Source: a virus. Taken from it: DNA of 64,000 nt. The notes beneath the pieces are model-generated. The model was not told where the DNA came from and made no database searches. It was given only the letters and a program-made list of their open reading frames with translations. Numbering within the stretch: position 1 is the first letter of the stretch; every line of letters starts with the position of its first letter. Made by a program: the position numbers and the translations under genes. Positions 1 through 64,000 of this stretch are shown here, one piece after another. The stretch covers positions 1-64,000 of the IMG/VR virus record IMGVR_UViG_3300023184_000109; one strand, given 5' to 3'.

Positions 1-37
1 CAACGTGATTGACCTCAAGCGCCTGGCAGGTCTTTAA
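1..37 (+). CDS. C-terminal end of upstream gene, probably prohead scaffold gp22 (partial)
   Basis: An open frame entering from the left edge ends with TAA at 35-37 and encodes NVIDLKRLAGL. It lies directly upstream of the gp23 gene. In T4-type phages the gene before 23 is 22, the prohead core scaffold, so that identity is inferred from position only. The last residues resemble the AGIK-type motifs seen in other probable head proteins of this window. Confidence 0.4.
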   Translation, partial: NVIDLKRLAGL

Positions 38-56
38 TCTTAACAAGGAGACTTAA

Positions 57-1253
57 ATGTCACAAGAACTATTAGAAAGTCGTTGGGGCGAAACCAAAGA
101 GGCACTGTTAGAAGGTCTTAATGGAACTCGACGCAATAGCATGAACGTAATCCTCGAGAATACTCGTCGCTATTTGAAAGAAAATGCAACAGCAGGTTCA
201 ACTGCTTCTGGCAACATTGCCACACTTAACCGTGTGATTCTGCCTGTTATCCGTCGTGTCATGCCCACCGTTATTGCTAACGAGTTGGTTGGTGTTCAGC
301 CCATGACTGGTCCTGTGGGTCAAATTCACACCCTGCGTGTGCGTTATGCCCAGAGCCTGACAGACAATTCAGCAGCCGCTACCTCTGTCACAGCTGGTGA
401 AGAAGCATTGAGCCCATTCAAAATTGCTCAAGCATACTCTACTGTGCCACAAAATACCTCTACAGCCACAGGCTATACTGGTAACAACACAGCGACCATG
501 GAAGGTACCGGCGGTAAGCAAATTTCCGTTCAGATCCTGAAACAAGCCGTTGAAGCTCGCACACGCAAGTTGCAAGCTCGCTGGACATTTGAATCTGCAC
601 AAGACGCACAAGCCATGCATGGTATTGACGTTGAAGCAGAAATTATGGCAGCATTGGCTCAAGAGATTACAGCTGAGATTGATCAAGAGATTCTCTTGAG
701 CTTGCGCTCACTGGCAGCTACTGAGTTCACATACAACCAAGCTACTGTTAGTGGTACTGCAACATTTGTTGGTGACGAACACGCCGCATTGGCTGTGTTG
801 GTTAACCGTGTTGCCAACTTGATTGCTCAGCGCACACGTCGTGGTGCTGGTAACTACGCTGTAGTTAGTTCAGCTGCTTTGACAGTGTTGCAAAGTGCAA
901 CTACTAGTGCGTTTGCTCGCACTACAGAAGGTACATTTGAAGCACCTACCAACACCAAGTTTGTTGGTACATTGAACGGATCTATGCGTGTGTTTGTTGA
1001 CAGCTATGCTGCTGACACACAAAGCGTATTGGTTGGTTACAAAGGTTCTTCAGAAGCTGACGCACCAGCATTCTATTGCCCATACATTCCTTTGATGAGC
1101 AGTGGTGTTGTGCTTGATCCTTCAACATTCGAACCAGTGGTGTCATTCATGACACGTTATGGTTACATCGAATTGACCAACACTGCTAGTTCATTCGGCA
1201 ACGCCGGTGACTACGTTGGTGAGATCGCAGTTTCCAACTTGTCATTCTCCTAA
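57..1253 (+). CDS. 23: Major capsid protein gp23
   Basis: This 398-aa protein is the major capsid subunit that builds the phage head shell. The central core carries the conserved T4-type stretch around residues 60-100 (LPVIRRVMPTVIANELVGVQ followed by PMTGPVGQIHTLRVRYA). It is shorter than T4 gp23 (521 aa), as is usual for T4-like phages of aquatic bacteria. The N-terminal arm has several matches to the T4 prohead-protease rule (I/L)xE: LLE-G at 17-20, ILE at 31-33 and LKE near 40, so N-terminal maturation is likely. An AAGGAG ribosome site precedes the ATG by 8 nt. A strong terminator follows, which makes this the end of the head operon. Confidence 0.96.
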   Translation: MSQELLESRWGETKEALLEGLNGTRRNSMNVILENTRRYLKENATAGSTASGNIATLNRVILPVIRRVMPTVIANELVGVQPMTGPVGQIHTLRVRYAQSLTDNSAAATSVTAGEEALSPFKIAQAYSTVPQNTSTATGYTGNNTATMEGTGGKQISVQILKQAVEARTRKLQARWTFESAQDAQAMHGIDVEAEIMAALAQEITAEIDQEILLSLRSLAATEFTYNQATVSGTATFVGDEHAALAVLVNRVANLIAQRTRRGAGNYAVVSSAALTVLQSATTSAFARTTEGTFEAPTNTKFVGTLNGSMRVFVDSYAADTQSVLVGYKGSSEADAPAFYCPYIPLMSSGVVLDPSTFEPVVSFMTRYGYIELTNTASSFGNAGDYVGEIAVSNLSFS

Positions 1254-1284
1254 TCAGAGAATCCAACCCAGGGATGGGAAGGAC

Positions 1285-1309
1285 AAAAAGGGCCGCAAGG
1301 CCCTTTTTT
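1285..1309 (+). terminator. Rho-independent terminator after gp23
   Basis: A 10-bp stem (AAAAAGGGCC / GGCCCTTTTT) closes a GCAA tetraloop and runs into a T tract. It sits 31 nt past the gp23 stop and would end the head-gene transcript. Confidence 0.93.
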
Positions 1310-1313
1310 GTTG

Positions 1314-1321
1314 GCTAAATA
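1314..1321 (+). promoter_or_regulatory. T4-type late promoter motif, leaderless arrangement
   Basis: GCTAAATA has its last A six bases before the A of the ATG at 1327. In T4 the last A of TATAAATA is about -6, so the predicted +1 is the start codon itself. No ribosome site is present. It lies immediately after the gp23 terminator. Confidence 0.7.
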
Positions 1322-1326
1322 TTTTC

Positions 1327-1896
1327 ATGGAAAACATCTACGTTAAAGATATCAAATTTAATTTTAAACTGAGTACTGATTATCTTGATCAGTGTAAACA
1401 ATCATTATCAGATCCCAATTTTTTAGCAGTGTTTCGAGTAACTGATTTTGATAATCATTTTGTTGAATTGCTTGAATCTTTAAACATCTCAATTCTAGGC
1501 GCTGAAGTAGTATACACACCACCGCATGCCAAGGGACAAATACACATAGACATGCAATATCATGTGAAACCAACAGTGGCCAAAATGAATTGGGTTTTTG
1601 ATGGTGCAGGCAGTGTAATGAATTGGTATGAGAAAAAGAATCCAAGCGTAGTTGAAGAAGTTAGAACATTGCCCGGTGGTGAATCATATATTTTTGTTGA
1701 AAATACTCAATGCAATGTTGTGTGGAGCCATGCTGTTGCCCAACCTAGTTTGGTCAATGCCGGAATACTGCATACTATAATAAATTCTAGTGAACCAAGA
1801 TGGTGTATTAGTTATGCACTTTATGATGAAGATCAGCAACAAGCATTGCAATTTCACGATGCAATAACAAAGTTTGCTCCTTGGATCACACCTTGA
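1327..1896 (+). CDS. Fe(II)/2-oxoglutarate-dependent oxygenase-like protein
   Basis: This 189-aa protein carries the spaced residues of a double-stranded beta-helix oxygenase: H73-x-D75 (GQIHIDMQ), a distal H149 (GILHTI) and R158 nine residues later (EPRWCISY). These fit Fe(II) and 2-oxoglutarate binding; aspartyl/asparaginyl hydroxylase-like folds are the closest guess. The substrate is unknown; a virion protein or a glycan are both possible. The frame is open further upstream through the terminator, but ATG 1327 is chosen because the late promoter and terminator lie before it. The 3' end overlaps the convergent TPR gene by 11 nt. Confidence 0.6.
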   Translation: MENIYVKDIKFNFKLSTDYLDQCKQSLSDPNFLAVFRVTDFDNHFVELLESLNISILGAEVVYTPPHAKGQIHIDMQYHVKPTVAKMNWVFDGAGSVMNWYEKKNPSVVEEVRTLPGGESYIFVENTQCNVVWSHAVAQPSLVNAGILHTIINSSEPRWCISYALYDEDQQQALQFHDAITKFAPWITP

Positions 1897-3055
1897 ACCA
1901 ACTTAGATACTGTTCTATTTTCTTTGTGACTGTGCCCCAATCGCCTATTGACGGTTGACGGAATATGCGCACAGTGGGATACCAAGGATTTGAATCACGA
2001 TCCAGCATCCAACGCCAGTCGGTGGCAAACCATTGCAACATCAACCATGTGGGTCGGCCCATGGCAGCGGCCAGGTGTGTGATGGCAGTATCTACTGAGA
2101 TCACAACATCAAGGCAATTGATCAAGGCTGCAGTATCTGCAAAACTTTGTACACTTCCTGGGTAGCGGGTGACCCCAGCTGCTGCTAATTCTTGGTCTTC
2201 TTCGTCTGTGGCATCCACTTGCAGGTTGATCCATTCGTACTGTGGATTGTTTTTGACCATGGCCAGCATGGTTTCAAACGGCACACCTTTGTGACGATTC
2301 AGCCAGGCATCCCTACGACCACTCCACGAAAATCCCACACGCATGCGATTTTTTGCACCCAATACTTTTAACCAAGCAGCGGCTCTGTCACTGGGGGCAT
2401 TGATATATTGCACATTTCTGGGTAAATTTTCTAAGGTCACTCCTAGGACTCCGGGCAAGCTCATGATGGGAATCCAATAATCAAACTCAGGAGGAGTGTC
2501 GGTATATGTACCAATCCAAGCAATAACCGGACTGGTGTTTAACAATGGTATCAGGCCTTCTGTGGTTTGAAACAATACTCGGGCGCCAGCAGAATGCAAG
2601 TTGTGCAAGAATCTACAGAACTGTATGTTGTCGCCATGTCCTTGCTCGCCCACAACAAGAATAGTTTTGTCCTTGAGATCCTCGCCACGCCAGCGCGGTT
2701 GCGAGTGTTGCGGCTCAGTGCCAGCAAGATGTTCGTATTGCCAGCGTGATTCATATGCTGGCCAGCCACGAGCATAGTCGCCCTGGATCAAATAGCTCAC
2801 AGCCAGGTTAAATTTGGCAGTAACACTGGTAGGATCAAGTATGATGGCATGTTCCAAAAATGGTATTCCACGACGCGGCTGTCCACACTCACGTAACACA
2901 TTGCCATAGTTGTTGAATGCTGCCGACGAGTCAGGATCATGACACATGGCCAGCATGTAACATTTTAATGCTTGATCCGGGAGATTTTCACCGCGCAGTC
3001 GGTTGCCTTCTTCGATTAATTGGGCAGGGTCTACAATTTGTTCAGTTGTGTTCAT
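1886..3055 (-). CDS. TPR-domain glycosyltransferase (GT9/OGT-like)
   Basis: The 389-aa product has about 110 N-terminal residues of tetratricopeptide repeats (GNRLRGENLPDQALKCY, then FNNYGNVLRECGQ and KFNLAVSYLIQGDYARGW). A GT-B-type domain follows, with the GDNIQFCRF nucleotide-sugar loop and a C-terminal VDTAITHLAAAMGRPTW motif typical of TPR glycosyltransferases related to heptosyltransferase/OGT families. It probably transfers a sugar to a protein or glycan; the target is unknown. ATG 3055 is preferred over an in-frame ATG at 3118 because a TAAATA late motif lies 5 nt before it. It sits opposite to the capsid and fibre genes. Confidence 0.75.
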   Translation of the reverse strand: MNTTEQIVDPAQLIEEGNRLRGENLPDQALKCYMLAMCHDPDSSAAFNNYGNVLRECGQPRRGIPFLEHAIILDPTSVTAKFNLAVSYLIQGDYARGWPAYESRWQYEHLAGTEPQHSQPRWRGEDLKDKTILVVGEQGHGDNIQFCRFLHNLHSAGARVLFQTTEGLIPLLNTSPVIAWIGTYTDTPPEFDYWIPIMSLPGVLGVTLENLPRNVQYINAPSDRAAAWLKVLGAKNRMRVGFSWSGRRDAWLNRHKGVPFETMLAMVKNNPQYEWINLQVDATDEEDQELAAAGVTRYPGSVQSFADTAALINCLDVVISVDTAITHLAAAMGRPTWLMLQWFATDWRWMLDRDSNPWYPTVRIFRQPSIGDWGTVTKKIEQYLSWFKV

Positions 3056-3060
3056 ATCAA

Positions 3061-3066
3061 TATTTA
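3061..3066 (-). promoter_or_regulatory. Late promoter motif for the TPR glycosyltransferase, leaderless arrangement
   Basis: On the minus strand TAAATA is followed by TTGAT and then the ATG at 3055. The 5-nt gap places the predicted +1 on the start codon, and there is no ribosome site. Confidence 0.65.
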
Positions 3067-3102
3067 CAGCATATACAGTGTGGTTAATTATTTTAACAGA
3101 TC

Positions 3103-3110
3103 TATAAATA
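3103..3110 (+). promoter_or_regulatory. T4-type late promoter, full consensus
   Basis: TATAAATA is a perfect match to the T4 late promoter. The predicted start near 3116 gives a leader of about 84 nt before the gene at 3200, the longest leader in the window. The leader contains a CGCA/TGCG hairpin followed by TTTT (3119-3134) and a GCGG/CCGC inverted pair. Confidence 0.8.
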
Positions 3111-3199
3111 CAAGTCAACGCAATTCTGCGTTTTATGCGGCGTTAACCCACCGCGTAGCGACTAGAACTCGCATCGGGCTTCTTTAAGGAGAAATACAA

Positions 3200-4036
3200 A
3201 TGGGAAGAGCTCTTAAAATTCAAAAAACCAACACTGGATCTGGATCTACAACTTCAGGATCTAATCCAGTAGTCACTGCATACAATCAAAACGTTTTAAC
3301 TGACGCCGGCTACCCCAACTTTGGATCATTGACCAATCCAGTGTATAATACACCTGTACAAACACTGGACGCTGACCAATTCTTGGGTGTTGTGGGCGGA
3401 TCACCTGCTACCAGCACAGCATCCACAACTTTTCCAGAAATTGTTGCCAAAGTCAACGTTGTATTAGGCGACGGTACTGCTGTGGGTGTAAAAACAGGAC
3501 GTATCATACGTCAAAAAGGATCACACAAGTTCCTGGTAGCTGCCACGCAAACTCCCATTGCTGACGGCAGCTTTGTTGTTGGCTCTGCATATCAAATCAG
3601 CACACTTGGTACCACAACCAACTGGGCCACAGCAGGTGCGCAAGGTAGCACAATCGCGTTGGGTGATGTGTTCACAGCCACCAGTGTGGGCGGGTCAGGT
3701 AACGGGTTTGCATTTCCAGTGGGAATTTGCATTCTATCAAACACTGCTACACCAGCAGCCGGTTACATGAGCATTGCATACAGTGTGGGCGACAGTGCAG
3801 CCGTGTATGCCAGTTACATCACCAACAAGTGGGTACGTGACTGGAACGGCATGACCTACGGCAACTATGCTGATACCAACTATGGGCCCAACATCCAGAG
3901 CAGCGAAAACAGTTATGTTACCAACTTCTTCACAGACGAAGGCAATGTCACTGTATCTGGAAGCGAACTTACTGGCACCAGTTATGTACAAAACGGAACA
4001 GTTCAACTGGCTCAAATCGCCAGCGTTACTTCTTAA
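3200..4036 (+). CDS. Probable virion structural protein (unknown family)
   Basis: This 278-aa protein is rich in Gly, Thr, Ser and Val and predicted to be beta-rich. It begins MGRALKIQKTNTGSGST and ends in short strands with EGNVTVSGSELTGTSYVQNG. No catalytic motif or membrane segment is visible. It is transcribed from a perfect late promoter, preceded by AAGGAG 9 nt before ATG, and sits between the capsid and fibre genes, so a head decoration or fibre-associated role is inferred. I cannot assign a T4 counterpart. Confidence 0.7.
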   Translation: MGRALKIQKTNTGSGSTTSGSNPVVTAYNQNVLTDAGYPNFGSLTNPVYNTPVQTLDADQFLGVVGGSPATSTASTTFPEIVAKVNVVLGDGTAVGVKTGRIIRQKGSHKFLVAATQTPIADGSFVVGSAYQISTLGTTTNWATAGAQGSTIALGDVFTATSVGGSGNGFAFPVGICILSNTATPAAGYMSIAYSVGDSAAVYASYITNKWVRDWNGMTYGNYADTNYGPNIQSSENSYVTNFFTDEGNVTVSGSELTGTSYVQNGTVQLAQIASVTS

Positions 4037-4053
4037 TTTGTAAAGTGTTGAGG

Positions 4054-4083
4054 TCCTCCCAGCTACATACTGGGAGGATTTCT
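4054..4083 (+). promoter_or_regulatory. 9-bp hairpin sequestering a ribosome binding site
   Basis: TCCTCCCAG (4054-4062) pairs perfectly with CTGGGAGGA (4070-4078) across a 7-nt loop, followed by TTTCTT and the ATG at 4085. The GGGAGGA ribosome site of the next gene is the 3' arm of the stem. The same hairpin could be a weak terminator or an occlusion device that lowers translation of the downstream gene. Confidence 0.7.
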
Positions 4084-4084
4084 T

Positions 4085-4672
4085 ATGAGTGCAGCATTTG
4101 TTTTGGGCAACGGCATCAGCCGCCTGGCAGTTGATTTGTCAGTATTACAACAACGTGGCAAGATCTACGGCTGTAATGCATTGTATCGTGAATTTATACC
4201 CGATGTGCTGATCAGCACCGACAAAGGCATTGCTCACACCATACAGCACACAGGATACGCCCGAGAACATGTGATGTACACCCGCAAGCCCTTGCCTGGA
4301 TTAGGGGCGAGATCTGTGCCACAAAGCTACTTTGGATTCAGCTCAGGTCCCATAGCAGTGGGTCTGGCTGCAATGGATAAACATTTAGCAATATATCTAA
4401 TTGGATTTGACATGGGGCCAACCACTACCAATCGCTTCAACAATGTATATGCTGACACTGAATTCTACAAAAAAAGTTCGTCAAACCCCACGTTCACCGG
4501 TAACTGGGTTCGACAAATTGTAACAGTCACAAGAGATTTCCCAAACACCAGTTTTCATCGAGTCATGGGAGATACCACAGCAGACATAGCCGAACTTGCA
4601 GGCATAAAAAACATGCGACACATGTCCATGGCTGACTTCTTGAACCGCATAAATAACATAAAGGATCTGTAA
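4085..4672 (+). CDS. MAF/DUF115-like protein (putative glycan-related)
   Basis: The 195-aa product starts with a Rossmann-like strand-loop, AAFVLGNGISRLAVDL, then GCNALYREFIPDVLISTD and a later IYLIGFDMG. This pattern resembles the DUF115/MAF-type domain linked to flagellar and surface glycosylation and to MptE-like enzymes. Assignment is by pattern recognition and is tentative. It is immediately followed by the first fibre gene (stop TAA then ATG), so it is likely co-translated with it and could modify or help assemble a fibre. Its ribosome site lies inside a hairpin. Confidence 0.45.
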   Translation: MSAAFVLGNGISRLAVDLSVLQQRGKIYGCNALYREFIPDVLISTDKGIAHTIQHTGYAREHVMYTRKPLPGLGARSVPQSYFGFSSGPIAVGLAAMDKHLAIYLIGFDMGPTTTNRFNNVYADTEFYKKSSSNPTFTGNWVRQIVTVTRDFPNTSFHRVMGDTTADIAELAGIKNMRHMSMADFLNRINNIKDL

Positions 4673-6331
4673 ATGAGCACAGTCAAACGTGTCAGCGGTG
4701 ATTACACTTTAGAAACCATAAATGCAGGTGATGTAGTCAACCTAAATGCACCATTTGTCAACATCAACGGTAACCTGACAGTTAGCGGTAATGCTGTATT
4801 GATAGGCAATATCAATGCTGACAAAATCTTCAACGGCACAACCAGTGTGGAAATCCCAGTTGCTGGTGGCAACGCCAACATCACTGTGGGCGGCACATCA
4901 AACGTGGCTGTGTTTGCCACTACAGGCGAATACGTAACTGGGGTAATCAGTGCCAGCGGAAACATTGATGGTGGCAATTTGCGCACCGCAGGACAAGTTA
5001 GTGCCACTAGCAACGTCAGTGGTGGCAATTTGACTGTTGCCACTGGCAACATAGTTTTAACACAAACATCTGGTGCCACAACAAACCAGATGATTAGATT
5101 TCAAGATGCTAACACCGCTGTGACCACACTAGGCGCAAACATTGGCAGTATTGAATGGTACTCATCAGACAGCACTGGTGCCGCCGCCAGAATCACAGCA
5201 AGAATTCGCGCAGTGTACGAAGATGTAAATGGCAACGCCAACATTCAAATTCAAACTGGCAGTACAGCAACTCCCACAACACGCATCACAGTAATTGGCA
5301 GTTCGGGCAATGTGGGCATTGCCAATGCCGCACCACTGCATACTTTGGCTGTGACTGGTAACACATACGTCAGTACATTTGCCAGTGTTGTGGGTAATGT
5401 CAATGCTGGAAATTTAATCAGCGCCAATTTAACTCAAAGCGCCAACGTTGTTGTCACAGGTGCAATCAGCACGCCAAGTTGGACCACAACCGGTGTTGGC
5501 ATCAGAACCGTGGCCAGCACTTATACAGACTCTAGTACTGCAATTTCAGGAACAGCCACAACAAATCATGTTCATGTATTGGCACAGCCCACCATAGCTG
5601 GTACCAATGCCACTGTGACCACAACCACAGCTAGTACATTGTATATTGCTGCTGCGCCGGTTGCTGGCACTAACATGACCATTACCAATCCTTATGCTTT
5701 GTACATAGCGGCTGGTAATACATATTCGGGCGCAAACATCAGTGCCATTGGCAACATCACTGGCGGTAACGTCAACAGTGATGCAGGCATATCTGCCACA
5801 GGCAACATAACTGGTGCCAATATTGTGGGGGTACAAAACGTGTACACCACGGGCAATGTGATCACTGCCAATTTGAATGTGTCAGGCAACAGCTACGGCA
5901 ATGGTATTGGTGTGGAGAACATTGTTTGGCAACCAACTACTGTGGCATTCGACAGTACCAGCCAAGCCAATGTGGGCGTGTTGGGATTCTTGGCCTTGGC
6001 TGGTCGCAGTTACAAATACGAAGCTTATTTGCCTATATTGCCTGACGGTGCCACCACAACTGGATTCAGCACACGTTTTGATGCAGGCACATGCTACTAC
6101 ACTGTGGAAGCGCAAACCACACAAACCGCAGCATTTTCAGCAAGCACAAGCAATGTTTCTGGCACAGCCACTGCCACTCAGGCCATGACTGGGGTCACAC
6201 CCAGAACTGTGCGAATTCAAGGCACCGTCTACAGTGCTGGCAACGCCAATGTGGCTATTCAGGCACAGTCCAGCGCAGCCAATCTCAACATTCAATCTGG
6301 CGCATACTTGACCTACACTAGAATCAGCTAA
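4673..6331 (+). CDS. Tail fibre protein, repeat-rich with distinct C-terminal domain
   Basis: This 552-aa protein is built of short repeats such as ISASGNIDGGNL and SNVAVFATTGEYVTG, which suggest a triple-stranded beta fibre shaft. After about residue 410 the repeats stop. A non-repetitive C-terminal domain of roughly 140 residues (from about IVWQPTTVAFDSTSQANVG) follows, which is a good candidate for a receptor-binding or trimerising tip. Shaft segments are shared with the 1624- and 1206-aa fibres downstream. The ATG is separated from the previous stop by no gap, so expression is probably coupled. Confidence 0.8.
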   Translation: MSTVKRVSGDYTLETINAGDVVNLNAPFVNINGNLTVSGNAVLIGNINADKIFNGTTSVEIPVAGGNANITVGGTSNVAVFATTGEYVTGVISASGNIDGGNLRTAGQVSATSNVSGGNLTVATGNIVLTQTSGATTNQMIRFQDANTAVTTLGANIGSIEWYSSDSTGAAARITARIRAVYEDVNGNANIQIQTGSTATPTTRITVIGSSGNVGIANAAPLHTLAVTGNTYVSTFASVVGNVNAGNLISANLTQSANVVVTGAISTPSWTTTGVGIRTVASTYTDSSTAISGTATTNHVHVLAQPTIAGTNATVTTTTASTLYIAAAPVAGTNMTITNPYALYIAAGNTYSGANISAIGNITGGNVNSDAGISATGNITGANIVGVQNVYTTGNVITANLNVSGNSYGNGIGVENIVWQPTTVAFDSTSQANVGVLGFLALAGRSYKYEAYLPILPDGATTTGFSTRFDAGTCYYTVEAQTTQTAAFSASTSNVSGTATATQAMTGVTPRTVRIQGTVYSAGNANVAIQAQSSAANLNIQSGAYLTYTRIS

Positions 6332-6351
6332 AACTGCAAACAAGTCCTTTT

Positions 6352-6359
6352 GGTAAATA
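6352..6359 (+). promoter_or_regulatory. T4-type late promoter with short leader
   Basis: GGTAAATA lies 22 nt before the ATG at 6382. The predicted leader of about 17 nt carries AGGAC as ribosome site. This is the SD-led class of late promoter. Confidence 0.65.
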
Positions 6360-6381
6360 CATCAGAGGACCTTGTTTATCC

Positions 6382-9300
6382 ATGGCACAACAAATTATTG
6401 ACACAGGTGCAGTTGCAAATGATGGCACCGGCGAACCGTTACGCAATGCATTCGATGCTGTAAACAACAATTTTACAGAGATCTACACCGCCGGCCCAGT
6501 GGGTAGCAATGTTGTGATTACCGGAAATACCATTACAGTACTCGGGGTCAACAACAACCTGGTGTTGGCTGGTAACGGAATTGGCAACATTCAAGCCAAC
6601 AGCACAATCATGCCCAGCATTGATTCTGTGTATGATATTGGCGCTCCCTCACAAAGAATTGACACAGTGTATGCCCAGTATTTTGTGGGCAATGGCTCAC
6701 AATTAACTGGGATTACCACTTCTGGCACCAGTATAAACTGGGGTACCAGCAATGTAAAAATAGTCAGTTCAGGTGGCAATGTTACCATATCAGTGGGCGG
6801 ATCTAGCAATGTTGCGGTGTTTGCCAACGTTGGTACATGGCCCGGTGCCAACATCAAAGGAACTGTGACCAGCGGTAACTTCCGCACATATGGTTCGGGC
6901 GGCAACATCACTGGTGCCAATGTAATCGCCGGCGTCACACTGACTGCTTCGGCCAATGTGATTGGTCAGTACTTCCTGGGCAATGGTGCATTGCTGACAG
7001 GTATCAACACTGGCAATACCAACAGCATTGTCAACGGCAACAGCAATGTTTCTATCAATGCTGCTGGCGCCAATGTCACTGTGAGTGTGCGTGGCACAGC
7101 CAACACAGTGGTGTTTGGCAATGCCAACACCACATTTTCTGGAAGTCTGCTGCCTGCAGGCAACAACATTTACAATTTGGGCTCAACCACACAGCGTTGG
7201 AACACACTGTGGTTGAGCGGCAACACAATTAGGCTGGGCGAAAGCTCAATCACATCTGGCACAAACGACAGTTTAATTTTAACAAACCCTCTGGGCGGAC
7301 AATTCATTGTTGGTGGTATTGATATTGCTGGATCTTCAAGACTGGCCAATGGCACAAGCAACATTGGTATTCCTGTTGCTGATGGCAACGTTGTAATCAG
7401 TGCCGGCGGATCAGCCAATGTGCTGGTGGTCAGACCCACTGGAATTTCATTGTCAGGCACAATAATTGCCACTGGTAACATACTCAGCAGTGGCATGGTG
7501 TCTGGCACAAGTTTGTCAGCATCCAGCGCCACAATATATGGCAATATTGCCACTGTATCACTCAATGCCACAGGTAACATTACCGGTGCAAATGTAAATG
7601 CTACTGGCAATATTTCGGCTGTTGGCAACGTCAACGCTGGTAATTTAAGAACTGTTGGTTCAAATGGCAATATTATTGGTGCCAACTATGTCACAGCCAA
7701 TTACTTTGTTGGTAATGGTAGTCAGTTGACTGGACTTGCGGTCAGTAGCAATGCTGCACTGATATTTGGTAACACACTCAGTGCCAATGTGTTGTACAGC
7801 AGTTTACGAACTGTGGGCACATTGAACAATTTAAGTGTGGGCAACATAAATGGTGGCACAGGTAACATCACTGCCAACAATGTCACTGCTACTCGAACAC
7901 TCAATGCTGTAGGCAATGTCACTGGTGGCAATATCAATGCTGTGGCCAATGTGTCAGCACCCGGTGCCACAATCACCACAGTTACCGCAACTACATTAAA
8001 TGCAACCAACATGGTTGCAACCAACAATATCACTGCCACTGGCAATGTCATAGGTGGTAATGTGAATGCTGTGGGACTAAGTCTAAGTGGTAATGTTATC
8101 AGTGCATTGAATGTTACCAGCAACATTGCTGCCAGCAATATTATTGGTGCCAATCTGTTTGGTACCACTGCCAGCGTTACGGGCAATATTAGAACTGGCA
8201 ACATCAGTGCTATTGGTAATGTCAAAGCTGGTAATCTTAACACTGTAAGTTTGAGCCTAAGTGGCAATGTATTAAACAACTTGATTGTAGATGGATTCTT
8301 TTATTCTGCTGGCAACGTCACAACTGGTGCCAATTTGGTGGCACCCGCAGGTTATGTATTTGCCGCAGGCAACGTCACTGGTGGCAACATAACCACCGCA
8401 GGAACCATTACAACGTCAGGTAATGTGGTAGGTGGCAATTTAAATGCTGTTGGCTTGAGCTTGAGTGGCAATGTTATATCACCACTAAACTTGACCACCA
8501 ACATCACAACAACTGGCATAGTCAATGCAACTTCGCACATTGGTGGTGCAGTCAGTGTCACTGGCAATATTCTAGGCAATTATGTAAAAGCTGTGGGGTT
8601 GAGCCTGAGTGGCAATGTAATATCGGCTATCAATTCTACTTCGGCAATCAATACTACAGGCAACATCAGTGGTGGTAACTTAAATCTAGGCATTGGCAAT
8701 GTCAACAGTGGCAATATAAATGCAACAGCAGGATCAGTTATTGGAAACATGGTTGCGGGCAATGTGGGTGCCCTGGGCAATATGCAAGCAATTGGCAATA
8801 TTGCTGCCAGCTACTACATTGGCAATGGTTCACTATTAACTGGAGTTCAAGCCACCGGAATTGGTACTCTTGCCAGTTTGAGTGTTACTGGTAACATTAG
8901 AACCGGCAATCTAAACAGCCTGGGACAAGTCAGCTCAGTGGGCAACATCACTGGTGGCAACATAATCACAGCAGCGGCTGTGAGTGCTGCTACAATGACC
9001 ACAACTGGCGATGCAATAATTGGTGGTAACTTAACAGTCAATGGCAACACAGAATACACAAACGTAACCAGCTTCAACGTTCAAGACCCAATTATAAGTT
9101 TGGGTCGAGGAGCAAATGGTGCTCCGCTAGTCAGTAACGATGGCAAAGATCGTGGTGAACAACTTTGGTACTATAGTGCTGCAGAACGTTCGGCATTTGT
9201 TGGATATCAAAACAGCACTGGCAACATAATTGCCGCTGCCAATGTAAGCATTGCCAACGAAGTTGTGACTGTGAACAGCTATGGTACATTTGTAGTTGGT

Positions 9301-11256
9301 AACTTATATGGAACAACTGCCAGTTTAACTGGCAACATCACAGGTGGCAATTTACGCACAGCAGGACAAGTGTCAGCTGGTGGTAACATTACAGGTGCCA
9401 ACATTATCACTGGTGGTGCAATAAGTGCAGCCTCAGTATCAGCAAGTGGTAACATCACTGGTGGTAACTTAAATACCGCAGGACTAAGTTTGAGTGGCAA
9501 TATTCTTAGTGTGTTGCAATCAACTTCAAATATTGCAACTACAGGTAATATTATTGCCATCAGTGGATACTTTATTGGTAACGGCAGCCAGCTAACAGGA
9601 CTAACACCATTCAAAATTTTCAATGGTACTAGTGAAGCCAATATTGGCTCAACTGATGGCAATGCTAATATTTCAATCAATGGCACATCAAATGTGGCAG
9701 TGTTTACCACAACTGGATTGAACATAACTGGCGTAGTATCAGCAAGTGGCAACATCACTGGTGGCAACTTGAATGCTGCTGGCTTGAGTCTGAGTGGTAA
9801 TATTGTCAGCGCAATCAACACAACTTTGGCAATCACTACAACTGCCAACATCACTGGCGGCAATGTGCTATTTGGTGCAGGTGTCATAAGTGGAACTGGC
9901 AACATCACAGGTGGCAATTTAATTGGCACATTGTATGGTAATGTCAACGCAACCACAGTCAGTGCAAGTGCAAACATCACAGGTGGCAATTTAATTGGCA
10001 CATTGTATGGTAATGTCAACGCAACCACAGTCAGTGCAACTGGCAACGTAACTGGTGGCAACTTGATCACAGCAGGTGCAATATCAGCAGCATCAGTTAG
10101 TGCAAGTGGCAATGTAACTGGTGCCAATGTTAATGCAACAGTGATATCAAGTACTGGTAATGTAGCTGGTGGAAACATTGCTTCGGTGGGTGTGATAACT
10201 TCTGCTGGCAACATACTAACTGGTAGTGCAATCAGCAGTGCTGGCAACATTATTTCTGCAGCCAATGTTCAAGCACAAAACTTTATTGGTAACTTGCAAG
10301 GTAGTGTCAATATATCAACGCTGTCTAGCAATGGACAAGTGTTGTTCAACAGTTCAGGCAATATAACCGGCGATACAGGATTAACATTTGATTATGCTGC
10401 CAACGCTCTCACTGTGGGTGGTGCAATCGTTACCACAAATGGTGGCGACTTAACCATTGGCGGCAAAATAAGTTCTACCGGCAATATTATATCAACCAGC
10501 AACATCAGCGGTGGTAACATTTTGGCCACCACTGCGGTCAGCACTGGCGGCAACGTAATTGGTGCAAATATCACAACTGGCGGTGTAGTCAGTGCTGCAG
10601 GTAATATCACAGGCGGCAATTTGAATGCCACAGGATTGAGTCTAAGTGGTAATGTGGTTTCAGCGTTTGGTGTCACCGGCAACATTGCTGGAGGCAACAT
10701 CACAACACCGGGGTTGGTAACTGCGGTTGGTAATATTTCGGGCAATTACATTTTGGGCAATGGTGCCTTGTTGAGTGGAATTGCAGCCGGTTATGGCAAT
10801 GCCAATGTGGCTGCATACTTGCCCACGTACACAGGCAATTTGGTTGCACTTGCTGGCAACGTTACTACAACAGCCAACATTTCGGCTGGTAATATTTTAA
10901 CTGGCGGCTTAATCAGTGTGACAGGAAATATCACTGGTGGCAACTTGAATGTTAGCGGTCTGAGCTTGAGTTCAAACGTGGTGTCAATATTGAATGTGAC
11001 ATCAAACATTGCTGGCGGTAACATCACAACTCCAGGATTGATCTCAGTTACTGGCAACATCACTGGTGGTAACATAATGACCACTGGGTTGAGTTTGAGC
11101 GGAAATGTACTCAGTGCGATTGACTTAACTGCAAATGTAACAACCACAGCCAATGTCAATGCCAACAATATCACCGCTACAACCTCGATAAATATCAACG
11201 GTGCAACTGTGGCAACTGTAGATGATGCGGCAGCATTGGCAATAGCTTTAGGATAA
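6382..11256 (+). CDS. Very long tail fibre protein (1624 aa)
   Basis: The N-terminal module (QIIDTGAVANDGTGEPLRNA then FDAVNNNFTEIY) is a recurring attachment domain in fibres of T4-like aquatic phages. The rest is dozens of copies of a degenerate unit of about 20-25 residues, of the form ATGNITGGNLNAAGLSLSGN, giving a long shaft. Near residues 890-970 a non-repeat segment (FNVQDPIISLGRGANGAPLV ... GEQLWYYSAAERSAFVGY) interrupts the shaft; a related segment occurs in the 1206-aa fibre. The C terminus is short and has no obvious tip domain, so the tip may be another subunit. Long open frames on the opposite strand here are shadows of the repeat composition. Confidence 0.88.
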   Translation: MAQQIIDTGAVANDGTGEPLRNAFDAVNNNFTEIYTAGPVGSNVVITGNTITVLGVNNNLVLAGNGIGNIQANSTIMPSIDSVYDIGAPSQRIDTVYAQYFVGNGSQLTGITTSGTSINWGTSNVKIVSSGGNVTISVGGSSNVAVFANVGTWPGANIKGTVTSGNFRTYGSGGNITGANVIAGVTLTASANVIGQYFLGNGALLTGINTGNTNSIVNGNSNVSINAAGANVTVSVRGTANTVVFGNANTTFSGSLLPAGNNIYNLGSTTQRWNTLWLSGNTIRLGESSITSGTNDSLILTNPLGGQFIVGGIDIAGSSRLANGTSNIGIPVADGNVVISAGGSANVLVVRPTGISLSGTIIATGNILSSGMVSGTSLSASSATIYGNIATVSLNATGNITGANVNATGNISAVGNVNAGNLRTVGSNGNIIGANYVTANYFVGNGSQLTGLAVSSNAALIFGNTLSANVLYSSLRTVGTLNNLSVGNINGGTGNITANNVTATRTLNAVGNVTGGNINAVANVSAPGATITTVTATTLNATNMVATNNITATGNVIGGNVNAVGLSLSGNVISALNVTSNIAASNIIGANLFGTTASVTGNIRTGNISAIGNVKAGNLNTVSLSLSGNVLNNLIVDGFFYSAGNVTTGANLVAPAGYVFAAGNVTGGNITTAGTITTSGNVVGGNLNAVGLSLSGNVISPLNLTTNITTTGIVNATSHIGGAVSVTGNILGNYVKAVGLSLSGNVISAINSTSAINTTGNISGGNLNLGIGNVNSGNINATAGSVIGNMVAGNVGALGNMQAIGNIAASYYIGNGSLLTGVQATGIGTLASLSVTGNIRTGNLNSLGQVSSVGNITGGNIITAAAVSAATMTTTGDAIIGGNLTVNGNTEYTNVTSFNVQDPIISLGRGANGAPLVSNDGKDRGEQLWYYSAAERSAFVGYQNSTGNIIAAANVSIANEVVTVNSYGTFVVGNLYGTTASLTGNITGGNLRTAGQVSAGGNITGANIITGGAISAASVSASGNITGGNLNTAGLSLSGNILSVLQSTSNIATTGNIIAISGYFIGNGSQLTGLTPFKIFNGTSEANIGSTDGNANISINGTSNVAVFTTTGLNITGVVSASGNITGGNLNAAGLSLSGNIVSAINTTLAITTTANITGGNVLFGAGVISGTGNITGGNLIGTLYGNVNATTVSASANITGGNLIGTLYGNVNATTVSATGNVTGGNLITAGAISAASVSASGNVTGANVNATVISSTGNVAGGNIASVGVITSAGNILTGSAISSAGNIISAANVQAQNFIGNLQGSVNISTLSSNGQVLFNSSGNITGDTGLTFDYAANALTVGGAIVTTNGGDLTIGGKISSTGNIISTSNISGGNILATTAVSTGGNVIGANITTGGVVSAAGNITGGNLNATGLSLSGNVVSAFGVTGNIAGGNITTPGLVTAVGNISGNYILGNGALLSGIAAGYGNANVAAYLPTYTGNLVALAGNVTTTANISAGNILTGGLISVTGNITGGNLNVSGLSLSSNVVSILNVTSNIAGGNITTPGLISVTGNITGGNIMTTGLSLSGNVLSAIDLTANVTTTANVNANNITATTSININGATVATVDDAAALAIALG
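9901..10039 (+). repeat. Exact 72-nt tandem duplication in fibre gene
   Basis: Two copies (9901-9967 and 9973-10039) share 67 identical bases at a period of 72 nt, which is 24 codons. The other shaft repeats are conserved mainly as protein, so this copy pair looks recent. Confidence 0.9.
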
Positions 11257-11259
11257 CAA

Positions 11260-11592
11260 ATGGCAAATACTTTTACACGAAAAACTTCGCAAAACATAGG
11301 CGCAACTGCTACACAAATAGGTGCGTACACTGTTCCTTCAGCTACGACTACTATTGTGATTGGCTTGGTCTGCACTAACACAACAGGCAGTGCAATCACA
11401 GCCAATGTGTACTTGGCCAATGGCGTGGCCAATACTTACATCGTGGCCAATGCACCCATCAGTTCAGGAGCATCTTTAATTCCTGTAGGCGGCGATCAAA
11501 AGATTGTAATGATCACCGGGGACAAAATGTATGTGCAAAGCAGTGCTGGTTCCAGCATTGATACTGTAATGAGCATAATGGAAATCACCTAA
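11260..11592 (+). CDS. Small beta-rich virion-associated protein
   Basis: The 110-aa product (MANTFTRKTSQNIGATATQ...) has alternating hydrophobic strands and no catalytic motif. It lies between two fibre genes, 3 nt after one stop and overlapping the next start (ATGTC at 11592) by one base. It is likely a fibre or baseplate accessory protein, perhaps a connector or tip. I do not recognise the family beyond that. Confidence 0.65.
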   Translation: MANTFTRKTSQNIGATATQIGAYTVPSATTTIVIGLVCTNTTGSAITANVYLANGVANTYIVANAPISSGASLIPVGGDQKIVMITGDKMYVQSSAGSSIDTVMSIMEIT

Positions 11593-14500
11593 TGTCATAT
11601 CTTGGTCTTCAACCCAATACGCCACTGCTGAACACCAGTACTGAAACACTCAGTGGCAACAGCATCTTGTACCAATTTACCTTGGCACGCAGTGTGGCCT
11701 CGGCGTCTGATATAGACGTCATGATTGGTAGCACACTACAAAGACCAGGAACTGATTACACAGCCAGCGGCACAACATTGTTGTTTTATGCACCACCCAC
11801 AACTGGCACAAACAACATCACCGTTACTTATCGTGCTGGTGCGTTAAACAGTCTTGACCTTACAGTATCAACATTCAATGCAGGTACTGTGGCAGCACCT
11901 GGTGTTGTAAGTCTAGCTGCCAACAACACAGGTATCTATTGGGCCGCTGCCAATTCAATGAGTGTCACTGTCAGTGGCACCAATCGAGCAACATTCAATG
12001 CCAATGCAACGTCGGTCGGTACCACAACTGGTGCATTGGTCATCAACGGTGGCATTGGTGCTGCGGGAAACATCAACACCAGTGGTAGAATCAACATAAC
12101 AGATACCACACAAAGTGGCAATGTAAATTCAGGAAGTCTAACCACAGCAGGTGGCGCAGCCATAGTTGGTAATTTGAATGTGGGCGGTGACATTACCTGT
12201 GTGGGCGACTTCACAGTCAACGGTACATTTACCACCACAGGCACAGACAGCTTGGCTGTTACAGACCCATTTATTTTCTTGGCAGTAAACAATCCTGGCG
12301 ACACATATGACTCTGGTGTTGTATCACAGTATTTTGACGGTGCCAACACACGATACACTGGTTATTTCCGTGACATAACAGATGCCAAATACAAGTTGTT
12401 CACCAACTTGTTGACTCAACCCACCACAACAGTTGACACCACAGACCCCAGTTTTAAATACACTGATTTGATCTTGGCCAATTTGAGTGCTACAGGTAAT
12501 GTCACCGGTACTTACTTCCTGGGCAATGGTAGTTTGTTGACAGGTGTTGCTGCAAGTGGCGCGGCCAATGCTATCAGTAATTCAGGTAGCACAGTTATTA
12601 TTCCAGCACTCAACGGAAATATTGTCAGTAACGTCAACAGTGTTACCATTGCCACTACCTGGAGTGGAGGCCTAGCAGTAGTTGGTGCGGTGTCTGCCAC
12701 AACCACAATGAGTGCCACTGGTAATATGATTGCCGGTAACATTCAAACTGCTGGATTATTCAGCGCCACTGGTAATGTGACCAGTGCTGGTAATGTCAGC
12801 GCAGGCAATGTACTCACTGGTGGAGTAGTCAGTGCCACAGCCAACGTCACTGGTGGCAATGTGAATGCCACCACAGCAGTCAGTGCTGGCGGTAATGTTC
12901 TGGGGTCAAACTTAAAAACTGGTGGCATAGTAAGTGCAGTTGGTGATATATTTGGTAACAATATTGGTGCAACCACTAACTTAACTGCTGGCGCTGACGC
13001 TACAATTACTGCCAACGTCAATGCTGGAAATTTATTCACTACAGGTGTTGTTTCGGCAACTGGTAATATAACAGGCAGTTATTTCCTAGGCAATGGTAGC
13101 CAACTAACTGGTATTGATGCCACAAGCATACAAAATGGCACTAGTAATGTGCGTGTGGGCAGTTCAGGTGGCAACGTCACAATTGGAATTGGCGGTACTG
13201 CAAATATAGCAGTGTTTGCCAACACAGGTGAGTACGTAACTGGGATAATGTCTGCTACGGGCAATGTCACTGGCGGCAATTTGCTCACTGCTAATTTAAT
13301 TCAAGGTGCTACACTCAGTGCCACTGGTGCAGTGACATTCTCAGCCACAACACAAAGCATTGGCATTGGTAATAACCAAAGCACTGGTGCTATAGTAATA
13401 GGTGCTACAGGACAAACTGGTGAAATTGCAATTGGCCAAAGCACTGCCACACAAACAGTGAACATTGCCAATGCTGCTACCAGCACCGCCAATACCAAAA
13501 CAGTGAATATTGGCCAAGGTGGACTTGCAGGATCAACCACAAACATCAACGTGGGTCCTGTTGCAGCTACCACAGCCGCAGGACTAGTAACATTTAACAC
13601 CGGAACACGGGTGGCCATTGCCAATACCAGTGGCACAGCATTAAGCGTAGCCGGTAATATCACAGGCGGCAATGTGTTGTTTGGCGCAGGCGTCATAAGT
13701 GGTACAGGTAATATCACTGGTGGCAATTTGATCTCGTCAGCGGCTATATCAGCAGCCTCAGTCAGTGCCAGTGCCAACATCACTGGTGGTAACTTGATTA
13801 CGTCAGCAGCAATAAGTGCCGCATCAGTGTCGGCTAGTGCCAACATCACTGGTGGTAATATCAACTATGGTTCTGGTATAGTAAGCGGAACTGGTAACAT
13901 TATTGCTGGAACAGCCAACATCTCGGGTGGCAACATTCTTGGTACACATGTGGGTTCTGTTGCATTTGCTGCAGGTACAGTAAGTGGTACTGGTAACATC
14001 ACTGGTGGCAATCTTAATGCTGCTGGCCTGAGTTTGAGTTCAAATGTAGTAAGCCAAATTGCCACAACTGCCAACGTCACCGGTGGCAATGTTATCTCCA
14101 CAGCCGCACTCAGTGCAGCTGGTGCAGTGGCATTCTCGGGCACAACTACCAACATTGATATTGGCACCAGCCAAACTACTGGTGCGCTTGTGCTGGGAGG
14201 ATCTGCACAAACTGGCACAATCACTGTTGGGCAAAGCACTGACACTCAAACACTGAATATTCAAGCTGCTGCCACTGCCACAGCAAAAACTAAAACTATT
14301 AACTTTGGCACCGGCGGGTTAGCAGGCTCAACAACTACCATTGCTATTGGACCAGTTGCAGCCACAACTGCTGCTGCTACCGCAACATTTGGTAGCGCCA
14401 CCACAGTTGCCATTGCCAACACATCTGGTACAGCATTGAGTGTTACTGGTAACATCACTGGCGGTAACATTGCTGCCACAGCACACACGGGCACCACAGT

Positions 14501-15212
14501 CAGTGTTACTGGTAATGTAACTGGTGGCAATTTGAATGCAGCTGGGTTGAGTTTATCAAGCAACGTAGTATCAGCATTGAATTTGAATTCAAGTTTGACA
14601 GCAACTACAACTATCAGTGCTGTAGGCAATATTACCGGTGGTAACTTGATCACTGGTGGATTGATTTCAGCAACTGCAGGAATAACAGGTGCAGCCATAA
14701 CTGGTACTAGTTTGACAGTATCAACTGGTAACATCAGTGGTGGCAACATCAATAACAACAACACTACTGGTGTGGGTAACATTGGCACTTCTGCAGTGAC
14801 ATTCAACACTGTGTTTGCCAAAGCAACATCAGCACAATACGCTGACTTGGCAGAATGGTATGAAGCAGATGCTGATTATGCTCCAGGCACTGTGTTGGTA
14901 TTTGGTGGTAGCAAAGAAGTCACCGAAGCCATTGGTATCAATGATGTGCGTGTGGCTGGTGTAGTAAGTACAAATCCAGCACACATCATGAACTCGGGAC
15001 TTAAAGCACCTCATACAGCAGCCGTAGCACTGACAGGACGTGTACCTACTCTAGTTGTTGGTCCAGTGGCCAAAGGCGACATGATGGTCACAGCCGGTGG
15101 CGGCAGAGCGCAGGCTTGTGCAGAACCTAGAATGGGTGCAGTAATTGGCAAAGCCTTGCAAGACCACCCAGGCGGTCAAGGCATGATAGAAATTGTTGTT
15201 GGAAGAATGTAA
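11592..15212 (+). CDS. Tail fibre protein with conserved C-terminal domain (1206 aa)
   Basis: The N-terminal module (MSYLGLQPNTPLLNTSTETL, then VMIGSTLQRPGTDYTASGT) is an attachment domain shared with the 130-aa protein downstream. A segment near residue 220 (LAVTDPFIFLAVNNPGDTYD ... YTGYFRDITDAKYKLF) is typical of these fibres. The shaft contains two diverged copies of a domain of about 110 residues (13318-13650 and 14128-14450; GQTGEIAIGQSTATQTVNI versus AQTGTITVGQSTDTQTLNI). The last 130 residues (SAQYADLAEWYEADADYAPG to the end) form a globular domain that may be an intramolecular chaperone or autoprocessing module, somewhat like peptidase G2 domains; that is inference. Confidence 0.87.
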   Translation: MSYLGLQPNTPLLNTSTETLSGNSILYQFTLARSVASASDIDVMIGSTLQRPGTDYTASGTTLLFYAPPTTGTNNITVTYRAGALNSLDLTVSTFNAGTVAAPGVVSLAANNTGIYWAAANSMSVTVSGTNRATFNANATSVGTTTGALVINGGIGAAGNINTSGRINITDTTQSGNVNSGSLTTAGGAAIVGNLNVGGDITCVGDFTVNGTFTTTGTDSLAVTDPFIFLAVNNPGDTYDSGVVSQYFDGANTRYTGYFRDITDAKYKLFTNLLTQPTTTVDTTDPSFKYTDLILANLSATGNVTGTYFLGNGSLLTGVAASGAANAISNSGSTVIIPALNGNIVSNVNSVTIATTWSGGLAVVGAVSATTTMSATGNMIAGNIQTAGLFSATGNVTSAGNVSAGNVLTGGVVSATANVTGGNVNATTAVSAGGNVLGSNLKTGGIVSAVGDIFGNNIGATTNLTAGADATITANVNAGNLFTTGVVSATGNITGSYFLGNGSQLTGIDATSIQNGTSNVRVGSSGGNVTIGIGGTANIAVFANTGEYVTGIMSATGNVTGGNLLTANLIQGATLSATGAVTFSATTQSIGIGNNQSTGAIVIGATGQTGEIAIGQSTATQTVNIANAATSTANTKTVNIGQGGLAGSTTNINVGPVAATTAAGLVTFNTGTRVAIANTSGTALSVAGNITGGNVLFGAGVISGTGNITGGNLISSAAISAASVSASANITGGNLITSAAISAASVSASANITGGNINYGSGIVSGTGNIIAGTANISGGNILGTHVGSVAFAAGTVSGTGNITGGNLNAAGLSLSSNVVSQIATTANVTGGNVISTAALSAAGAVAFSGTTTNIDIGTSQTTGALVLGGSAQTGTITVGQSTDTQTLNIQAAATATAKTKTINFGTGGLAGSTTTIAIGPVAATTAAATATFGSATTVAIANTSGTALSVTGNITGGNIAATAHTGTTVSVTGNVTGGNLNAAGLSLSSNVVSALNLNSSLTATTTISAVGNITGGNLITGGLISATAGITGAAITGTSLTVSTGNISGGNINNNNTTGVGNIGTSAVTFNTVFAKATSAQYADLAEWYEADADYAPGTVLVFGGSKEVTEAIGINDVRVAGVVSTNPAHIMNSGLKAPHTAAVALTGRVPTLVVGPVAKGDMMVTAGGGRAQACAEPRMGAVIGKALQDHPGGQGMIEIVVGRM

Positions 15213-15221
15213 GGATAACAC

Positions 15222-15614
15222 ATGTCATACCTAGGTAATACTCCGCAAATTGGTCAATATCGAAAAATGGATTCGTTGACCTTCAACGGTGTAACACAAA
15301 CTTTTAATATCACAATCAGTGGAGTACCATTTAATCCTCCCACGGCCTATGCCATGCTAGCCGTGTTGAACAGTAACCCATTGAATCCGGGCGTGGACTT
15401 TTCAATATCTGGATCAACAATAAGTTTTGCAACGCCGCCAGCGGCGTTTACTCCATTCTTTGGACTCATATTCGGAGATACGCTATATACAGGTACACCC
15501 GGTGACGCAACAGTAATAAACAGCAAAATTGCGCAAGGAACAATCAATTATGATCGTTTCAGCGCCGACACACAGTCAACCTTGACTGCTAATCAAATCA
15601 TATTTGGAGTTTAA
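15222..15614 (+). CDS. Small fibre/baseplate protein sharing the MSYLG attachment domain
   Basis: This 130-aa protein begins MSYLGNTPQIGQYRKMDSLT and continues with PLNPGVDFSISGSTISFATP, the same layout as the first 90 residues of the 1206-aa fibre. It therefore looks like a free-standing copy of the fibre attachment domain, with a short C-terminal helix. It could cap or bridge fibres on the baseplate. It starts 9 nt after the fibre gene and is preceded by AAGGAT. Confidence 0.7.
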   Translation: MSYLGNTPQIGQYRKMDSLTFNGVTQTFNITISGVPFNPPTAYAMLAVLNSNPLNPGVDFSISGSTISFATPPAAFTPFFGLIFGDTLYTGTPGDATVINSKIAQGTINYDRFSADTQSTLTANQIIFGV

Positions 15615-15619
15615 AAAAA

Positions 15620-18600
15620 ATGGCAAGAAAAAGAATATACGAGTACGTATTCACACCAGGTACATCGGGAGTGGGAACGATTGCAGTTCAAGATCGTATC
15701 AACCTGGAAGACTTCTTGGCCATATACGATACCACAACAAACGTCAGCGTCTACAATTTTGGAGCACCCACACAAGGTGGCACAGTGAGTTGGAGTGCAG
15801 GCACCATTGCAGGTTTGCCCACAGCCTATGCTGGAGTTACCACACTGACTTTGGATGCCGACACAAGTAGTTTGAGTGCCAATGACAAATTGGCCATCTA
15901 TGTTGAAGACCGCAATCTTAGTGTACAACCCTGGGACTTTGGCATGGATGCCATTGGACGTGAACGTGTCAGCAACCCTGAATCACTGATTGACGCTGAC
16001 TTTGAATATGGTCTACAAAATACCAAATGGCAAAACGTCAGCACCATCAACAACATCCCTAGTTTTTACGAAGATGTTGGTGCAGACTTGGTGTACAACA
16101 CCAATGGTTATACCACAATGTTGTCAAGCACAAACTTGCTGACCAGTTCGGGTGACACTTCAGTCAACACAGAAAATCAAGGCACAGCACCATTCATCAA
16201 CGATGATTATGTGTTGATTGTGAGTCAAACACAAGGTAACACAACACCATTTGTGTCAAGTTATCTCACAGCCAACGTCAACAGCAGTGCAGAACGCACA
16301 TTCACAGTGGCATCAACAACTGGCATCGCTGCAGGAGATAACATTGTGTTGATTGGGTTGCCTACCACAGGTGGCACCACCACAGCAGTCAGCGCCATTA
16401 CCAGTACCGCTACCACAACAGTCAACGTTACAGATGCCGCAACTGCTGGTATTATAGCAGGCACTTACATCATTGTACAAACTGATACAGCCAACGTTTA
16501 TGAAGTTATGGCAGTGACTTCGGTGTCTACCAACGCACTTACTGTGGTACGCCAAAGCAACAAAACCAACGGTTCGGCTGCCAACATTGCCACTGGTCGA
16601 AATGTATTTACAGTCAGCACCATGGAAATTGCACAAGTACAAGAAGTCACAGATGCCACAACATTGCAACTCAACCGCGGCTGGTACAATATTCCAGCAG
16701 CCAACACATTTGTGTCTGGCTCAGTGTTTCAAAGACTCAGTAGCAACGTGGAAATTGTTAAGAATACTACAGCCGCCACCAATGTCAATGGCACACAAAC
16801 CATCGCTCGTGGACAATTCAACACCACAGCACTGACCGCTGCTGGCGTGGGATCACCGTTTGTGCGCATGACTGGTATGTTCTATGGCGGATCAAACACC
16901 ATTCCCTCTGTTACTGTCAACGTTACAGATACCCCGTTGGATGCCAACGAATATATCAGCACACAAAATACTTCAGTAACCAATGCTGAAGGTATTCAAA
17001 TTGTTTACCTGGGCGAAACCAATAACTTTGCTTACTATCCACGTAGATCACTTGCAGTGGCGCCTGGATATCCGCTAAATCAACAAGATACCTCAGTACG
17101 TCAAGCGTTTCCTTACACTGGTGCCGATTTTGACATTGCATCTGTGGTCAGTGATGGCGGCAACCCCAGCACCATCACAGTGACCACACTGTATGCACAC
17201 GGCTTGTTCCCTGGCTGTCCTATTATTGTGGACATGACTGGTGGCACCAACACCAGTTATGCCGAAGGCTCATTCATTGTGAATGCCATTCCCAGTACCA
17301 CAACATTCCAGTTTACTGCCAAAACAGGTGCTGCGGTAAGTGGCAGTTTGACAGCCGTGATCAATGTGCGAAGCAACGCTGTGTTCCAAGCAAGACCGTT
17401 TGACGGCGGTGTGCTCATGGGACCAGGAACTCCTTCTCGTGGTGCCAGTGCAACTCGTGTGACCAAAAAATATTTCCGCTACCAATCTGGCAAAGGTATT
17501 TTCTTTAGCACAGGTACTGTGTTGGCTCCTACCCTAGACGTGAGCAATGTCACTTCAGATGGCACCGCAATCAACAGCAACATCACAATTACCACAGACA
17601 TTGAGCACGGTCTCAATGCTGGCGCAACCATTGCACTGAGTGGTATTACCACATCAGGTTACGATGCCACAGGGTACATTGTCACAAGTGTTACTAGTGA
17701 TACTAGTTTTGTTGTGGCAGCACAAGGCACATTGGGCAGTACTTCTCCTGTGCTAGGACAGCAACCTCGTATCAACGTCACTGGCTGGCAGGGATCAAGT
17801 ATCCGTGCAGGATTGTTTGATGATCAAAATGGATTGTTCTGGGAAAACGATGGAGTAACAGTAAATGCTGTGCAACGATCAAGCACATTCCAAACAGCAG
17901 GCCTGGTCAGCGTCTCAGTTGGTTCCAATCTAGTAACAGGCGACGGCAACTGCCGTTTCCAAGATCAACTCAACGTAGGTGATGTTGTTGTGATCCGTGG
18001 TATGACACACAGTGTGGCGTCAATTGCCAACAACAATCGCATGACAGTGGTGCCCACATTCCGCGGAGTGTCAAACCAAACTCGTGTGAAAATGGCCTTG
18101 CGCAATGAGATTCGTGTGCGTCAAGCAAACTTCAACATTGACCCACTAAACGGCACAGGTGCATCAGGATTCACACTTGATGCCAGCAAGATGCAGATGT
18201 ATGCGTTGGAATACTCATGGTACGGTGCTGGTACTGTTATTTGGATGTTGCGCGGACAAGACGGCCGTTTCAATCATGCGCACCGACGTCCCAACAACAA
18301 CTTGAACAATGAAGCATACATGCGTTCAGGTAACTTGCCTGCACGATACGAAGCCATCAACGAAACTCCTACAAGTGCATTGAATGGCGCAATTGACAAC
18401 AGTCAGACCACAATCACATTGAAAGATGCCACAGACTACCCACCGGCAAGTGTGACATATCCTGCTTATGTGATGATTGACAGTGAAGTCATAAAGTATT
18501 CAGGTAAAAATGGCAATGACTTGACTGGTTGCACACGTGCCGCAACATTTACACAGTGGGCTGAGGGACAAAGCCGCAGTTATACCAGTAGCGCAGCCAC

Positions 18601-19576
18601 AAGTCATTTGGATAATGCAGGCGTGATATTGATCTCCAATACCTGTGTACCACTAGTAAGTCACTGGGGTAGTGCGGTTATCATGGATGGTAACTTCAAC
18701 GGCGACGAAGGTTTCTCATTCACATACAATCGCAGCAACTATGGTTTGCCAGCCACAACTGGTGCCAGCCAAACAGCGTTCTTGATGCGACTAGCCCCCA
18801 GTGTTAGTAATAGTATCATTGGCGATTTGGGTGTGCGTGACCTGATCAATCGTGCGCAGTTGACACTGCAAACACTCACAGTGAACGTGAGTGCAGGACG
18901 ATATCTTGTGACAGGTATTTTGAATCCCAACAACATTGACTCAGCTAATACCACCTGGGCTGGATTAAACAATGCAGGTGGTGGTTTCCAGCCCAGTTTC
19001 ACACAGTTTGCTGTGGCTCCTCGATACAACAACGAAACCACAGGTGGTGTACAGGCTGCCCCGTTGAACACCACTGGTGGTTTTTCACGCTCGGGCACCA
19101 TGGTAAGTTCCAGCTCAGTTAAAACTTATTCTGGACTGGCATTCACCGTTGTGTCAAGTGGCGGTTCGGGAGCCAACGTTACAGTAACACTACAGGCCAA
19201 TAAAACTGTGTATAGTACAACCACAACTGCTATCAGTGTTCAAAATCCTGGCACAGGTTATGCTGTGGGCGACACACTAAAAATTCTTGGCAACGCACTT
19301 GGTGGAGCCAACACCACAAACGATTTGTTCTTGACAGTGGCTGCGGTATCAGCAGATATCACCGGGGGCGAACGACTGTTTGCCATTCCAATTCAGGCCA
19401 CAGGTGTAAACAATTTGGATCTAACACAGATCAAACAGATTGGACAAAGTTCAATTCCAGGAACAGGTACCTATCCCAATGGTCCAGAAGTGCTGGCTGT
19501 GGTGATCTCTGCATTGAGTACAACTGCAACACCAGTTGGTGAAATTCAGTTGAGTTTCCAGGAAAGCCAGGCTTAA
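15620..19576 (+). CDS. Large virion/baseplate appendage protein (1318 aa)
   Basis: This protein begins MARKRIYEYVFTPGTSGVG. It contains IGRERVSNPESLIDADFEYG near residue 115, a segment I recognise from large structural proteins of T4-like aquatic phages. Unlike the neighbouring fibres it is not made of short repeats. It shows several beta-sandwich-like blocks (STITVTTLYAHGLFPGCPI; SNITITTDIEHGLNAGATI), which look like repeats of one Ig-like fold. A baseplate-peripheral role is inferred from size and position after the fibre genes. Its end overlaps the convergent NUDIX gene by 4 nt. Confidence 0.78.
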   Translation: MARKRIYEYVFTPGTSGVGTIAVQDRINLEDFLAIYDTTTNVSVYNFGAPTQGGTVSWSAGTIAGLPTAYAGVTTLTLDADTSSLSANDKLAIYVEDRNLSVQPWDFGMDAIGRERVSNPESLIDADFEYGLQNTKWQNVSTINNIPSFYEDVGADLVYNTNGYTTMLSSTNLLTSSGDTSVNTENQGTAPFINDDYVLIVSQTQGNTTPFVSSYLTANVNSSAERTFTVASTTGIAAGDNIVLIGLPTTGGTTTAVSAITSTATTTVNVTDAATAGIIAGTYIIVQTDTANVYEVMAVTSVSTNALTVVRQSNKTNGSAANIATGRNVFTVSTMEIAQVQEVTDATTLQLNRGWYNIPAANTFVSGSVFQRLSSNVEIVKNTTAATNVNGTQTIARGQFNTTALTAAGVGSPFVRMTGMFYGGSNTIPSVTVNVTDTPLDANEYISTQNTSVTNAEGIQIVYLGETNNFAYYPRRSLAVAPGYPLNQQDTSVRQAFPYTGADFDIASVVSDGGNPSTITVTTLYAHGLFPGCPIIVDMTGGTNTSYAEGSFIVNAIPSTTTFQFTAKTGAAVSGSLTAVINVRSNAVFQARPFDGGVLMGPGTPSRGASATRVTKKYFRYQSGKGIFFSTGTVLAPTLDVSNVTSDGTAINSNITITTDIEHGLNAGATIALSGITTSGYDATGYIVTSVTSDTSFVVAAQGTLGSTSPVLGQQPRINVTGWQGSSIRAGLFDDQNGLFWENDGVTVNAVQRSSTFQTAGLVSVSVGSNLVTGDGNCRFQDQLNVGDVVVIRGMTHSVASIANNNRMTVVPTFRGVSNQTRVKMALRNEIRVRQANFNIDPLNGTGASGFTLDASKMQMYALEYSWYGAGTVIWMLRGQDGRFNHAHRRPNNNLNNEAYMRSGNLPARYEAINETPTSALNGAIDNSQTTITLKDATDYPPASVTYPAYVMIDSEVIKYSGKNGNDLTGCTRAATFTQWAEGQSRSYTSSAATSHLDNAGVILISNTCVPLVSHWGSAVIMDGNFNGDEGFSFTYNRSNYGLPATTGASQTAFLMRLAPSVSNSIIGDLGVRDLINRAQLTLQTLTVNVSAGRYLVTGILNPNNIDSANTTWAGLNNAGGGFQPSFTQFAVAPRYNNETTGGVQAAPLNTTGGFSRSGTMVSSSSVKTYSGLAFTVVSSGGSGANVTVTLQANKTVYSTTTTAISVQNPGTGYAVGDTLKILGNALGGANTTNDLFLTVAAVSADITGGERLFAIPIQATGVNNLDLTQIKQIGQSSIPGTGTYPNGPEVLAVVISALSTTATPVGEIQLSFQESQA

Positions 19577-19998
19577 CTACTCAAAGCAAGATACCGCTCA
19601 ACAGTGTCTATCTTGCTTTGTACTGTTTCAATGTTCACAGTTGACCACAATCCAGGATGCATGGGTCTGGGCCATTGTCCACGGTCAATCCAGGCATAGC
19701 CCATGTGCTCGTGATTCAACACAGGCACAAATTCATCGGCAACAACACAAACCCAGGTGTTGTATTCAAATTGACTATCCGCTGATGTGAATTTTTCTAG
19801 AGGAACCAGTCGTTGATACTCAGGCATGCTACCCAGTTCTTCAATGCATTCACGTTCCATGGCACCTAGCAAAGTTTCGCCTGATTCTACCTTGCCACCA
19901 GGTAGTCCCCATGTACCAGGATGTCGCGTGTCGTTGCGCAACAAGTACAAGTATCTTCCAGTGGTGCTGCTACGAAACCAAACTCCCACTGCCTTCAA
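19573..19998 (-). CDS. NUDIX hydrolase
   Basis: The 141-aa protein has a complete NUDIX box, GGKVESGETLLGAM then ERECIEELG (residues 34-56), matching GX5EX7REUXEEXGU. The family hydrolyses nucleoside diphosphates linked to another moiety, for example oxidised dNTPs, ADP-ribose, nucleotide sugars or RNA caps; T4 has NudE. The substrate here cannot be told. TTG 19998 is chosen as start because it overlaps the gp15 stop (TTGA) and has GGAGG 8 nt before it; the open frame extends to another TTG at 20013. It is the third gene of a gp14-gp15-NUDIX operon. Confidence 0.85.
   Translation of the reverse strand: MKAVGVWFRSSTTGRYLYLLRNDTRHPGTWGLPGGKVESGETLLGAMERECIEELGSMPEYQRLVPLEKFTSADSQFEYNTWVCVVADEFVPVLNHEHMGYAWIDRGQWPRPMHPGLWSTVNIETVQSKIDTVERYLALSS
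19582..19620. terminator. 12-bp inverted repeat at the convergent gene junction
   Basis: CAAAGCAAGATA (19582-19593) is the exact reverse complement of TATCTTGCTTTG (19609-19620), with a 15-nt loop. It lies within the last codons of the minus-strand NUDIX gene and just past the plus-strand stop. It may act as a bidirectional 3'-end hairpin, but T tracts are weak on both sides. Confidence 0.55.
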
Positions 19999-21398
19999 AG
20001 TACCAGCCTCCAAGTACCTCCAACATATACACCTTGGTAACTTTTGACCCAGGCTTCGCCAGTCCAGCGATATTGTATGTCAGTGGTTATGTTTGTGACG
20101 TATTGGGTTACATCAGACTCTGTAGCGGCTCTAAATACCACACGCCAGTAGTTGTTGGAGTATTCAACAATGTCATTGGCCTGCGCCACCAAGCCACGAC
20201 CATTGCTGCCAACCCAAGCTTCAGCTGGATATTCATTGTCCAATGATCCAGTATCTTCTGTGAGCAGATATCGTTGTCCCTCTAATGCAGAATCCAACCC
20301 ATCACCAGGACCAGATGTAAGCGGATTAATCACTGCATCAATGGGAGACAAGGTGTTTTGCGGAGTGGTATCAATGTCAACGTCAAACAACATGAATCGG
20401 TCATCATTGGGGTCTAGTGCAACGGTACCAATTACCTCAGTGCCGTCTGGTTGTTCTAATCGTATTTGACTCACACCTGGACGCAATGTGCCATACACAT
20501 CTACCACAGCAGGCCACAACAAGTTTGAATCTGGCACAATCACACCTGGGTCCAGTGATGCATTACTGGGCTCTTCAACTACAGACGTTTGTTGCAAGCA
20601 CTGTAGTTTGTTACCAATCAGTACCACTGCCCAGTTGTAAGGCGTGATGACTTGTCTGGTGCCCAGCAATAAATCGTTGTTGGTGACCGCATCATGCAAG
20701 TCACCGTGTGCATCATACATTGATGCAATGATGCGTTCTACAACACCCAGCTTCTTGACCTTGGCCGGGCTTGACAACCAAATTGGCATGGTAAATGTTA
20801 ATGAAGCAATGTCAGTGGGGTTTTCTGTGTTAATCGGTACTGTGCGACTTGACCACACAGTTCTGTCCAGGTACATCACACTCAGACTGGTCCAGTCAAT
20901 GTAGTTGTCTGTGCTCTGTATTTCCAAACTGGGGTTGAACAAGGTAAGGATCTGTTCCAACAACTGCAATTTTTGATTGGTGTTTGATGTCCAAATATCC
21001 AATTGTATTGTGAGTTTGAACGGCACCGGCATCAGTCGTTCCACAGTAAAAGCATTGCCCTGTGTGGTTTCGTAACTTTCAGTTGCTGTGTCATAGGTAC
21101 GTTGTCGCACATTGACTTTGCTCACAAAATATGGCTCTTGCATGCGACTTTGTTCATAGTCCAGGCCAGTGATATAAAATGTCATCAAGGGAGTTGACGG
21201 CAAACTGTTGCGGCTGTTTTCTTGTATGATGGTTTGCGCATTGCGGCTGGCATCACCATAGCGCACAGGCACACGCAACAGCGTGGCAGCGTTGGGTCCG
21301 TTGTTTTCGTTGGCGTATTCAACTTGAAAACCTGAAAAGATTCTTGTGAACTGCAACAAGAATCTGCGTATTTGTTCGTCATAAAAGAAACTTTGCAT
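19995..21398 (-). CDS. 15: Tail sheath stabiliser gp15-like
   Basis: The first 260 residues match the T4 gp15 layout: a short start (MQSFFYDEQIRRFLLQFTRI), a VRVPVRYGDASRN-like strand, VKLTIQLDIWTSNTNQKLQ and EQILTLFNPSLEIQ. Gp15 closes the top of the tail and joins it to the neck. At 467 aa it is much longer than T4 gp15 (272 aa), with an extra beta-rich C-terminal half (DPGVIVPDSNLLWPAVVDVY onward). The start is 3 nt after the gp14 stop, in the same minus-strand operon. Confidence 0.83.
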   Translation of the reverse strand: MQSFFYDEQIRRFLLQFTRIFSGFQVEYANENNGPNAATLLRVPVRYGDASRNAQTIIQENSRNSLPSTPLMTFYITGLDYEQSRMQEPYFVSKVNVRQRTYDTATESYETTQGNAFTVERLMPVPFKLTIQLDIWTSNTNQKLQLLEQILTLFNPSLEIQSTDNYIDWTSLSVMYLDRTVWSSRTVPINTENPTDIASLTFTMPIWLSSPAKVKKLGVVERIIASMYDAHGDLHDAVTNNDLLLGTRQVITPYNWAVVLIGNKLQCLQQTSVVEEPSNASLDPGVIVPDSNLLWPAVVDVYGTLRPGVSQIRLEQPDGTEVIGTVALDPNDDRFMLFDVDIDTTPQNTLSPIDAVINPLTSGPGDGLDSALEGQRYLLTEDTGSLDNEYPAEAWVGSNGRGLVAQANDIVEYSNNYWRVVFRAATESDVTQYVTNITTDIQYRWTGEAWVKSYQGVYVGGTWRLVL

Positions 21399-21401
21399 AA
21401 T

Positions 21402-22757
21402 TTAACTTGACTTCTGTCCTGGTTGTGTGGGCGGGTATGGTTTGGCAGGCTTGTCCCCGCCTTGACTACCGTTGTCTGCTCGGGGTCTGAGGATCTCACT
21501 CAGGCTCTGGCGACTTGGTATGTTGCCCTGATCTGACGTTTTCACAGTGTATGTATTGTTCACAAAGGTACTGCGTAAAGTATTGTTGTTGGGACCATTG
21601 TTGAGATCAGTGCGTACACTGTCTTCAATCTTGATCCAGCGTGTGCCATCGTAACGAAACAGTCGATTGGGTTGATAGTCCAGGCGCAATGCGTAATCCC
21701 CAACTGATGGATTGGGTGGGAATGATACCCCAGGGGTAACTGGCAACCCATTGGGGGCAATGCCATCTCCTGTAAGGTAGCCCATGGTATACCCATTGCT
21801 TTTGGGTGTGACGCCCATGCCACCTTGTGTACCATCCACTGTGGTGTCGCCGTCGGTGCTCAGACTAGCAGGATTGGCTGGCTGACCATCGTTTGTGGGC
21901 ACAATGTAAAACTTGTCAACTTCATAACCTGACAGCGGTACTTCGGCATCAGCTTGTATAAGAATAGCATCATTGATTTCGTAGTCTTTTTGTCTGGTAC
22001 CTTGAACATCACTGATTGTGGCAGGATCGTACGGTGCCCAGTAGTTGGTATCAGTTATAGGTGTGCCTGCGGGCACATTGGTTGTGGCTCTAAAGTATTC
22101 GTTGCCTTGATTCACAATGGTATTTGTAGGGTAGAAATTGCCCGGATCCCAGATGTTTTCCTGCACAAACGGCTTGTTGGTGATTTGATTAAACTCTTGC
22201 TGATCCTTCATTGGCGTGCATTTCACACGCCACAAGTGAGGCAACCAAGTTACACTGAAGCCTTCGCTTGCATAGTCTGAATCCTGAATCACATAGTATC
22301 TAGGCAGTGCTCGTGGGATTTCTTTGTTGAGCGGATGGTAATCTGTCAAGTTGGGAATCTCAATCACATCACCGTTCATGAGCTTGCGACCAAATGTGTC
22401 AATCATGGTATTGTAGTGAAACGTCATGAATATGGTGTCGTTGTTCAGGAACAAGCCAAACTGTGTCAAGTCAAAGTCCACATCCTGTGTGTTGTACACA
22501 CCGCGCATGACATACACATCAGGGTCGTAAATTCTATCACGGTTTTCCAGCAACAACAAATCTTGAATGTTCAGCACATCTACATCTGCGTATGTGGGTT
22601 GGGTGGCGTCAAAGTTGCCTGAAAATGCGGAATCTTCGCCGCCGGCTTGCGGTCCCATGTAACGATGGATATAGATGTCAAGCCCACCAACTGTATATTG
22701 TTCTCTAATTATACGATCTAAAAATTGGTAGTCTCTGGTCCGGTTAGGCCGGTACAT
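21402..22757 (-). CDS. 14: Neck protein gp14-like
   Basis: The N-terminal region (MYRPNRTRDYQFLDRIIREQ, then YTVGGLDIYIHRYMGP) and the block DVDFDLTQFGLFLNNDTIF match the gp14 neck-protein family, which with gp13 completes the filled head for tail joining. The C-terminal third (VGDYALRLDYQPNRLFRYDG) is an extra domain rich in Asp and Asn. The promoter places the 5' end of the RNA near 22790, so earlier in-frame starts up to 22835 are excluded. AGGAG at 22784-22780 is 7 nt before an in-frame ATT (22772), which may be the true start; ATG 22757 is given as the canonical choice. Confidence 0.82.
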   Translation of the reverse strand: MYRPNRTRDYQFLDRIIREQYTVGGLDIYIHRYMGPQAGGEDSAFSGNFDATQPTYADVDVLNIQDLLLLENRDRIYDPDVYVMRGVYNTQDVDFDLTQFGLFLNNDTIFMTFHYNTMIDTFGRKLMNGDVIEIPNLTDYHPLNKEIPRALPRYYVIQDSDYASEGFSVTWLPHLWRVKCTPMKDQQEFNQITNKPFVQENIWDPGNFYPTNTIVNQGNEYFRATTNVPAGTPITDTNYWAPYDPATISDVQGTRQKDYEINDAILIQADAEVPLSGYEVDKFYIVPTNDGQPANPASLSTDGDTTVDGTQGGMGVTPKSNGYTMGYLTGDGIAPNGLPVTPGVSFPPNPSVGDYALRLDYQPNRLFRYDGTRWIKIEDSVRTDLNNGPNNNTLRSTFVNNTYTVKTSDQGNIPSRQSLSEILRPRADNGSQGGDKPAKPYPPTQPGQKSS

Positions 22758-22795
22758 GCTCAGGCGTGGAATTTTGATTCTCCTAGATAGTAATG

Positions 22796-22803
22796 TATTT
22801 ATA
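22796..22803 (-). promoter_or_regulatory. T4-type late promoter, full consensus, for gp14-gp15-NUDIX
   Basis: The minus strand reads TATAAATA. The predicted +1 is near 22790, followed by AGGAG. It is divergent from, and only 25 nt away from, the early promoter at 22828. Confidence 0.82.
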
Positions 22804-22827
22804 GCAAAATTCAGCGGCAGCATCCGG

Positions 22828-22856
22828 TTGACCAATAATTCCCAAACTGCTATAAT
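22828..22856 (+). promoter_or_regulatory. Early sigma70-type promoter, extended -10
   Basis: TTGACC, 17-nt spacer, TATAAT, with TGC immediately before the -10. The spacer (AATAATTCCCAAACTGC) and the leader through AAAGGAG are almost identical to those at 23179. Confidence 0.92.
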
Positions 22857-22883
22857 ATGGACTTAACAACAAAGGAGCCAGCA

Positions 22884-23153
22884 ATGAGTGATTTAGTTAC
22901 CGATTTGCACAGTGAGATGATCAACAGCGTAGCGCCAAACTATAGTATCGACTATGAAGCAGAGGCTCTTGCCAGTTTTGAAGCCGATGGAGATGACTTG
23001 ATGGAAGCACTTGAGACCCGTGCCACAGACTTCATTGCAGAGACAACTGGGGCAGATGTGCGTGAGGACTTGGGTGGCATCACTGTGTTTTTCCGTGGTA
23101 GTACTTTGGTTGCATTTTACGATTATGAGCAATTTAAAGGGCATGTGTTTTAA
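22884..23153 (+). CDS. Small acidic early protein, unknown function
   Basis: An 89-aa acidic protein (MSDLVTDLHSEMINSV...) with alpha/beta character and a C-terminal strand pair (GGITVFFRGSTLVAFYDY). It has its own early promoter and an AAAGGAG site; the ATG follows GGAGCCAGCA. No family recognised. Expression early in infection suggests a role in host takeover, which is inference. The in-frame ATG at 22857 lies inside the promoter region and is rejected. Confidence 0.75.
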   Translation: MSDLVTDLHSEMINSVAPNYSIDYEAEALASFEADGDDLMEALETRATDFIAETTGADVREDLGGITVFFRGSTLVAFYDYEQFKGHVF

Positions 23154-23178
23154 CCCTGAGCCCTCAAGGGCGTTGGGG

Positions 23179-23207
23179 TTGACCAATAATTCCCAAACTG
23201 CTATAAT
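23179..23207 (+). promoter_or_regulatory. Early sigma70-type promoter, extended -10
   Basis: TTGACC, 17-nt spacer, TATAAT at 23202-23207 with TGC before it. The cassette from -35 to AAAGGAG is nearly identical to the one 351 nt upstream. Confidence 0.92.
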
Positions 23208-23233
23208 ATGGCTTAACAACAAAGGAGTGAGTG

Positions 23234-23527
23234 ATGAAAGCACACAATTTTGTAAGCAAGTATGCCACCTCAAATGGCAACAAAGCAATAGTTCCATATG
23301 ACAAAGTAAAAGCAACCGAAAAATGGGTGGAGTATGCACTTGACGTCAAAGACATGCAATCAGAGATGATGAGCACACGAGATTTTAAATTAAAATGCCA
23401 ACTCATGGATGCACTAGAGATAGCCGAGCGCAAAAAAGCATACATGTATCGACACAAAAACTTCAACATCAATCGAGCACTGCATTTGTTCGGGTTGGTA
23501 AAAGACTTGCCAAAACAAACTGCTTGA
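23234..23527 (+). CDS. Small basic early protein, unknown function
   Basis: A 97-aa Lys-rich, mainly helical protein (MKAHNFVSKYATSNGNKAI ... RKKAYMYRHKNFNINRAL). It follows its own early promoter; AAAGGAG is 7 nt before the ATG (a GTG directly before the ATG is less likely). The TGA stop lies within the -35 box (TTGACT) of the next promoter. The charge would suit nucleic-acid contact, but no motif proves it. Confidence 0.72.
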   Translation: MKAHNFVSKYATSNGNKAIVPYDKVKATEKWVEYALDVKDMQSEMMSTRDFKLKCQLMDALEIAERKKAYMYRHKNFNINRALHLFGLVKDLPKQTA

Positions 23528-23552
23528 CTAACAATCGCCATTCTGTTATAAT
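23524..23552 (+). promoter_or_regulatory. Early sigma70-type promoter overlapping a stop codon
   Basis: TTGACT, 17-nt spacer, TATAAT at 23547-23552 with TGT before the -10. The TGA stop of the preceding gene is part of the -35 element. Confidence 0.88.
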
Positions 23553-23576
23553 TACAAATAATTTACTGGAGCCCAC

Positions 23577-24713
23577 ATGAACGCAACACGCACTGTATTA
23601 AAATCACTCAATCCCAAAAGTGCCGACACCAAGTACGTTGGACTTGAACCTGACTGGCGTACTCAACCCACTGATAATCGCATCAGTGCAATGAGCTATG
23701 CGTTTGGTTGGTACAATTATTTTTATGGCAAGAAAGAAGCCAAGGACATGATTGTGGCATATTTGGACGCACACAAACGGATCAAAGATGCAAAACAAAT
23801 TCGAACCTTGCCAGACTCACAAATACGACTTACCACAGGCTGGCTGTGCCGTATGCAAATGATGGGGTTGGATCTGACCGAGCAAGAAGAGATCAAATTA
23901 CAAACACTGATAACAGAACTACTTGAACTCAAACAACAAGCCGCAGTGGTTGCTGTGGCAGCAGATGAGCCTGCCCGGCCCAACATTCAAGACCGGTTGC
24001 GTGAAAAAGTTTCAGAGTGTGCTGGTGAACTAGATGGCATGTTTGATGAGTTTGTTGTTAACGGTGCCAAGATGAGTGCCGACTACAAGCCTATCATGGT
24101 GATCCGTGGCTTAAATGTAGCACCACAAATGATCTCTAACATTGCTGATATCTGGAAACGCAAACTGGCGGAGTTTGAAACTGTGATTGAAGGCCGGGAT
24201 GCACAGTTGGTTGAGGGCTACAGTCATCTCAGCAAAATTCAAATGCGTAACCTTGTGAAGTTCTGCGAAGCAGTTATCAATGACTGCGGAGCATACGTAC
24301 AAATCAAAAAAGTAGAACGCAAACCACGCAAAGTCAAGTCCGTGAGTCCGGAAAAACGTGCCGCAAAATTCAAAGTGTTAATGGAATTTGTTGAACTCAA
24401 GCTCAAGGGCTTGCCAGCCGCAAGTCTTGTGGACAAAGCTGAAGCCTGGTTGTATGACACCAAAAAGCGCAAGTTGATTCACCTGGTGGCTGACAGCCAC
24501 ACGCAAGCATTCACTGTCAAAAGCAACAGCATCATTGGTTTCAGCACCATTGAGACCTTGCAGAAGACTGTGCGCAAGCCAGCAGATGTTGTGAAAGCAG
24601 TGCAAGCGGCAGGCAAGCCAGCGGCACGTAAGATCTACAAGGATCTTACCACAACAGAAACAGCGTTCAACGGACGCGGAACTGAGAACTTGCTCATACT
24701 CAAAGCCTGGTAA
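23577..24713 (+). CDS. Early protein of 378 aa, unknown function
   Basis: A mostly helical, charged protein (MNATRTVLKSLNPKSADTKY...). An N-terminal block of about 120 residues (ISAMSYAFGWYNYFYGKKEA) is followed by a coiled, acidic middle and a Lys/Arg-rich segment near residue 250 (KKVERKPRKVKSVSPEKRA). A C-terminal strand-rich part follows (KLIHLVADSHTQAFTVKSNS). No catalytic motif is recognised. It is read from an early promoter and sits between neck genes 14 and 13. Its TAA stop is part of the late promoter of gp13. Confidence 0.75.
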   Translation: MNATRTVLKSLNPKSADTKYVGLEPDWRTQPTDNRISAMSYAFGWYNYFYGKKEAKDMIVAYLDAHKRIKDAKQIRTLPDSQIRLTTGWLCRMQMMGLDLTEQEEIKLQTLITELLELKQQAAVVAVAADEPARPNIQDRLREKVSECAGELDGMFDEFVVNGAKMSADYKPIMVIRGLNVAPQMISNIADIWKRKLAEFETVIEGRDAQLVEGYSHLSKIQMRNLVKFCEAVINDCGAYVQIKKVERKPRKVKSVSPEKRAAKFKVLMEFVELKLKGLPAASLVDKAEAWLYDTKKRKLIHLVADSHTQAFTVKSNSIIGFSTIETLQKTVRKPADVVKAVQAAGKPAARKIYKDLTTTETAFNGRGTENLLILKAW

Positions 24714-24716
24714 ATA
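24709..24716 (+). promoter_or_regulatory. T4-type late promoter overlapping a stop codon
   Basis: GGTAAATA includes the TAA stop of the 378-aa gene. The predicted +1 near 24722 leaves a leader of about 14 nt with GGAG before the ATG at 24736. Confidence 0.65.
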
Positions 24717-24735
24717 CAGGGACTTGGAGTCCCAC

Positions 24736-25506
24736 ATGCCAGAACAGCAACAACAATCACTGCCCACACTGAAGCAAAACTTGATAGAGTATGTCAAGCT
24801 TCAGTTAGGCGGTGACATCATTGACCTAGAACTAGACCCTTCACACTACGAAGCAGCTTATCAAAAGACCATTGGCACTTATCGCCAACGGGCCAACAAT
24901 GCTTATGAAGAAAGCTACAGCTTCATGCAGTTGGTGTCAGACGTCAACATCTACGAACTGCCCCAAGAAGTAGTTTCAGTTAGACAAATATTCCGCAGAA
25001 CATTTGGCGATAGTTCAGGACCATTTGCTAGTAATTTTGACCCGTTTGCACAGGCTTCGGTTAATGTGTACTTGATGAATTTTAATACAGCAGGTGGCCT
25101 GGCCACTTACGACTTCTACAGTCAGTACATTGAACTGGCTGGACGCATGTTCGGTGCATACATGAACTACACATACAATCCTGTGACAAAGAAACTGCAA
25201 CTGATCCGTGATCCCAAAGGCTCAGGAGAAACTGTGTTGTTGTGGAGTTACAATCTAAAACCAGAGTTTAATCTGTTGAACGATTATCAAATTTCACAGT
25301 GGCTTCGTGACTACATGGTGGCCAATTGCAAAATGATCATTGGCGAAGCACGTGAGAAATTTGGCACTATAGCCGGACCACAAGGCGGCGGCAGTTTGAA
25401 CGGAGCCGCAATGAAGGGCGAAGCACAAACTCAAATGGATGCATTAATTGAACAACTCAAAATGTACGTGGATGGAAGTCAGCCACTTACCTGGGTTATT
25501 GGCTAA
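24736..25506 (+). CDS. 13: Neck protein gp13-like
   Basis: The 256-aa protein matches the gp13 neck family. The N-terminal helix LPTLKQNLIEYVKLQLGG is followed by HYEAAYQKTIGTYRQRANNA, the DVNIYELPQEVVSVRQIFR strand, YTYNPVTKKLQLIRDPKGS, and near the C terminus GGGSLNGAAMKGEAQTQMD, which corresponds to the PGGVTMNG-type loop of T4 gp13. Gp13 and gp14 form the neck that links head and tail. ATG 24736 is chosen for its TGGAG site; an in-frame TTG at 24724 is less likely. Confidence 0.86.
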   Translation: MPEQQQQSLPTLKQNLIEYVKLQLGGDIIDLELDPSHYEAAYQKTIGTYRQRANNAYEESYSFMQLVSDVNIYELPQEVVSVRQIFRRTFGDSSGPFASNFDPFAQASVNVYLMNFNTAGGLATYDFYSQYIELAGRMFGAYMNYTYNPVTKKLQLIRDPKGSGETVLLWSYNLKPEFNLLNDYQISQWLRDYMVANCKMIIGEAREKFGTIAGPQGGGSLNGAAMKGEAQTQMDALIEQLKMYVDGSQPLTWVIG

Positions 25507-25532
25507 ACTCCCAACACTTCTATCTAAAATTG

Positions 25533-25541
25533 TGTTATAAT
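25533..25541 (+). promoter_or_regulatory. Extended -10 promoter, nearly leaderless
   Basis: TGTTATAAT is an extended -10 with no good -35 at the usual distance. TATAAT ends 5 nt before the ATG at 25547, so the predicted transcript has almost no leader and no ribosome site. Confidence 0.6.
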
Positions 25542-25546
25542 CAAGC

Positions 25547-26065
25547 ATGGACTTGATGATCGACATTGAAGGTTTGGCTACAGGCCCTGAAGCAACAATT
25601 TTAACCATTGCAGCTCAGGCATTTGATCCTCTTGGCACTGGTTATTATGCGCACAAGTACTACGCCAGAGTTGATCTTGAAAGCCAAGAGACACGCACCA
25701 TTGAACAAGGCACCATCAACTGGTGGGCCACGCAAGGCGCCGCACAAGACGAAGCCTTTGCAGAAGATGGTCGTATACCCTTGGATCAGGCACTGGACGA
25801 ACTGCACCGGTTATGCTGGAAGTGCAATCGCATCTGGATGAATGGGCCCACATACGATGCCAACATCCTTGAACATGCCTACAAAAGTTATGGTAAGCCC
25901 TTGCCCTGGCAATATTACAAGATCCGTGACGCAAGAACGGTATATAGTTTGTGGCCAGGACTGCCCCGGCCTGCAACCAGTCACCATGCATTGGAGGACT
26001 GTCGCAGACAGATTGACCTGTTGCAAGCCACACTACAACACCTGGGTGTTAAGGAATTGAATTGA
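25547..26065 (+). CDS. dexA: DexA-like 3'-5' exonuclease (DnaQ fold)
   Basis: The N terminus MDLMIDIEGLATGPEA carries the D-x-E of exonuclease motif I. NGPTYDANILEHAY supplies motif II and HHALEDCRRQ (H-x4-D) motif III, giving a DEDDh enzyme. The overall layout matches phage DexA and related RNase T-like exonucleases; at 172 aa it is shorter than T4 DexA (227 aa). It probably removes nucleotides from single-stranded DNA or RNA ends. It has its own extended -10 promoter and overlaps the next gene by 4 nt (TTGA). Confidence 0.8.
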   Translation: MDLMIDIEGLATGPEATILTIAAQAFDPLGTGYYAHKYYARVDLESQETRTIEQGTINWWATQGAAQDEAFAEDGRIPLDQALDELHRLCWKCNRIWMNGPTYDANILEHAYKSYGKPLPWQYYKIRDARTVYSLWPGLPRPATSHHALEDCRRQIDLLQATLQHLGVKELN

Positions 26066-27123
26066 AGCAAGCAGCATTTGTATCTTTAGAAGGCGCATTT
26101 CCCAATGCAGTAGAAGAATACTTGCAAGAGGCATTGCAAGCCATTGAACGTCGTCAAGCATCGGTGCTAGTATGCATGATGGCAACTGATTATTTTACCA
26201 TCCCTGATAAAAAAGACGGGTTCAATTACATCTTTGACACTCTGCGATCACGCGGAATTGCCACCATCTTGATTTTAAATCCATTGTTCAAGATACAAGA
26301 CTTGTCGGGTATACGTGCCGACCGTGTGGAGTTTGTAAACTTTCACCTTTGGCGCAACTATAACGAGATCATAAACAAAAAACAAAGCAGTATCAATTCC
26401 TCATGGAATGCTGAGTCAGATCAGTTTTTGTTTTTGACCGGGAAACCTGATCGGCAGCATCGTGTACGACTGCTATGGAAGTTCGAACAAGCCAAGTTAC
26501 TTGATCAGTGCTGTTGGAGTTTTTGGTACGACCCTAACAACTTAGAGCCTATAAAACAACTCATTCCTGAAGTGCCAGAATCGCAGTTGATCTCCCGATT
26601 AGACAGTTGGTTACGCAGCCCTGACAATATCAAAATGAACAAGGTGGGAACATCGTTTCACTACTGTGGTGTGCCATATGATGTGTCACTGTTTTCCAAC
26701 AGTCGATTCCGAGTGATATCTGAATCAGTGTACGGCAACAATGCACCCAGTGGCCTGGCCAACTACTGGCTGGGTGAAAAAACTTATGTGACATTATTCA
26801 ACAGAATCCCTTGGCTCATTGCCGGACAACCAGGCAGTTTGCAATGGTTGCGCAGTGAAGGGTACGAAACATTTGACGAGCATTTGCTAGAATCATACGA
26901 CATGATCATGAACGGTGAACAGCGCCTTGATGCCATAGTAAACAACACTGAATTTTGGCTGAAAGATATACCCAATCCAGATCAAGTCAGACAAAAAACA
27001 CAACACAATTTTCACCGTGCAGTGGCACAAGCTCAAGAATATGAAACTGTATTGAAAAATTTAATTAGTGAGTTTGATATACAGGCCATACCAGAACAAC
27101 TGGTTCCCACAGTAGACAAATGA
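26062..27123 (+). CDS. Putative glycosyltransferase (fucosyltransferase-like C terminus)
   Basis: The 353-aa protein starts at TTG overlapping the previous stop. Its N-terminal half is Rossmann-like with a central QFLFLTGKPDRQHRVRLLWK. The C-terminal half has FRVISESVYG, LGEKTYVTLFNRIPWLIAGQ and PGSLQWLRSEGYETFDEHLL. The run E-K-T ... P-W-L-I-x-G-x-P-G-S-L is the donor-binding signature I associate with GT10-like and related viral glycosyltransferases. The substrate is unknown. It lies between the exonuclease and dNMP kinase, apparently in one operon. Confidence 0.6.
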   Translation: MKQAAFVSLEGAFPNAVEEYLQEALQAIERRQASVLVCMMATDYFTIPDKKDGFNYIFDTLRSRGIATILILNPLFKIQDLSGIRADRVEFVNFHLWRNYNEIINKKQSSINSSWNAESDQFLFLTGKPDRQHRVRLLWKFEQAKLLDQCCWSFWYDPNNLEPIKQLIPEVPESQLISRLDSWLRSPDNIKMNKVGTSFHYCGVPYDVSLFSNSRFRVISESVYGNNAPSGLANYWLGEKTYVTLFNRIPWLIAGQPGSLQWLRSEGYETFDEHLLESYDMIMNGEQRLDAIVNNTEFWLKDIPNPDQVRQKTQHNFHRAVAQAQEYETVLKNLISEFDIQAIPEQLVPTVDK

Positions 27124-27130
27124 GGTCATT

Positions 27131-27778
27131 ATGATTATAGGGGTGTGCGGGTTTATAGGATCAGGCAAAGATACTGTTGCAGACTATCTTGTGAATTTAC
27201 ATCATTTTCGCAGGGAAAGTTTTGCCAACACATTGAAGGATGCTGTGAGTGCAGTGTTTGGATGGGACAGAACCATGCTGGAAGGGCGCACCAAACAAGC
27301 CCGTGAATGGCGCGAACAACAAGACAATTGGTGGACCAATCGATTGGGTATGGCAATTACTCCTCGTTGGGTTTTGCAAAACTGGGGCACTGAAGTATGC
27401 CGTAACGGATTCCATGATGATATTTGGATTGCCAGTTTAGAAAACAAACTGCGCAACAGCACAGATGATGTTGTTATCAGTGACTGTAGATTTCCCAATG
27501 AGATCAAAGCAATTAAAAATGCCGGCGGCATTGTGGTGCGTGTGGTGCGTGGTGCTGAACCTGAATGGTACGACGCAGCCAAGAGTCGTAATCGCGGACC
27601 AAACGGAAATACCAACTGGGCCTTGAGTGGACGCCGACTAGAGCAGTTAGGCGTGCATGCGTCAGAAACTGCCTGGGTGGGTACAAAATTTAATACAGTA
27701 CTAGACAACAACGGCACATTAGATGATCTATATCAGCAAATTATGCGTCTGGTTCAAGATCGCCCGCCCGCCAAGTAA
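27131..27778 (+). CDS. 1: Deoxynucleoside monophosphate kinase (gp1-like)
   Basis: The 215-aa protein begins MIIGVCGFIGSGKDTVADYL, a P-loop (GFIGSGKDT) of the dNMP kinase type. It continues with HHFRRESFANTLKDAVSAVF, a block shared with T4 gp1. SDCRFPNEIKAIKNAGGIVV is another conserved segment. The enzyme phosphorylates dNMPs to dNDPs for phage DNA synthesis. It is slightly shorter than T4 gp1 (241 aa). The 3' end overlaps the convergent HNH-like gene by 38 nt, and its transcription terminator lies inside that gene. Confidence 0.9.
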   Translation: MIIGVCGFIGSGKDTVADYLVNLHHFRRESFANTLKDAVSAVFGWDRTMLEGRTKQAREWREQQDNWWTNRLGMAITPRWVLQNWGTEVCRNGFHDDIWIASLENKLRNSTDDVVISDCRFPNEIKAIKNAGGIVVRVVRGAEPEWYDAAKSRNRGPNGNTNWALSGRRLEQLGVHASETAWVGTKFNTVLDNNGTLDDLYQQIMRLVQDRPPAK

Positions 27779-28085
27779 CTTCTACTTTTGAAATCTCCTC
27801 CACACAGTTACGGCACACTGTGCGCAGGTTCCTCAAGGCAGTGTTATTAAGATCCCCATCTATATGATATACTAGCAATTGACTGGCAAGTCTTGCCTTG
27901 AACCCGCATCTATCACATGCGGGTTTTTTCTTGTACCCGTCTGATTTCCAACGTGGTTCTCTGGGCTTGATACCACGTCCTCGACGTTGACAAGTTTCAC
28001 ACCTACTGCGGTAATGTGTGACATGTTCCCGGATATAATTTACGGCACGAGGACGCTGATTGCAGGCTGGACAAATGGGTCTCAT
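27741..28085 (-). CDS. HNH-like endonuclease with zinc knuckles
   Basis: The 114-aa protein has four Cys pairs: CPAC (residues 5-8), CETC, CDRCGF and CRNC. The C-terminal VYHIDGDLNNTALRNLRTVC has the H-x-D...N...N pattern of HNH nucleases, although the first catalytic His doublet is reduced. Small HNH enzymes in T4-like phages are often free-standing homing endonucleases. It starts at ATG 28085 with a TAAATA late motif 4 nt upstream and is flanked by dNMP kinase and gp18, a plausible insertion site. Confidence 0.65.
   Translation of the reverse strand: MRPICPACNQRPRAVNYIREHVTHYRSRCETCQRRGRGIKPREPRWKSDGYKKKPACDRCGFKARLASQLLVYHIDGDLNNTALRNLRTVCRNCVEEISKVEVTWRAGDLEPDA
27901..27929 (+). terminator. 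Rho-independent terminator inside an antisense gene
   Basis: AACCCGCAT pairs with ATGCGGGTT over a 7-nt loop and continues into a run of Ts to 27929. It is oriented to end the gp13-dNMP kinase transcript and is embedded in the CDRCGF codons of the minus-strand HNH-like gene. Confidence 0.85.
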
Positions 28086-28089
28086 GCGG

Positions 28090-28095
28090 TATTTA
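28090..28095 (-). promoter_or_regulatory. Late promoter motif for the HNH-like gene, leaderless arrangement
   Basis: On the minus strand TAAATA is followed by CCGC and the ATG at 28085. No ribosome site is present. Confidence 0.6.
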
Positions 28096-28148
28096 GCAGG
28101 CGGACCTTGGGCAAAGGGCAGTGTAAATCACCTTTTTTTGGGTATACC

Positions 28149-28156
28149 AATAAATA
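28149..28156 (+). promoter_or_regulatory. T4-type late promoter of the tail sheath gene
   Basis: AATAAATA lies 25 nt before the gp18 ATG. The predicted leader of about 20 nt includes AAAAGGA as ribosome site. Confidence 0.75.
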
Positions 28157-28181
28157 TCAGTAACTTGAAAAGGAATCAACC

Positions 28182-31100
28182 ATGGCACTAGTATCACCAG
28201 GCGTAGAAGTACAAGTAATTGATGAGAGTCAATATATCCCTTCCGCTGTAAACACAGTTCCCTATTTTTTAATTGCCACAGCACAGAACAAAGCTGATGC
28301 CGCTGGCGTAGGAGTTGCGGCTGGCACAACCGCAGCTAATGCAAACAAAGTTTATCTCATTACCAGTCAACGAGATTTGGCAGCTACTTATGGTGTGCCA
28401 TTCTTCTACAACACCACAACTGGTACACCAATCAATGGTTACGAACTCAACGAATATGGTTTGTTGGCTGCGTACAGCTCATTGGGCGTTACAAACCGCG
28501 CTTATGTACAGCGTGTGGACATTGACTTGACTGAGCTCACAGCCAGTTTGAGTCGTCCCACAGGCAGTCCCAACAATGGCACTTACTGGTTAGATTCTAG
28601 TACTACTACCTGGGGAGTGTTCCAGTGGAATCAAACTACTGCTGCATTTACAAACTATGCTCCTATTGTGATCACAGACACAGCAGAAGTTGTTGACTAT
28701 GATGGGGGCGATTACACACCACTGGCCACAATTGGCAGCATTGGTGATTATGCGGTGAGTGCAGTAAGTCTTGAAAACCCCATGTATTACAAAAACATGG
28801 ACAACGACTGGGTATTTGTGGGCAGCGACGACTGGAAACTGTCATGGTATACATTACAAGGATCAGTAAGCAATCCTAATTTAACTGGTTTTTACAATTC
28901 CAACATGTACATCAATGGTAACTTGGTGCCAGTGCCAGCTGGTGAAACAGTCAGCGCATATTCTACCGCAATTAATGTAGCTTGCCCATATGGAACATCA
29001 GGTTTTTACACTGACGTTGTAGACGGCAAGTTGACATTCTATGCAGATTCAACTGCCACTAACGATGGCTCTAGTGCCAGCGGTGGTATTATTAGTATTC
29101 AAGCTGGACCCAACAACGGTACCAACTTGTTGGTGGCCTTGGGTATCAGCGCAATTGAATATTTTGCTCCTGAATATTTCCCTGGCTACAGCTATCAATC
29201 TCCACGTTGGAGAACCACTGACACCACACCACACCCCACAGGCAGTGTATGGCAAAACATCAGTGCAGCCAACAACGGCATGAGTTTGAAAATCAAACAA
29301 TACAGCGGCGCATTGGCCACTTTCATCTCACAAACTACAAATGTATACAGTAATGATGCCACAGCCAACTATGCACTTGATCCTTCAGGTGGCGGAAAAA
29401 ATATTTCAGTAGGCACAACTTATGCTGTGTACAATGCTATGGCAATGGACTGGAATCCTTCAAGTGCGTTCCAGATTTTTGAACGCACTGCATTGGGTGC
29501 AACAGTGGTCACTGGTGACGTGTTGAACCCAACTTTTACGCCTGGTGACGAATTTCAATTAACTGCATCTGAATCAGGATCAAGTACATACACCAACTAC
29601 ACAGTGACCGTGGGCGGTACTACACCACAGGCATTTATTGCTGGAGTTAGTGCAGCCAATATTCCTTATGTCAGTGCAAGTGTAAACAGTGCTGGTGCAG
29701 TTGTGCTCACACACAGCCAAGGCGGCACAATGTTGGTGTTGGACCAAACTGGTACTCCTATTACTGACGCTGGATTTACTGCCACAACAATTTATGTTCG
29801 CCCTAGTAACACCACAGCTGATCAATTGGTATTGAGTAACTGGGTGACTGACCCTGAATTCACTTACACAGTCAGCACTACAGAACCAGATCAGAATCCT
29901 GTAAATGGCCGTTTGTGGTATTACAGCAGTGTCAGTGATGCTGACATCATGATTCAAGACAATGGTATTTGGCAAGGTTATCAAAATGTCACCAACGACA
30001 CACGTGGTTTTGATTTGACACTGACCAATGCTTCAGGACCCATCATTGCAGCAGATGCTCCGTTAACACAAAACAATGCCGCAGAGAGTCCTTTGCAATA
30101 TGGTGACTTATGGGTAGACACTGGTGACTTGGAAAACTATCCTAAACTTTATCGTTGGGAACAAGTCAGCGGCACAGATCAATGGGTAGAAGTTGACACC
30201 ACAGATCAAACAACATCAAATGGTGTATTGTTTGCTGATGCACGTTGGAGCACAAGTGGTGCCACAAATCCTGTGAGTGACTCATTGCCCACAATTGAAA
30301 GTTTGCTGACCAGCGATCACCTGGACTTGGATGCACCAGATCCTAACTTGTATCCACAGGGCATGCTGTTGTGGAATACACGCCGCTCAGGCTACAACGT
30401 AAAAGCGTTTACTACCAGCTACTTTACATCAACTACCTATCCTGATGCTGGTGCTTACGATGCTGGAGATCCTACAAACAACAATAATTTGCCTAGATAC
30501 AGCTACACCTGGGTAACCACAAGTGGCAACAAAGCCAATGGTGCAATGTATTCTGGACGCCAGGCACAACGCCACCTGGTTGTAAAAGCAATGAAAGCCG
30601 GGATTGACACTAACTTGGCTGCACGTGAAGAACAAAATCAGTTCAATTTGATTGCGGCTCCTGCGTATCCTGAGTTGTTGCTTAACTTGGTTGCACTCAG
30701 CAACGAACGTGCTAATACACTGTTCTGCGTGGGTGACACACCAATGCGACTGGCCGGAAATGGTACGGATCTTTCAACTTATGCCACAGACAATAACGGC
30801 CTGGGCTTGCCAACTGAAGATGGATTGACTGTAGGCAGTGCTTATGCTGCGGTGTTCTACCCCAGCTGCCAAACAACAGACCTGTCGGGCAACACAGTTG
30901 TGGCACCTAGCAGTCACATGATGATGCGTACAATTCTGCGCAGTGATGCAGTGAGCTATCCATGGTTGGCACCTGCTGGTACACGTCGTGGTGTGATTGA
31001 CAATGCAACTGCTATTGGTTATATTGAAGCTGCTACAGGTGAGTTCCAACAAATTGCTGTGAGTCAAGGCCTGCGTGATGTTCTGTATCAAAACAACATC

Positions 31101-31508
31101 AACCCAATTACCTTTATTCCAGGAATTGGTATCACCAACTTTGGTAACAAAACACGCCAAGGCGCTACTACAGCACTGGATCGTATCAACGTGGCACGAC
31201 TGGTTTGCTTCTTGCGTGGACGTCTGGAAGAAATTGGCAAACTGTATTTGTTTGAACCCAATGATCAGATCACACGTAATGAGATTACCAATACTGTAAA
31301 CAGTTTGATGATTGACTTGATTGCTAAACGTGCCATTTATGACTACTTGGTGGTTTGTGACTTGAGTAACAACACAGCCGCACGTATTGACCGCAACGAG
31401 TTGTGGGTGGACGTGGCAATTGAACCAGTAAAAGCAGTGGAGTTTATCTACATTCCGTTGCGTATCAAGAACACCGGTGAAATTGCAGGCGGCGGCGCAG
31501 CAGCATGA
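28182..31508 (+). CDS. 18: Contractile tail sheath protein gp18
   Basis: The N terminus MALVSPGVEVQVIDESQYIP is typical of sheath proteins. The C-terminal 130 residues (ALDRINVARLVCFLRGRLEE, then NEITNTVNSLMIDLIAKRAI, then NELWVDVAIEPVKAVEFIYI) form the conserved sheath core that makes the contractile ring contacts. At 1108 aa it is far longer than T4 gp18 (659 aa); the excess lies in the middle (about residues 110-760) in beta-rich, Gly/Thr-rich blocks likely to protrude from the sheath surface. It is the first gene of the tail operon and has its own late promoter. Confidence 0.94.
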   Translation: MALVSPGVEVQVIDESQYIPSAVNTVPYFLIATAQNKADAAGVGVAAGTTAANANKVYLITSQRDLAATYGVPFFYNTTTGTPINGYELNEYGLLAAYSSLGVTNRAYVQRVDIDLTELTASLSRPTGSPNNGTYWLDSSTTTWGVFQWNQTTAAFTNYAPIVITDTAEVVDYDGGDYTPLATIGSIGDYAVSAVSLENPMYYKNMDNDWVFVGSDDWKLSWYTLQGSVSNPNLTGFYNSNMYINGNLVPVPAGETVSAYSTAINVACPYGTSGFYTDVVDGKLTFYADSTATNDGSSASGGIISIQAGPNNGTNLLVALGISAIEYFAPEYFPGYSYQSPRWRTTDTTPHPTGSVWQNISAANNGMSLKIKQYSGALATFISQTTNVYSNDATANYALDPSGGGKNISVGTTYAVYNAMAMDWNPSSAFQIFERTALGATVVTGDVLNPTFTPGDEFQLTASESGSSTYTNYTVTVGGTTPQAFIAGVSAANIPYVSASVNSAGAVVLTHSQGGTMLVLDQTGTPITDAGFTATTIYVRPSNTTADQLVLSNWVTDPEFTYTVSTTEPDQNPVNGRLWYYSSVSDADIMIQDNGIWQGYQNVTNDTRGFDLTLTNASGPIIAADAPLTQNNAAESPLQYGDLWVDTGDLENYPKLYRWEQVSGTDQWVEVDTTDQTTSNGVLFADARWSTSGATNPVSDSLPTIESLLTSDHLDLDAPDPNLYPQGMLLWNTRRSGYNVKAFTTSYFTSTTYPDAGAYDAGDPTNNNNLPRYSYTWVTTSGNKANGAMYSGRQAQRHLVVKAMKAGIDTNLAAREEQNQFNLIAAPAYPELLLNLVALSNERANTLFCVGDTPMRLAGNGTDLSTYATDNNGLGLPTEDGLTVGSAYAAVFYPSCQTTDLSGNTVVAPSSHMMMRTILRSDAVSYPWLAPAGTRRGVIDNATAIGYIEAATGEFQQIAVSQGLRDVLYQNNINPITFIPGIGITNFGNKTRQGATTALDRINVARLVCFLRGRLEEIGKLYLFEPNDQITRNEITNTVNSLMIDLIAKRAIYDYLVVCDLSNNTAARIDRNELWVDVAIEPVKAVEFIYIPLRIKNTGEIAGGGAAA

Positions 31509-31515
31509 TGAAACA

Positions 31516-31537
31516 GGGGGCCTTTTACCAGGCCTCC
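31516..31537 (+). terminator. Possible weak terminator after gp18
   Basis: GGGGGCC and GGCCTCC form a 7-bp stem (one G-U) with an 8-nt loop, followed by only ATTTC. It may partly reduce read-through into gp19, which has its own promoter. Confidence 0.45.
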
Positions 31538-31543
31538 ATTTCA

Positions 31544-31551
31544 GGTAAATA
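31544..31551 (+). promoter_or_regulatory. T4-type late promoter of the tail tube gene
   Basis: GGTAAATA lies 22 nt before the gp19 ATG. The predicted leader contains AGGAG. Confidence 0.75.
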
Positions 31552-31573
31552 AACACAATAGGAGAAATAACAA

Positions 31574-32200
31574 ATGGCAGTTTCATCATTACAGAGAATG
31601 ACAGTACCCTTGGCAAGCGATCAAAGCTCGACTACCCAAGGTCTGTTGATGCCCAAACTCAAATATCGCTTTAGAGTGATGTTTGAAAATCTTGGTGTGA
31701 GTACACCAAGAACTGAACTAACAAAACAAGTTGTGAGTTTTGCTCGCCCTAATTTGACTTTTGAAGAAATTTCATTGCCCATTTACAACTCAACATTGAA
31801 ACTGGCTGGACGTCATGCCTGGGCTGATACCACATGCAGTTTGCGTGATGATGCATCAGGTGCAGTCAGCAGACTGATTGGCGAACAACTGCAGAAACAA
31901 ATGGACTTCTTAGAAATGAGTTCAGCCGCTTCTGGTATTGACTACAAGTTCACAACCAAAGTTGAAATACTTGACGGTGGCAACGGTGCCAATGAACCAG
32001 TTGTGTTGGAAACATGGGAACTGTATGGTTGCTATTTGAAAGGCGCCAACTATGGTGATCTCAATTATGGCACAAACGAAGCAGCCACAATTGAATTAAG
32101 CATTGCTTACGACAACGCCAACCAAACACCTGAAGGTACTGGAGTTGGTACCGAAGTTGGTAGAACTATTGGTGACGTGGTAACTGGCGCAGGCGTCTAA
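31574..32200 (+). CDS. 19: Tail tube protein gp19
   Basis: This 208-aa protein has the gp19 layout: LKYRFRVMFENLG at the first strand, KQVVSFARPNLTFEEISLPI, a YNSTLKLAGRHAWADTTCSL strand and a C-terminal NEAATIELSIAYDNA strand. It forms the inner tube that the sheath drives through the host envelope. It is a little longer than T4 gp19 (163 aa), with an insertion around VEILDGGNGANEPVVLETWE. It follows gp18 and has its own late promoter and AGGAG site, in keeping with high expression. Confidence 0.92.
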   Translation: MAVSSLQRMTVPLASDQSSTTQGLLMPKLKYRFRVMFENLGVSTPRTELTKQVVSFARPNLTFEEISLPIYNSTLKLAGRHAWADTTCSLRDDASGAVSRLIGEQLQKQMDFLEMSSAASGIDYKFTTKVEILDGGNGANEPVVLETWELYGCYLKGANYGDLNYGTNEAATIELSIAYDNANQTPEGTGVGTEVGRTIGDVVTGAGV

Positions 32201-32202
32201 AT

Positions 32203-33381
32203 ATGCCTTCATTTGGCCAGGACTTTTTAAAAGGGTTCTACGGCAACAACAGCTTGCGTGACTATACTCACGCAAGCAAAACGTTTACCACAAACGCCTA
32301 CGAACTCAAGCCTAGATTCAAATTTCTCTTTCACGTTAGTTTTACGCTCAACGTGCAAGAGATTCCTGCCTTGCGCGGCGCAATGGGCAATGATGATATC
32401 ACAAGCCTGAGTTACATTGTCAAAACAGTGGACCTACCAAAGTACACGATTGATAATGAAACACTAAGCCAATACAATCGCAAACGAGTTATACAAAAGA
32501 AAATCAATTACGATCCTTGTACTATTGTGTTCCATGACGATGGTGGTGATGTGTCACGAAACATGTGGTACAACTACATGGCATACTACTACAAAGATCC
32601 AAGTCAACAATACCTGGCGCCCAACAACACCAATGGCAGCATTGGTCCCAGTGCCAACAGACAAGCAGGCTTTGGGTACAATGCCAGAGATATCTACAAC
32701 GATGTGCGACAAGTCAACGACTGGGGATACATTGGCGAATCATTCAATGATGGCACAAGTTCATCATCAGGCAAGCCACCATTTTTCCGCGATATAAGAA
32801 TTTATGGCATGGATCAACACAAAGTTGCTGAGTATGTGCTAATCAATCCGCTGATCACAAACTGGAGTCACGATCAATACAGTTACGCCGAAGGTGGCGG
32901 CATTATGCAAAACAGCATGACCGTGGCCTATGAAACTGTAAAATACTACTCAGGTGCTGTGGGCAAACGTCAACAAGGTGGCGACACCAATGTACAAGGA
33001 TTTGCTGATTCAGCACACTATGATACTACTCCTAGTCCCTTGGCAAGACCCGGTGGTACTGCCACAGTATTTGGTCAAGGTGGGTTGTTGGATTCGGGTA
33101 TTGGTATCCTGGAAGATTTGCAAAGTGGAAGTGTATTGGGCTTGATTGGTGCGGCACAAAAAGCTGGGCGTACTTACAACACGTTCAAAGGCAAGAACTT
33201 GGCAGCCATCACCAAGAGTGAAGCATTGGCCATTGGTAAGAACACTGTTATTCAAGCCTTGCCTGGAGCAACCAGATCCGTGGCCAACAAGGCTGATGGT
33301 TGGATATTTCCACAGGCGCAAGCACAACGTCAGGCAGCCGCGCAAGCGCAAGGTAGAAACAATCCCAACACCGGAGCATAA
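32203..33381 (+). CDS. Second tail-tube-like virion protein
   Basis: The 392-aa protein starts MPSFGQDFLKGFYGNNSLRD. It has a tube-like strand order: KPRFKFLFHVSFTLN, SYIVKTVDLPKYTIDNETLS, KINYDPCTIVFHDDGGDVSR and MTVAYETVKYY. I recognise the pattern from T4-like aquatic phages, where it follows gp19. The 130-residue C-terminal tail is low-complexity and Gln/Ala-rich (RQAAAQAQGRNNPNTGA). Likely roles are tube initiation (gp54-like), tube termination or a baseplate hub link. The start is 3 nt after the gp19 stop. Confidence 0.75.
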   Translation: MPSFGQDFLKGFYGNNSLRDYTHASKTFTTNAYELKPRFKFLFHVSFTLNVQEIPALRGAMGNDDITSLSYIVKTVDLPKYTIDNETLSQYNRKRVIQKKINYDPCTIVFHDDGGDVSRNMWYNYMAYYYKDPSQQYLAPNNTNGSIGPSANRQAGFGYNARDIYNDVRQVNDWGYIGESFNDGTSSSSGKPPFFRDIRIYGMDQHKVAEYVLINPLITNWSHDQYSYAEGGGIMQNSMTVAYETVKYYSGAVGKRQQGGDTNVQGFADSAHYDTTPSPLARPGGTATVFGQGGLLDSGIGILEDLQSGSVLGLIGAAQKAGRTYNTFKGKNLAAITKSEALAIGKNTVIQALPGATRSVANKADGWIFPQAQAQRQAAAQAQGRNNPNTGA

Positions 33382-33384
33382 TCT

Positions 33385-33744
33385 GTGAGTACAGTAAATT
33401 ACGCCAATCCCAATACGGATTTAACTGTTAGAGTATTTGACAGTTTTTATGATTATGACGTCAACGTACCAGTCAACGAGTATGATGTGGTACACAGTTA
33501 TTTTCTCACACAGATGACATCACGAGTGGCGGCCGGTAACTTTACCATTAGCTTGTTTAGAGTTGCTGACAGCACTGGCATACCTGCACTGACATTGTTG
33601 CAAGAAATGCAAGGCAATAACGGTGTCAACATTGATGTCAACATGGCCTACTACCTGAATCAAATTCGCAGCCGAGCCACACTGTTGGGTGTGGGGGTTG
33701 CAGTAACTCCCAACTTTTATCAAGCCAGAAACATACTGACATGA
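33385..33744 (+). CDS. Conserved small virion-associated protein, unknown
   Basis: The 119-aa protein starts at GTG. It has a YDYDVNVPVNEYDVVHSYFL strand region and two amphipathic helices (LTLLQEMQGNNGVNID; MAYYLNQIRSRATLLGVGVA). It lies between the tube-like gene and gp4 in a tight run (overlap ATGA with gp4), so a tail or head-tail completion role is likely. In T4-like maps a tail completion protein could sit here, but I see no specific gp3 signature. Confidence 0.65.
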   Translation: MSTVNYANPNTDLTVRVFDSFYDYDVNVPVNEYDVVHSYFLTQMTSRVAAGNFTISLFRVADSTGIPALTLLQEMQGNNGVNIDVNMAYYLNQIRSRATLLGVGVAVTPNFYQARNILT

Positions 33745-34172
33745 GTCGCTGGGCACAAGGTGATTATACCATACTCAACCGTGAAAAATATGCGGGCAAC
33801 GGTACTCCACGTTACCGATCAGGTTGGGAGCTCAGCTTCATGAAGTTCTGTGACAGCAATGACAATGTGTTGCAGTGGGCCAGTGAAAGCATTGCCATTC
33901 CCTATCGTCATCCACTCACAGGCAAGATGACACAGTACATTCCAGACTTCCTGATCACGTACCGCACAAGAGACAACACAATCAAGGCCGAGTTGATTGA
34001 AATCAAGCCCAAAAAACAGAGTGTGATTGAATCAAAAATGTCAAATCGAGACCGTGCTGTGGTAGCAATCAACTACAGCAAATGGGATGCTGCCACCAAA
34101 TGGGCACGCCGTAACGGCTTGACTTTTAGAGTCATAACCGAGAACGATATGTTTGCAAACGGTCGAGCATGA
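33741..34172 (+). CDS. 4: Head completion nuclease gp4
   Basis: The 143-aa protein follows the gp4 pattern closely: NREKYAGNGTPRYRSGWELS, MKFCDSNDNVLQWASESIAI and PYRHPLTGKMTQYIPDFLIT. E30, D69 and E87-x-K89 (LIEIKPKK) form a PD-(D/E)xK-like active site related to TnsA-type nucleases. In T4 gp4 acts at the head after packaging, before tail joining. The length equals the family norm (about 150 aa). The start overlaps the preceding stop. Confidence 0.92.
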   Translation: MSRWAQGDYTILNREKYAGNGTPRYRSGWELSFMKFCDSNDNVLQWASESIAIPYRHPLTGKMTQYIPDFLITYRTRDNTIKAELIEIKPKKQSVIESKMSNRDRAVVAINYSKWDAATKWARRNGLTFRVITENDMFANGRA

Positions 34173-34174
34173 CC

Positions 34175-34182
34175 ACTAAATA
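34175..34182 (+). promoter_or_regulatory. Late promoter motif of gp16, leaderless arrangement
   Basis: ACTAAATA is followed by GGGC and the ATG at 34187. The 4-nt gap and lack of ribosome site put it in the leaderless class. Confidence 0.6.
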
Positions 34183-34186
34183 GGGC

Positions 34187-34705
34187 ATGACCCGTAAACT
34201 CGAAGAACTTTTTGATTTACCTCCCGCAGCGGAGGCCCCTGCTGAGCCCGCAACACAGCCTGCAGAAGACTTTCGTACTCAACTACAAACCTTAGACGAC
34301 AACATAGACAAAATTGACTCGGCCTTGCCTGGAGTGCGTGGTCTAGAAGCCAATGACGAAGAAATGGACGGGTTGGCTGACTTGGCCAAAAGCAGTTACA
34401 ATGATCTAATGGATCTGGGCATGCAAGTGGATTCAAGATTTGCCAGTGAAATATTCTCAGTAGCCAGCAACATGTTGGGGCATGCCATCACAGCAAAAAC
34501 AGCCAAGATGGACAAAAAGCTCAAAATGATCGACTTGCAGTTGAAAAAAATGCGCCTGGATCAGCAACAAGCCATGATAGATGCCAAGTCTGCAGATGCC
34601 GGAACCGGTGAAAACATGCAAACAGCACAGGGCATGGTGCTGAGTCGTAACGATCTACTGGACCGCTTGATACGTGGTAAAGATCAAAATGACAAAAAAG
34701 AATAA
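34187..34705 (+). CDS. 16: Small terminase gp16-like
   Basis: The 172-aa protein starts MTRKLEELFDLPPAAEA, has a Pro/Ala-rich linker and a helical core (LADLAKSSYNDLMDLGMQVD, then FASEIFSVASNMLGHAITAK) with a coiled coil (KMDKKLKMIDLQLKKMRLDQ). It ends with NDLLDRLIRGKDQND. This is the layout of T4 gp16 (164 aa), the ring-forming regulator of DNA packaging. The start codon has no ribosome site but a late promoter just before it. gp17 is 6.7 kb away, so the two terminase genes are not adjacent as they are in T4. Confidence 0.83.
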   Translation: MTRKLEELFDLPPAAEAPAEPATQPAEDFRTQLQTLDDNIDKIDSALPGVRGLEANDEEMDGLADLAKSSYNDLMDLGMQVDSRFASEIFSVASNMLGHAITAKTAKMDKKLKMIDLQLKKMRLDQQQAMIDAKSADAGTGENMQTAQGMVLSRNDLLDRLIRGKDQNDKKE

Positions 34706-34708
34706 ATA
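34701..34708 (+). promoter_or_regulatory. T4-type late promoter with short leader
   Basis: AATAAATA overlaps the end of gp16. The predicted +1 near 34714 gives a 12-nt leader with AGGA before the ATG at 34726 and excludes the in-frame ATG at 34708. Confidence 0.6.
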
Positions 34709-34725
34709 TGATACAGGAACCTGAT

Positions 34726-35334
34726 ATGAAAAATTTTGCCCATTACCTAGCCGAAAGCGAACGTACATACAACTATCGTATCAAACTGCTGGGTAAACCA
34801 CCTGGCGATTTGGTATCACAGTTGAAGAAAAAGCTGGATCAATTTGATCCTGTAAAAATGGGTGATCCCAAGACCACCCCTATACAGGTCATACCAACTG
34901 ACTTCCCCAACAACAAAAATGATAGTGTAACAATGTTTGATGTCAGCTTTAAGTACCCAGCCATTGAACCACAGATCAAACAGCTGGCACAGTTGCTGGG
35001 CTTTGACCCCAATCACATCATCATGCAAACCACACCACACGTGGATGGACTTGTAGACGAGTATGAACGTATTGATGCCCAAGGCAAAGACTTGCTGGGT
35101 GATCCAGACTATCCTGCTCCTGACGCTGAACAAAAGGCCTTGAGCAAAGATTACGCAACTGGTCCTTATGACCATGCTGTGTTGAAAAATGCATACCGCA
35201 GTGATTTCACAGTGGCTGGTGGTAAGACACCGCCTGCCAAAACCACAAATGATATTCCAACGGGTGATAAGAGCCCAATGAGCAAGATCAATCGCCCCGC
35301 AAAGCCAGCCACTGGCGCCAACCCAAGAGGATAA
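34726..35334 (+). CDS. Probable head-associated protein, unknown
   Basis: The 202-aa protein begins MKNFAHYLAESERTYNYRIK. The first 100 residues look like a compact alpha/beta domain (TPIQVIPTDFPNNKNDSVTM, VSFKYPAIEPQIKQLAQLLG). The C-terminal 90 residues are disordered and Pro/Lys-rich (KTPPAKTTNDIPTGDKSPMS). The short N-terminal helix ending in AESE resembles the tags on several neighbouring proteins and contains a prohead-protease-like LAE. It lies between gp16 and the 938-aa protein. ATG 34726 has an AGGA site and fits the promoter position. Confidence 0.68.
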   Translation: MKNFAHYLAESERTYNYRIKLLGKPPGDLVSQLKKKLDQFDPVKMGDPKTTPIQVIPTDFPNNKNDSVTMFDVSFKYPAIEPQIKQLAQLLGFDPNHIIMQTTPHVDGLVDEYERIDAQGKDLLGDPDYPAPDAEQKALSKDYATGPYDHAVLKNAYRSDFTVAGGKTPPAKTTNDIPTGDKSPMSKINRPAKPATGANPRG

Positions 35335-35338
35335 TACA

Positions 35339-38155
35339 ATGAGTTTCTTTTACGATTTAAACAAAAAACTAGACGGCATTCGTGCCACTCCCGAAGTCAC
35401 ACATCAGCAACTGAATGAGCGTGACATGGGCAAGCACAACAATGCCACCACAGGTTTCAAAGCCTTGGCTGCCAAAGCTGCCAAAGAATACGGCAGCAAG
35501 GCTGCTGGTGAGCGTGTGGCTGGTGCTGTCAAGGCCAAGATGGCCAAGGCTGGCAAACTGGAAGAAGAACAAGTGGATGAAGTAGTTCGTGCTGGTTCTA
35601 TAGTTAACCCAAACTTAGGTATATTGGCTCGTCCGCAAACACAGCAAGACAGAGATAGTCTTGCATTTGCAGTTAAGAGAGGAAGAGAAGTCAATCGCAT
35701 GCCTCCCACTGATAACGATGTGCATCCAAGAAGCGGTGCAAAGAGTGGCGGCGGTCTTGGTCGTACTTACACACAAAATACAAACACAGATGCAAATCGT
35801 ACATTTGTAAGCAGAGAACGAGGCGGTCCTAAAATGACGCATAAGTCACTGCCAAAAACTTGGCAACAAGGTGAACCTACCGCAAATGACGGAAAAGGTC
35901 TTGAAGAAGGCCCATTGGATGCAGTTAAAAAGATTGGCAAGAAGGTTGCCAGCGGTGTCAACCGACTGGTTGGCCATGGCTCGGATGAAGATATGATCAA
36001 GGACTTACAACGCAAGTCAGGGGCTCCTGTCACAGGCAAGAAGCCAGAACAGAGAAGCATGCGCGAAGCTGCTGCTCCTGTTGATTATGAAAAAGTGCTA
36101 GAGGCTATTGCTGCATTGTATGGTGATGACATGTGGGACAACGATGCCATGGGCGACCTGGCACAAGATCTTGAACAAGCTGGACCAACTGATCGAGAAT
36201 TAGATTTTATTATTGCCAAAGGCAAGTTACCAACACGTTTAAAGAGTATTAGATTCACCAACACAGACGATGTTCAATTTGGCCATCTAGACGAAAAAAG
36301 TAGTGCTCCAATGTCCAGCAAACAAAAGTCATTTGCTGCCCTGGCGCCACCTGCAAACAAAATCACTTTTGCCGACAAGATCGCCGGCGCCAAAAAAGAA
36401 GTTGACGAAATGCTGGGCGATGTGGCTGCCGAAGCCATGCGCAGTGCATTGAGTGGTGGTCAAAAGAAAATTGACATGAACAAAAATGGCAAATTAGATG
36501 CCAATGATTTTGCTATGTTGCGTAAAGGTGCCAAGTCCAGCAGCAAGGACGAGATGGCCGAAGATCAGCCCACACAGTTTGAAGTGCATTACAAAGACAA
36601 TCAAAAAGGTCGTACAGCAAAAACCAAAGTCAAAGGGTCTGATGCCAAGCAAGCAAAAGCAGCTTGGAATGACTGGAACAGTAGCAATACACCAGGCCGT
36701 TTTACTTTTGTAGCAGTAAAACCTGTGGCTGCCGAGATGGACGAAGAACGTTCCAAAGGCACTGCGTTTGACATGAACACGCCAAGAGCCGCTGCTCCCA
36801 AAGTTGGCAGCATTGAACGTGGTACCAAGCATGATATCAAGCACACCGCCACAGGCCGTATGGTAACACGTCGTACAGATGACCAAGGCAACAGTGTTGG
36901 TGCAGATGATGACAGCGAAGCCAGCGGAGAAAAGCGTGGACGTGGACGTCCCAAGGGCACAAAGGGTGCCATTGGTGCCAAAGGACCCAGCGGCCGGTCT
37001 AAGTTGATGACTCGTGAAGGTGACAATGAAGGCAGTGAATTAAAAGCCGCCATGATGTTGTTGAAGAAATCTGGTTACAAAGTTACCAAAGCAGTGGGAG
37101 AAGAAAGCACTCACACTCGTGATGACCATGCTGAAAAAGCTGGCAAAAAAGTCACCAAAGACATCGAGTACGATGAAAAGAAAAAAGATGGCATCACCGG
37201 TAAAAAGCGTGGGCCTGAAGATGCCAAGGCTGAAAAAGCTGGCAAGAAGGTAGCAAAAGACATCGAGTACGATGAAAAGAAAAAAGACAAAAAAGAAGAA
37301 GAAGTTGATGAGTCAACCACTAGTGGATCAGTTGCTACCAGCACTGCCACAAAAAGCAGCGGTGGCAGCATGGTCGGCAAAGGCATTTATGACTCAATGA
37401 ATCGCGAACTGGAAAACATGATCGCTGAATCAATGAGCATTAACATGAGTGACTCCACTGAAGGCGGCAAGAGTTTGACCATAACTGCCACAGATGAAGA
37501 TGCACTGAAGCTGGGCATGATGTTGAAGAATGCCGGACTTGGTGGCGGAGATGCACACGGTGGTGACATGCACTCACCAGGTGAAGAGCCATGTGAAACA
37601 TGCGGCATGCCTGATTGCGGTTGCGGTGATGTTGAACAAGCAGTGGATGAAAATGCTCCAGACTGGCCCACCAACACTGAAACATCTCCCAATGCATTGC
37701 AATACTCAGGTGGCTTGAACAAGCCCAAGGCAGATGTTGCTGGCAACGGACAATCAACTGTGCCAGTTGTGGCTACTCGTCCACACAATGAAGATGACGA
37801 CATGCGCAGAATGATGGAAATGGCTGGTATCAAACAAGCTGAACTTGAGCCATGGGAACAGACCATGAAAGAAGATGCTGTTACAGACGCTGATGCTGCT
37901 GAAGATGCTGCTGACGAAACCGAAGATTCTGAAGTTCAAGAAGACTTCCTTGAAAGCATTCAACGCATGCGAGAAATTGCCGGCATCAAAGAAGCCAAAA
38001 AAGATGTTGATCAAAACGGCGATGGCAAGAACGATTTTGAAGATATAAAAATTGCTCGCATGAAAGCCAGCGGCGCCATCAAAGACAAAGAAGAAAAGAA
38101 AGTTGATGAAAGCATTTTTGCTCTCACCAACCAATGGAAGGCCTACAAGGGGTAA
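35339..38155 (+). CDS. Large modular protein with AT-hook and EF-hand-like loops (probable head protein)
   Basis: The 938-aa protein is Lys/Glu/Asp-rich and mostly low complexity. Visible modules: an N-terminal helix (MSFFYDLNKKLDGIRATPEV), an Ala/Lys-rich helix (about 40-75), an EF-hand-like loop DMNKNGKLDANDF near residue 380 and an AT-hook KRGRGRPKG near residue 531. Further along are two copies of AEKAGKKV-KDIEYDEKKKD (near 598 and 631), a CETC-CGC cluster near 750 and a second loop DQNGDGKNDFED near 890. Short segments of form MMEMAGIK and MREIAGIKEA recur. The DNA-binding hook and late operon suggest an internal head protein, possibly processed; this is inference. Confidence 0.72.
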   Translation: MSFFYDLNKKLDGIRATPEVTHQQLNERDMGKHNNATTGFKALAAKAAKEYGSKAAGERVAGAVKAKMAKAGKLEEEQVDEVVRAGSIVNPNLGILARPQTQQDRDSLAFAVKRGREVNRMPPTDNDVHPRSGAKSGGGLGRTYTQNTNTDANRTFVSRERGGPKMTHKSLPKTWQQGEPTANDGKGLEEGPLDAVKKIGKKVASGVNRLVGHGSDEDMIKDLQRKSGAPVTGKKPEQRSMREAAAPVDYEKVLEAIAALYGDDMWDNDAMGDLAQDLEQAGPTDRELDFIIAKGKLPTRLKSIRFTNTDDVQFGHLDEKSSAPMSSKQKSFAALAPPANKITFADKIAGAKKEVDEMLGDVAAEAMRSALSGGQKKIDMNKNGKLDANDFAMLRKGAKSSSKDEMAEDQPTQFEVHYKDNQKGRTAKTKVKGSDAKQAKAAWNDWNSSNTPGRFTFVAVKPVAAEMDEERSKGTAFDMNTPRAAAPKVGSIERGTKHDIKHTATGRMVTRRTDDQGNSVGADDDSEASGEKRGRGRPKGTKGAIGAKGPSGRSKLMTREGDNEGSELKAAMMLLKKSGYKVTKAVGEESTHTRDDHAEKAGKKVTKDIEYDEKKKDGITGKKRGPEDAKAEKAGKKVAKDIEYDEKKKDKKEEEVDESTTSGSVATSTATKSSGGSMVGKGIYDSMNRELENMIAESMSINMSDSTEGGKSLTITATDEDALKLGMMLKNAGLGGGDAHGGDMHSPGEEPCETCGMPDCGCGDVEQAVDENAPDWPTNTETSPNALQYSGGLNKPKADVAGNGQSTVPVVATRPHNEDDDMRRMMEMAGIKQAELEPWEQTMKEDAVTDADAAEDAADETEDSEVQEDFLESIQRMREIAGIKEAKKDVDQNGDGKNDFEDIKIARMKASGAIKDKEEKKVDESIFALTNQWKAYKG
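37130..37288 (+). repeat. Direct repeat inside the 938-aa gene
   Basis: Two 60-nt units (37130-37189 and 37229-37288), period 99 nt, encode 20-residue Lys/Glu-rich copies differing at only a few bases. Confidence 0.85.
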
Positions 38156-38158
38156 ACA

Positions 38159-38347
38159 ATGAGCACAAACAACATGATGAGACCTTACAGTGAAGTGGCA
38201 GCAGAACTTGCACAACGCAATGCCAACAATTATGTGCCACCCCCTGTGCCAAGCGTGAAACAAACACCTGTGGAAATCCCAGGGGTGATGTATCAAGCAC
38301 GAGAACTATTTCAACCCATAGTTTCTAAACCTCAAGGTGACCAATAA
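38159..38347 (+). CDS. Small protein (62 aa), unknown
   Basis: MSTNNMMRPYSEVAAELAQR is followed by a Pro-rich centre (YVPPPVPSVKQTPVEIPG) and a short C-terminal helix. It begins 3 nt after the 938-aa gene and overlaps the next start by one base, so it is part of the late operon. A linker or head-attached peptide is possible; nothing more can be said. Confidence 0.6.
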   Translation: MSTNNMMRPYSEVAAELAQRNANNYVPPPVPSVKQTPVEIPGVMYQARELFQPIVSKPQGDQ

Positions 38348-38676
38348 TGGCTGTTCAAGTTGTAAATGCAGTAGGAAACACACTGTGGACCACTGACAAA
38401 GTGGAATTTGCCACCACACTCAGCAATGTGACATTTCAAGTCAGTGCTGTGCAGTTGACCTATGCTCAGGCCAATGGCACACCAGCCAATGCCACCATGC
38501 CCGCAGGTCTACCAGGCAACATCTATGCCAATGCTGTGGCTGTGCCTGGCAACACTGTGTCACAATACTATGTGGGTGCAGGCAACTATTTGTATATTCT
38601 CACAGGTACTGGCGGATTTACTGCCACTGCATTGGGCACTGCAACCAGTGCCACTGCTGGCAGCAACGGAATCTAA
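38347..38676 (+). CDS. Small beta-rich virion-like protein
   Basis: The 109-aa protein (MAVQVVNAVGNTLWTTDKVE...) is rich in Ala, Thr, Gly and Val with alternating strands and no catalytic motif. Its composition resembles decoration or fibre-tip proteins. Spacing is tight on both sides (overlap of 1 nt upstream, 2-nt gap downstream). Confidence 0.62.
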   Translation: MAVQVVNAVGNTLWTTDKVEFATTLSNVTFQVSAVQLTYAQANGTPANATMPAGLPGNIYANAVAVPGNTVSQYYVGAGNYLYILTGTGGFTATALGTATSATAGSNGI

Positions 38677-38678
38677 CA

Positions 38679-39053
38679 GTGAGAGCCACTGAGTTCCTTG
38701 TTGAAAAACAACAAGGTCACATGCGTCATAGATATCACCAGGCCACCCGTGGACTAAACAAGTTCCGTGACCCAGGTGGGTATGATCGTGCCTATGAACT
38801 CAATCGTGTGATGATGGCAGTGGCCTGTGCTGATGGCAGTGATAAACCTATAGACATGGACTCGGCCAGTTGGGTAGGCAAATACAACACAGCAAATCCG
38901 TACACTGATGAAGAATCAAAAATGATGAAGCAGGCATTCAAAGCTGTGGGCAGCGAAACACATGACATGAATCATGGCGATAATCGCAGCCAAGAGCCTG
39001 GTGATACAAACAAAATCAGTCCGGTAGTAGCATTCAAAGGATATCCCCGATGA
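38679..39053 (+). CDS. Small head-associated protein with MRATEFL tag
   Basis: The 124-aa protein starts at GTG and opens MRATEFLVEKQQGHMRHRYH. A helical middle follows (LNRVMMAVACADGSDKPIDM) and the end is PVVAFKGYPR. Both the opening and the ending recur in the next gene (MRAREFL... PVKPFAGYPR), so the two are diverged paralogues sharing the layout DG(S)D(N)KPI ... YPR. The opening FLVEKQ could be a scaffold-like or protease-cleaved tag. Confidence 0.65.
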   Translation: MRATEFLVEKQQGHMRHRYHQATRGLNKFRDPGGYDRAYELNRVMMAVACADGSDKPIDMDSASWVGKYNTANPYTDEESKMMKQAFKAVGSETHDMNHGDNRSQEPGDTNKISPVVAFKGYPR

Positions 39054-39436
39054 GAGCTAGAGAATTCCTCAAAGAAGAAACAACATTGCCTCCTGAACAA
39101 GCAGATCCCATGAATCACGTGTTTACATTGCCTGGAGTAAAATCTAGCGACCCATATCAGATTTATCGACTGGGTGTGGCCATGGCTCGTGCCAGAAGTG
39201 ATGCTGGAACGGATAATCCAATTCCATTCATGCCAGAATGGTCAGCAGCAGCCGCATTTGGAGAAGATGCGGTGGTTGCTGGTTTTAATGCCACTGTTGA
39301 ACCCATAATTGACCAAGCATTGAAAATGGCCGGCTTGCCTGCTAAAAAAATACAAATCAGCACACCAAACAGTTTAGAACCTGCATCTGTGTTAAAACAA
39401 AGTCCTGTCAAGCCATTTGCTGGCTACCCCCGTTAA
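39050..39436 (+). CDS. Small head-associated protein with MRAREFL tag (paralogue)
   Basis: The 128-aa protein overlaps the previous gene by 4 nt (ATGA). It opens MRAREFLKEETTLPPEQADP and has a helical core (YQIYRLGVAMARARSDAGTD). A strand-helix part follows (VVAGFNATVEPIIDQALKMA) and the end is GYPR as in its neighbour. The core YRLGVAMARARSDAGTDNPI lines up with YELNRVMMAVACADGSDKPI of the previous gene. The function is unknown. Confidence 0.65.
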   Translation: MRAREFLKEETTLPPEQADPMNHVFTLPGVKSSDPYQIYRLGVAMARARSDAGTDNPIPFMPEWSAAAAFGEDAVVAGFNATVEPIIDQALKMAGLPAKKIQISTPNSLEPASVLKQSPVKPFAGYPR

Positions 39437-39442
39437 CCAATC

Positions 39443-39450
39443 AATAAATA
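39443..39450 (+). promoter_or_regulatory. Late promoter motif of the secreted nuclease, leaderless arrangement
   Basis: AATAAATA is followed by TCCAT and the ATG at 39456. The 5-nt gap puts the predicted +1 on the start codon; no ribosome site. Confidence 0.68.
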
Positions 39451-39455
39451 TCCAT

Positions 39456-40259
39456 ATGAAAAAACTTTTATTTGTGCTGTTGCTCACAGCCTTACAATCA
39501 GCACACGCTTGGGACCAAACCGCCCCTCTAGCAGTTGACCACTGTCGAGCACACAATCCTTATGGTTGGGCCAAGACTGCAAAGTCTGTTACAGCCATCT
39601 GTCGTAGAGCATACTTTGTGGCCTATGATGCAGCCGCAAAGATTCCCAACTATGTGTCATACACGTTGACTCCGCCCAATGCCTTGGGATGCTGGCCAAG
39701 AACCAATGCGTTTGTTGCCGACGCAAGTGTGCCCAATGGTGCTCGTCCAGATGACTATGCTGGCACAGGCTACGACAAAGGACATGCTGCTCCAGATGGT
39801 GACTTATCATGGGACCAACAGGTAGAATACGAAAGTTTCTTAATGACCAACATGTATCCACAACTGGGTGGACTTAATCGTGGCATTTGGAAACTGCTGG
39901 AAACTTCAGTGCGTGGTTGGACGGTGCAACTCAACAACAGTTTTACAATCTATGTGGGTGGCGTATATGACAACACTGACAAAACAATTGGCAACGGTGT
40001 TGTGGTGCCACACGGATTCTACAAGATTGTAATCAACAACCAAACAGGTGCCATGGCTGGTTGGTATTTCAAGCACGAAGGCGGTCAGGGCAATGACTTG
40101 ACCCGGGCCCGTGCTGCTATTTCAGCCATAGAAAACAAAGCAGGTGTGAAGTTTGCTTTCCCAGCTAACGCTCAAGAGCTCACGCCTGGGCAAGAATGGC
40201 CTGTGGACTTTGGCGCACTTACAAATGCCAAACGCCAAAAATGCAAGAGCGCCGACTAA
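39456..40259 (+). CDS. Secreted DNA/RNA non-specific endonuclease (NUC1 family)
   Basis: The 267-aa protein begins with a clear signal peptide (MKKLLFVLLLTALQSAHA, cleavage after residue 18). Near residue 103 it carries GTGYDKGHAAP, the family's (D/R)xGH active site with the catalytic His. NMYPQLGGLNRGIWKLLE supplies the Mg-binding Asn and following helix. Family members (Serratia nuclease, NucA) cut DNA and RNA without sequence preference. Export would place it in the periplasm or outside the cell. It is late-expressed from a leaderless promoter, within the head operon. An in-frame ATG at 39417 is rejected because it precedes the promoter. Confidence 0.9.
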   Translation: MKKLLFVLLLTALQSAHAWDQTAPLAVDHCRAHNPYGWAKTAKSVTAICRRAYFVAYDAAAKIPNYVSYTLTPPNALGCWPRTNAFVADASVPNGARPDDYAGTGYDKGHAAPDGDLSWDQQVEYESFLMTNMYPQLGGLNRGIWKLLETSVRGWTVQLNNSFTIYVGGVYDNTDKTIGNGVVVPHGFYKIVINNQTGAMAGWYFKHEGGQGNDLTRARAAISAIENKAGVKFAFPANAQELTPGQEWPVDFGALTNAKRQKCKSAD

Positions 40260-40262
40260 CAC

Positions 40263-40270
40263 CGTAAATA
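40263..40270 (+). promoter_or_regulatory. Late promoter motif of a radical SAM gene, leaderless arrangement
   Basis: CGTAAATA is followed by CGGC and the ATG at 40275. No ribosome site. Confidence 0.62.
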
Positions 40271-40274
40271 CGGC

Positions 40275-41417
40275 ATGAGCAACTTCTATTGTGCAGCCCC
40301 CTGGCGTGGGCTGCACATCAATCCCCGTGGTGATGTCAAAACATGCTGTGCTGGCAACCCCAACATGTTGGGCAACCTCAACAGTCAAAGTATAGAACAA
40401 ATACTCAACAGCCGACTAATGGCCGAAATACGCACTGACTTGGCACATGGACAAGCACATAGCTACTGCTCTAACTGTGTACAGGCTGAAAGATTTGGTG
40501 CAGACAGTGAACGGCAGTGGCACAACAATGTCAACCCTGATTTTGATTATGTCACTGCTGGTGACCAATACCACTATCCGGTTATTGTAGATGTTCGTTG
40601 GAACACCACATGCAATTTCAGTTGCAACTATTGCGATCCCAGTGCCAGTAGTAAATGGGCACAGTTAAAACAAGTACCATTCAAGTCAGGCTCAAGACCC
40701 TACTATGAACAAGTATGTGATTTTATTGAACAACATTACGAACACATACATGAAGTGGCCTTGGTGGGTGGTGAGCCGTTGTTGCTGCCAGAAAACGAAC
40801 GACTGCTGGATGTTATACCAGACACGGCTATTGTTACGCTGATCACAAACTTGAATGTTGACTTGCAGAGCAATAAGATATTTCGCAAACTTGCACAACG
40901 TAAACGGGTGGGATGGAGCATGAGCTTTGATAACATAGATCAACGTTTTGAATATGTGCGCTATGGCGGATCTTGGACAATGTTACAAGAGAATTTAAAG
41001 ACCATACAAGGTCTAATGCAGTCACAAGGACAATGGGGAGGTGTGCATGCGGTGTACAGCATTTACAATGCCACCAGACTGTGTGAGTTCAGACAGTTTG
41101 TTGAATCAGCTGGTGCCACAGTGCTATGGCAAAATTTGTTTCAGCCCAAGTACCTTGATCCATTTTTGCATGCGCCTGCTGTGGCTCAATTGGCTGCTGC
41201 AGAAATTAGACATTTCTACACACTAGGTATTGCTACAGACGCAGAACGCCAGTTTTTTGATCAGGCTTTGAGTAAATACAATTCTATTGAGACTGCTCAA
41301 CCAGACATTGTTGAACAATTCAAAAAACACATACGTAACATTGAAACACAGTATCATCCCAGCACCGCCGGGCAGTTTCAACAACTATGGCCTGAACTGG
41401 CAGAAAGTATAAAATGA
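40275..41417 (+). CDS. Radical SAM protein, twitch/SPASM-like
   Basis: The 380-aa protein has C113-x3-C117-x2-C120 (CNFSCNYC) for the catalytic [4Fe-4S] cluster. LVGGEPLL gives the GGE motif for SAM. An N-terminal half-SPASM segment (FYCAAPWRGLHINPRGDVKT then CC, and YCSNC near residue 75) probably binds an auxiliary cluster. Twitch-type enzymes modify peptides, proteins or small molecules through the 5'-deoxyadenosyl radical. The substrate is unknown. It lies directly before gp17, overlapping it by 4 nt (ATGA), so it is expressed with the packaging motor. Confidence 0.85.
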   Translation: MSNFYCAAPWRGLHINPRGDVKTCCAGNPNMLGNLNSQSIEQILNSRLMAEIRTDLAHGQAHSYCSNCVQAERFGADSERQWHNNVNPDFDYVTAGDQYHYPVIVDVRWNTTCNFSCNYCDPSASSKWAQLKQVPFKSGSRPYYEQVCDFIEQHYEHIHEVALVGGEPLLLPENERLLDVIPDTAIVTLITNLNVDLQSNKIFRKLAQRKRVGWSMSFDNIDQRFEYVRYGGSWTMLQENLKTIQGLMQSQGQWGGVHAVYSIYNATRLCEFRQFVESAGATVLWQNLFQPKYLDPFLHAPAVAQLAAAEIRHFYTLGIATDAERQFFDQALSKYNSIETAQPDIVEQFKKHIRNIETQYHPSTAGQFQQLWPELAESIK

Positions 41418-43003
41418 TTGCACCCCCGCCAACTAAGAATTTAGAAACGGTGCTAGTAAAAGCACCACACCGCAAAGAAGTATACACTGAACAAGAACTA
41501 ATTGAATTTGCAAGATGTGCAGATCCAGTGACTGGACCACTGTACTTCATGGATAATTTTTTCTACATCCAGCACCCCACACGCGGCAAGATGTTGTATC
41601 ATCCGTTTGACTACCAAAAGCGATTGATTGCCACGTATCACGAGTATAGATATTCAATATCGCTAATGCCTCGACAAACAGGCAAGTCGACCAGTGCCGC
41701 AGGTTATTTGTTGTGGTATGCCATGTTTGTTCCTGACAGTACCATTCTAGTGGCCGCACACAAATACACAGGTGCACAGGAGATCATGCAACGTATTAGA
41801 TACGCATACGAACTGTGCCCTAATCATATCAGAGCAGGTGCCACCAGCTACAACAAAAACAGTTTGGAATTTGAAAATGGATCACGTATTGTTGCACAGA
41901 CCACAACTGAAACCACTGGACGGGGTATGAGTATTTCACTCCTGTACGCCGACGAATTTGCGTTTGTGCGACCCACCATTGCTCGAGAGTTTTGGACTAG
42001 TATCTCGCCCACCCTGGCCACGGGTGGTAAGGCCATTATCACAAGTACTCCCAACTCAGACGAAGATCAATTTGCGTACCTATGGAAAGGTGCCAACAAG
42101 ACTCAAGACGAACATGGTAATACCACTGAATTAGGCATAAATGGATTCCGCGCATTTAGAAGCAACTGGCGTGAACATCCAGACCGTGATGAAAAGTGGG
42201 GACTAGAGCAACTAGCACAACTGGGCGAAGATCGATTCCGACGTGAAATGGAATGCGAGTTTGTTATCAATGATGAAACACTAATTGCGCCTACCAAACT
42301 GCTGGACCTTGAAGGTGTAGAACCCAATCGCCGTACAGGACAGGTACGCTGGTACAAAACTCCTGTCAAAGATAAGATATATATTGTGGCATTAGACCCT
42401 AGCCTGGGCACTGGAGGCGATCCTAGTGCTATACAAGTGTTTGAAGCAGACACTACAGAGCAAGTGGCTGAGTGGCGTCACAACAAATCAGACATTCCCA
42501 CACAGGTCAAACTATTGGCTGACATTGTCAATGAGTTGTATGAAATTACCAAAGATGATAAAAAGATTTATTACAGTGTAGAAAACAACACCATTGGTGA
42601 AGCAGCCTTGATATCCATAAACGAGTATGGTGAAGAAAACATCCGGGGCTACTTCCTTAGCGATAACTCAGTGACAGGTACCACAGGACGTAGATTCCGC
42701 AAAGGATTTAACACCACAAACAAAGCCAAACTCACAGCTTGCAACAAGTTCAAAATTCTTGTGGAATCTGGGCGCATGAAGCTGTACAGCAGGCCACTAA
42801 TTTCTGAACTCAAAACTTTTGTTGCACACGGGGGCAGCTATGCTGCCAAGCCCGGAGAAACTGATGACCTTGTCATGGGATCACTGTTGGCGGTGCGCAT
42901 GCTCATGATGTTGCAGACTTATCATGCAGAATTAGACACACAAATGAAAGATCACGGCGATAACATCATTGAACCAATGCCGTTCATATCAATGCTGCGC
43001 TAA
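41414..43003 (+). CDS. 17: Large terminase gp17
   Basis: The 529-aa packaging motor has Walker A MPRQTGKST (residues 85-93), Walker B LLYADEF (Asp-Glu about 180-181) and the coupling motif IITSTPN near 206. Its C-terminal RNase H-like nuclease has acidic residues near 327 (ALDPSLGTGGDPS), 390 (SVENNTIGEA) and 483-484 (ETDDLVMG). It translocates DNA into the prohead and cuts the concatemer. It is shorter than T4 gp17 (610 aa). The stop overlaps a late promoter motif. Confidence 0.97.
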   Translation: MIAPPPTKNLETVLVKAPHRKEVYTEQELIEFARCADPVTGPLYFMDNFFYIQHPTRGKMLYHPFDYQKRLIATYHEYRYSISLMPRQTGKSTSAAGYLLWYAMFVPDSTILVAAHKYTGAQEIMQRIRYAYELCPNHIRAGATSYNKNSLEFENGSRIVAQTTTETTGRGMSISLLYADEFAFVRPTIAREFWTSISPTLATGGKAIITSTPNSDEDQFAYLWKGANKTQDEHGNTTELGINGFRAFRSNWREHPDRDEKWGLEQLAQLGEDRFRREMECEFVINDETLIAPTKLLDLEGVEPNRRTGQVRWYKTPVKDKIYIVALDPSLGTGGDPSAIQVFEADTTEQVAEWRHNKSDIPTQVKLLADIVNELYEITKDDKKIYYSVENNTIGEAALISINEYGEENIRGYFLSDNSVTGTTGRRFRKGFNTTNKAKLTACNKFKILVESGRMKLYSRPLISELKTFVAHGGSYAAKPGETDDLVMGSLLAVRMLMMLQTYHAELDTQMKDHGDNIIEPMPFISMLR

Positions 43004-43006
43004 ATA
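42999..43006 (+). promoter_or_regulatory. Late promoter motif after gp17
   Basis: GCTAAATA includes the gp17 stop. The predicted +1 near 43012 is 2 nt before the ATG at 43014. Confidence 0.55.
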
Positions 43007-43013
43007 CACGACT

Positions 43014-45797
43014 ATGACAATGGAAGCATTACCTCAAGATCTAGCAGATTTCTTGGTCACACGCAATTTTGACCCAGAATACTTTGACGACCAAGGCCAA
43101 CCCACAGAAGCTGGTGACGCCAAGACCATGAAATTTGATTATGTTGCCAGCTCTGGCAAAAGTTACGGCACAGCAGTTGTAGTAATTGCTGATGACGAAC
43201 TCAGTTTGTTTTATGGCGACAACCTGGGCAGGGGCATGGAACCTGAAGACAAAGAAGATTGGTTCAGTTTCCTAGAACAACTCAGCAACACTGCTGCCAG
43301 CCATGGAGCAACTTGGAGTCCACGCGACATCAATCAACTCAAGCACACACTGGCCGGCATTGCTGCCATCAAAGAAGGCTTGTTTGAAGGCTACTATGGC
43401 ACTAGAAAAATCAGTTACATGGGTGAGCAAACTCAAGCACGACTAGTGATCAAACACAATCGTGTGCTGGGCGAAGATGACAAACGTTATCGCTATGTGG
43501 AAAGTTTGTTTATTGAAACAGCCGAGCAAGAACGTTTTAGACTGCCGTTTAAAAGTTTGAGTGCTGGACGAGCCATGCTGGAACATGTGCGTTCAGGTGG
43601 CAACCCGTATGATGTGCGTGGCAATCACATTACAGAAATTGTCGGAGAAATGGCTGTGTTGAGTCGTTTCAATCGTGCTCAACATCATCGTGTGTTCGAA
43701 GGAGTAACACAACAGCTGGTGGAAAGCGCACGGCAATACTATCACAACCTACAAGAAACCGTCCGGCAGCTTGGCAGCCCACGTGGCTATCAAGCATACT
43801 TTGAAAGCTGGGCTCCTGACCAAACCGGTCAAGCCGAAGCCCTAGTAGAAAATCTACGCGACCTGTTTGTGGAACAGACCCTGGACGCTAGAATTGAAGC
43901 TGCCTTGCCCACATTGGCCAAGATACAACAACAAGGAAACAACATGAAAGAAGCTGAAATATTTGAAAACTGGATCAACAATCTCAGTGAAGGCACCTGG
44001 GCCCTGCCAGACACACCCGAAACACAGGAAAAACTCAACCAGCTGATGAGTGCTGAACTCATAGTTGGCCCTGATGCCACCAATGCCACTGAGTTGTTGT
44101 ATGACCTAGTGGGTGATGACGAGTTGTTTGACATCCTAAACGACTTGGCTGACAAGAGTCAAGGCCGTGCCAACATTTGGGACGACTCAGATGTGCAACG
44201 CAGACTGGCTGAACTGGGTGTGCAAACTCCTCAAAGCACTGCGGCAGAACCTGCTGATGTTGCCCAAGACACAGCACCGCCAATGGCAGAAGACTCGTTG
44301 AATGAATTTAGAGCAGATGATTTCGACAAAGATGATGATGATGATGACGAGGATGAATTCCCGGAGATGTTTGAAGCGCCATTTACTGCTGTTATTAACG
44401 GTAAAAAACAAAATGGCACAGTGATAATTTATCCTGGAGAAGTTACCTCGGCAGAATGGCATCTCAAGGACACAATCTATATCAAAACTGGTATGGACAA
44501 TGTACACGACACAAGTGACTTTATTACACATGCGGCAGAATACATTCAAGAAATCATCAAATTGGATGGCCGAGGGCATAATTATGTAAAACATCTGAAA
44601 AAGCGTCGAGGTGTGGGGGAAGGCTCTGGTGACTCACAAATCACACCTGGCATGAAAACTCAATACGGAACTGTGATGTCTGTAGAGGGAAACACTGTCA
44701 CAGTCAGAGCATCAAACGGTGAATTGACCACTGTGAACATTCATGATATAGACCAAGGCATGGCAGAAGGCGACAACATGAGTACATTTGTGGAAGATCG
44801 TGAATTGGCTGAGATGCTGAAATATGCTGGCGTGCCCATCAAAGAAAATGTACTGACAGACTCAACTGGCAGCACACTAGACCACATCTTAGACACATAC
44901 AAGCGTGATGTCAAGGACTTCACCCAGTCTGGAGAAATGAGTCGTCATTTGGAGCAAGTATTGTATGATTACTACTATGACGATATGCCATATGGCGCAA
45001 AAACTGGCGAAGACATAGATACATCTGAATGGATCGGCGATCGTTTTGCTCAAGACATTGGTCTTGACGAAGGTTGGAAAGGTGCGTTAACTGGCGCGGC
45101 CCTGGGCGGCGCATTAGGTAGCATTGTGCCCGGACTTGGAACTATTCAAGGTGCCATCGCTGGCGGCTATGCTGGACATAGACTTGGCGATGAAGGACTG
45201 GCAGACCCAGATAAAGAATACAATGCACGCCAGAAACTGCAAACCCAACAGCCCAAACCAGTCAGCGAATGTAACTACACCATGGAAGGTGAGTACTGCC
45301 CAGAACACGGTTTGGCTGAATGTGGTATGGCCGATGGTGGTGCAGTGGGCATGCCTTACAGCATGGGCGAAGAATTAAATGAAATTGGCGACACCCCAGC
45401 CGGTCGAGCAGCTTTACAAAGCTATCAAGATAAAGCTGGCAATCAAGTAGATAACCATTGGAAACAAGTTCATAATAAGAGTCATTTACCAACAGACCCA
45501 AAGATGGCAAAGCGTAATGCAGGTACCGTTGCGGCAGGCAATAGAATACACGGTTTCGGTATTGCCAAAAATCAACAAGATAAAGTCACGGGTCGTTTTA
45601 ATTACCGTGATGCCGTTGGTAAAACTCATGTATATCAAAAAAACGATCCATTAGAACAAGGTGTGGCGGAAGGCAACGATGATCCAATCAACTCAAACTC
45701 GGCAATGACCGGAAGTTACTATGAAGGCAAAGAAACCAAGACCCAAGAAGGCGATGCACTTCTGGCAAGAATAAAATCACTGGCTTTGCTCAGATGA
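43014..45797 (+). CDS. Large modular protein with glycine zipper (probable head protein)
   Basis: The 927-aa protein starts MTMEALPQDLADFLVTRNFD. N-terminal folded region to about residue 220 (RLVIKHNRVLGEDDKRYRYV), then helical, acidic segments (an Asp/Glu run near 440) and a strand domain (GTVMSVEGNTVTVRASNGEL). A glycine zipper of about 40 residues follows near 690 (ALTGAALGGALGSIVPGLGT), then a Cys/His cluster (CNYTMEGEYCPEHGLAEC) and a basic tail. Linkers of type GMAEG, GVGEG and GVAEG punctuate the modules and fit prohead-protease-like sites. The zipper suggests membrane insertion, for example on ejection. ATG 43014 is chosen by promoter position. Confidence 0.7.
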   Translation: MTMEALPQDLADFLVTRNFDPEYFDDQGQPTEAGDAKTMKFDYVASSGKSYGTAVVVIADDELSLFYGDNLGRGMEPEDKEDWFSFLEQLSNTAASHGATWSPRDINQLKHTLAGIAAIKEGLFEGYYGTRKISYMGEQTQARLVIKHNRVLGEDDKRYRYVESLFIETAEQERFRLPFKSLSAGRAMLEHVRSGGNPYDVRGNHITEIVGEMAVLSRFNRAQHHRVFEGVTQQLVESARQYYHNLQETVRQLGSPRGYQAYFESWAPDQTGQAEALVENLRDLFVEQTLDARIEAALPTLAKIQQQGNNMKEAEIFENWINNLSEGTWALPDTPETQEKLNQLMSAELIVGPDATNATELLYDLVGDDELFDILNDLADKSQGRANIWDDSDVQRRLAELGVQTPQSTAAEPADVAQDTAPPMAEDSLNEFRADDFDKDDDDDDEDEFPEMFEAPFTAVINGKKQNGTVIIYPGEVTSAEWHLKDTIYIKTGMDNVHDTSDFITHAAEYIQEIIKLDGRGHNYVKHLKKRRGVGEGSGDSQITPGMKTQYGTVMSVEGNTVTVRASNGELTTVNIHDIDQGMAEGDNMSTFVEDRELAEMLKYAGVPIKENVLTDSTGSTLDHILDTYKRDVKDFTQSGEMSRHLEQVLYDYYYDDMPYGAKTGEDIDTSEWIGDRFAQDIGLDEGWKGALTGAALGGALGSIVPGLGTIQGAIAGGYAGHRLGDEGLADPDKEYNARQKLQTQQPKPVSECNYTMEGEYCPEHGLAECGMADGGAVGMPYSMGEELNEIGDTPAGRAALQSYQDKAGNQVDNHWKQVHNKSHLPTDPKMAKRNAGTVAAGNRIHGFGIAKNQQDKVTGRFNYRDAVGKTHVYQKNDPLEQGVAEGNDDPINSNSAMTGSYYEGKETKTQEGDALLARIKSLALLR

Positions 45798-45808
45798 CAT
45801 AAATACAC

Positions 45809-45837
45809 TTGACATGTAGACAAAAAGCGCATATACT
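45809..45837 (+). promoter_or_regulatory. Strong sigma70-type promoter of the gp32 transcript
   Basis: TTGACA, 17-nt spacer, TATACT. The predicted +1 near 45844 lies inside the loop of the terminator hairpin at 45822-45859. A TAAATA motif at 45800-45805 is also present just upstream. Confidence 0.88.
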
Positions 45838-45859
45838 ACTACAGTGTTTGCGCTTTTTT
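45822..45859 (+). terminator. Terminator whose loop carries a promoter -10 and start site
   Basis: AAAAAGCGC (45822-45830) pairs with GCGCTTTTT (45850-45858) around a 19-nt loop. RNA from the upstream 927-aa gene would contain both arms and terminate; RNA starting near 45844 lacks the 5' arm and would not. Confidence 0.78.
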
Positions 45860-45938
45860 GTTTGTGAGTCACAGGCAACAGAGATCTAAACATTTAGATA
45901 GGCAACATAACATAGGCAACTTATCAAGGAGAAAAACT

Positions 45939-46934
45939 ATGGCATCATTAGCAGAAATCAGAGCACGACTACAGGCAGCAGAAGGCAACAAAGGCGGAAG
46001 CCAAACAGGTGGAGACAATTCAATTTATCCACACTGGAACATGGAAGAAGGGCAAAGTGCAACACTGCGATTCCTTCCCGACGCAAATACCAAAAACACA
46101 TTCTTCTGGCAAGAGCGAGCAATGATTCGTTTGCCATTCGCTGGTATCCGAGGCGAGATGGATAGCAAACAAGTGTACGTACAAGTACCTTGTATGGAGA
46201 TTTGGGGCGAAGCCTGTCCCATCTTGGCAGAAGTACGCACCTGGTTCAAGGACAAGAGCCTTGAAGAAATGGGTCGCAAATACTGGAAGAAACGTTCATA
46301 CATCTTCCAAGGCTTTGTGCGTGAGAATCCCATGAACGAAGACAAAACACCCGAAAATCCCATCCGACGTTTCATCATCGGTCCACAGATTTTCACCATC
46401 ATCAAAGGCGCATTGATGGATCCTGAACTGGAAGAATTGCCCACAGACATTCTGCGTGGCTTGGACTTCCGTGTCACTAAAACTGCCAAAGGTGGTTTTG
46501 CTGACTACAACACTTCAAAGTGGGCACGTAAAGAATCGGCACTGACCGAAGCTGAACAAGCCGCAATTGAAGCACATGGTTTGTATGACTTGAGCACATT
46601 CCTGCCCAAGAAGCCAGGCGATGTGGAGCTCAAGGTTATCAAAGAAATGTTTGAAGCAAGCGTGGATGGACAACCTTACGACACAGAACGTTGGGGTCAG
46701 TACTTCCGTCCTGCAGGTGTACAAGCACCTGGTGGCGCTGCTCATGTGGATGAGGACACACCTGCACCAGCAGCCAAGCCTGCACTCAAAGTGGCAGCGC
46801 CTACTCCGGCAGCAGACAACGGCTTTGACGAAGATGACACTCCTACAGCAGCCGCGCCAGTGGCCCGGCCTGCAGAAGGCAGCAAAAATGCCCAGGACAT
46901 CCTGGCCATGATTCGTAGCCGTCAAGCCAAGTAA
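45939..46934 (+). CDS. 32: Single-stranded DNA-binding protein gp32
   Basis: The 331-aa protein begins MASLAEIRARLQAAEG, the basic N-terminal segment for cooperative binding. The core has IYPHWNMEEGQSATLRFLPD, FFWQERAMIRLPFAGI and KKRSYIFQGFVRENPM, typical of T4-type gp32. A VPCMEIWGEACPI pair of cysteines is in the position of the zinc region, but the T4 spacing is not kept. The C-terminal 80 residues are acidic and Pro/Ala-rich, the usual protein-interaction tail. ATG 45939 follows AAGGAG. It coats ssDNA in replication and recombination. Confidence 0.94.
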   Translation: MASLAEIRARLQAAEGNKGGSQTGGDNSIYPHWNMEEGQSATLRFLPDANTKNTFFWQERAMIRLPFAGIRGEMDSKQVYVQVPCMEIWGEACPILAEVRTWFKDKSLEEMGRKYWKKRSYIFQGFVRENPMNEDKTPENPIRRFIIGPQIFTIIKGALMDPELEELPTDILRGLDFRVTKTAKGGFADYNTSKWARKESALTEAEQAAIEAHGLYDLSTFLPKKPGDVELKVIKEMFEASVDGQPYDTERWGQYFRPAGVQAPGGAAHVDEDTPAPAAKPALKVAAPTPAADNGFDEDDTPTAAAPVARPAEGSKNAQDILAMIRSRQAK

Positions 46935-46945
46935 TTGACAGTACC

Positions 46946-46975
46946 ACACAGAGGGGCTCTCCCTCTGTGTTCTTT
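46946..46975 (+). terminator. Terminator-like hairpin between gp32 and uvsX
   Basis: ACACAGAGGG and CCCTCTGTGT form a perfect 10-bp stem with a GCTCT loop, followed by TCTTT. It probably limits gp32 read-through into uvsX and may also stabilise the gp32 mRNA. Confidence 0.8.
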
Positions 46976-46993
46976 AAAAATAATAGGTGATTC

Positions 46994-48049
46994 ATGGGAA
47001 AACCATTTGACGTAAGCAAGTTCCGCAAGGACATTACCAAAAGCATCGAAGGCCTCAGCATTGGATTTAATGATCCAACAGATTGGATTAGCACAGGCAA
47101 CTTTGCCTTGAACTATCTCATCTCAGGAGATTTCAATCGAGGCATTCCACTGGGCAAGATCACAGTGTTTGCCGGTGAATCTGGTGCAGGCAAGAGTTAT
47201 ATCTGTTCAGGCAACATTGTGAAGAATGCACAAGATCAAGGTATTTTTGTTATCTTGGTTGATACAGAAAATGCATTGGATGAGACATGGCTACATGCAC
47301 TGGGTGTAGACACTGGTGCAGATAAGTTGCTCAAGCTGAACATGAGCATGATTGATGACGTGGCCAAGGCAATTTCGACATTCATGATTGACTACAAAGC
47401 GTTGCCAGACGGCGAGCGCATGAAGGTGCTATGGGTGATTGACTCATTGGGCATGTTGTTGACACCAACTGATGTAAATCAATTTGAAGCAGGAGACATG
47501 AAAGGTGACATGGGTCGCAAGCCCAAGGCACTCACATCATTGGTGCGTAACTCAGTCAACATGTTTGGTGGTTACAATGTTGGAATGGTCTGTACAAATC
47601 ATACATACGCAAGTCAAGACATGTTTGACCCAGATGACAAGATCTCAGGTGGCCAAGGTTTTATCTATGCGTCAAGTATTGTTGTGGCCATGAAGAAAAT
47701 GAAACTGAAAGAGGACGAGGATGGCAACAAGATCTCCGAAGTCATGGGCATACGTGCTGGTTGTAAAGTAATGAAAACTCGTTATGCAAAACCATTCGAA
47801 GGCATGCAGGTCAAAATTCCCTACGAAACAGGTATGAATCCCTACAGTGGCCTGACTGATCTTGCAGAGAAAAAAGGCATGCTCAAGAAAGAAGGCAATC
47901 GTCTGGTGTTTGTCACCAGCGAAGGTGAAATAATTAAACAATTCCGCAAGGCCTGGGAAGCAAACGAAGACGGGTGCTTGGACAAAGTCATGACAGATTT
48001 TAAGAATATCAAAACAGAGATAAGTATCGCTGACCCTACAGAAGAGTAA
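46994..48049 (+). CDS. uvsX: Recombinase UvsX (RecA-like)
   Basis: The 351-aa protein has Walker A GESGAGKS at residues 61-68, Walker B VLWVIDSLGML near 145-153 and the DVNQFEAGDMKGDMGRKPKA loop of the UvsX family. TGNFALNYLISGDFNRGIPL matches the T4 N-terminal core. It forms filaments on gp32-coated ssDNA and carries out strand invasion for replication and repair. It is slightly shorter than T4 UvsX (391 aa). No promoter is seen close upstream, so it depends on partial read-through past the hairpin or on a distant promoter. Confidence 0.95.
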   Translation: MGKPFDVSKFRKDITKSIEGLSIGFNDPTDWISTGNFALNYLISGDFNRGIPLGKITVFAGESGAGKSYICSGNIVKNAQDQGIFVILVDTENALDETWLHALGVDTGADKLLKLNMSMIDDVAKAISTFMIDYKALPDGERMKVLWVIDSLGMLLTPTDVNQFEAGDMKGDMGRKPKALTSLVRNSVNMFGGYNVGMVCTNHTYASQDMFDPDDKISGGQGFIYASSIVVAMKKMKLKEDEDGNKISEVMGIRAGCKVMKTRYAKPFEGMQVKIPYETGMNPYSGLTDLAEKKGMLKKEGNRLVFVTSEGEIIKQFRKAWEANEDGCLDKVMTDFKNIKTEISIADPTEE

Positions 48050-48062
48050 CATGTAGTAACAC

Positions 48063-48575
48063 ATGAATCATTTACGATTTGAATTTTCAGCAACTTATTG
48101 TAATGCATGGCCCAAGTTAAGATTTTATATTGATGGGGATTTGTATCATGATTACCATTTTGAAAAAGAAGTAGGAATAGTCACGTTGCCTGTTGATCTA
48201 TTAGATGGTTCTCATCAGATAGAAATTGAACTATATGATAAAACGGACCATGACACTATAGTGGAAAATGATAAAATCATAAAAGATCAAACAGTAACTC
48301 TTAATACCATGTACCTGGATGACGTATTGTTGCCTGAATTATTTTTGTACCGCGGTAGGTACGAGCATTCTCCAAATAATATTGCGTTGACCTGGGGAAT
48401 TCCGGGGAAATGGAGTTTTAATTTTGATACACCCATTGTGACCTGGGCACTACAAATTAAACATATGAATCAAGTTGATGCAGACACCACCATGGTGTCT
48501 ACGTTCTCATTTCAAAAAAATAAAAAATTATTAAATCTGTTGGATTTGTTGGAGCAAGAATTACTAGATGTCTAA
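48063..48575 (+). CDS. Beta-sandwich-like protein, unknown (radical SAM neighbour)
   Basis: The 170-aa protein has the look of a carbohydrate-binding or lectin-like beta sandwich: LRFEFSATYCNAWPKLRFYI, then DLLDGSHQIEIELYDKTDHD, then IVTWALQIKHM. No catalytic residues can be named. It lies directly before the B12-type radical SAM gene and overlaps it by 8 nt. The block 48063-50058 is visibly richer in A/T than uvsX before it. The ATG has no clear ribosome site. Confidence 0.62.
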   Translation: MNHLRFEFSATYCNAWPKLRFYIDGDLYHDYHFEKEVGIVTLPVDLLDGSHQIEIELYDKTDHDTIVENDKIIKDQTVTLNTMYLDDVLLPELFLYRGRYEHSPNNIALTWGIPGKWSFNFDTPIVTWALQIKHMNQVDADTTMVSTFSFQKNKKLLNLLDLLEQELLDV

Positions 48576-50058
48576 ATTCACGCAAGCAGTTATAATTTCT
48601 ACTGGACAAGTTGAAATTAACAGGCCGCCTCCAGGTCTGGGATTTCTTGCAGGTATATGTGATAGTAGTGATTTGCCTTATGAAGCATTTGATTTAAATG
48701 CTTTTGTTCTTGAGCAAGTGGGAAATGATAAATGGATTGAACTGTATCATTACACATCATTAAATGACATTGAAGATGCTGGTTTATTAAACCAGATTGA
48801 TCACATACTAGATTTGTTTGTCACAGGTATCAAAACAATAAATCCTGATCTAGTGTTGATAACAGTTTTAACTCATTGGCAAAAGTTTTGGTGTGAAAAA
48901 TTATTAAAAAAAATAAAAGTATTTGACATTAATGCAACTGTTGTGGCTGGCGGCCCGGGTATATCAGTGTATCACACTGCCACTAGTACATTTGGAAAAT
49001 ATCTGTGCAATCATGATTTATTAGACTACTATGTGCTTGGAGAAGGTGAGGTAGTGTTAACTAATTTTTTAAAAGGTCAATATGATCTAGGAGTAAATTC
49101 CAAGACTGATCTTGTTGAAACTTGGGCAATGCAAATAGATAACTTAGATACAAATCCGCTGCCCTCATATAAAAAGATCGATGTTAATTATTACAAATCA
49201 TCTCTGGGGACTGGAACTATTTCAATAACTGGCAGTAGAGGCTGTGTTCGTCGTTGTACTTTCTGTGATGTGGGCAATATTTGGAAAAAATTTAGATTTA
49301 GAAGTGCAAGCAACATTGTAAAAGAAATAGAAAAACATTATTTAGAAACTGGACATACTGATTTTGCATTCACTGACAGTTTAATAAACGGGTCTTTAAA
49401 AAATTTCATTGGGTTCATGGAAGAATTAATTGAGTTACAACAGACACATCCGGATCTAAAAAACATCACGTATCTTGGACAATTTATAATTAGGCCACGG
49501 GCACAGCACCCTGAATATATGTTTCAATTGATGAAACAAAGTGGATTCAGCAATGTCATAGTTGGAATAGAAACTGGCAGTGACACTGTAAGATTCCACA
49601 TGAAAAAAAAGTTCACTAATGAAGATATTGATTACCATTTAGAAATGTGCGAGAAATACAAATTAGGAAACACATTTCTTTTCATGGTAGGATATCCTAC
49701 AGAAACGTTGCAAGATTTTGATGATACATTAAATATGGTGCGCAAATATCAAAAATATTTGTTGAGTGGGACTTTGATAGATGTTGGTGAAGCGTTACCA
49801 GTTACACTTTTGAAAAATACACCGTTGCATTCGTTGGCAGGAGAACTAGGGATTGACACAAACGATGAGTATCATAATATTTATTGGTTGTCTAAAGAAA
49901 ATCCTGACCTAACTCTTAAAGAGAGATGGCGAAGGTATATTACGTTTCAAAGAGAGTTAATTTTGTTAGGCTATCCTAGATCAGGTGATTTAGAAGTAAT
50001 GCTGGCACAACATCTTACCAAGATTAAAAATTTTAAGGATTTAAATTATGTCAACTAA
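48568..50058 (+). CDS. B12-binding-type radical SAM protein
   Basis: The 496-aa protein has an N-terminal Rossmann-like domain of the cobalamin-binding class (INRPPPGLGFLAGICDSSDL, VVAGGPGISVY, YYVLGEGE). A radical SAM core follows with C226-x3-C230-x2-C233 (GCVRRCTFCDV), then FSNVIVGIETGSD and a FLFMVGYPTET strand. Such enzymes often methylate or rearrange unactivated carbons. The usual D-x-H-x2-G of cobalamin binding is not obvious, so B12 use is uncertain. The substrate is unknown; a polyketide-like, peptide or glycan target is equally open. Confidence 0.83.
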   Translation: MSKFTQAVIISTGQVEINRPPPGLGFLAGICDSSDLPYEAFDLNAFVLEQVGNDKWIELYHYTSLNDIEDAGLLNQIDHILDLFVTGIKTINPDLVLITVLTHWQKFWCEKLLKKIKVFDINATVVAGGPGISVYHTATSTFGKYLCNHDLLDYYVLGEGEVVLTNFLKGQYDLGVNSKTDLVETWAMQIDNLDTNPLPSYKKIDVNYYKSSLGTGTISITGSRGCVRRCTFCDVGNIWKKFRFRSASNIVKEIEKHYLETGHTDFAFTDSLINGSLKNFIGFMEELIELQQTHPDLKNITYLGQFIIRPRAQHPEYMFQLMKQSGFSNVIVGIETGSDTVRFHMKKKFTNEDIDYHLEMCEKYKLGNTFLFMVGYPTETLQDFDDTLNMVRKYQKYLLSGTLIDVGEALPVTLLKNTPLHSLAGELGIDTNDEYHNIYWLSKENPDLTLKERWRRYITFQRELILLGYPRSGDLEVMLAQHLTKIKNFKDLNYVN

Positions 50059-50311
50059 TGTTGCAAGTGAAATTTGGGGCGAACTAAAAAGATACGTCAA
50101 TGTGGTAGATCGTATAGATGCAGCCGAAAGCATTGTGTCTATCCTGATTGATCACGATCATGATGTTGAAGAAATTCGAAACGCCTTCAAAGGTGATTCA
50201 GACATCAAGAAAGCCCTGACTGCATACCTGGACAATGACAAGGATTATGCAGAAGAGGACGAGGAAGAGCCAGACGAAGAAGATAACTATAATCAAGAAG
50301 ATGATTATTGA
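50048..50311 (+). CDS. Small acidic protein with disordered tail
   Basis: The 87-aa protein has a helical domain (VASEIWGELKRYVNVVDRID, then SIVSILIDHDHDVEEIRNAF) followed by a 25-residue tail almost wholly of Asp and Glu (AEEDEEEPDEEDNYNQEDDY). I recognise related short proteins from T4-like aquatic phages but not a function. The acidic tail could mimic DNA or contact RNA polymerase or a recombination protein. It overlaps the upstream radical SAM gene by 11 nt and the downstream one by 1 nt. Confidence 0.68.
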   Translation: MSTNVASEIWGELKRYVNVVDRIDAAESIVSILIDHDHDVEEIRNAFKGDSDIKKALTAYLDNDKDYAEEDEEEPDEEDNYNQEDDY

Positions 50312-51486
50312 TGGAAAGAAATTACTATTGCCGGCAAAAATTTCGAGCGTTGGCAATTGACCCAGAGAAAAAAACCACGTATAATTGCTATACTGCACAG
50401 TCACAACCAATAAACTTTGAGTGGTTAAAACAAAATCCTGGGCAACTGTTCAATACTGATATCAATGTCAGTGAACGTGAAATGATGTTGAATAACACAC
50501 GCAACCCCAGTTGTGAACAAAGTTGTTGGGTACCCGAAGATCAAGGTATGATCAGCACAAGAATAATTGATGTTGGCAATGTAAAAACTCATGCAAATCC
50601 ACGCGGCACAGTTGAAACTTTGAATTTTGTAACTGGTAGTAATTGTAATCTAACATGCTCTTATTGTTGTAAAGAATTTAGCACTGCTTGGAGTAACGAT
50701 TGTGAAAAAAATGGTGAATATCAGGACCTGGGCAAAGATGCTGAAAGATATCAGTATTCTAAAATTGATCAGATATTAAAAAAAGTTTCTCAAGCTAAAA
50801 AGTTCAATATGTCACACTACCAAATGTTACTGGATGAAGTGTCGCTATGCGCTGACAATTTGTCATCGTTCGGAATCAGTGGTGGGGAACCGTTGTTGCA
50901 CAATCGCTTTTTAGATATTCTACAATTAACACAACATGTACCACAAATAAAAATATACACAGGTCTAGGGGTCAACATCAAAAGATTTGAAACACTACTG
51001 GACAAAATTAAAGACTACAAAAACATTGTGGTTGCTGTGAGCATGGAGAATGTTGGTGCATTACATGAGTTTAATAGGTACGGCACCAAATGGACGGACG
51101 TGGTAACAAAACTTGATTTGCTAAAGCAAAGCAACGTCAACACAATATTTTCTTCGACACTGAGTAATCTGAGTATTTTTGGATTTGCAGAGTTTTACAA
51201 TCAATTTAAATCTTATCACATAAGGTCAGACGTGGTTCATACACCTTCGTTCATGCCACTGTACGTTATTGATGACGCCAGCAAACAATGCATAGCCAAT
51301 GAACTTGCCAACACCAACTTAGACTCACGTGATGACATTATAAAAAGCCTCAGCACTGTGCCCAGTCGCGAACAACGGGTGCAATTACAAAATTTTTTAC
51401 GGCAATTTATTGCCCGACGATCTGATTTAAGTATAGATGTATTTCCAAAATCTTTTCAAACCTGGGTAACTGAAAATGTGGTATAG
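50311..51486 (+). CDS. Radical SAM protein, twitch/SPASM-like (second)
   Basis: The 391-aa protein has C112-x3-C116-x2-C119 (CNLTCSYC), then FGISGGEPLLH for SAM binding. A Cys-bearing N-terminal segment (YYCRQKFRALAID, NPSCEQSCW) resembles half-SPASM auxiliary cluster sites. It is of the same broad type as the enzyme before gp17 but not closely similar. ATG 50311 overlaps the preceding TGA. Its end overlaps uvsY by 11 nt, so it is locked in the recombination operon. Confidence 0.84.
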   Translation: MERNYYCRQKFRALAIDPEKKTTYNCYTAQSQPINFEWLKQNPGQLFNTDINVSEREMMLNNTRNPSCEQSCWVPEDQGMISTRIIDVGNVKTHANPRGTVETLNFVTGSNCNLTCSYCCKEFSTAWSNDCEKNGEYQDLGKDAERYQYSKIDQILKKVSQAKKFNMSHYQMLLDEVSLCADNLSSFGISGGEPLLHNRFLDILQLTQHVPQIKIYTGLGVNIKRFETLLDKIKDYKNIVVAVSMENVGALHEFNRYGTKWTDVVTKLDLLKQSNVNTIFSSTLSNLSIFGFAEFYNQFKSYHIRSDVVHTPSFMPLYVIDDASKQCIANELANTNLDSRDDIIKSLSTVPSREQRVQLQNFLRQFIARRSDLSIDVFPKSFQTWVTENVV

Positions 51487-51928
51487 TAAAGTTGTAGCAG
51501 ATCTTGGTAACATTCCTGACTTCATTGCACATTTTGAATCAGAACTTACTGATGCCAAGCGTGATTGCAAAATTGGTGGACTAGTAGAGAAAAACATTAC
51601 GGCCTTGCCAGGCATAACTGAGCACCGATTCAATCAGTTACAAGAGATTGAAGCTGTGTTGAACTTTCTCAACATTCAACTGCGCAAGATACGCACCAAA
51701 CACTTTAAAAAATACCTGGAAGGTTATGCCCGTGCGCTCACAGCACGTGATGCTGAAAAGTATGTGGACGGCGAAGAAGAAGTTGTGGACTTTGAAACCA
51801 TCATCAATGAAGTTGCGCTGTTGCGCAATCGTTGGCTGGGCATCATGAAGGGCCTGGATACTAAACAATGGCAAATGGGGCACGTGGTAAGATTACGTAC
51901 GGCAGGCATGGAAGATATCACGGTATAA
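51476..51928 (+). CDS. uvsY: Recombination mediator UvsY
   Basis: The 150-aa helical protein matches the UvsY layout: LGNIPDFIAHFESELTDAKR, KIGGLVEKNITALPGITEHR and the basic LNIQLRKIRTKHFKKYLEGY. It ends with VVDFETIINEVALLRNRWLG. UvsY loads UvsX on gp32-coated ssDNA. The length is close to T4 (137 aa). It overlaps the radical SAM gene upstream by 11 nt. Confidence 0.92.
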   Translation: MWYSKVVADLGNIPDFIAHFESELTDAKRDCKIGGLVEKNITALPGITEHRFNQLQEIEAVLNFLNIQLRKIRTKHFKKYLEGYARALTARDAEKYVDGEEEVVDFETIINEVALLRNRWLGIMKGLDTKQWQMGHVVRLRTAGMEDITV

Positions 51929-51929
51929 C

Positions 51930-52040
51930 ATGACTGATCAAGAACGCTGGCAAAGAGATCTAGAAGAAATGGAGTTATTCTTTGTGCTGTTCTTCATTGA
52001 AACCTGGGTGGCTTTTTGGTGGTATGTGAGTCACATATAA
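51930..52040 (+). CDS. 36-aa membrane peptide downstream of uvsY
   Basis: ATG 51930 follows the uvsY stop by one base and the frame runs to TAA at 52038-52040. The product has a charged N-terminal helix (MTDQERWQRDLEEME) and a single hydrophobic, Trp/Phe-rich segment (LFFVLFFIETWVAFWWYV). It looks like a small inner-membrane protein, possibly translationally coupled to uvsY. No family recognised. Confidence 0.55.
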   Translation: MTDQERWQRDLEEMELFFVLFFIETWVAFWWYVSHI

Positions 52041-52044
52041 TAAT

Positions 52045-52563
52045 ATGGTAGGAATATACAAAGAACTTTTGCCTAAATACAATGTAGTGCATGACTTTAT
52101 CACCAAATATGGTCCATGCAGTGTTGTAGATTGGGGGTGTGCAAATGGATTTCTTCTCAACCGCTTGGAACAAGATTTCTCCAGTATTCAAACACTGGGA
52201 GGCTATGATCCTGGCAATCCTGATTATATGGATGTGCCTGCTGGCACCTATGATTGTCTTGTCAGCTGTGATGTGATAGAACATTTTGAACCTGATGAAT
52301 TGGACGCATCATTAAAACTCATGCAAAGCAAGTTTCAACGTTCTGCTTTTTTGATCATTGCCTGTTATCCTGCAAAGAAAACGCTAGAAGATGGTCGCAA
52401 TGCTCATTTGATTGTGGAAAATTGTGCATGGTGGATGGACAAGATTCAGCGACAATTTGATCAATGCCACGTCACCTGGTGGGAAGCTGTGGATTTTGGC
52501 GGCAAGCCACACAAAGGGATTCAACCTAAACCTGAACTGCGTGTAGTACTAGAGAAACGCTGA
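52045..52563 (+). CDS. SAM-dependent methyltransferase (class I)
   Basis: The 172-aa protein has the SAM-binding motif SVVDWGCANGFLL near residue 28, GGYDPGNPDYMDV for motif II and CDVIEHFEPDEL for motif III/IV. It is short for a class I enzyme and has no clear target domain; a small-molecule or sugar target is likely given the island context. It converges with and overlaps by 15 nt the next methyltransferase gene. Confidence 0.76.
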   Translation: MVGIYKELLPKYNVVHDFITKYGPCSVVDWGCANGFLLNRLEQDFSSIQTLGGYDPGNPDYMDVPAGTYDCLVSCDVIEHFEPDELDASLKLMQSKFQRSAFLIIACYPAKKTLEDGRNAHLIVENCAWWMDKIQRQFDQCHVTWWEAVDFGGKPHKGIQPKPELRVVLEKR

Positions 52564-53076
52564 GTTATCAAAAGGCTCATGACCTGAGCGCCAAATCAAA
52601 TGTATTTTTTCGTGTGACAGTTTTGCTTGCCACCACTCATAATTGTGTACACACATAAATGGTTTTTTGCTTTTGGTATGAGTTATTTCCTGCAAGCCCA
52701 CCACGCAGATTTTATTGCAACGACTCAACATAAGTTCGATCACTGTGTCTATGTCTGAATCAGGTATGAATGGCAACACATCCAAGCATATTACCAAGTC
52801 CCAGGTACCGTCAGGTAACTCGGCATGTTGCTCATACGCAGGATCATGCAATGCGTAACTTTCAATACCAATCAACTTTGCAAAATTGTTTTTGCCTGTA
52901 AGGTATTGCAATCCTTTGCCGCAGCCGTAGTCCAACATAGACACACAGTGATGTTGTTGCGTGATTGTTTTTAATTGATTAACGTATTGGTAACTGCCGT
53001 AGCCGGCCCAGTTCACACTTTTTTGTTGAAATGTCTGACTTCGCTGTAGAGCACTGTAATATGCATCAGTAAACAT
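52549..53076 (-). CDS. SAM-dependent methyltransferase (class I)
   Basis: The 175-aa protein has SMLDYGCGKGLQYLTG as SAM motif I, a following IGIESYALHDPAYE and LVICLDVLPFIPDSDI. It shares the layout of the convergent gene at 52045, including HNYEWWQAKL near the end versus ENCAWWMDKI, so the two are related. It is translated with the sulfotransferase upstream (11-nt overlap) from the late promoter at 53681. Confidence 0.76.
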   Translation of the reverse strand: MFTDAYYSALQRSQTFQQKSVNWAGYGSYQYVNQLKTITQQHHCVSMLDYGCGKGLQYLTGKNNFAKLIGIESYALHDPAYEQHAELPDGTWDLVICLDVLPFIPDSDIDTVIELMLSRCNKICVVGLQEITHTKSKKPFMCVHNYEWWQAKLSHEKIHLIWRSGHEPFDNSAFL

Positions 53077-53671
53077 TCTTTGTTAGATCTTTCGAGTATT
53101 TAAAAAATTCAAAATCTTCACGAAACAGTTCGCACACAAATTCTTGCGAAGTCTTGGTGTAGTATTGTTGCAGTGTTTTTTGGGTGGTGTTGATGGTTTC
53201 CAATGGTTTACGAACACCAGTTATGATTTGCAGTGTGAGCCACTCTCGCCGAACATTTTCTAATTTTAACACATAGTTGATTTTGGCCGGCGCATTGGTA
53301 ATGTAACTGACCTGCGTGTGGTCAAATTGTGGTACCAACTTGCTGTAGTGCAACACCCAGTTTTCAAATCCAGTGTTGTATAGAGCTTGAGTACTTTGAT
53401 GTAATAATTCTTTTGCTTCTAATGGATCATCTACTGGTTTGGGTAGTGGATGTTTGGCAAGAAAGTGATCAGCTTTGTTTTTTGAAAACTCATAGTATGA
53501 AATTACCCGTTGATAAGGATTTCTACAGGTTGCAAACCACCAGTCTGCTGTGGTATAATCAACTTCGCTGAATCGGGCATGCCCAGTTGACACAACATCA
53601 ACTTGGTTGTCTTGGAACCATTTTTTAACAGATGATCCGCCATTTTTTGGTATGTGTATGAACCCCAGCAT
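53066..53671 (-). CDS. Sulfotransferase family protein
   Basis: The 201-aa protein begins MLGFIHIPKNGGSSVKKWF, the 5'-phosphosulfate loop (IPKNGGSS), and has ATCRNPYQRVISYYEF, the 3'-phosphate-binding motif, near residue 55. These are the two PAPS-binding signatures of carbohydrate sulfotransferases. It would transfer sulfate to a sugar. ATG 53671 is chosen over an upstream GTG because a TAAATA motif lies 4 nt before it. It diverges from the cytidylyltransferase-cupin gene. Confidence 0.83.
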   Translation of the reverse strand: MLGFIHIPKNGGSSVKKWFQDNQVDVVSTGHARFSEVDYTTADWWFATCRNPYQRVISYYEFSKNKADHFLAKHPLPKPVDDPLEAKELLHQSTQALYNTGFENWVLHYSKLVPQFDHTQVSYITNAPAKINYVLKLENVRREWLTLQIITGVRKPLETINTTQKTLQQYYTKTSQEFVCELFREDFEFFKYSKDLTKNVY

Positions 53672-53675
53672 ATAG

Positions 53676-53681
53676 TATTTA
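53676..53681 (-). promoter_or_regulatory. Late promoter motif of the sulfotransferase operon, leaderless arrangement
   Basis: On the minus strand TAAATA is followed by CTAT and the ATG at 53671. It is back to back with the plus-strand motif at 53700. Confidence 0.68.
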
Positions 53682-53697
53682 TTGCATAAACTACGTA

Positions 53698-53705
53698 GAT
53701 AAATA
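53698..53705 (+). promoter_or_regulatory. Late promoter motif of the cytidylyltransferase operon, leaderless arrangement
   Basis: GATAAATA is followed by CCCAC and the ATG at 53711. The 5-nt gap places the predicted +1 on the start codon. Confidence 0.7.
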
Positions 53706-53710
53706 CCCAC

Positions 53711-54475
53711 ATGAAAATTGTAATTGTCACCGGCGGATTTGACCCGCTACATTCTGGGCACATTGCCTATTTTGAAGCAGCCAAGGCCTTGGGCGACAGG
53801 CTGGTGGTTGGTATCAACAGTGATGAGTGGCTCACACGCAAAAAAGGTCGACCCTTTATGCCTGCTGCCGAACGCAGAGCCATTATTGAAAATCTGCGCA
53901 TGGTAGATCGTGTGATCGAATTCAATGATGATGATGACACTGCCATAGAAGCCATACGTGTTGCCCGCACATACTACACCATGCCCAGAGCCCGATTTAT
54001 ATTTGCCAATGGCGGTGACCGCACGCCAGACAACATTCCTGAAATGGTGTTTGATGATGTGGATTTTGCGTTTGGTGTGGGTGGAGAAAACAAAATGAAT
54101 TCAAGTTCATGGATACTTACTGAATGGAAAACACCCCGGACTGATCGTGCCTGGGGATACTATCGTGTGTTGCATGAAGTAGGTGCCAACACCAAACTCA
54201 AAGAACTCACTGTGATGCCTGGCCAACGACTGAGCATGCAACGTCATGATCAACGTGCAGAGTTTTGGTTTGTTGCTGAAGGTGAAGCCACAGTGTACAC
54301 CATAGATGATGCCAGTACTGATCAAGAAATCAAGTGTGAATTAACTGTGCATGAACACACATTTATCCGAGTAAATGAGTGGCATCAGTTATGCAATGAA
54401 ACTGATCAACCACTAAAGTTGATTGAAATACAATACGGCGACCGCTGTGTTGAGGAAGATATAGAGCGCCGATGA
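53711..54475 (+). CDS. Cytidylyltransferase-like / cupin fusion
   Basis: The N-terminal half has GGFDPLHSGHIAYFEAAKAL (HSGH at residues 14-17) and LVVGINSDEW, as in nucleotidyltransferases of the glycerol-3-phosphate cytidylyltransferase/HldE-C group. From about residue 150 a cupin follows (GYYRVLHEVGANTKLKELTV, then MSMQRHDQRAEFWFVAEGEA as pattern), resembling type II phosphomannose isomerase cupins. The likely role is activation of a sugar or polyol phosphate with a built-in isomerase or binding domain. It heads a four-gene plus-strand operon in the glycan island. Confidence 0.8.
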   Translation: MKIVIVTGGFDPLHSGHIAYFEAAKALGDRLVVGINSDEWLTRKKGRPFMPAAERRAIIENLRMVDRVIEFNDDDDTAIEAIRVARTYYTMPRARFIFANGGDRTPDNIPEMVFDDVDFAFGVGGENKMNSSSWILTEWKTPRTDRAWGYYRVLHEVGANTKLKELTVMPGQRLSMQRHDQRAEFWFVAEGEATVYTIDDASTDQEIKCELTVHEHTFIRVNEWHQLCNETDQPLKLIEIQYGDRCVEEDIERR

Positions 54476-55164
54476 AACCTATTCCTGTGTTTGTAGGATA
54501 TGATCCTAGAGAAGCTGTGGCATATCATGTGTGCGTTAATTCAATTATTAGGCATGCCAGTCAACCAGTTGCCATCATACCAGTGGCACTGAACTTGTTT
54601 CGAGATTATGATGAAACACACACTGACGGCAGCAATCAATTTATCTACAGTCGTTTTCTTGTACCGCACTTGATGGACTACTCAGGATGGGCCATATTCA
54701 TTGATGGCGACATGATTTTGCGTGGAGACATTGTAGAACTATGGGAATTGCAAGACTCGTTCAAAGACGTCATGGTAGTCAAACATGATTACAAAACACG
54801 CATGCCTGTCAAGTACCTTGGCTCAAAGAACGAAGACTATCCTCGCAAGAACTGGTCAAGTGTTATACTGTGGAATTGCAACAGTTATCCCAATCGCAAG
54901 TTGACACCAGAATTTGTGCAAAAGTCAACAGGTGCAGAACTACATAGATTTTCATGGATAGATGATGAACGTATTGGTGAGCTACCCCCAGAGTGGAACT
55001 GGTTGGATGTTGAATACGAGTGGAACCCACAGGCAAAATTAGTACACTACACTTTGGGCACTCCGTGCTTTCATGAGTTTGCTGATGCTGGTGATTTTGC
55101 AGAAGAATGGCACCAAGAAAGATTACTAACCAATTATTGCGAGCAAAAAATACAAAATGGATGA
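54472..55164 (+). CDS. Glycosyltransferase (GT-A, GT8-like)
   Basis: The 230-aa protein opens MKPIPVFVGYDPREAVAYHV and has FIDGDMIL with D78-G-D80 as the metal-binding DxD. SSVILWNCNSYPN and a late LVHYTLGTPCFHEFADAGDF follow. This fits GT-A enzymes of the GT8-like type that use a nucleotide sugar with Mn. The start overlaps the preceding stop by 4 nt (ATGA). Confidence 0.82.
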   Translation: MKPIPVFVGYDPREAVAYHVCVNSIIRHASQPVAIIPVALNLFRDYDETHTDGSNQFIYSRFLVPHLMDYSGWAIFIDGDMILRGDIVELWELQDSFKDVMVVKHDYKTRMPVKYLGSKNEDYPRKNWSSVILWNCNSYPNRKLTPEFVQKSTGAELHRFSWIDDERIGELPPEWNWLDVEYEWNPQAKLVHYTLGTPCFHEFADAGDFAEEWHQERLLTNYCEQKIQNG

Positions 55165-56116
55165 AGAACTAACATCACTGCCGCGGCATGAACTTGAAAT
55201 GGTTCCTCCTGAAATGGCACAATTATTTAGAGACATTATAAAATATCGTGTGGATCCAGAAGGGGCATATTACGGTATTGGTGTTGAGCAAATATTTGAA
55301 CAAATTCGAGCACTTGACAACGGAGTTGTTCACGGTATTGACAGTGAATTTAGATATGAGGAAAAAGGAAAAATGTTTGATCCTGTTATACAGAGTCTCA
55401 CCTTGGGAGCAGGTGGTCAGATAACCACCTGGAGCAAAAGCGAACCATCAATGACGCCAGTTATCTTGCGTGGCATAACCAAACGTAAACAAATGGATTC
55501 TTGTAGACAAAATAACAGAGACTTTTATTATATTGACACTGGCTACTTGGGTAATGGTAAAAAGAAAACTTACCACAGAATCACAAAAAACGATGTGCAA
55601 AATTTTGGTCCTGTAATAGATCGCCCTGGTGATAGATTTGAGCGAACTGGTGTCAGGCCAGCCAAATGCCGAACTGACGGCAGGCGCATATTGCTTGCAC
55701 CCCCCAGCCAAAAGTTATTGAATTTGTACGACATTGATCTGGAACAATGGTTAGAAACCACGCTGGCAGAAATTGCACAGAACACGGATCGTCCTGTTGT
55801 GGTTCGACGCAAACCTGGACGCACTGCTAGGACCAGTGACGACAGCATGGAAGCGGCGTTGAGTCAAGACATCTATTGTTTGATAACATTCAGCAGCATT
55901 GCAGCCGGAGAAGCATTGATATACGGCAAGCCCGCAATCACACTAGGGCCAAATGCGGCTGCATCGTTGTGCAGTAACACATTGAAAGAAATTGAATATA
56001 TTAAAAAGCCTGACATAGATCAAGTCCGTGCTTGGTGTAGACACATAGCCTATTGTCAATTTACTGAGCCAGAAATGCGTGACGGCACAGCATGGAGAAT
56101 ATTACAAGGTGGTTGA
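55157..56116 (+). CDS. Capsule-synthesis-like protein (island paralogue 1)
   Basis: The 319-aa protein belongs to a family with five members here. It has PVILRGITKRKQMDSCRQNN, DFYYIDTGYLGN, YDIDLEQWLETTLAEIAQNT, RPVVVRRKPG and ITFSSIAAGEALIYGKPAIT, then HIAYCQFTEPEMRDGTA. The S-S-x-A-x-E-A...G-x-P motif is typical of GT-B Kdo/capsule transferases of the KpsC/KpsS type. The closest relative is the minus-strand gene at 58434. It probably transfers a sugar to a surface or virion glycan. It overlaps the preceding GT gene by 8 nt. Confidence 0.68.
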   Translation: MDEELTSLPRHELEMVPPEMAQLFRDIIKYRVDPEGAYYGIGVEQIFEQIRALDNGVVHGIDSEFRYEEKGKMFDPVIQSLTLGAGGQITTWSKSEPSMTPVILRGITKRKQMDSCRQNNRDFYYIDTGYLGNGKKKTYHRITKNDVQNFGPVIDRPGDRFERTGVRPAKCRTDGRRILLAPPSQKLLNLYDIDLEQWLETTLAEIAQNTDRPVVVRRKPGRTARTSDDSMEAALSQDIYCLITFSSIAAGEALIYGKPAITLGPNAAASLCSNTLKEIEYIKKPDIDQVRAWCRHIAYCQFTEPEMRDGTAWRILQGG

Positions 56117-57032
56117 TGTTGTTGTTTACGTCAGCTCAGTGGCCAATCCACAAAAGCATGCGAGAAAAATACAATGCTTGGAAAGTTTTGCTGAAGGCGT
56201 TAAGGCCGCGGGACACACAGTTACCCTGGAATGGGAACACCGTTATACTCCCAGTCGGTTAGCAGTGATGCTGGGATGGGCCACTACCAACACTGGTGGC
56301 CGTAACATCACATTGCGAAAACAAATCATTGCTGAACAACGTGCGCAGGGCAACCACACCATGTGCATAGATGCGTCATGCTGGAAATACCTTGACAACA
56401 ATGGCACTTACTTGCGTTACAGCCTTGACGGACCTTTTTATGACCGTGCCGAGTATGCCAACAAGAACAGCAACAATGGTAAATGGCAAGAGATCAGTTC
56501 AGTTCTGGGCATACAATTAAAACCCCCGCAACACAATGATGGGCACATCTTGATTGGCATGCAACGTGATGGTGGGTTTGCAATGAAAGCACTAGATCCC
56601 ATGTCATGGTTGTGGGACAAGATTCAAGCCATTAGAAAAGTTACTGGCAGACCCATACACATACGTCCACATCCAGGACAATACAACATGGCAGACTTTG
56701 TCCGGTACACCGGTAGACACGTTAGACGATTGAACACTGTGGTGATACATCCTGAACAAAGCAGACTGATTGACAACCTGCAAGGTGCGCACAGTGCAGT
56801 GTTCTTCAACAGTTCAGCAAGTGTGGCTGCTGTGTGTGAAGGTGTACCTGTGTTTGTGGATGATGCCAGTTGTGTGGCATGGTCTGTTGCCAACAAGGAC
56901 ATCGCAAAAATTGAAACGCCTGATACATTTGATAAGAACCAATGGATATGGGACCTGGCTTCAGCACACTGGAGTGATGCAGATGCACGAGCAGGGCGCA
57001 TCTATCAAAAGTTCTTACCGTATTTGGTATAA
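56079..57032 (+). CDS. Capsule-synthesis-like protein (island paralogue 2)
   Basis: The 317-aa protein shows DVVVYVSSVANPQKHARKIQ at the first strand, TLRYSLDGPFYDRAEYANKN-like acceptor region, GRPIHIRPHPGQYNM with the RPHP loop, and HSAVFFNSSASVAAVCEGVP followed by VFVDDASCVAWSVAN. The S-S-A-S...E-G-V-P stretch is the nucleotide-sugar site of GT-B capsule enzymes. ATG 56079 overlaps the previous gene by 38 nt; an in-frame GTG at 56109 just before the first strand is an equally possible start. The 3' end overlaps the convergent paralogue by 18 nt. Confidence 0.66.
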   Translation: MTAQHGEYYKVVDVVVYVSSVANPQKHARKIQCLESFAEGVKAAGHTVTLEWEHRYTPSRLAVMLGWATTNTGGRNITLRKQIIAEQRAQGNHTMCIDASCWKYLDNNGTYLRYSLDGPFYDRAEYANKNSNNGKWQEISSVLGIQLKPPQHNDGHILIGMQRDGGFAMKALDPMSWLWDKIQAIRKVTGRPIHIRPHPGQYNMADFVRYTGRHVRRLNTVVIHPEQSRLIDNLQGAHSAVFFNSSASVAAVCEGVPVFVDDASCVAWSVANKDIAKIETPDTFDKNQWIWDLASAHWSDADARAGRIYQKFLPYLV

Positions 57033-57812
57033 TTCCACAAGCTCTGCAACATCACCATTGACAAACTCGTCAATGTGAAATTGACTCCATGCAATATGAT
57101 CCCACCAGTCTGCTCGGTCTGGATATGTGATGTTGGCCAAGTTATCTACACCGCCCATGAGCAATGTGGTAACTGATGCATCCACAGTGTATGCTGGTAC
57201 GCCCAACAACACTGCTTCTACACAGGCCATGGTACGTTCGCCCACAACAGCATGTGCCTTGACCAATTGATCTTGGTAGCGTTGAAATCTTGTTGCCTTG
57301 TTTCCAGCCTTGGGTCTCCATACTATGGGTCCGGACCAAGACTTTTTTATTGCTTTTTCAATTTCAGCACACCATTCGGGTGTGGTAATACCTCGACGTT
57401 GCAACAGTATTTCGTTTATGGGCATGGGCACCAACACATAATCACCTGTACGTTGTTGCCAGGTTTGTTGTGCAGGTGCAGGAAACAGTTTGGATCTGTT
57501 GTGAGGTCTGGGTCGCATGCGCATGTTATGATGGCCACAGTATGTTACTCTGCGTGTGGCCCGTCGAGGTGTATCCAATCCCCAATAACCATATTCAATT
57601 TCAATCCAGGGACGACCGGCAGCGATCCATTCCTTCAGCGGGCTCCACCAAGGTGCAAAGTGACTGACAACTAACACATGGTCTTGGGGTATTTGATGCA
57701 TGTGATCAAACGTTTTAAGTCCACGACGCTGCCAAGGACGCAATGACCATGACTCAAAGTCACCTTTGATGGCTGAACACCAAGCGTATTTTATTGCCAA
57801 CCCATGATCCAA
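57015..57812 (-). CDS. Capsule-synthesis-like protein (island paralogue 3)
   Basis: The 265-aa protein has DHVLVVSHFAPWWSPLKEWI, RPWIEIEYGYWG, a PIVWRPKAGNKATRFQ loop and AVVGERTMACVEAVLLGVPA followed by YTVDASVTTLL. It ends with DHIAWSQFHIDEFVNGDVAE, the C-terminal signature shared with the gene at 58434. It is the last gene of a four-gene minus-strand operon and overlaps FkbM-like gene upstream by 22 nt. Confidence 0.66.
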   Translation of the reverse strand: MDHGLAIKYAWCSAIKGDFESWSLRPWQRRGLKTFDHMHQIPQDHVLVVSHFAPWWSPLKEWIAAGRPWIEIEYGYWGLDTPRRATRRVTYCGHHNMRMRPRPHNRSKLFPAPAQQTWQQRTGDYVLVPMPINEILLQRRGITTPEWCAEIEKAIKKSWSGPIVWRPKAGNKATRFQRYQDQLVKAHAVVGERTMACVEAVLLGVPAYTVDASVTTLLMGGVDNLANITYPDRADWWDHIAWSQFHIDEFVNGDVAELVELYQIR

Positions 57813-58441
57813 TCATCCTTGACTTGATCCAGTCGCACCATGCCCCATGACCGCATGAGTTCAATGGCAGCATGTTGTCCATATTGATCACTGTAAGCAT
57901 CATGTGGTTTTTGTTCTACCACAACAACAGGTCTACATCGCTTTATGGTTTGCTCAGCACCTTGAAGTATGCGATACTCGTAGCCTTCGCAATCCATTTT
58001 GATGTAGTCTACTTCGTCCAAATCCAAGTCATCCAGTCTATACACTTGAGTTTCGCCAGTGCCCAAGGTAGCAGGATCAATGTGCGTGTGTCCGGTGTTG
58101 CCTTCTGTAATGATCATTGTGGCGGTTGTGCGTTTGTCACCCAGTGCAAAGTCTTTGACTTGTAAGTTATCAGCAACAACATTACGAATCAGGCATTCTC
58201 TAAACATGGCCACAGGCTCAAATGCCAGCACAGTGCGAAAGTTTTGGCATAGACTGCGACTCCACAATCCCACATTGGCACCTATGTCCAAGGCAACACC
58301 GCGCCGCTTGGTATGTGTCATGCTGCGATCGCGCACTTGATATTGGTACTCAGCAGGTCCGCCTTTGTCTGTGCTTTTCTTCAGCATCTTTGGAAAATGT
58401 GATTCGGCGTCTGGGAACCACCACCCTTGGTATTCATGCAC
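57791..58441 (-). CDS. FkbM-family methyltransferase
   Basis: The 216-aa protein has GVALDIGANVGLWSRSLCQN (SAM motif, D52 to G58), TVLAFEPVAMFRECLIRNV, and the FkbM-type block VYRLDDLDLDEVDYIKMDCE followed by GYEYRILQGAEQTIKRCRPV. FkbM enzymes O-methylate sugars and related hydroxyls and are common in surface-polysaccharide clusters. It overlaps the genes on both sides in the minus-strand operon. Confidence 0.87.
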   Translation of the reverse strand: MHEYQGWWFPDAESHFPKMLKKSTDKGGPAEYQYQVRDRSMTHTKRRGVALDIGANVGLWSRSLCQNFRTVLAFEPVAMFRECLIRNVVADNLQVKDFALGDKRTTATMIITEGNTGHTHIDPATLGTGETQVYRLDDLDLDEVDYIKMDCEGYEYRILQGAEQTIKRCRPVVVVEQKPHDAYSDQYGQHAAIELMRSWGMVRLDQVKDDWIMGWQ

Positions 58442-59237
58442 TTAGTATCTCCTCTGTTTGTTTAAGTATTCGTTCGGCTGAGCCGTTTTTGAATTCGTCT
58501 ATGTGAAATTGAGCATAAGCCAAATGGTACGCCCACGCTAGTATCTGATCCTGATCTGGGAACCAAGGATTGTCAATCTTGCTCAAATCTAAATTGCTCA
58601 CAGGCCTTGCAGCATTGCACGGAGCCATGACAAACACAGGTGTGCCTGCTAGTATGGCTTCTGTGCCTGCAATACTATTGAATGTGACAACAGCATGTAC
58701 ATCGTCTAGGGCTTTTTCCACACGATTGATTTTTCTATCAGTACGACTGCGGTTGCGTTCACGTATGATGATGGGACGGTCGGTGTATTGCTTGATAGTG
58801 GCCACAGTTTCGGCCAACCATGTGTCCAAGTCTATGTCATAGAACTTGCAAGGCTTTTCATCAGGAGCCGCAATCAGTATTGCACTGCCTGGACGTCTGC
58901 GTGAAATTTCTAATCCCAGTCGATTCCAACGATCACTGGGACGAGGTATAACTTGATCATGTTGTAAGTTGTTGGGTACAATACGATGCCAATGTTTCCA
59001 CCCTTGTGGGTTTTTAAAACTGGGACGATTGCCTAGATATCCAGAGTCCATGTACCTAAACGGTCTATTATCTGCCCAACATTGTTTGATGATTTTGTGT
59101 TTCATGATACCACGCAACATCACGGGCTCAGTGCTGTCCTCGTAACGCCATGACTCCAAGGGAGTAGACTCAAGACCAAGTCCATGTGCGTACATATCGA
59201 TGTATTCGTCGTCACCGTTCTTGCTCAAAAATATCAT
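58434..59237 (-). CDS. Capsule-synthesis-like protein (island paralogue 4)
   Basis: The 267-aa protein aligns along its length with the plus-strand gene at 55157: PVMLRGIMKHKIIKQCWADN, RPFRYMDSGYLGNRPSFKNP, YDIDLDTWLAETVATIKQYT, RPIIIRERNRSRTDRKINRV and VVTFNSIAGTEAILAGTPVF. It ends AYHLAYAQFHIDEFKNGSAE. It lacks the first 60-70 residues of that relative. The two copies lie on opposite strands, which points to duplication with inversion. The start overlaps the upstream GT stop (ATGA). Confidence 0.68.
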   Translation of the reverse strand: MIFLSKNGDDEYIDMYAHGLGLESTPLESWRYEDSTEPVMLRGIMKHKIIKQCWADNRPFRYMDSGYLGNRPSFKNPQGWKHWHRIVPNNLQHDQVIPRPSDRWNRLGLEISRRRPGSAILIAAPDEKPCKFYDIDLDTWLAETVATIKQYTDRPIIIRERNRSRTDRKINRVEKALDDVHAVVTFNSIAGTEAILAGTPVFVMAPCNAARPVSNLDLSKIDNPWFPDQDQILAWAYHLAYAQFHIDEFKNGSAERILKQTEEILSA

Positions 59238-60016
59238 TGCCAGTACTTTTCAGTGCGTCGAACCACAAGGTCTTTGAGTTTGCTACGGCCATCATGCTTG
59301 CGTTTGCCTTTGAGGTGGTCGATGTATGCACCCCATTCACAGTTGATTAGCGGATGACCTTCGCCGTTGATCAAACCGGCTGACCAATTTAGTTCTGCAA
59401 GCCCGCTGCGAGCTTTGACTTGATCAAACACATAACTGTCATGCCATTCGGGCAACGTGAATATTCCGTTTTCGGCATCATCATACATGCGTTGAAATTC
59501 TGTTAAAAAGTTTTGCACAGCAGGTTCAGTCAAGTGCATGCCGTACAGGCCACATTCGGTAAACTTGTTGCTACGACCTGCGTAACACAGTTGTTTTGCG
59601 TCTGGAAAAAATTCGGCAATACGCGACACAGTGATTGGGGTGTGACACACCATGTCAGCGTCCATCCAAATCAACCATTCAGTGCCGCAGGTACGAGCCG
59701 CATGGAATATGGCATACACTTTGTGACTGAATCTCACAGCCTGCCATTTGTATGCTTTGCGTTCACTACCAGGCCCAATATCACCATTGGCCTTGGGCAC
59801 ATCTCGCCATTTGTTTTTGAATGCGACCAGTTCAGAGCTGACACTTTCTAAATTTAGCACTTGTAGATTGGGTGCAGTTTGCGTGACTTGACAACCTTCA
59901 GCATACACTTTCAGGGCAACCTCGCGTGGCCAGGTTCGTAAGAATGTGTCAATCATGCGAGAGCCATAAGTCTTGTAGCCTTCTGCATTAAATGTGGTAC
60001 ATACAGTATATTTCAT
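59234..60016 (-). CDS. Glycosyltransferase-like (GT-A)
   Basis: The 260-aa protein opens MKYTVCTTFNAEGYKTYGSR and has EWLIWMDADMVCHTP with D119-A-D121 as DxD. CYAGRSNKFTECGLYGMHLT and ELNWSAGLINGEGHPLINCE follow. It is the first gene of the minus-strand operon. ATG 60016 is chosen over 60043 because a TAAATA motif lies 5 nt before it. Confidence 0.74.
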   Translation of the reverse strand: MKYTVCTTFNAEGYKTYGSRMIDTFLRTWPREVALKVYAEGCQVTQTAPNLQVLNLESVSSELVAFKNKWRDVPKANGDIGPGSERKAYKWQAVRFSHKVYAIFHAARTCGTEWLIWMDADMVCHTPITVSRIAEFFPDAKQLCYAGRSNKFTECGLYGMHLTEPAVQNFLTEFQRMYDDAENGIFTLPEWHDSYVFDQVKARSGLAELNWSAGLINGEGHPLINCEWGAYIDHLKGKRKHDGRSKLKDLVVRRTEKYWQ

Positions 60017-60021
60017 AGACG

Positions 60022-60027
60022 TATTTA
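60022..60027 (-). promoter_or_regulatory. Late promoter motif of the minus-strand glycan operon, leaderless arrangement
   Basis: On the minus strand TAAATA is followed by CGTCT and the ATG at 60016. The 5-nt gap is the same as at 1327, 3055, 39456 and 53711. Confidence 0.68.
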
Positions 60028-60029
60028 CA

Positions 60030-60881
60030 GTGATAAAAACCATAGCCTATTTTCCTGCACAGTGTGCCATGAACTCAAAGCCAGTGATGTCAGCGTTTCT
60101 GGACTGTTGCCAATCTGCAGGCATACAGACACAAGAAAATTCCTTGACTGCAGACGCGGCTGTGATCTGGTCAGTGCTGTGGCATGGTAGAATGCGACCC
60201 AATCAAGCGGTGTATGAACATTATCGCAGTCAAAACAAGCCGGTGATTGTGATAGATATTGGTGCGCTGTATCGTGGACAAACTTGGAAACTGGCAGTGA
60301 ACCACATCACTCGGGACGGCTATTACGGTCATGAGTCAGATTTGGATATGAGTCGCCCCAGACAACTGCAAATTAGTTTGGCCACACAGGTCAATCCCGG
60401 ACCGGAAATCATCATTGCCGCACAGCACCGAAACAGTTTACAAGTTGCTGGCATAGGCAGCATAGAAGAATGGGTGTTGATGCAAGTTCAACTGTTACGC
60501 AACTCTACTGATCGTCCCATACGCATACGAGCACATCCGCGAAGTCCATTACGTATGCCATACATGCCTGAAAATACCACAATGGAAGTTGCTAGACCTG
60601 TGGCCAACACTTACGACAATTTTGACATGCACTTTAATTGCCATGCAGTTGTGAATCACAACTCAGGTCCGGGCATACAAGCAGGTATTGCAGGGTGCAG
60701 GCCCATTGTGGCACACAGCAGTCTAGCATATCCTGTGGCAGTGGGTATGCCTGACATTGAACAACCCTATACCATTGACAGAGAACTATGGTTAGCAAAA
60801 ATATGTCACACTGAATACACGGTGCAAGAACTACAGGAAGGACTATGGCTAAGAAGAATCGAGCCCGCACTGACACAGTGA
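60030..60881 (+). CDS. Capsule-synthesis-like protein (island paralogue 5)
   Basis: The 283-aa protein has KTIAYFPAQCAMNSKPVMSA as first strand, NKPVIVIDIGALYRGQTWKL, RPIRIRAHPRSPLRMPYMPE with the R-x-HP loop, and CHAVVNHNSGPGIQAGIAGC followed by RPIVAHSSLAYPVAVGMPDI. It is most like paralogue 2. GTG 60030 keeps the first strand and is preferred over ATG 60069; an upstream ATG at 59994 would overlap the divergent gene. It is divergent from the minus-strand operon. Confidence 0.64.
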   Translation: MIKTIAYFPAQCAMNSKPVMSAFLDCCQSAGIQTQENSLTADAAVIWSVLWHGRMRPNQAVYEHYRSQNKPVIVIDIGALYRGQTWKLAVNHITRDGYYGHESDLDMSRPRQLQISLATQVNPGPEIIIAAQHRNSLQVAGIGSIEEWVLMQVQLLRNSTDRPIRIRAHPRSPLRMPYMPENTTMEVARPVANTYDNFDMHFNCHAVVNHNSGPGIQAGIAGCRPIVAHSSLAYPVAVGMPDIEQPYTIDRELWLAKICHTEYTVQELQEGLWLRRIEPALTQ

Positions 60882-61588
60882 CTGACTGCGCCTGTGTGAT
60901 CCATGGCACTGGATACGACTGGGTGTATGTGGACAAACTGTACAACATGTTATCACGTAACCTGCAACATGGCATACGTTTCCATGTGTACACCGAAGCC
61001 TCAAGAGCAGTACCACCACACATGATCAAACATACGTTGACAGAATGGCCAGGTATCTCAGGTCCCAAACGATCATGGTGGTACAAGATGCAGTTGTTCA
61101 ATACAGAACATCATGCGGGTAATTTGTTGTACTTTGATCTTGACTGTGTGATTGTCAATGACCTGCAATGGCTTGTGGATTTGTCCACGCAACACTTTTG
61201 GACCATACGTGACTTTAGATATCTGCAACGCCAAGGGCATTCAGGAATGAATTCAAGTGTGATGTGGTGGAACACCGAACATCAAGCACATGTCTGGCGA
61301 GACTTTGCCCGCCTGGACATTGATCAAACTGTGCGCCGCTATCCCGGAGACCAAGACTACCTGGGTGCAGTGATTGATCCCATGCAACGCAGATACTTTG
61401 ACCAACAGCAGTTGCAAAGTTGGCGCTGGCAAGTGAGTGAAGGCGGATATGATTTTACTTCACGCAAACCTCGACAGCCAGGTGCAGTAGCACATCTTGA
61501 TCCTGCTGCCAGTATACTGGTATTCCACGGCCGACCCAAGCCACATGAATGCACTGCTGATCCTGTGATAGACAGATTTTGGCGGTAA
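60845..61588 (+). CDS. Glycosyltransferase-like (GT-A)
   Basis: The 247-aa protein has CACVIHGTGYDWVYVDKLYN at the first strand and NLLYFDLDCVIVNDLQWLVD with D98-L-D100 as DxD. FWTIRDFRYLQRQGHSGMNS and SSVMWWNTEHQAHVW follow. It ends SILVFHGRPKPHECTADPVI. This is the GT-A type used for decorating surface glycans. It overlaps the preceding gene by 37 nt and has AGGAAGGA before the ATG. It is the last gene of the island. Confidence 0.77.
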   Translation: MAKKNRARTDTVTDCACVIHGTGYDWVYVDKLYNMLSRNLQHGIRFHVYTEASRAVPPHMIKHTLTEWPGISGPKRSWWYKMQLFNTEHHAGNLLYFDLDCVIVNDLQWLVDLSTQHFWTIRDFRYLQRQGHSGMNSSVMWWNTEHQAHVWRDFARLDIDQTVRRYPGDQDYLGAVIDPMQRRYFDQQQLQSWRWQVSEGGYDFTSRKPRQPGAVAHLDPAASILVFHGRPKPHECTADPVIDRFWR

Positions 61589-61602
61589 TACTCTAGTAGT
61601 AC

Positions 61603-61631
61603 TTGACCAGAAATTCCCATTCTGCTATACT
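61603..61631 (+). promoter_or_regulatory. Early sigma70-type promoter, extended -10
   Basis: TTGACC, 17-nt spacer, TATACT with TGC before it. It shares AATTCCCA in the spacer and AGGAGCCAGCAATG in the leader with the other early cassettes. Confidence 0.9.
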
Positions 61632-61661
61632 AGTGGCTTACAAAGCAAACAGGAGCCAGCA

Positions 61662-61871
61662 ATGGGATATCGTGTAGTTGACACCATAGACATCATGCGC
61701 AACAAATACAGTGCTCGTGCAGGACTGGAAGGCCCGTTCAACTTTAGTGGCCGTGTGTTGTATTATGACAACAAAGAGGGCCAGTACTACGATCCTACTA
61801 CTGACTTCTATGTGGAGCAAGCGGAAATGGACGAAATAAATACTCGTTTCTTTGAAGCTTTTAAAAAGTAA
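61662..61871 (+). CDS. Small early protein (69 aa), unknown
   Basis: MGYRVVDTIDIMRNKYSARA is followed by a strand-rich middle (FNFSGRVLYYDNKEGQYYDP) and an acidic C-terminal helix (VEQAEMDEINTRFFEAFKK). It is a single gene behind its own early promoter with an AGGAG site. No family recognised. Confidence 0.72.
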   Translation: MGYRVVDTIDIMRNKYSARAGLEGPFNFSGRVLYYDNKEGQYYDPTTDFYVEQAEMDEINTRFFEAFKK

Positions 61872-61885
61872 CACTTTGGTAGTAC

Positions 61886-61914
61886 TTGACCAATAATTCC
61901 CAAAATGCTATAAT
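61886..61914 (+). promoter_or_regulatory. Early sigma70-type promoter, extended -10
   Basis: TTGACC, 17-nt spacer AATAATTCCCAAAATGC, TATAAT. The spacer differs from the 22828 copy at one base. Confidence 0.92.
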
Positions 61915-61944
61915 ACGGACATACAACGCAAAAGAGGGCAGATT

Positions 61945-62205
61945 ATGAAGGTAAAACTTTTTGTTACAGGTAGTCAAAATTACATGTATTTCAAAAATAA
62001 ACTGCCCACCAGACGCTGGGATTACTGTGAGACGCCCCGTACAGTGACCATTATTCCTGATCCGGTCAATGTGTATCAAGACGGTGAGTATGGTTTTGTG
62101 ACGGTTTTTGGTCGTAAGATTTTTGTCAAGTGTGACGGAAGTCATTGGGAAATTGTTGGCGCTGAGAAAACAAAAAGTAACACTTTTGTAGCACTTGACC
62201 AATAA
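61945..62205 (+). CDS. Small early protein (86 aa), unknown
   Basis: MKVKLFVTGSQNYMYFKNKL is followed by strands (TVTIIPDPVNVYQDGEYGFV, TVFGRKIFVKCDGSHWEIVG), so a small beta-barrel-like fold is likely. The last codons (ALDQ and stop) are formed by the -35 region of the next promoter. AGAGGG serves as the ribosome site. No family recognised. Confidence 0.72.
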   Translation: MKVKLFVTGSQNYMYFKNKLPTRRWDYCETPRTVTIIPDPVNVYQDGEYGFVTVFGRKIFVKCDGSHWEIVGAEKTKSNTFVALDQ

Positions 62206-62223
62206 TTGCCAAAATGCTATAAT
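62195..62223 (+). promoter_or_regulatory. Early sigma70-type promoter overlapping a C-terminus
   Basis: TTGACC, 17-nt spacer, TATAAT with TGC. The -35 and stop codon of the previous gene share bases. Confidence 0.92.
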
Positions 62224-62253
62224 AACCACATACAAAGCAAAAAGGAGCCAGCA

Positions 62254-62436
62254 ATGCAGATCGCAACAGCAGTCAAACAAATACAAAAAGAAGCAGACTT
62301 TCAGGGCATGGGCCTGTTGGAAGTTTTACAAGACATCAAACAACATGGTCGCATGATCTACAGTGAACGCACAATGGAAGCGTTTGTTGTTTTTGTGCAA
62401 CAAGGGCAAGAACTGTTTGCCCCGGTTGACCATTAA
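62254..62436 (+). CDS. Small early protein (60 aa), unknown
   Basis: MQIATAVKQIQKEADFQGMG is a helical start, with MEAFVVFVQQGQELFAPVDH at the end. ATG 62254 follows AAAGGAGCCAGCA; an in-frame ATG at 62206 lies within the promoter and is rejected. The last codons overlap the -35 of the next promoter. Confidence 0.7.
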   Translation: MQIATAVKQIQKEADFQGMGLLEVLQDIKQHGRMIYSERTMEAFVVFVQQGQELFAPVDH

Positions 62437-62454
62437 TTCAACTTTTGCTATAAT
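62426..62454 (+). promoter_or_regulatory. Early sigma70-type promoter overlapping a C-terminus
   Basis: TTGACC, 17-nt spacer, TATAAT with TGC before it. The spacer is more diverged than in the other cassettes. Confidence 0.9.
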
Positions 62455-62499
62455 AGAGACATAAACAGTAAACAACAACGCATTTCAAAGGAGCCAACA

Positions 62500-63528
62500 A
62501 TGAGTGCAATTCGAGTGATTAGTGGTGAGTATCGTAACAACCCAGTTAAGAATGCAACATTCAATCTTGTAAAAGGATTTCAAACTGGTGCCAAGGGTGG
62601 GTTTGTGACTGTAAAAAGTGCAGGCTATTTTGGTCCCGAGTTTGATGTAGTACGTATCAAAGTCAACAACATTAGCGACATCGAGTATGTCAATGGAGAA
62701 GCTGTGAGCAATGACAACACTGTGGCCTTTGTTGCCGCGCAGACTGAAACTGAAACTGAAGAACAAATTATGACTCGTATTCGCGAGCGTTTTGACATCT
62801 TGAATGAGATGACAAAGGCTTGTGTGAACGGTGACATCCGTGCTATGATTGTGTCGGGTCCTCCAGGGGTGGGCAAGAGCTTTGGCGTCGAGCGTGAGAT
62901 TGAAAAAGCCACCTTGTTTGACAAACTGGCAGGCAAGCGTCTCCGTGCCGAAGTTGTCAAAGGTTCAGCAACGCCAATTGGCTTGTATCAAACACTGTAC
63001 AAGTATTCAGATGACAACTGTGTACTGGTGTTTGATGACTGTGACAGCATTTTGCTTGACGACGTGGCCCTGAACTTGTTGAAGGGTGCCTTGGACTCAG
63101 GCAAGAAGCGCACCATTTCATGGTTGAGTGAGTCTAGTGCTCTGCGCCGTGAAGGCATCCCGGATCGTTTCGAGTTCAAAGGTTCGGTAATTTTTATTAC
63201 CAACTTGAAGTTTGACACAATGAAGAGCCAAAAGTTGCGTGATCACTTGGATGCATTGCAATCACGCTGTCACTATCTTGACTTGACACTTGACACCATG
63301 CGTGACAAGGTGTTGCGTATCCGTCAGATTGCCAAAGACGGTGTGTTGTTTGCAGACTATGATTTTGAAGAGTGTGTGCAGGACGAGATTGTGGAGTTCA
63401 TGGAAGCAAATCAGAATCGCTTGCGTGAGATGAGCCTGCGTATGGCGCTGAAGATTGCAGACTTGCGCAAGAGTTTTGCAGGCAACTGGAAGCGCATGGC
63501 TGAGACAACATGTATGAAGAGTGCCTGA
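62500..63528 (+). CDS. AAA+ ATPase
   Basis: The 342-aa protein has an N-terminal beta domain of about 90 residues (FNLVKGFQTGAKGGFVTVKS). A compact AAA+ core follows with Walker A GPPGVGKS near residues 120-127, Walker B VLVFDDCD near 177-184 and sensor 1 VIFITNLKF near 230. A C-terminal helical lid with an Arg-rich end follows (NRLRE, LRMALKIADLRKSFAGNWKR). It is early-expressed with AAAGGAG. It may remodel a protein or nucleic-acid complex; no specific partner can be named. Confidence 0.85.
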   Translation: MSAIRVISGEYRNNPVKNATFNLVKGFQTGAKGGFVTVKSAGYFGPEFDVVRIKVNNISDIEYVNGEAVSNDNTVAFVAAQTETETEEQIMTRIRERFDILNEMTKACVNGDIRAMIVSGPPGVGKSFGVEREIEKATLFDKLAGKRLRAEVVKGSATPIGLYQTLYKYSDDNCVLVFDDCDSILLDDVALNLLKGALDSGKKRTISWLSESSALRREGIPDRFEFKGSVIFITNLKFDTMKSQKLRDHLDALQSRCHYLDLTLDTMRDKVLRIRQIAKDGVLFADYDFEECVQDEIVEFMEANQNRLREMSLRMALKIADLRKSFAGNWKRMAETTCMKSA

Positions 63529-63529
63529 T

Positions 63530-63619
63530 ATGGCTTGGCTGGCTGTGCTACTGTTAGTGTTTGTAGGTGAGCCCTTGATGGCATTGCTTTTGGCATTTTT
63601 TATTTTGATACTTGATTGA
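63530..63619 (+). CDS. 29-aa hydrophobic peptide downstream of the AAA+ gene
   Basis: ATG 63530 lies 1 nt after the AAA+ stop and the frame ends with TGA at 63617-63619. The product is almost wholly hydrophobic (MAWLAVLLLVFVGEPLMALL ...) and would form one or two short membrane helices. It may be coupled to the ATPase gene. Confidence 0.45.
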   Translation: MAWLAVLLLVFVGEPLMALLLAFFILILD

Positions 63620-63624
63620 GTTTT

Positions 63625-63660
63625 ACCCCGGGGATTGGTTGGCTCCGCCCCGGGTTTTTA
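63625..63660 (+). terminator. Rho-independent terminator, first of a tandem pair
   Basis: ACCCCGGGG and CCCCGGGT form an 8-bp stem with one bulged C and a 14-nt loop, followed by TTTTT. Confidence 0.8.
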
Positions 63661-63661
63661 C

Positions 63662-63687
63662 ACAGGCTCTTCGGAGCCTGTTTTTTT
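63662..63687 (+). terminator. Rho-independent terminator with TTCG tetraloop, second of a tandem pair
   Basis: ACAGGCTC and GAGCCTGT form a perfect 8-bp stem capped by TTCG and followed by seven Ts. It is immediately followed by the next promoter. Confidence 0.93.
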
Positions 63688-63714
63688 GACTTTGTGTTGC
63701 AATAAGTATATACT
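63686..63714 (+). promoter_or_regulatory. Sigma70-type promoter starting in a terminator T tract, nearly leaderless
   Basis: TTGACT begins in the last Ts of the terminator, with a 17-nt spacer and TATACT. The ATG at 63720 is 5 nt after the -10, so the predicted +1 is at the start codon. Confidence 0.78.
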
Positions 63715-63719
63715 GTGTT

Positions 63720-64000
63720 ATGTCTCAGTATCTTGTAATCAAATTAGGTGATGACAATTTTGAACTACGTTTTCAAATAAGATCAACGCCGTTAGCTCAG
63801 CTATGGCTAGAACGCATGAGCCAACGACACACATGGCCCATGGATAACCCGGATAGATTTTACGGTTTTGGCACTCCAGCACAAGAGCAACAACGTGCAA
63901 CAACCATGATTCAACAATGCATTGCCACAATCAACGCACATGAGCCGATCATCACTCGTGAGTTTGAGTACACACAGGATGGTCTCAATTACTTGCACAA
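63720..64000 (+). CDS. Protein of unknown function, incomplete at the right edge
   Basis: The frame is open from ATG 63720 to the window end (93 codons seen). It begins MSQYLVIKLGDDNFELRFQI, with RSTPLAQLWLERMSQRHTWP and a Gln-rich helix following. No family recognised. It has a strong promoter but no ribosome site. Confidence 0.68.
   Translation, partial: MSQYLVIKLGDDNFELRFQIRSTPLAQLWLERMSQRHTWPMDNPDRFYGFGTPAQEQQRATTMIQQCIATINAHEPIITREFEYTQDGLNYLH

What the first reader, a model, noticed from the sequence alone, without database searches (positions are those of the whole stretch)
48063..51486. Radical SAM cargo block inserted between uvsX and uvsY
Seen: a beta-sandwich protein, a B12-type radical SAM enzyme, an 87-aa protein with an Asp/Glu tail and a twitch-type radical SAM enzyme are chained by overlaps and lie between uvsX and uvsY. 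The first two genes look more A/T-rich than uvsX. The small acidic protein between two radical SAM enzymes could be a substrate peptide, a carrier or a recombination accessory. No radical SAM function is known in T4 recombination.
Basis: partly seen in the sequence, partly recalled or inferred. Interest (0 to 1): 0.72.

Follow-up and report, generated by a model that had tools for sequence, protein, structure and literature searches.

The report
Swappable enzyme cassettes between phage recombination genes
The four-gene "block" between two phage DNA-recombination genes is really a conserved small acidic phage gene plus two separate, exchangeable sets of radical-chemistry enzyme genes that nearly identical phages swap, drop or move, so the acidic protein is probably not the enzymes' target.

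Summary
The four genes are present at the stated coordinates and form an overlapping chain between uvsX and uvsY. They are not one block.

(1) The 87-aa acidic protein (C) is a core gene. A C-like ORF lies between uvsX and uvsY in 75 of 75 related viral loci holding both genes, and a homologue occurs in Sinorhizobium phage Phosso. Among 72 loci fetched with C itself and readable on both sides, 31 carry nothing else between uvsX, C and uvsY.

(2) The "beta-sandwich" gene A and the B12-type radical SAM gene B are an overlapping pair. Every A with readable downstream sequence is followed by B. A folds like a CBM60 carbohydrate-binding module. The pair also sits in other slots; one phage with a 99%-identical UvsY carries it between C and uvsY.

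(3) The twitch radical SAM enzyme D occupies the C|uvsY slot in a large minority of relatives. D identity is uncorrelated with core identity (rho 0.02); phages with 97-99% identical UvsX/UvsY carry D proteins only 21-46% identical.

Best reading: swappable cargo (possibly glycan-modifying) at junctions of a conserved recombination operon, not recombination enzymes and not a RiPP system. C is an undescribed recombination-locus protein of unknown function.

The parts
46994..48049 (+). uvsX recombinase, conserved left flank
   Evidence: phrog_97 5e-66, RecA Pfam 1e-14
48063..48575 (+). A: 170-aa CBM60-like beta-sandwich with C-terminal helices; always followed by B
   Evidence: AF2 pLDDT 81 and Foldseek to CBM60; pairing
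48568..50058 (+). B: B12-type radical SAM enzyme, CVRRCTFC
   Evidence: PF04055 9e-18, B12-binding 1e-4; family tree
50048..50311 (+). C: core 87-aa helical protein with acidic tail ending in an aromatic residue
   Evidence: 75/75 loci between uvsX and uvsY; model; tail statistics
50311..51486 (+). D: twitch-type radical SAM enzyme, swappable occupant of the C|uvsY slot (start moved from TTG 50308 to ATG 50311)
   Evidence: N_Twi_rSAM 3e-47; slot statistics and allele decoupling
51476..51928 (+). uvsY recombination mediator, conserved right flank
   Evidence: phrog_231 5e-13; up to 99% identical in relatives

Best explanation
The region is a conserved recombination operon (ssb - uvsX - C - uvsY) whose gene junctions carry exchangeable cargo. 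Two independent cargo units sit here: the pair A-B in the uvsX|C junction and the single gene D in the C|uvsY junction. Shown: A-B and D are present, absent, in another slot or in another allele in phages with nearly identical flanking proteins, always in the operon's direction and with abutting or overlapping gene ends. Inferred: exchange is by homologous recombination through the conserved flanking genes, the phage's own UvsX/UvsY machinery being the likely agent. Inferred (about 0.4): A recognises a glycan (CBM60-like fold) and presents it to B, which does cobalamin-dependent radical chemistry (most likely a methylation), while D does a further radical step, altering a carbohydrate of the virion or host surface. 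C is not cargo: it is a small helical protein with an acidic, aromatic-tipped tail, encoded between uvsX and uvsY, and most likely (about 0.6) an accessory of that recombination machinery.
For: C in 75/75 loci; 31 of 72 C-centred loci have bare uvsX-C-uvsY; Phosso homologue. A-B pairing and its several positions; L182 carries A-B in C|uvsY although its UvsY is 99% identical to the window's. D slot 30/74 occupied, 29 by radical SAM genes; D identity decoupled from core identity, rho 0.02. Radical SAM density 0.47/kb in slots, 0.05/kb outside; cargo GC 0.37, core 0.45. CBM60 fold match of A. Surface-type gene cluster downstream. Radical SAM cassettes in the host-recognition cluster of pelagimyophages (PMC7029224).
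Against: No substrate evidence for A, B or D. A has no sequence-level match to any CBM family, and calcium or sugar ligands were not tested. The B12-binding match of B is below Pfam's cut-off. Some D and core distances do agree (L031/L036), so part of the inheritance is vertical. Loci are partly redundant and the density figure used a model built from slot members.
Confidence: 0.7

Rival explanations
1. One reading: C is a peptide substrate or carrier modified by the flanking radical SAM enzymes (RiPP-like).
For: In the window C lies between two radical SAM genes and is small and acidic.
Against: C occurs without them in 31 of 72 loci; A-B occurs without C next to it; swapped, unrelated D types sit beside nearly identical C proteins; C has no Cys and no leader-like architecture.
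Confidence: 0.03
2. The enzymes take part in phage recombination or DNA repair together with UvsX, C and UvsY.
For: Position and overlapping ends within the recombination operon.
Against: Relatives with 97-99% identical UvsX/UvsY lack them or carry unrelated types; A-B and B relatives also lie elsewhere.
Confidence: 0.05
3. The cargo is anti-defence or host-takeover metabolism: the enzymes make or alter a small molecule or host target, and turnover follows changing hosts.
For: Fast allele turnover at a fixed site; weak viperin-model match of D.
Against: The viperin match covers only the generic radical SAM core (29 bits, residues 105-210); A's lectin-like fold points elsewhere.
Confidence: 0.2
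4. The enzymes modify nucleic acid, for instance phage DNA bases or tRNA.
For: Radical SAM enzymes do both in other systems (general knowledge); B shows weak similarity to MiaB/RimO models, as most of the superfamily does.
Against: Best matches of B are lipid, P-methyl and other small-molecule enzymes; A is CBM60-like.
Confidence: 0.12
5. The cargo is neutral and only hitch-hikes on homing-endonuclease activity at a conserved site.
For: L080 has a GIY-YIG/NUMOD3 gene in the uvsX|C slot. T4 segA lies next to uvsX and cuts it (PMC2988022).
Against: No endonuclease gene in the window block. Reading frames and FeS motifs are intact across alleles only 40-50% identical, and one enzyme class fills 29 of 30 occupied C|uvsY slots.
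Confidence: 0.08

Closest known systems
Radical SAM gene cassettes in the host-recognition cluster of pelagimyophages (PMC7029224)
   Same: Radical SAM cassettes added or missing between similar T4-like phages, beside LPS-type genes
   Different: There they lie in the tail-fibre region; here they fill fixed junctions of the uvsX-C-uvsY operon
T4-like environmental virus with 12 radical SAM genes (TARA_ERS488813_N000010; PMC5332604)
   Same: Many radical SAM genes in one aquatic T4-like virus
   Different: No positional pattern, A-B pair or C reported in the passage read
Free-standing homing endonuclease segA of T4, between uvsX and beta-gt (PMC2988022)
   Same: Extra gene at a uvsX boundary
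   Different: An endonuclease that drives its own spread; no endonuclease is found in this block
CBM60 carbohydrate-binding modules (PDB 2xhh, 2xfd)
   Same: Predicted fold of A
   Different: 8-9% identity, separate small protein paired with an enzyme, extra C-terminal helices, ligand unknown
B12-type radical SAM families TIGR04072, PhpK, BchE
   Same: Domain order and best HMM matches of B
   Different: All far below family cut-offs (105 of 360 bits for the best)
Streptomyces phage SF3 B12-binding radical SAM protein
   Same: Only annotated-phage match to B (25% over 65%)
   Different: Far relative; its neighbours were not examined

Membership tests
N_Twi_rSAM (NF033640), for D | Score over the curated cut-off (170 bits) | tested here: not met
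   161.8 bits, E 3e-47, near full length
N_Twi_rSAM (NF033640), for D | CX3CX2C cluster motif | tested here: met
   CNLTCSYC in D
Cobalamin-dependent radical SAM enzymes, for B | Radical SAM core with CX3CX2C | tested here: met
   PF04055 65.5 bits, cut-off 29.5; CVRRCTFC
Cobalamin-dependent radical SAM enzymes, for B | B12-binding domain | tested here: inconclusive
   22.5 bits, cut-off 32.1 in B; a Bdellovibrionia relative passes with 35.8
Cobalamin-dependent radical SAM enzymes, for B | Cobalamin use | not testable with these tools
   Needs protein
CBM60, for A | Fold | tested here: met
   Foldseek prob 1.00, E 8e-4, TM 0.65-0.70 by target
CBM60, for A | Sequence-profile match | tested here: not met
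   No Pfam CBM hit, no PDB sequence hit
CBM60, for A | Calcium and sugar ligands | not tested
   Residue-level superposition not available
RiPP-type radical SAM system | Precursor peptide found together with its enzyme | tested here: not met
   C without any inserted neighbour in 31 of 72 loci; A-B without adjacent C
Prokaryotic viperin (pVip), for D | Full-length match | tested here: not met
   29 bits over residues 105-210 only
Homing-endonuclease insertion | Endonuclease gene within the inserted block | tested here: not met
   No endonuclease family match in A-D; one relative (L080) has a GIY-YIG gene in the slot

The most novel reading that the evidence does not exclude
A-B is a new class of phage-encoded, glycan-guided cobalamin radical SAM module, in which a stand-alone CBM60-like lectin presents a surface carbohydrate to its enzyme. 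Phages switch such modules in and out of fixed slots in their recombination operon, while C is a new core recombination mediator that works with UvsX and UvsY through an acidic, aromatic-tipped tail.
Probability: 0.2. Interest if true: 0.8.

Novelty: new variant of a known kind. Interest (0 to 1): 0.5.

Why it matters
It corrects a plausible misreading and replaces it with two testable things. First, an undescribed gene sits between uvsX and uvsY in all 75 loci examined that hold both genes; T4-type recombination is well reconstituted in vitro, so its effect can be assayed directly. Second, radical SAM enzymes are exchanged as cassettes between nearly identical phages at fixed junctions of the recombination operon, and one of them always travels with a lectin-like partner. 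That gives a handle on what the many unexplained radical SAM genes of aquatic phages act on.

Tried and rejected
Scans of viral contigs with single B or D proteins gave nothing, and D, A and C have no match in annotated phages; reaching relatives needed uvsY and alignments. C against PDB sequences and folds: nothing; BFVD only uncharacterised phage proteins. PADLOC: weak core-only matches. RiPP reading rejected. Recombination role for the enzymes not supported. C is absent between uvsX and uvsY in CBB, XbC2, Kaldavass and Vibrio phage 2.275, so it is core to this group and Phosso, not to all Rak2-type phages. Assembly chimeras considered and judged unlikely: the same arrangements recur in separate contigs (e.g. 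L089-L091 and L093).

Full report
1. Observation. The four ORFs are at the stated coordinates, overlap in a chain, and lie between uvsX (46994-48049) and uvsY (51476-51928). B has the motif CVRRCTFC and a weak B12-binding domain. D has CNLTCSYC and the N-terminal-twitch type radical SAM family as best match, 161.8 bits against a cut-off of 170. GC falls from 0.44 in uvsX to 0.34 in A and B and 0.37 in D, and returns to 0.44 in uvsY. D is better started at ATG 50311: C's stop and D's start then form TGATG, the same one-base overlap that joins C to uvsY in relatives without D. The window is a 65.8 kb virus record. Its UvsX is about 59-66% identical to the best cultured relatives, jumbo phages such as CBB, GAP32, Atu_ph07 and Phosso.

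2. C is core, not cargo. uvsY was used to fetch 80 viral loci. In 75 loci holding both uvsX and uvsY, C lies between them in 73 by tblastn, and in the two others (L064, L075) a 73-74 aa ORF with similar sequence and tail lies there. More distant loci have it too: L083, L084, L087, L089, L092, L094. Phosso has a homologue in the same place (hhalign prob 93, P 3e-7). CBB, XbC2, Kaldavass and Vibrio phage 2.275 have uvsX directly followed by uvsY. A separate scan with C found 498 relatives; of the kept loci 72 were readable on both sides: 31 have bare uvsX-C-uvsY, 36 have a radical SAM gene between C and uvsY, one has A-B, and none has the window's exact combination. The model of C is four helices plus a disordered tail. 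After residue 60 the mean net charge is about -15, and 81 of 83 sequences have an aromatic residue in the last four (DY, DWEN and similar). From general knowledge, acidic aromatic-tipped tails act as docking tips in phage and bacterial single-strand binding proteins; that is an analogy, not a test.

3. A and B are a pair. Every A with readable downstream sequence is followed by an overlapping or abutting B. In the B tree the 13 A-then-B rows (window included) form one starred set; L099 has the reverse order elsewhere in the tree. B relatives without A exist: 12 rows fixed in the ssb|uvsX slot form one group, and others lie elsewhere. So B-type enzymes can stand alone, while no lone A was seen. 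A-B usually lies in uvsX|C, but lies in C|uvsY in L182, about 3.8 kb downstream of uvsY in L083, and away from uvsX/uvsY in L095/L192 and L195/L196. L182 has a UvsY 99% identical to the window's.

4. A resembles a carbohydrate-binding module. From a 10-sequence alignment AF2 gives pLDDT 81. The top two PDB matches are CBM60 structures, E 8e-4 and 1.1e-3, prob 1.00, TM 0.65-0.70 by target length. The next hits are far weaker. There is no sequence-family match, so A is called CBM60-like only.

5. D is an independently swapped gene. The C|uvsY slot is occupied in 30 of 74 loci, 29 with a radical SAM gene. Among 28 loci with D, D identity does not follow core identity (Spearman 0.02, p 0.70; within the N_Twi type 0.15, p 0.16). 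Examples: window and L001, core 98.8%, D 45.8%; L046 and L047, core 97.8%, D 21.5% and of different types. Four of the closest relatives (L002, L003, L004, L007) have no D. A second small radical SAM pair occurs in uvsX|C in L008 and in C|uvsY in L023.

6. The slots as a whole. Radical SAM genes occur at 0.47 per kb in the slots against 0.05 per kb in flanking sequence; slot cargo GC is 0.37 and core GC 0.45. The model used was built from slot members and loci are partly redundant, so the ratio is indicative. All 112 slot ORFs run with the operon. One slot (L080) holds a GIY-YIG/NUMOD3 gene, recalling T4 segA beside uvsX (PMC2988022).

7. Mechanism. Shown: presence, absence, position and allele of the cargo vary independently of near-identical flanking proteins. 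Inferred: exchange by homologous recombination across the conserved flanks. Inferred with less confidence (about 0.4): the enzymes act on carbohydrate. The reasons are A's fold; the surface-type gene cluster downstream (methyltransferases, sulfotransferase, cytidylyltransferase-cupin, GT8, FkbM, GT2); the sugar-nucleotide type genes near A-B in L083; and the report of radical SAM cassettes in the host-recognition cluster of pelagimyophages (PMC7029224). A Bdellovibrionia genome carries two B-type genes and a D-like radical SAM gene as an operon, which hints that B and D types may work in one pathway.

8. Known or new. Cargo between T4-like core genes and radical SAM genes in aquatic T4-like phages are both known (PMC2993671, PMC7029224, PMC5332604). 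In the papers searched I found no report of fixed radical SAM slots in the recombination operon, of the A-B pair, or of C. That literature search was small and covers open-access papers only.

Noticed in passing
window 40275-41417: Third radical SAM gene (N-terminal SPASM/twitch plus radical SAM core) immediately upstream of and overlapping the terminase large-subunit gene 41414-43003; possibly another cargo slot.
   Followed up: no
window 52045-60043: Surface-type gene cluster on both strands: two methyltransferases, sulfotransferase, cytidylyltransferase-cupin, GT8, FkbM methyltransferase and GT2-like genes.
   Followed up: partly
L080 5746-6468: GIY-YIG/NUMOD3 homing-endonuclease-like gene in the uvsX|C slot.
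   Followed up: no
L008 5925-6927 and L023 3582-4500: Homologous two-gene unit (small radical SAM plus a 102-105 aa Cys-containing protein) in different slots in the two phages.
   Followed up: partly
L054 317-3531 and similar loci (L007, L008, L018, L066, L070, L073, L076): Recurrent gene set in the ssb|uvsX slot: about 210-219 aa unknown, radical SAM, SDR-type oxidoreductase, radical SAM.
   Followed up: no
window 46994-48049 against L001-L008: UvsX comes in two allele classes (98-99% and 85-86% identical to the window's) among phages whose UvsY is 98-99% identical, so the core genes recombine too.
   Followed up: no
L165 5995-10069: Bdellovibrionia chromosome: two B12-type radical SAM genes and one further radical SAM gene in a row behind ftsE-ftsX-M23 peptidase-S41 protease genes.
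   Followed up: no
L019, L101-L103, L107-L110, L114, L118, L124 (ssb|uvsX slot): A separate clade of B12-type radical SAM genes without A is fixed in the ssb|uvsX slot.
   Followed up: partly
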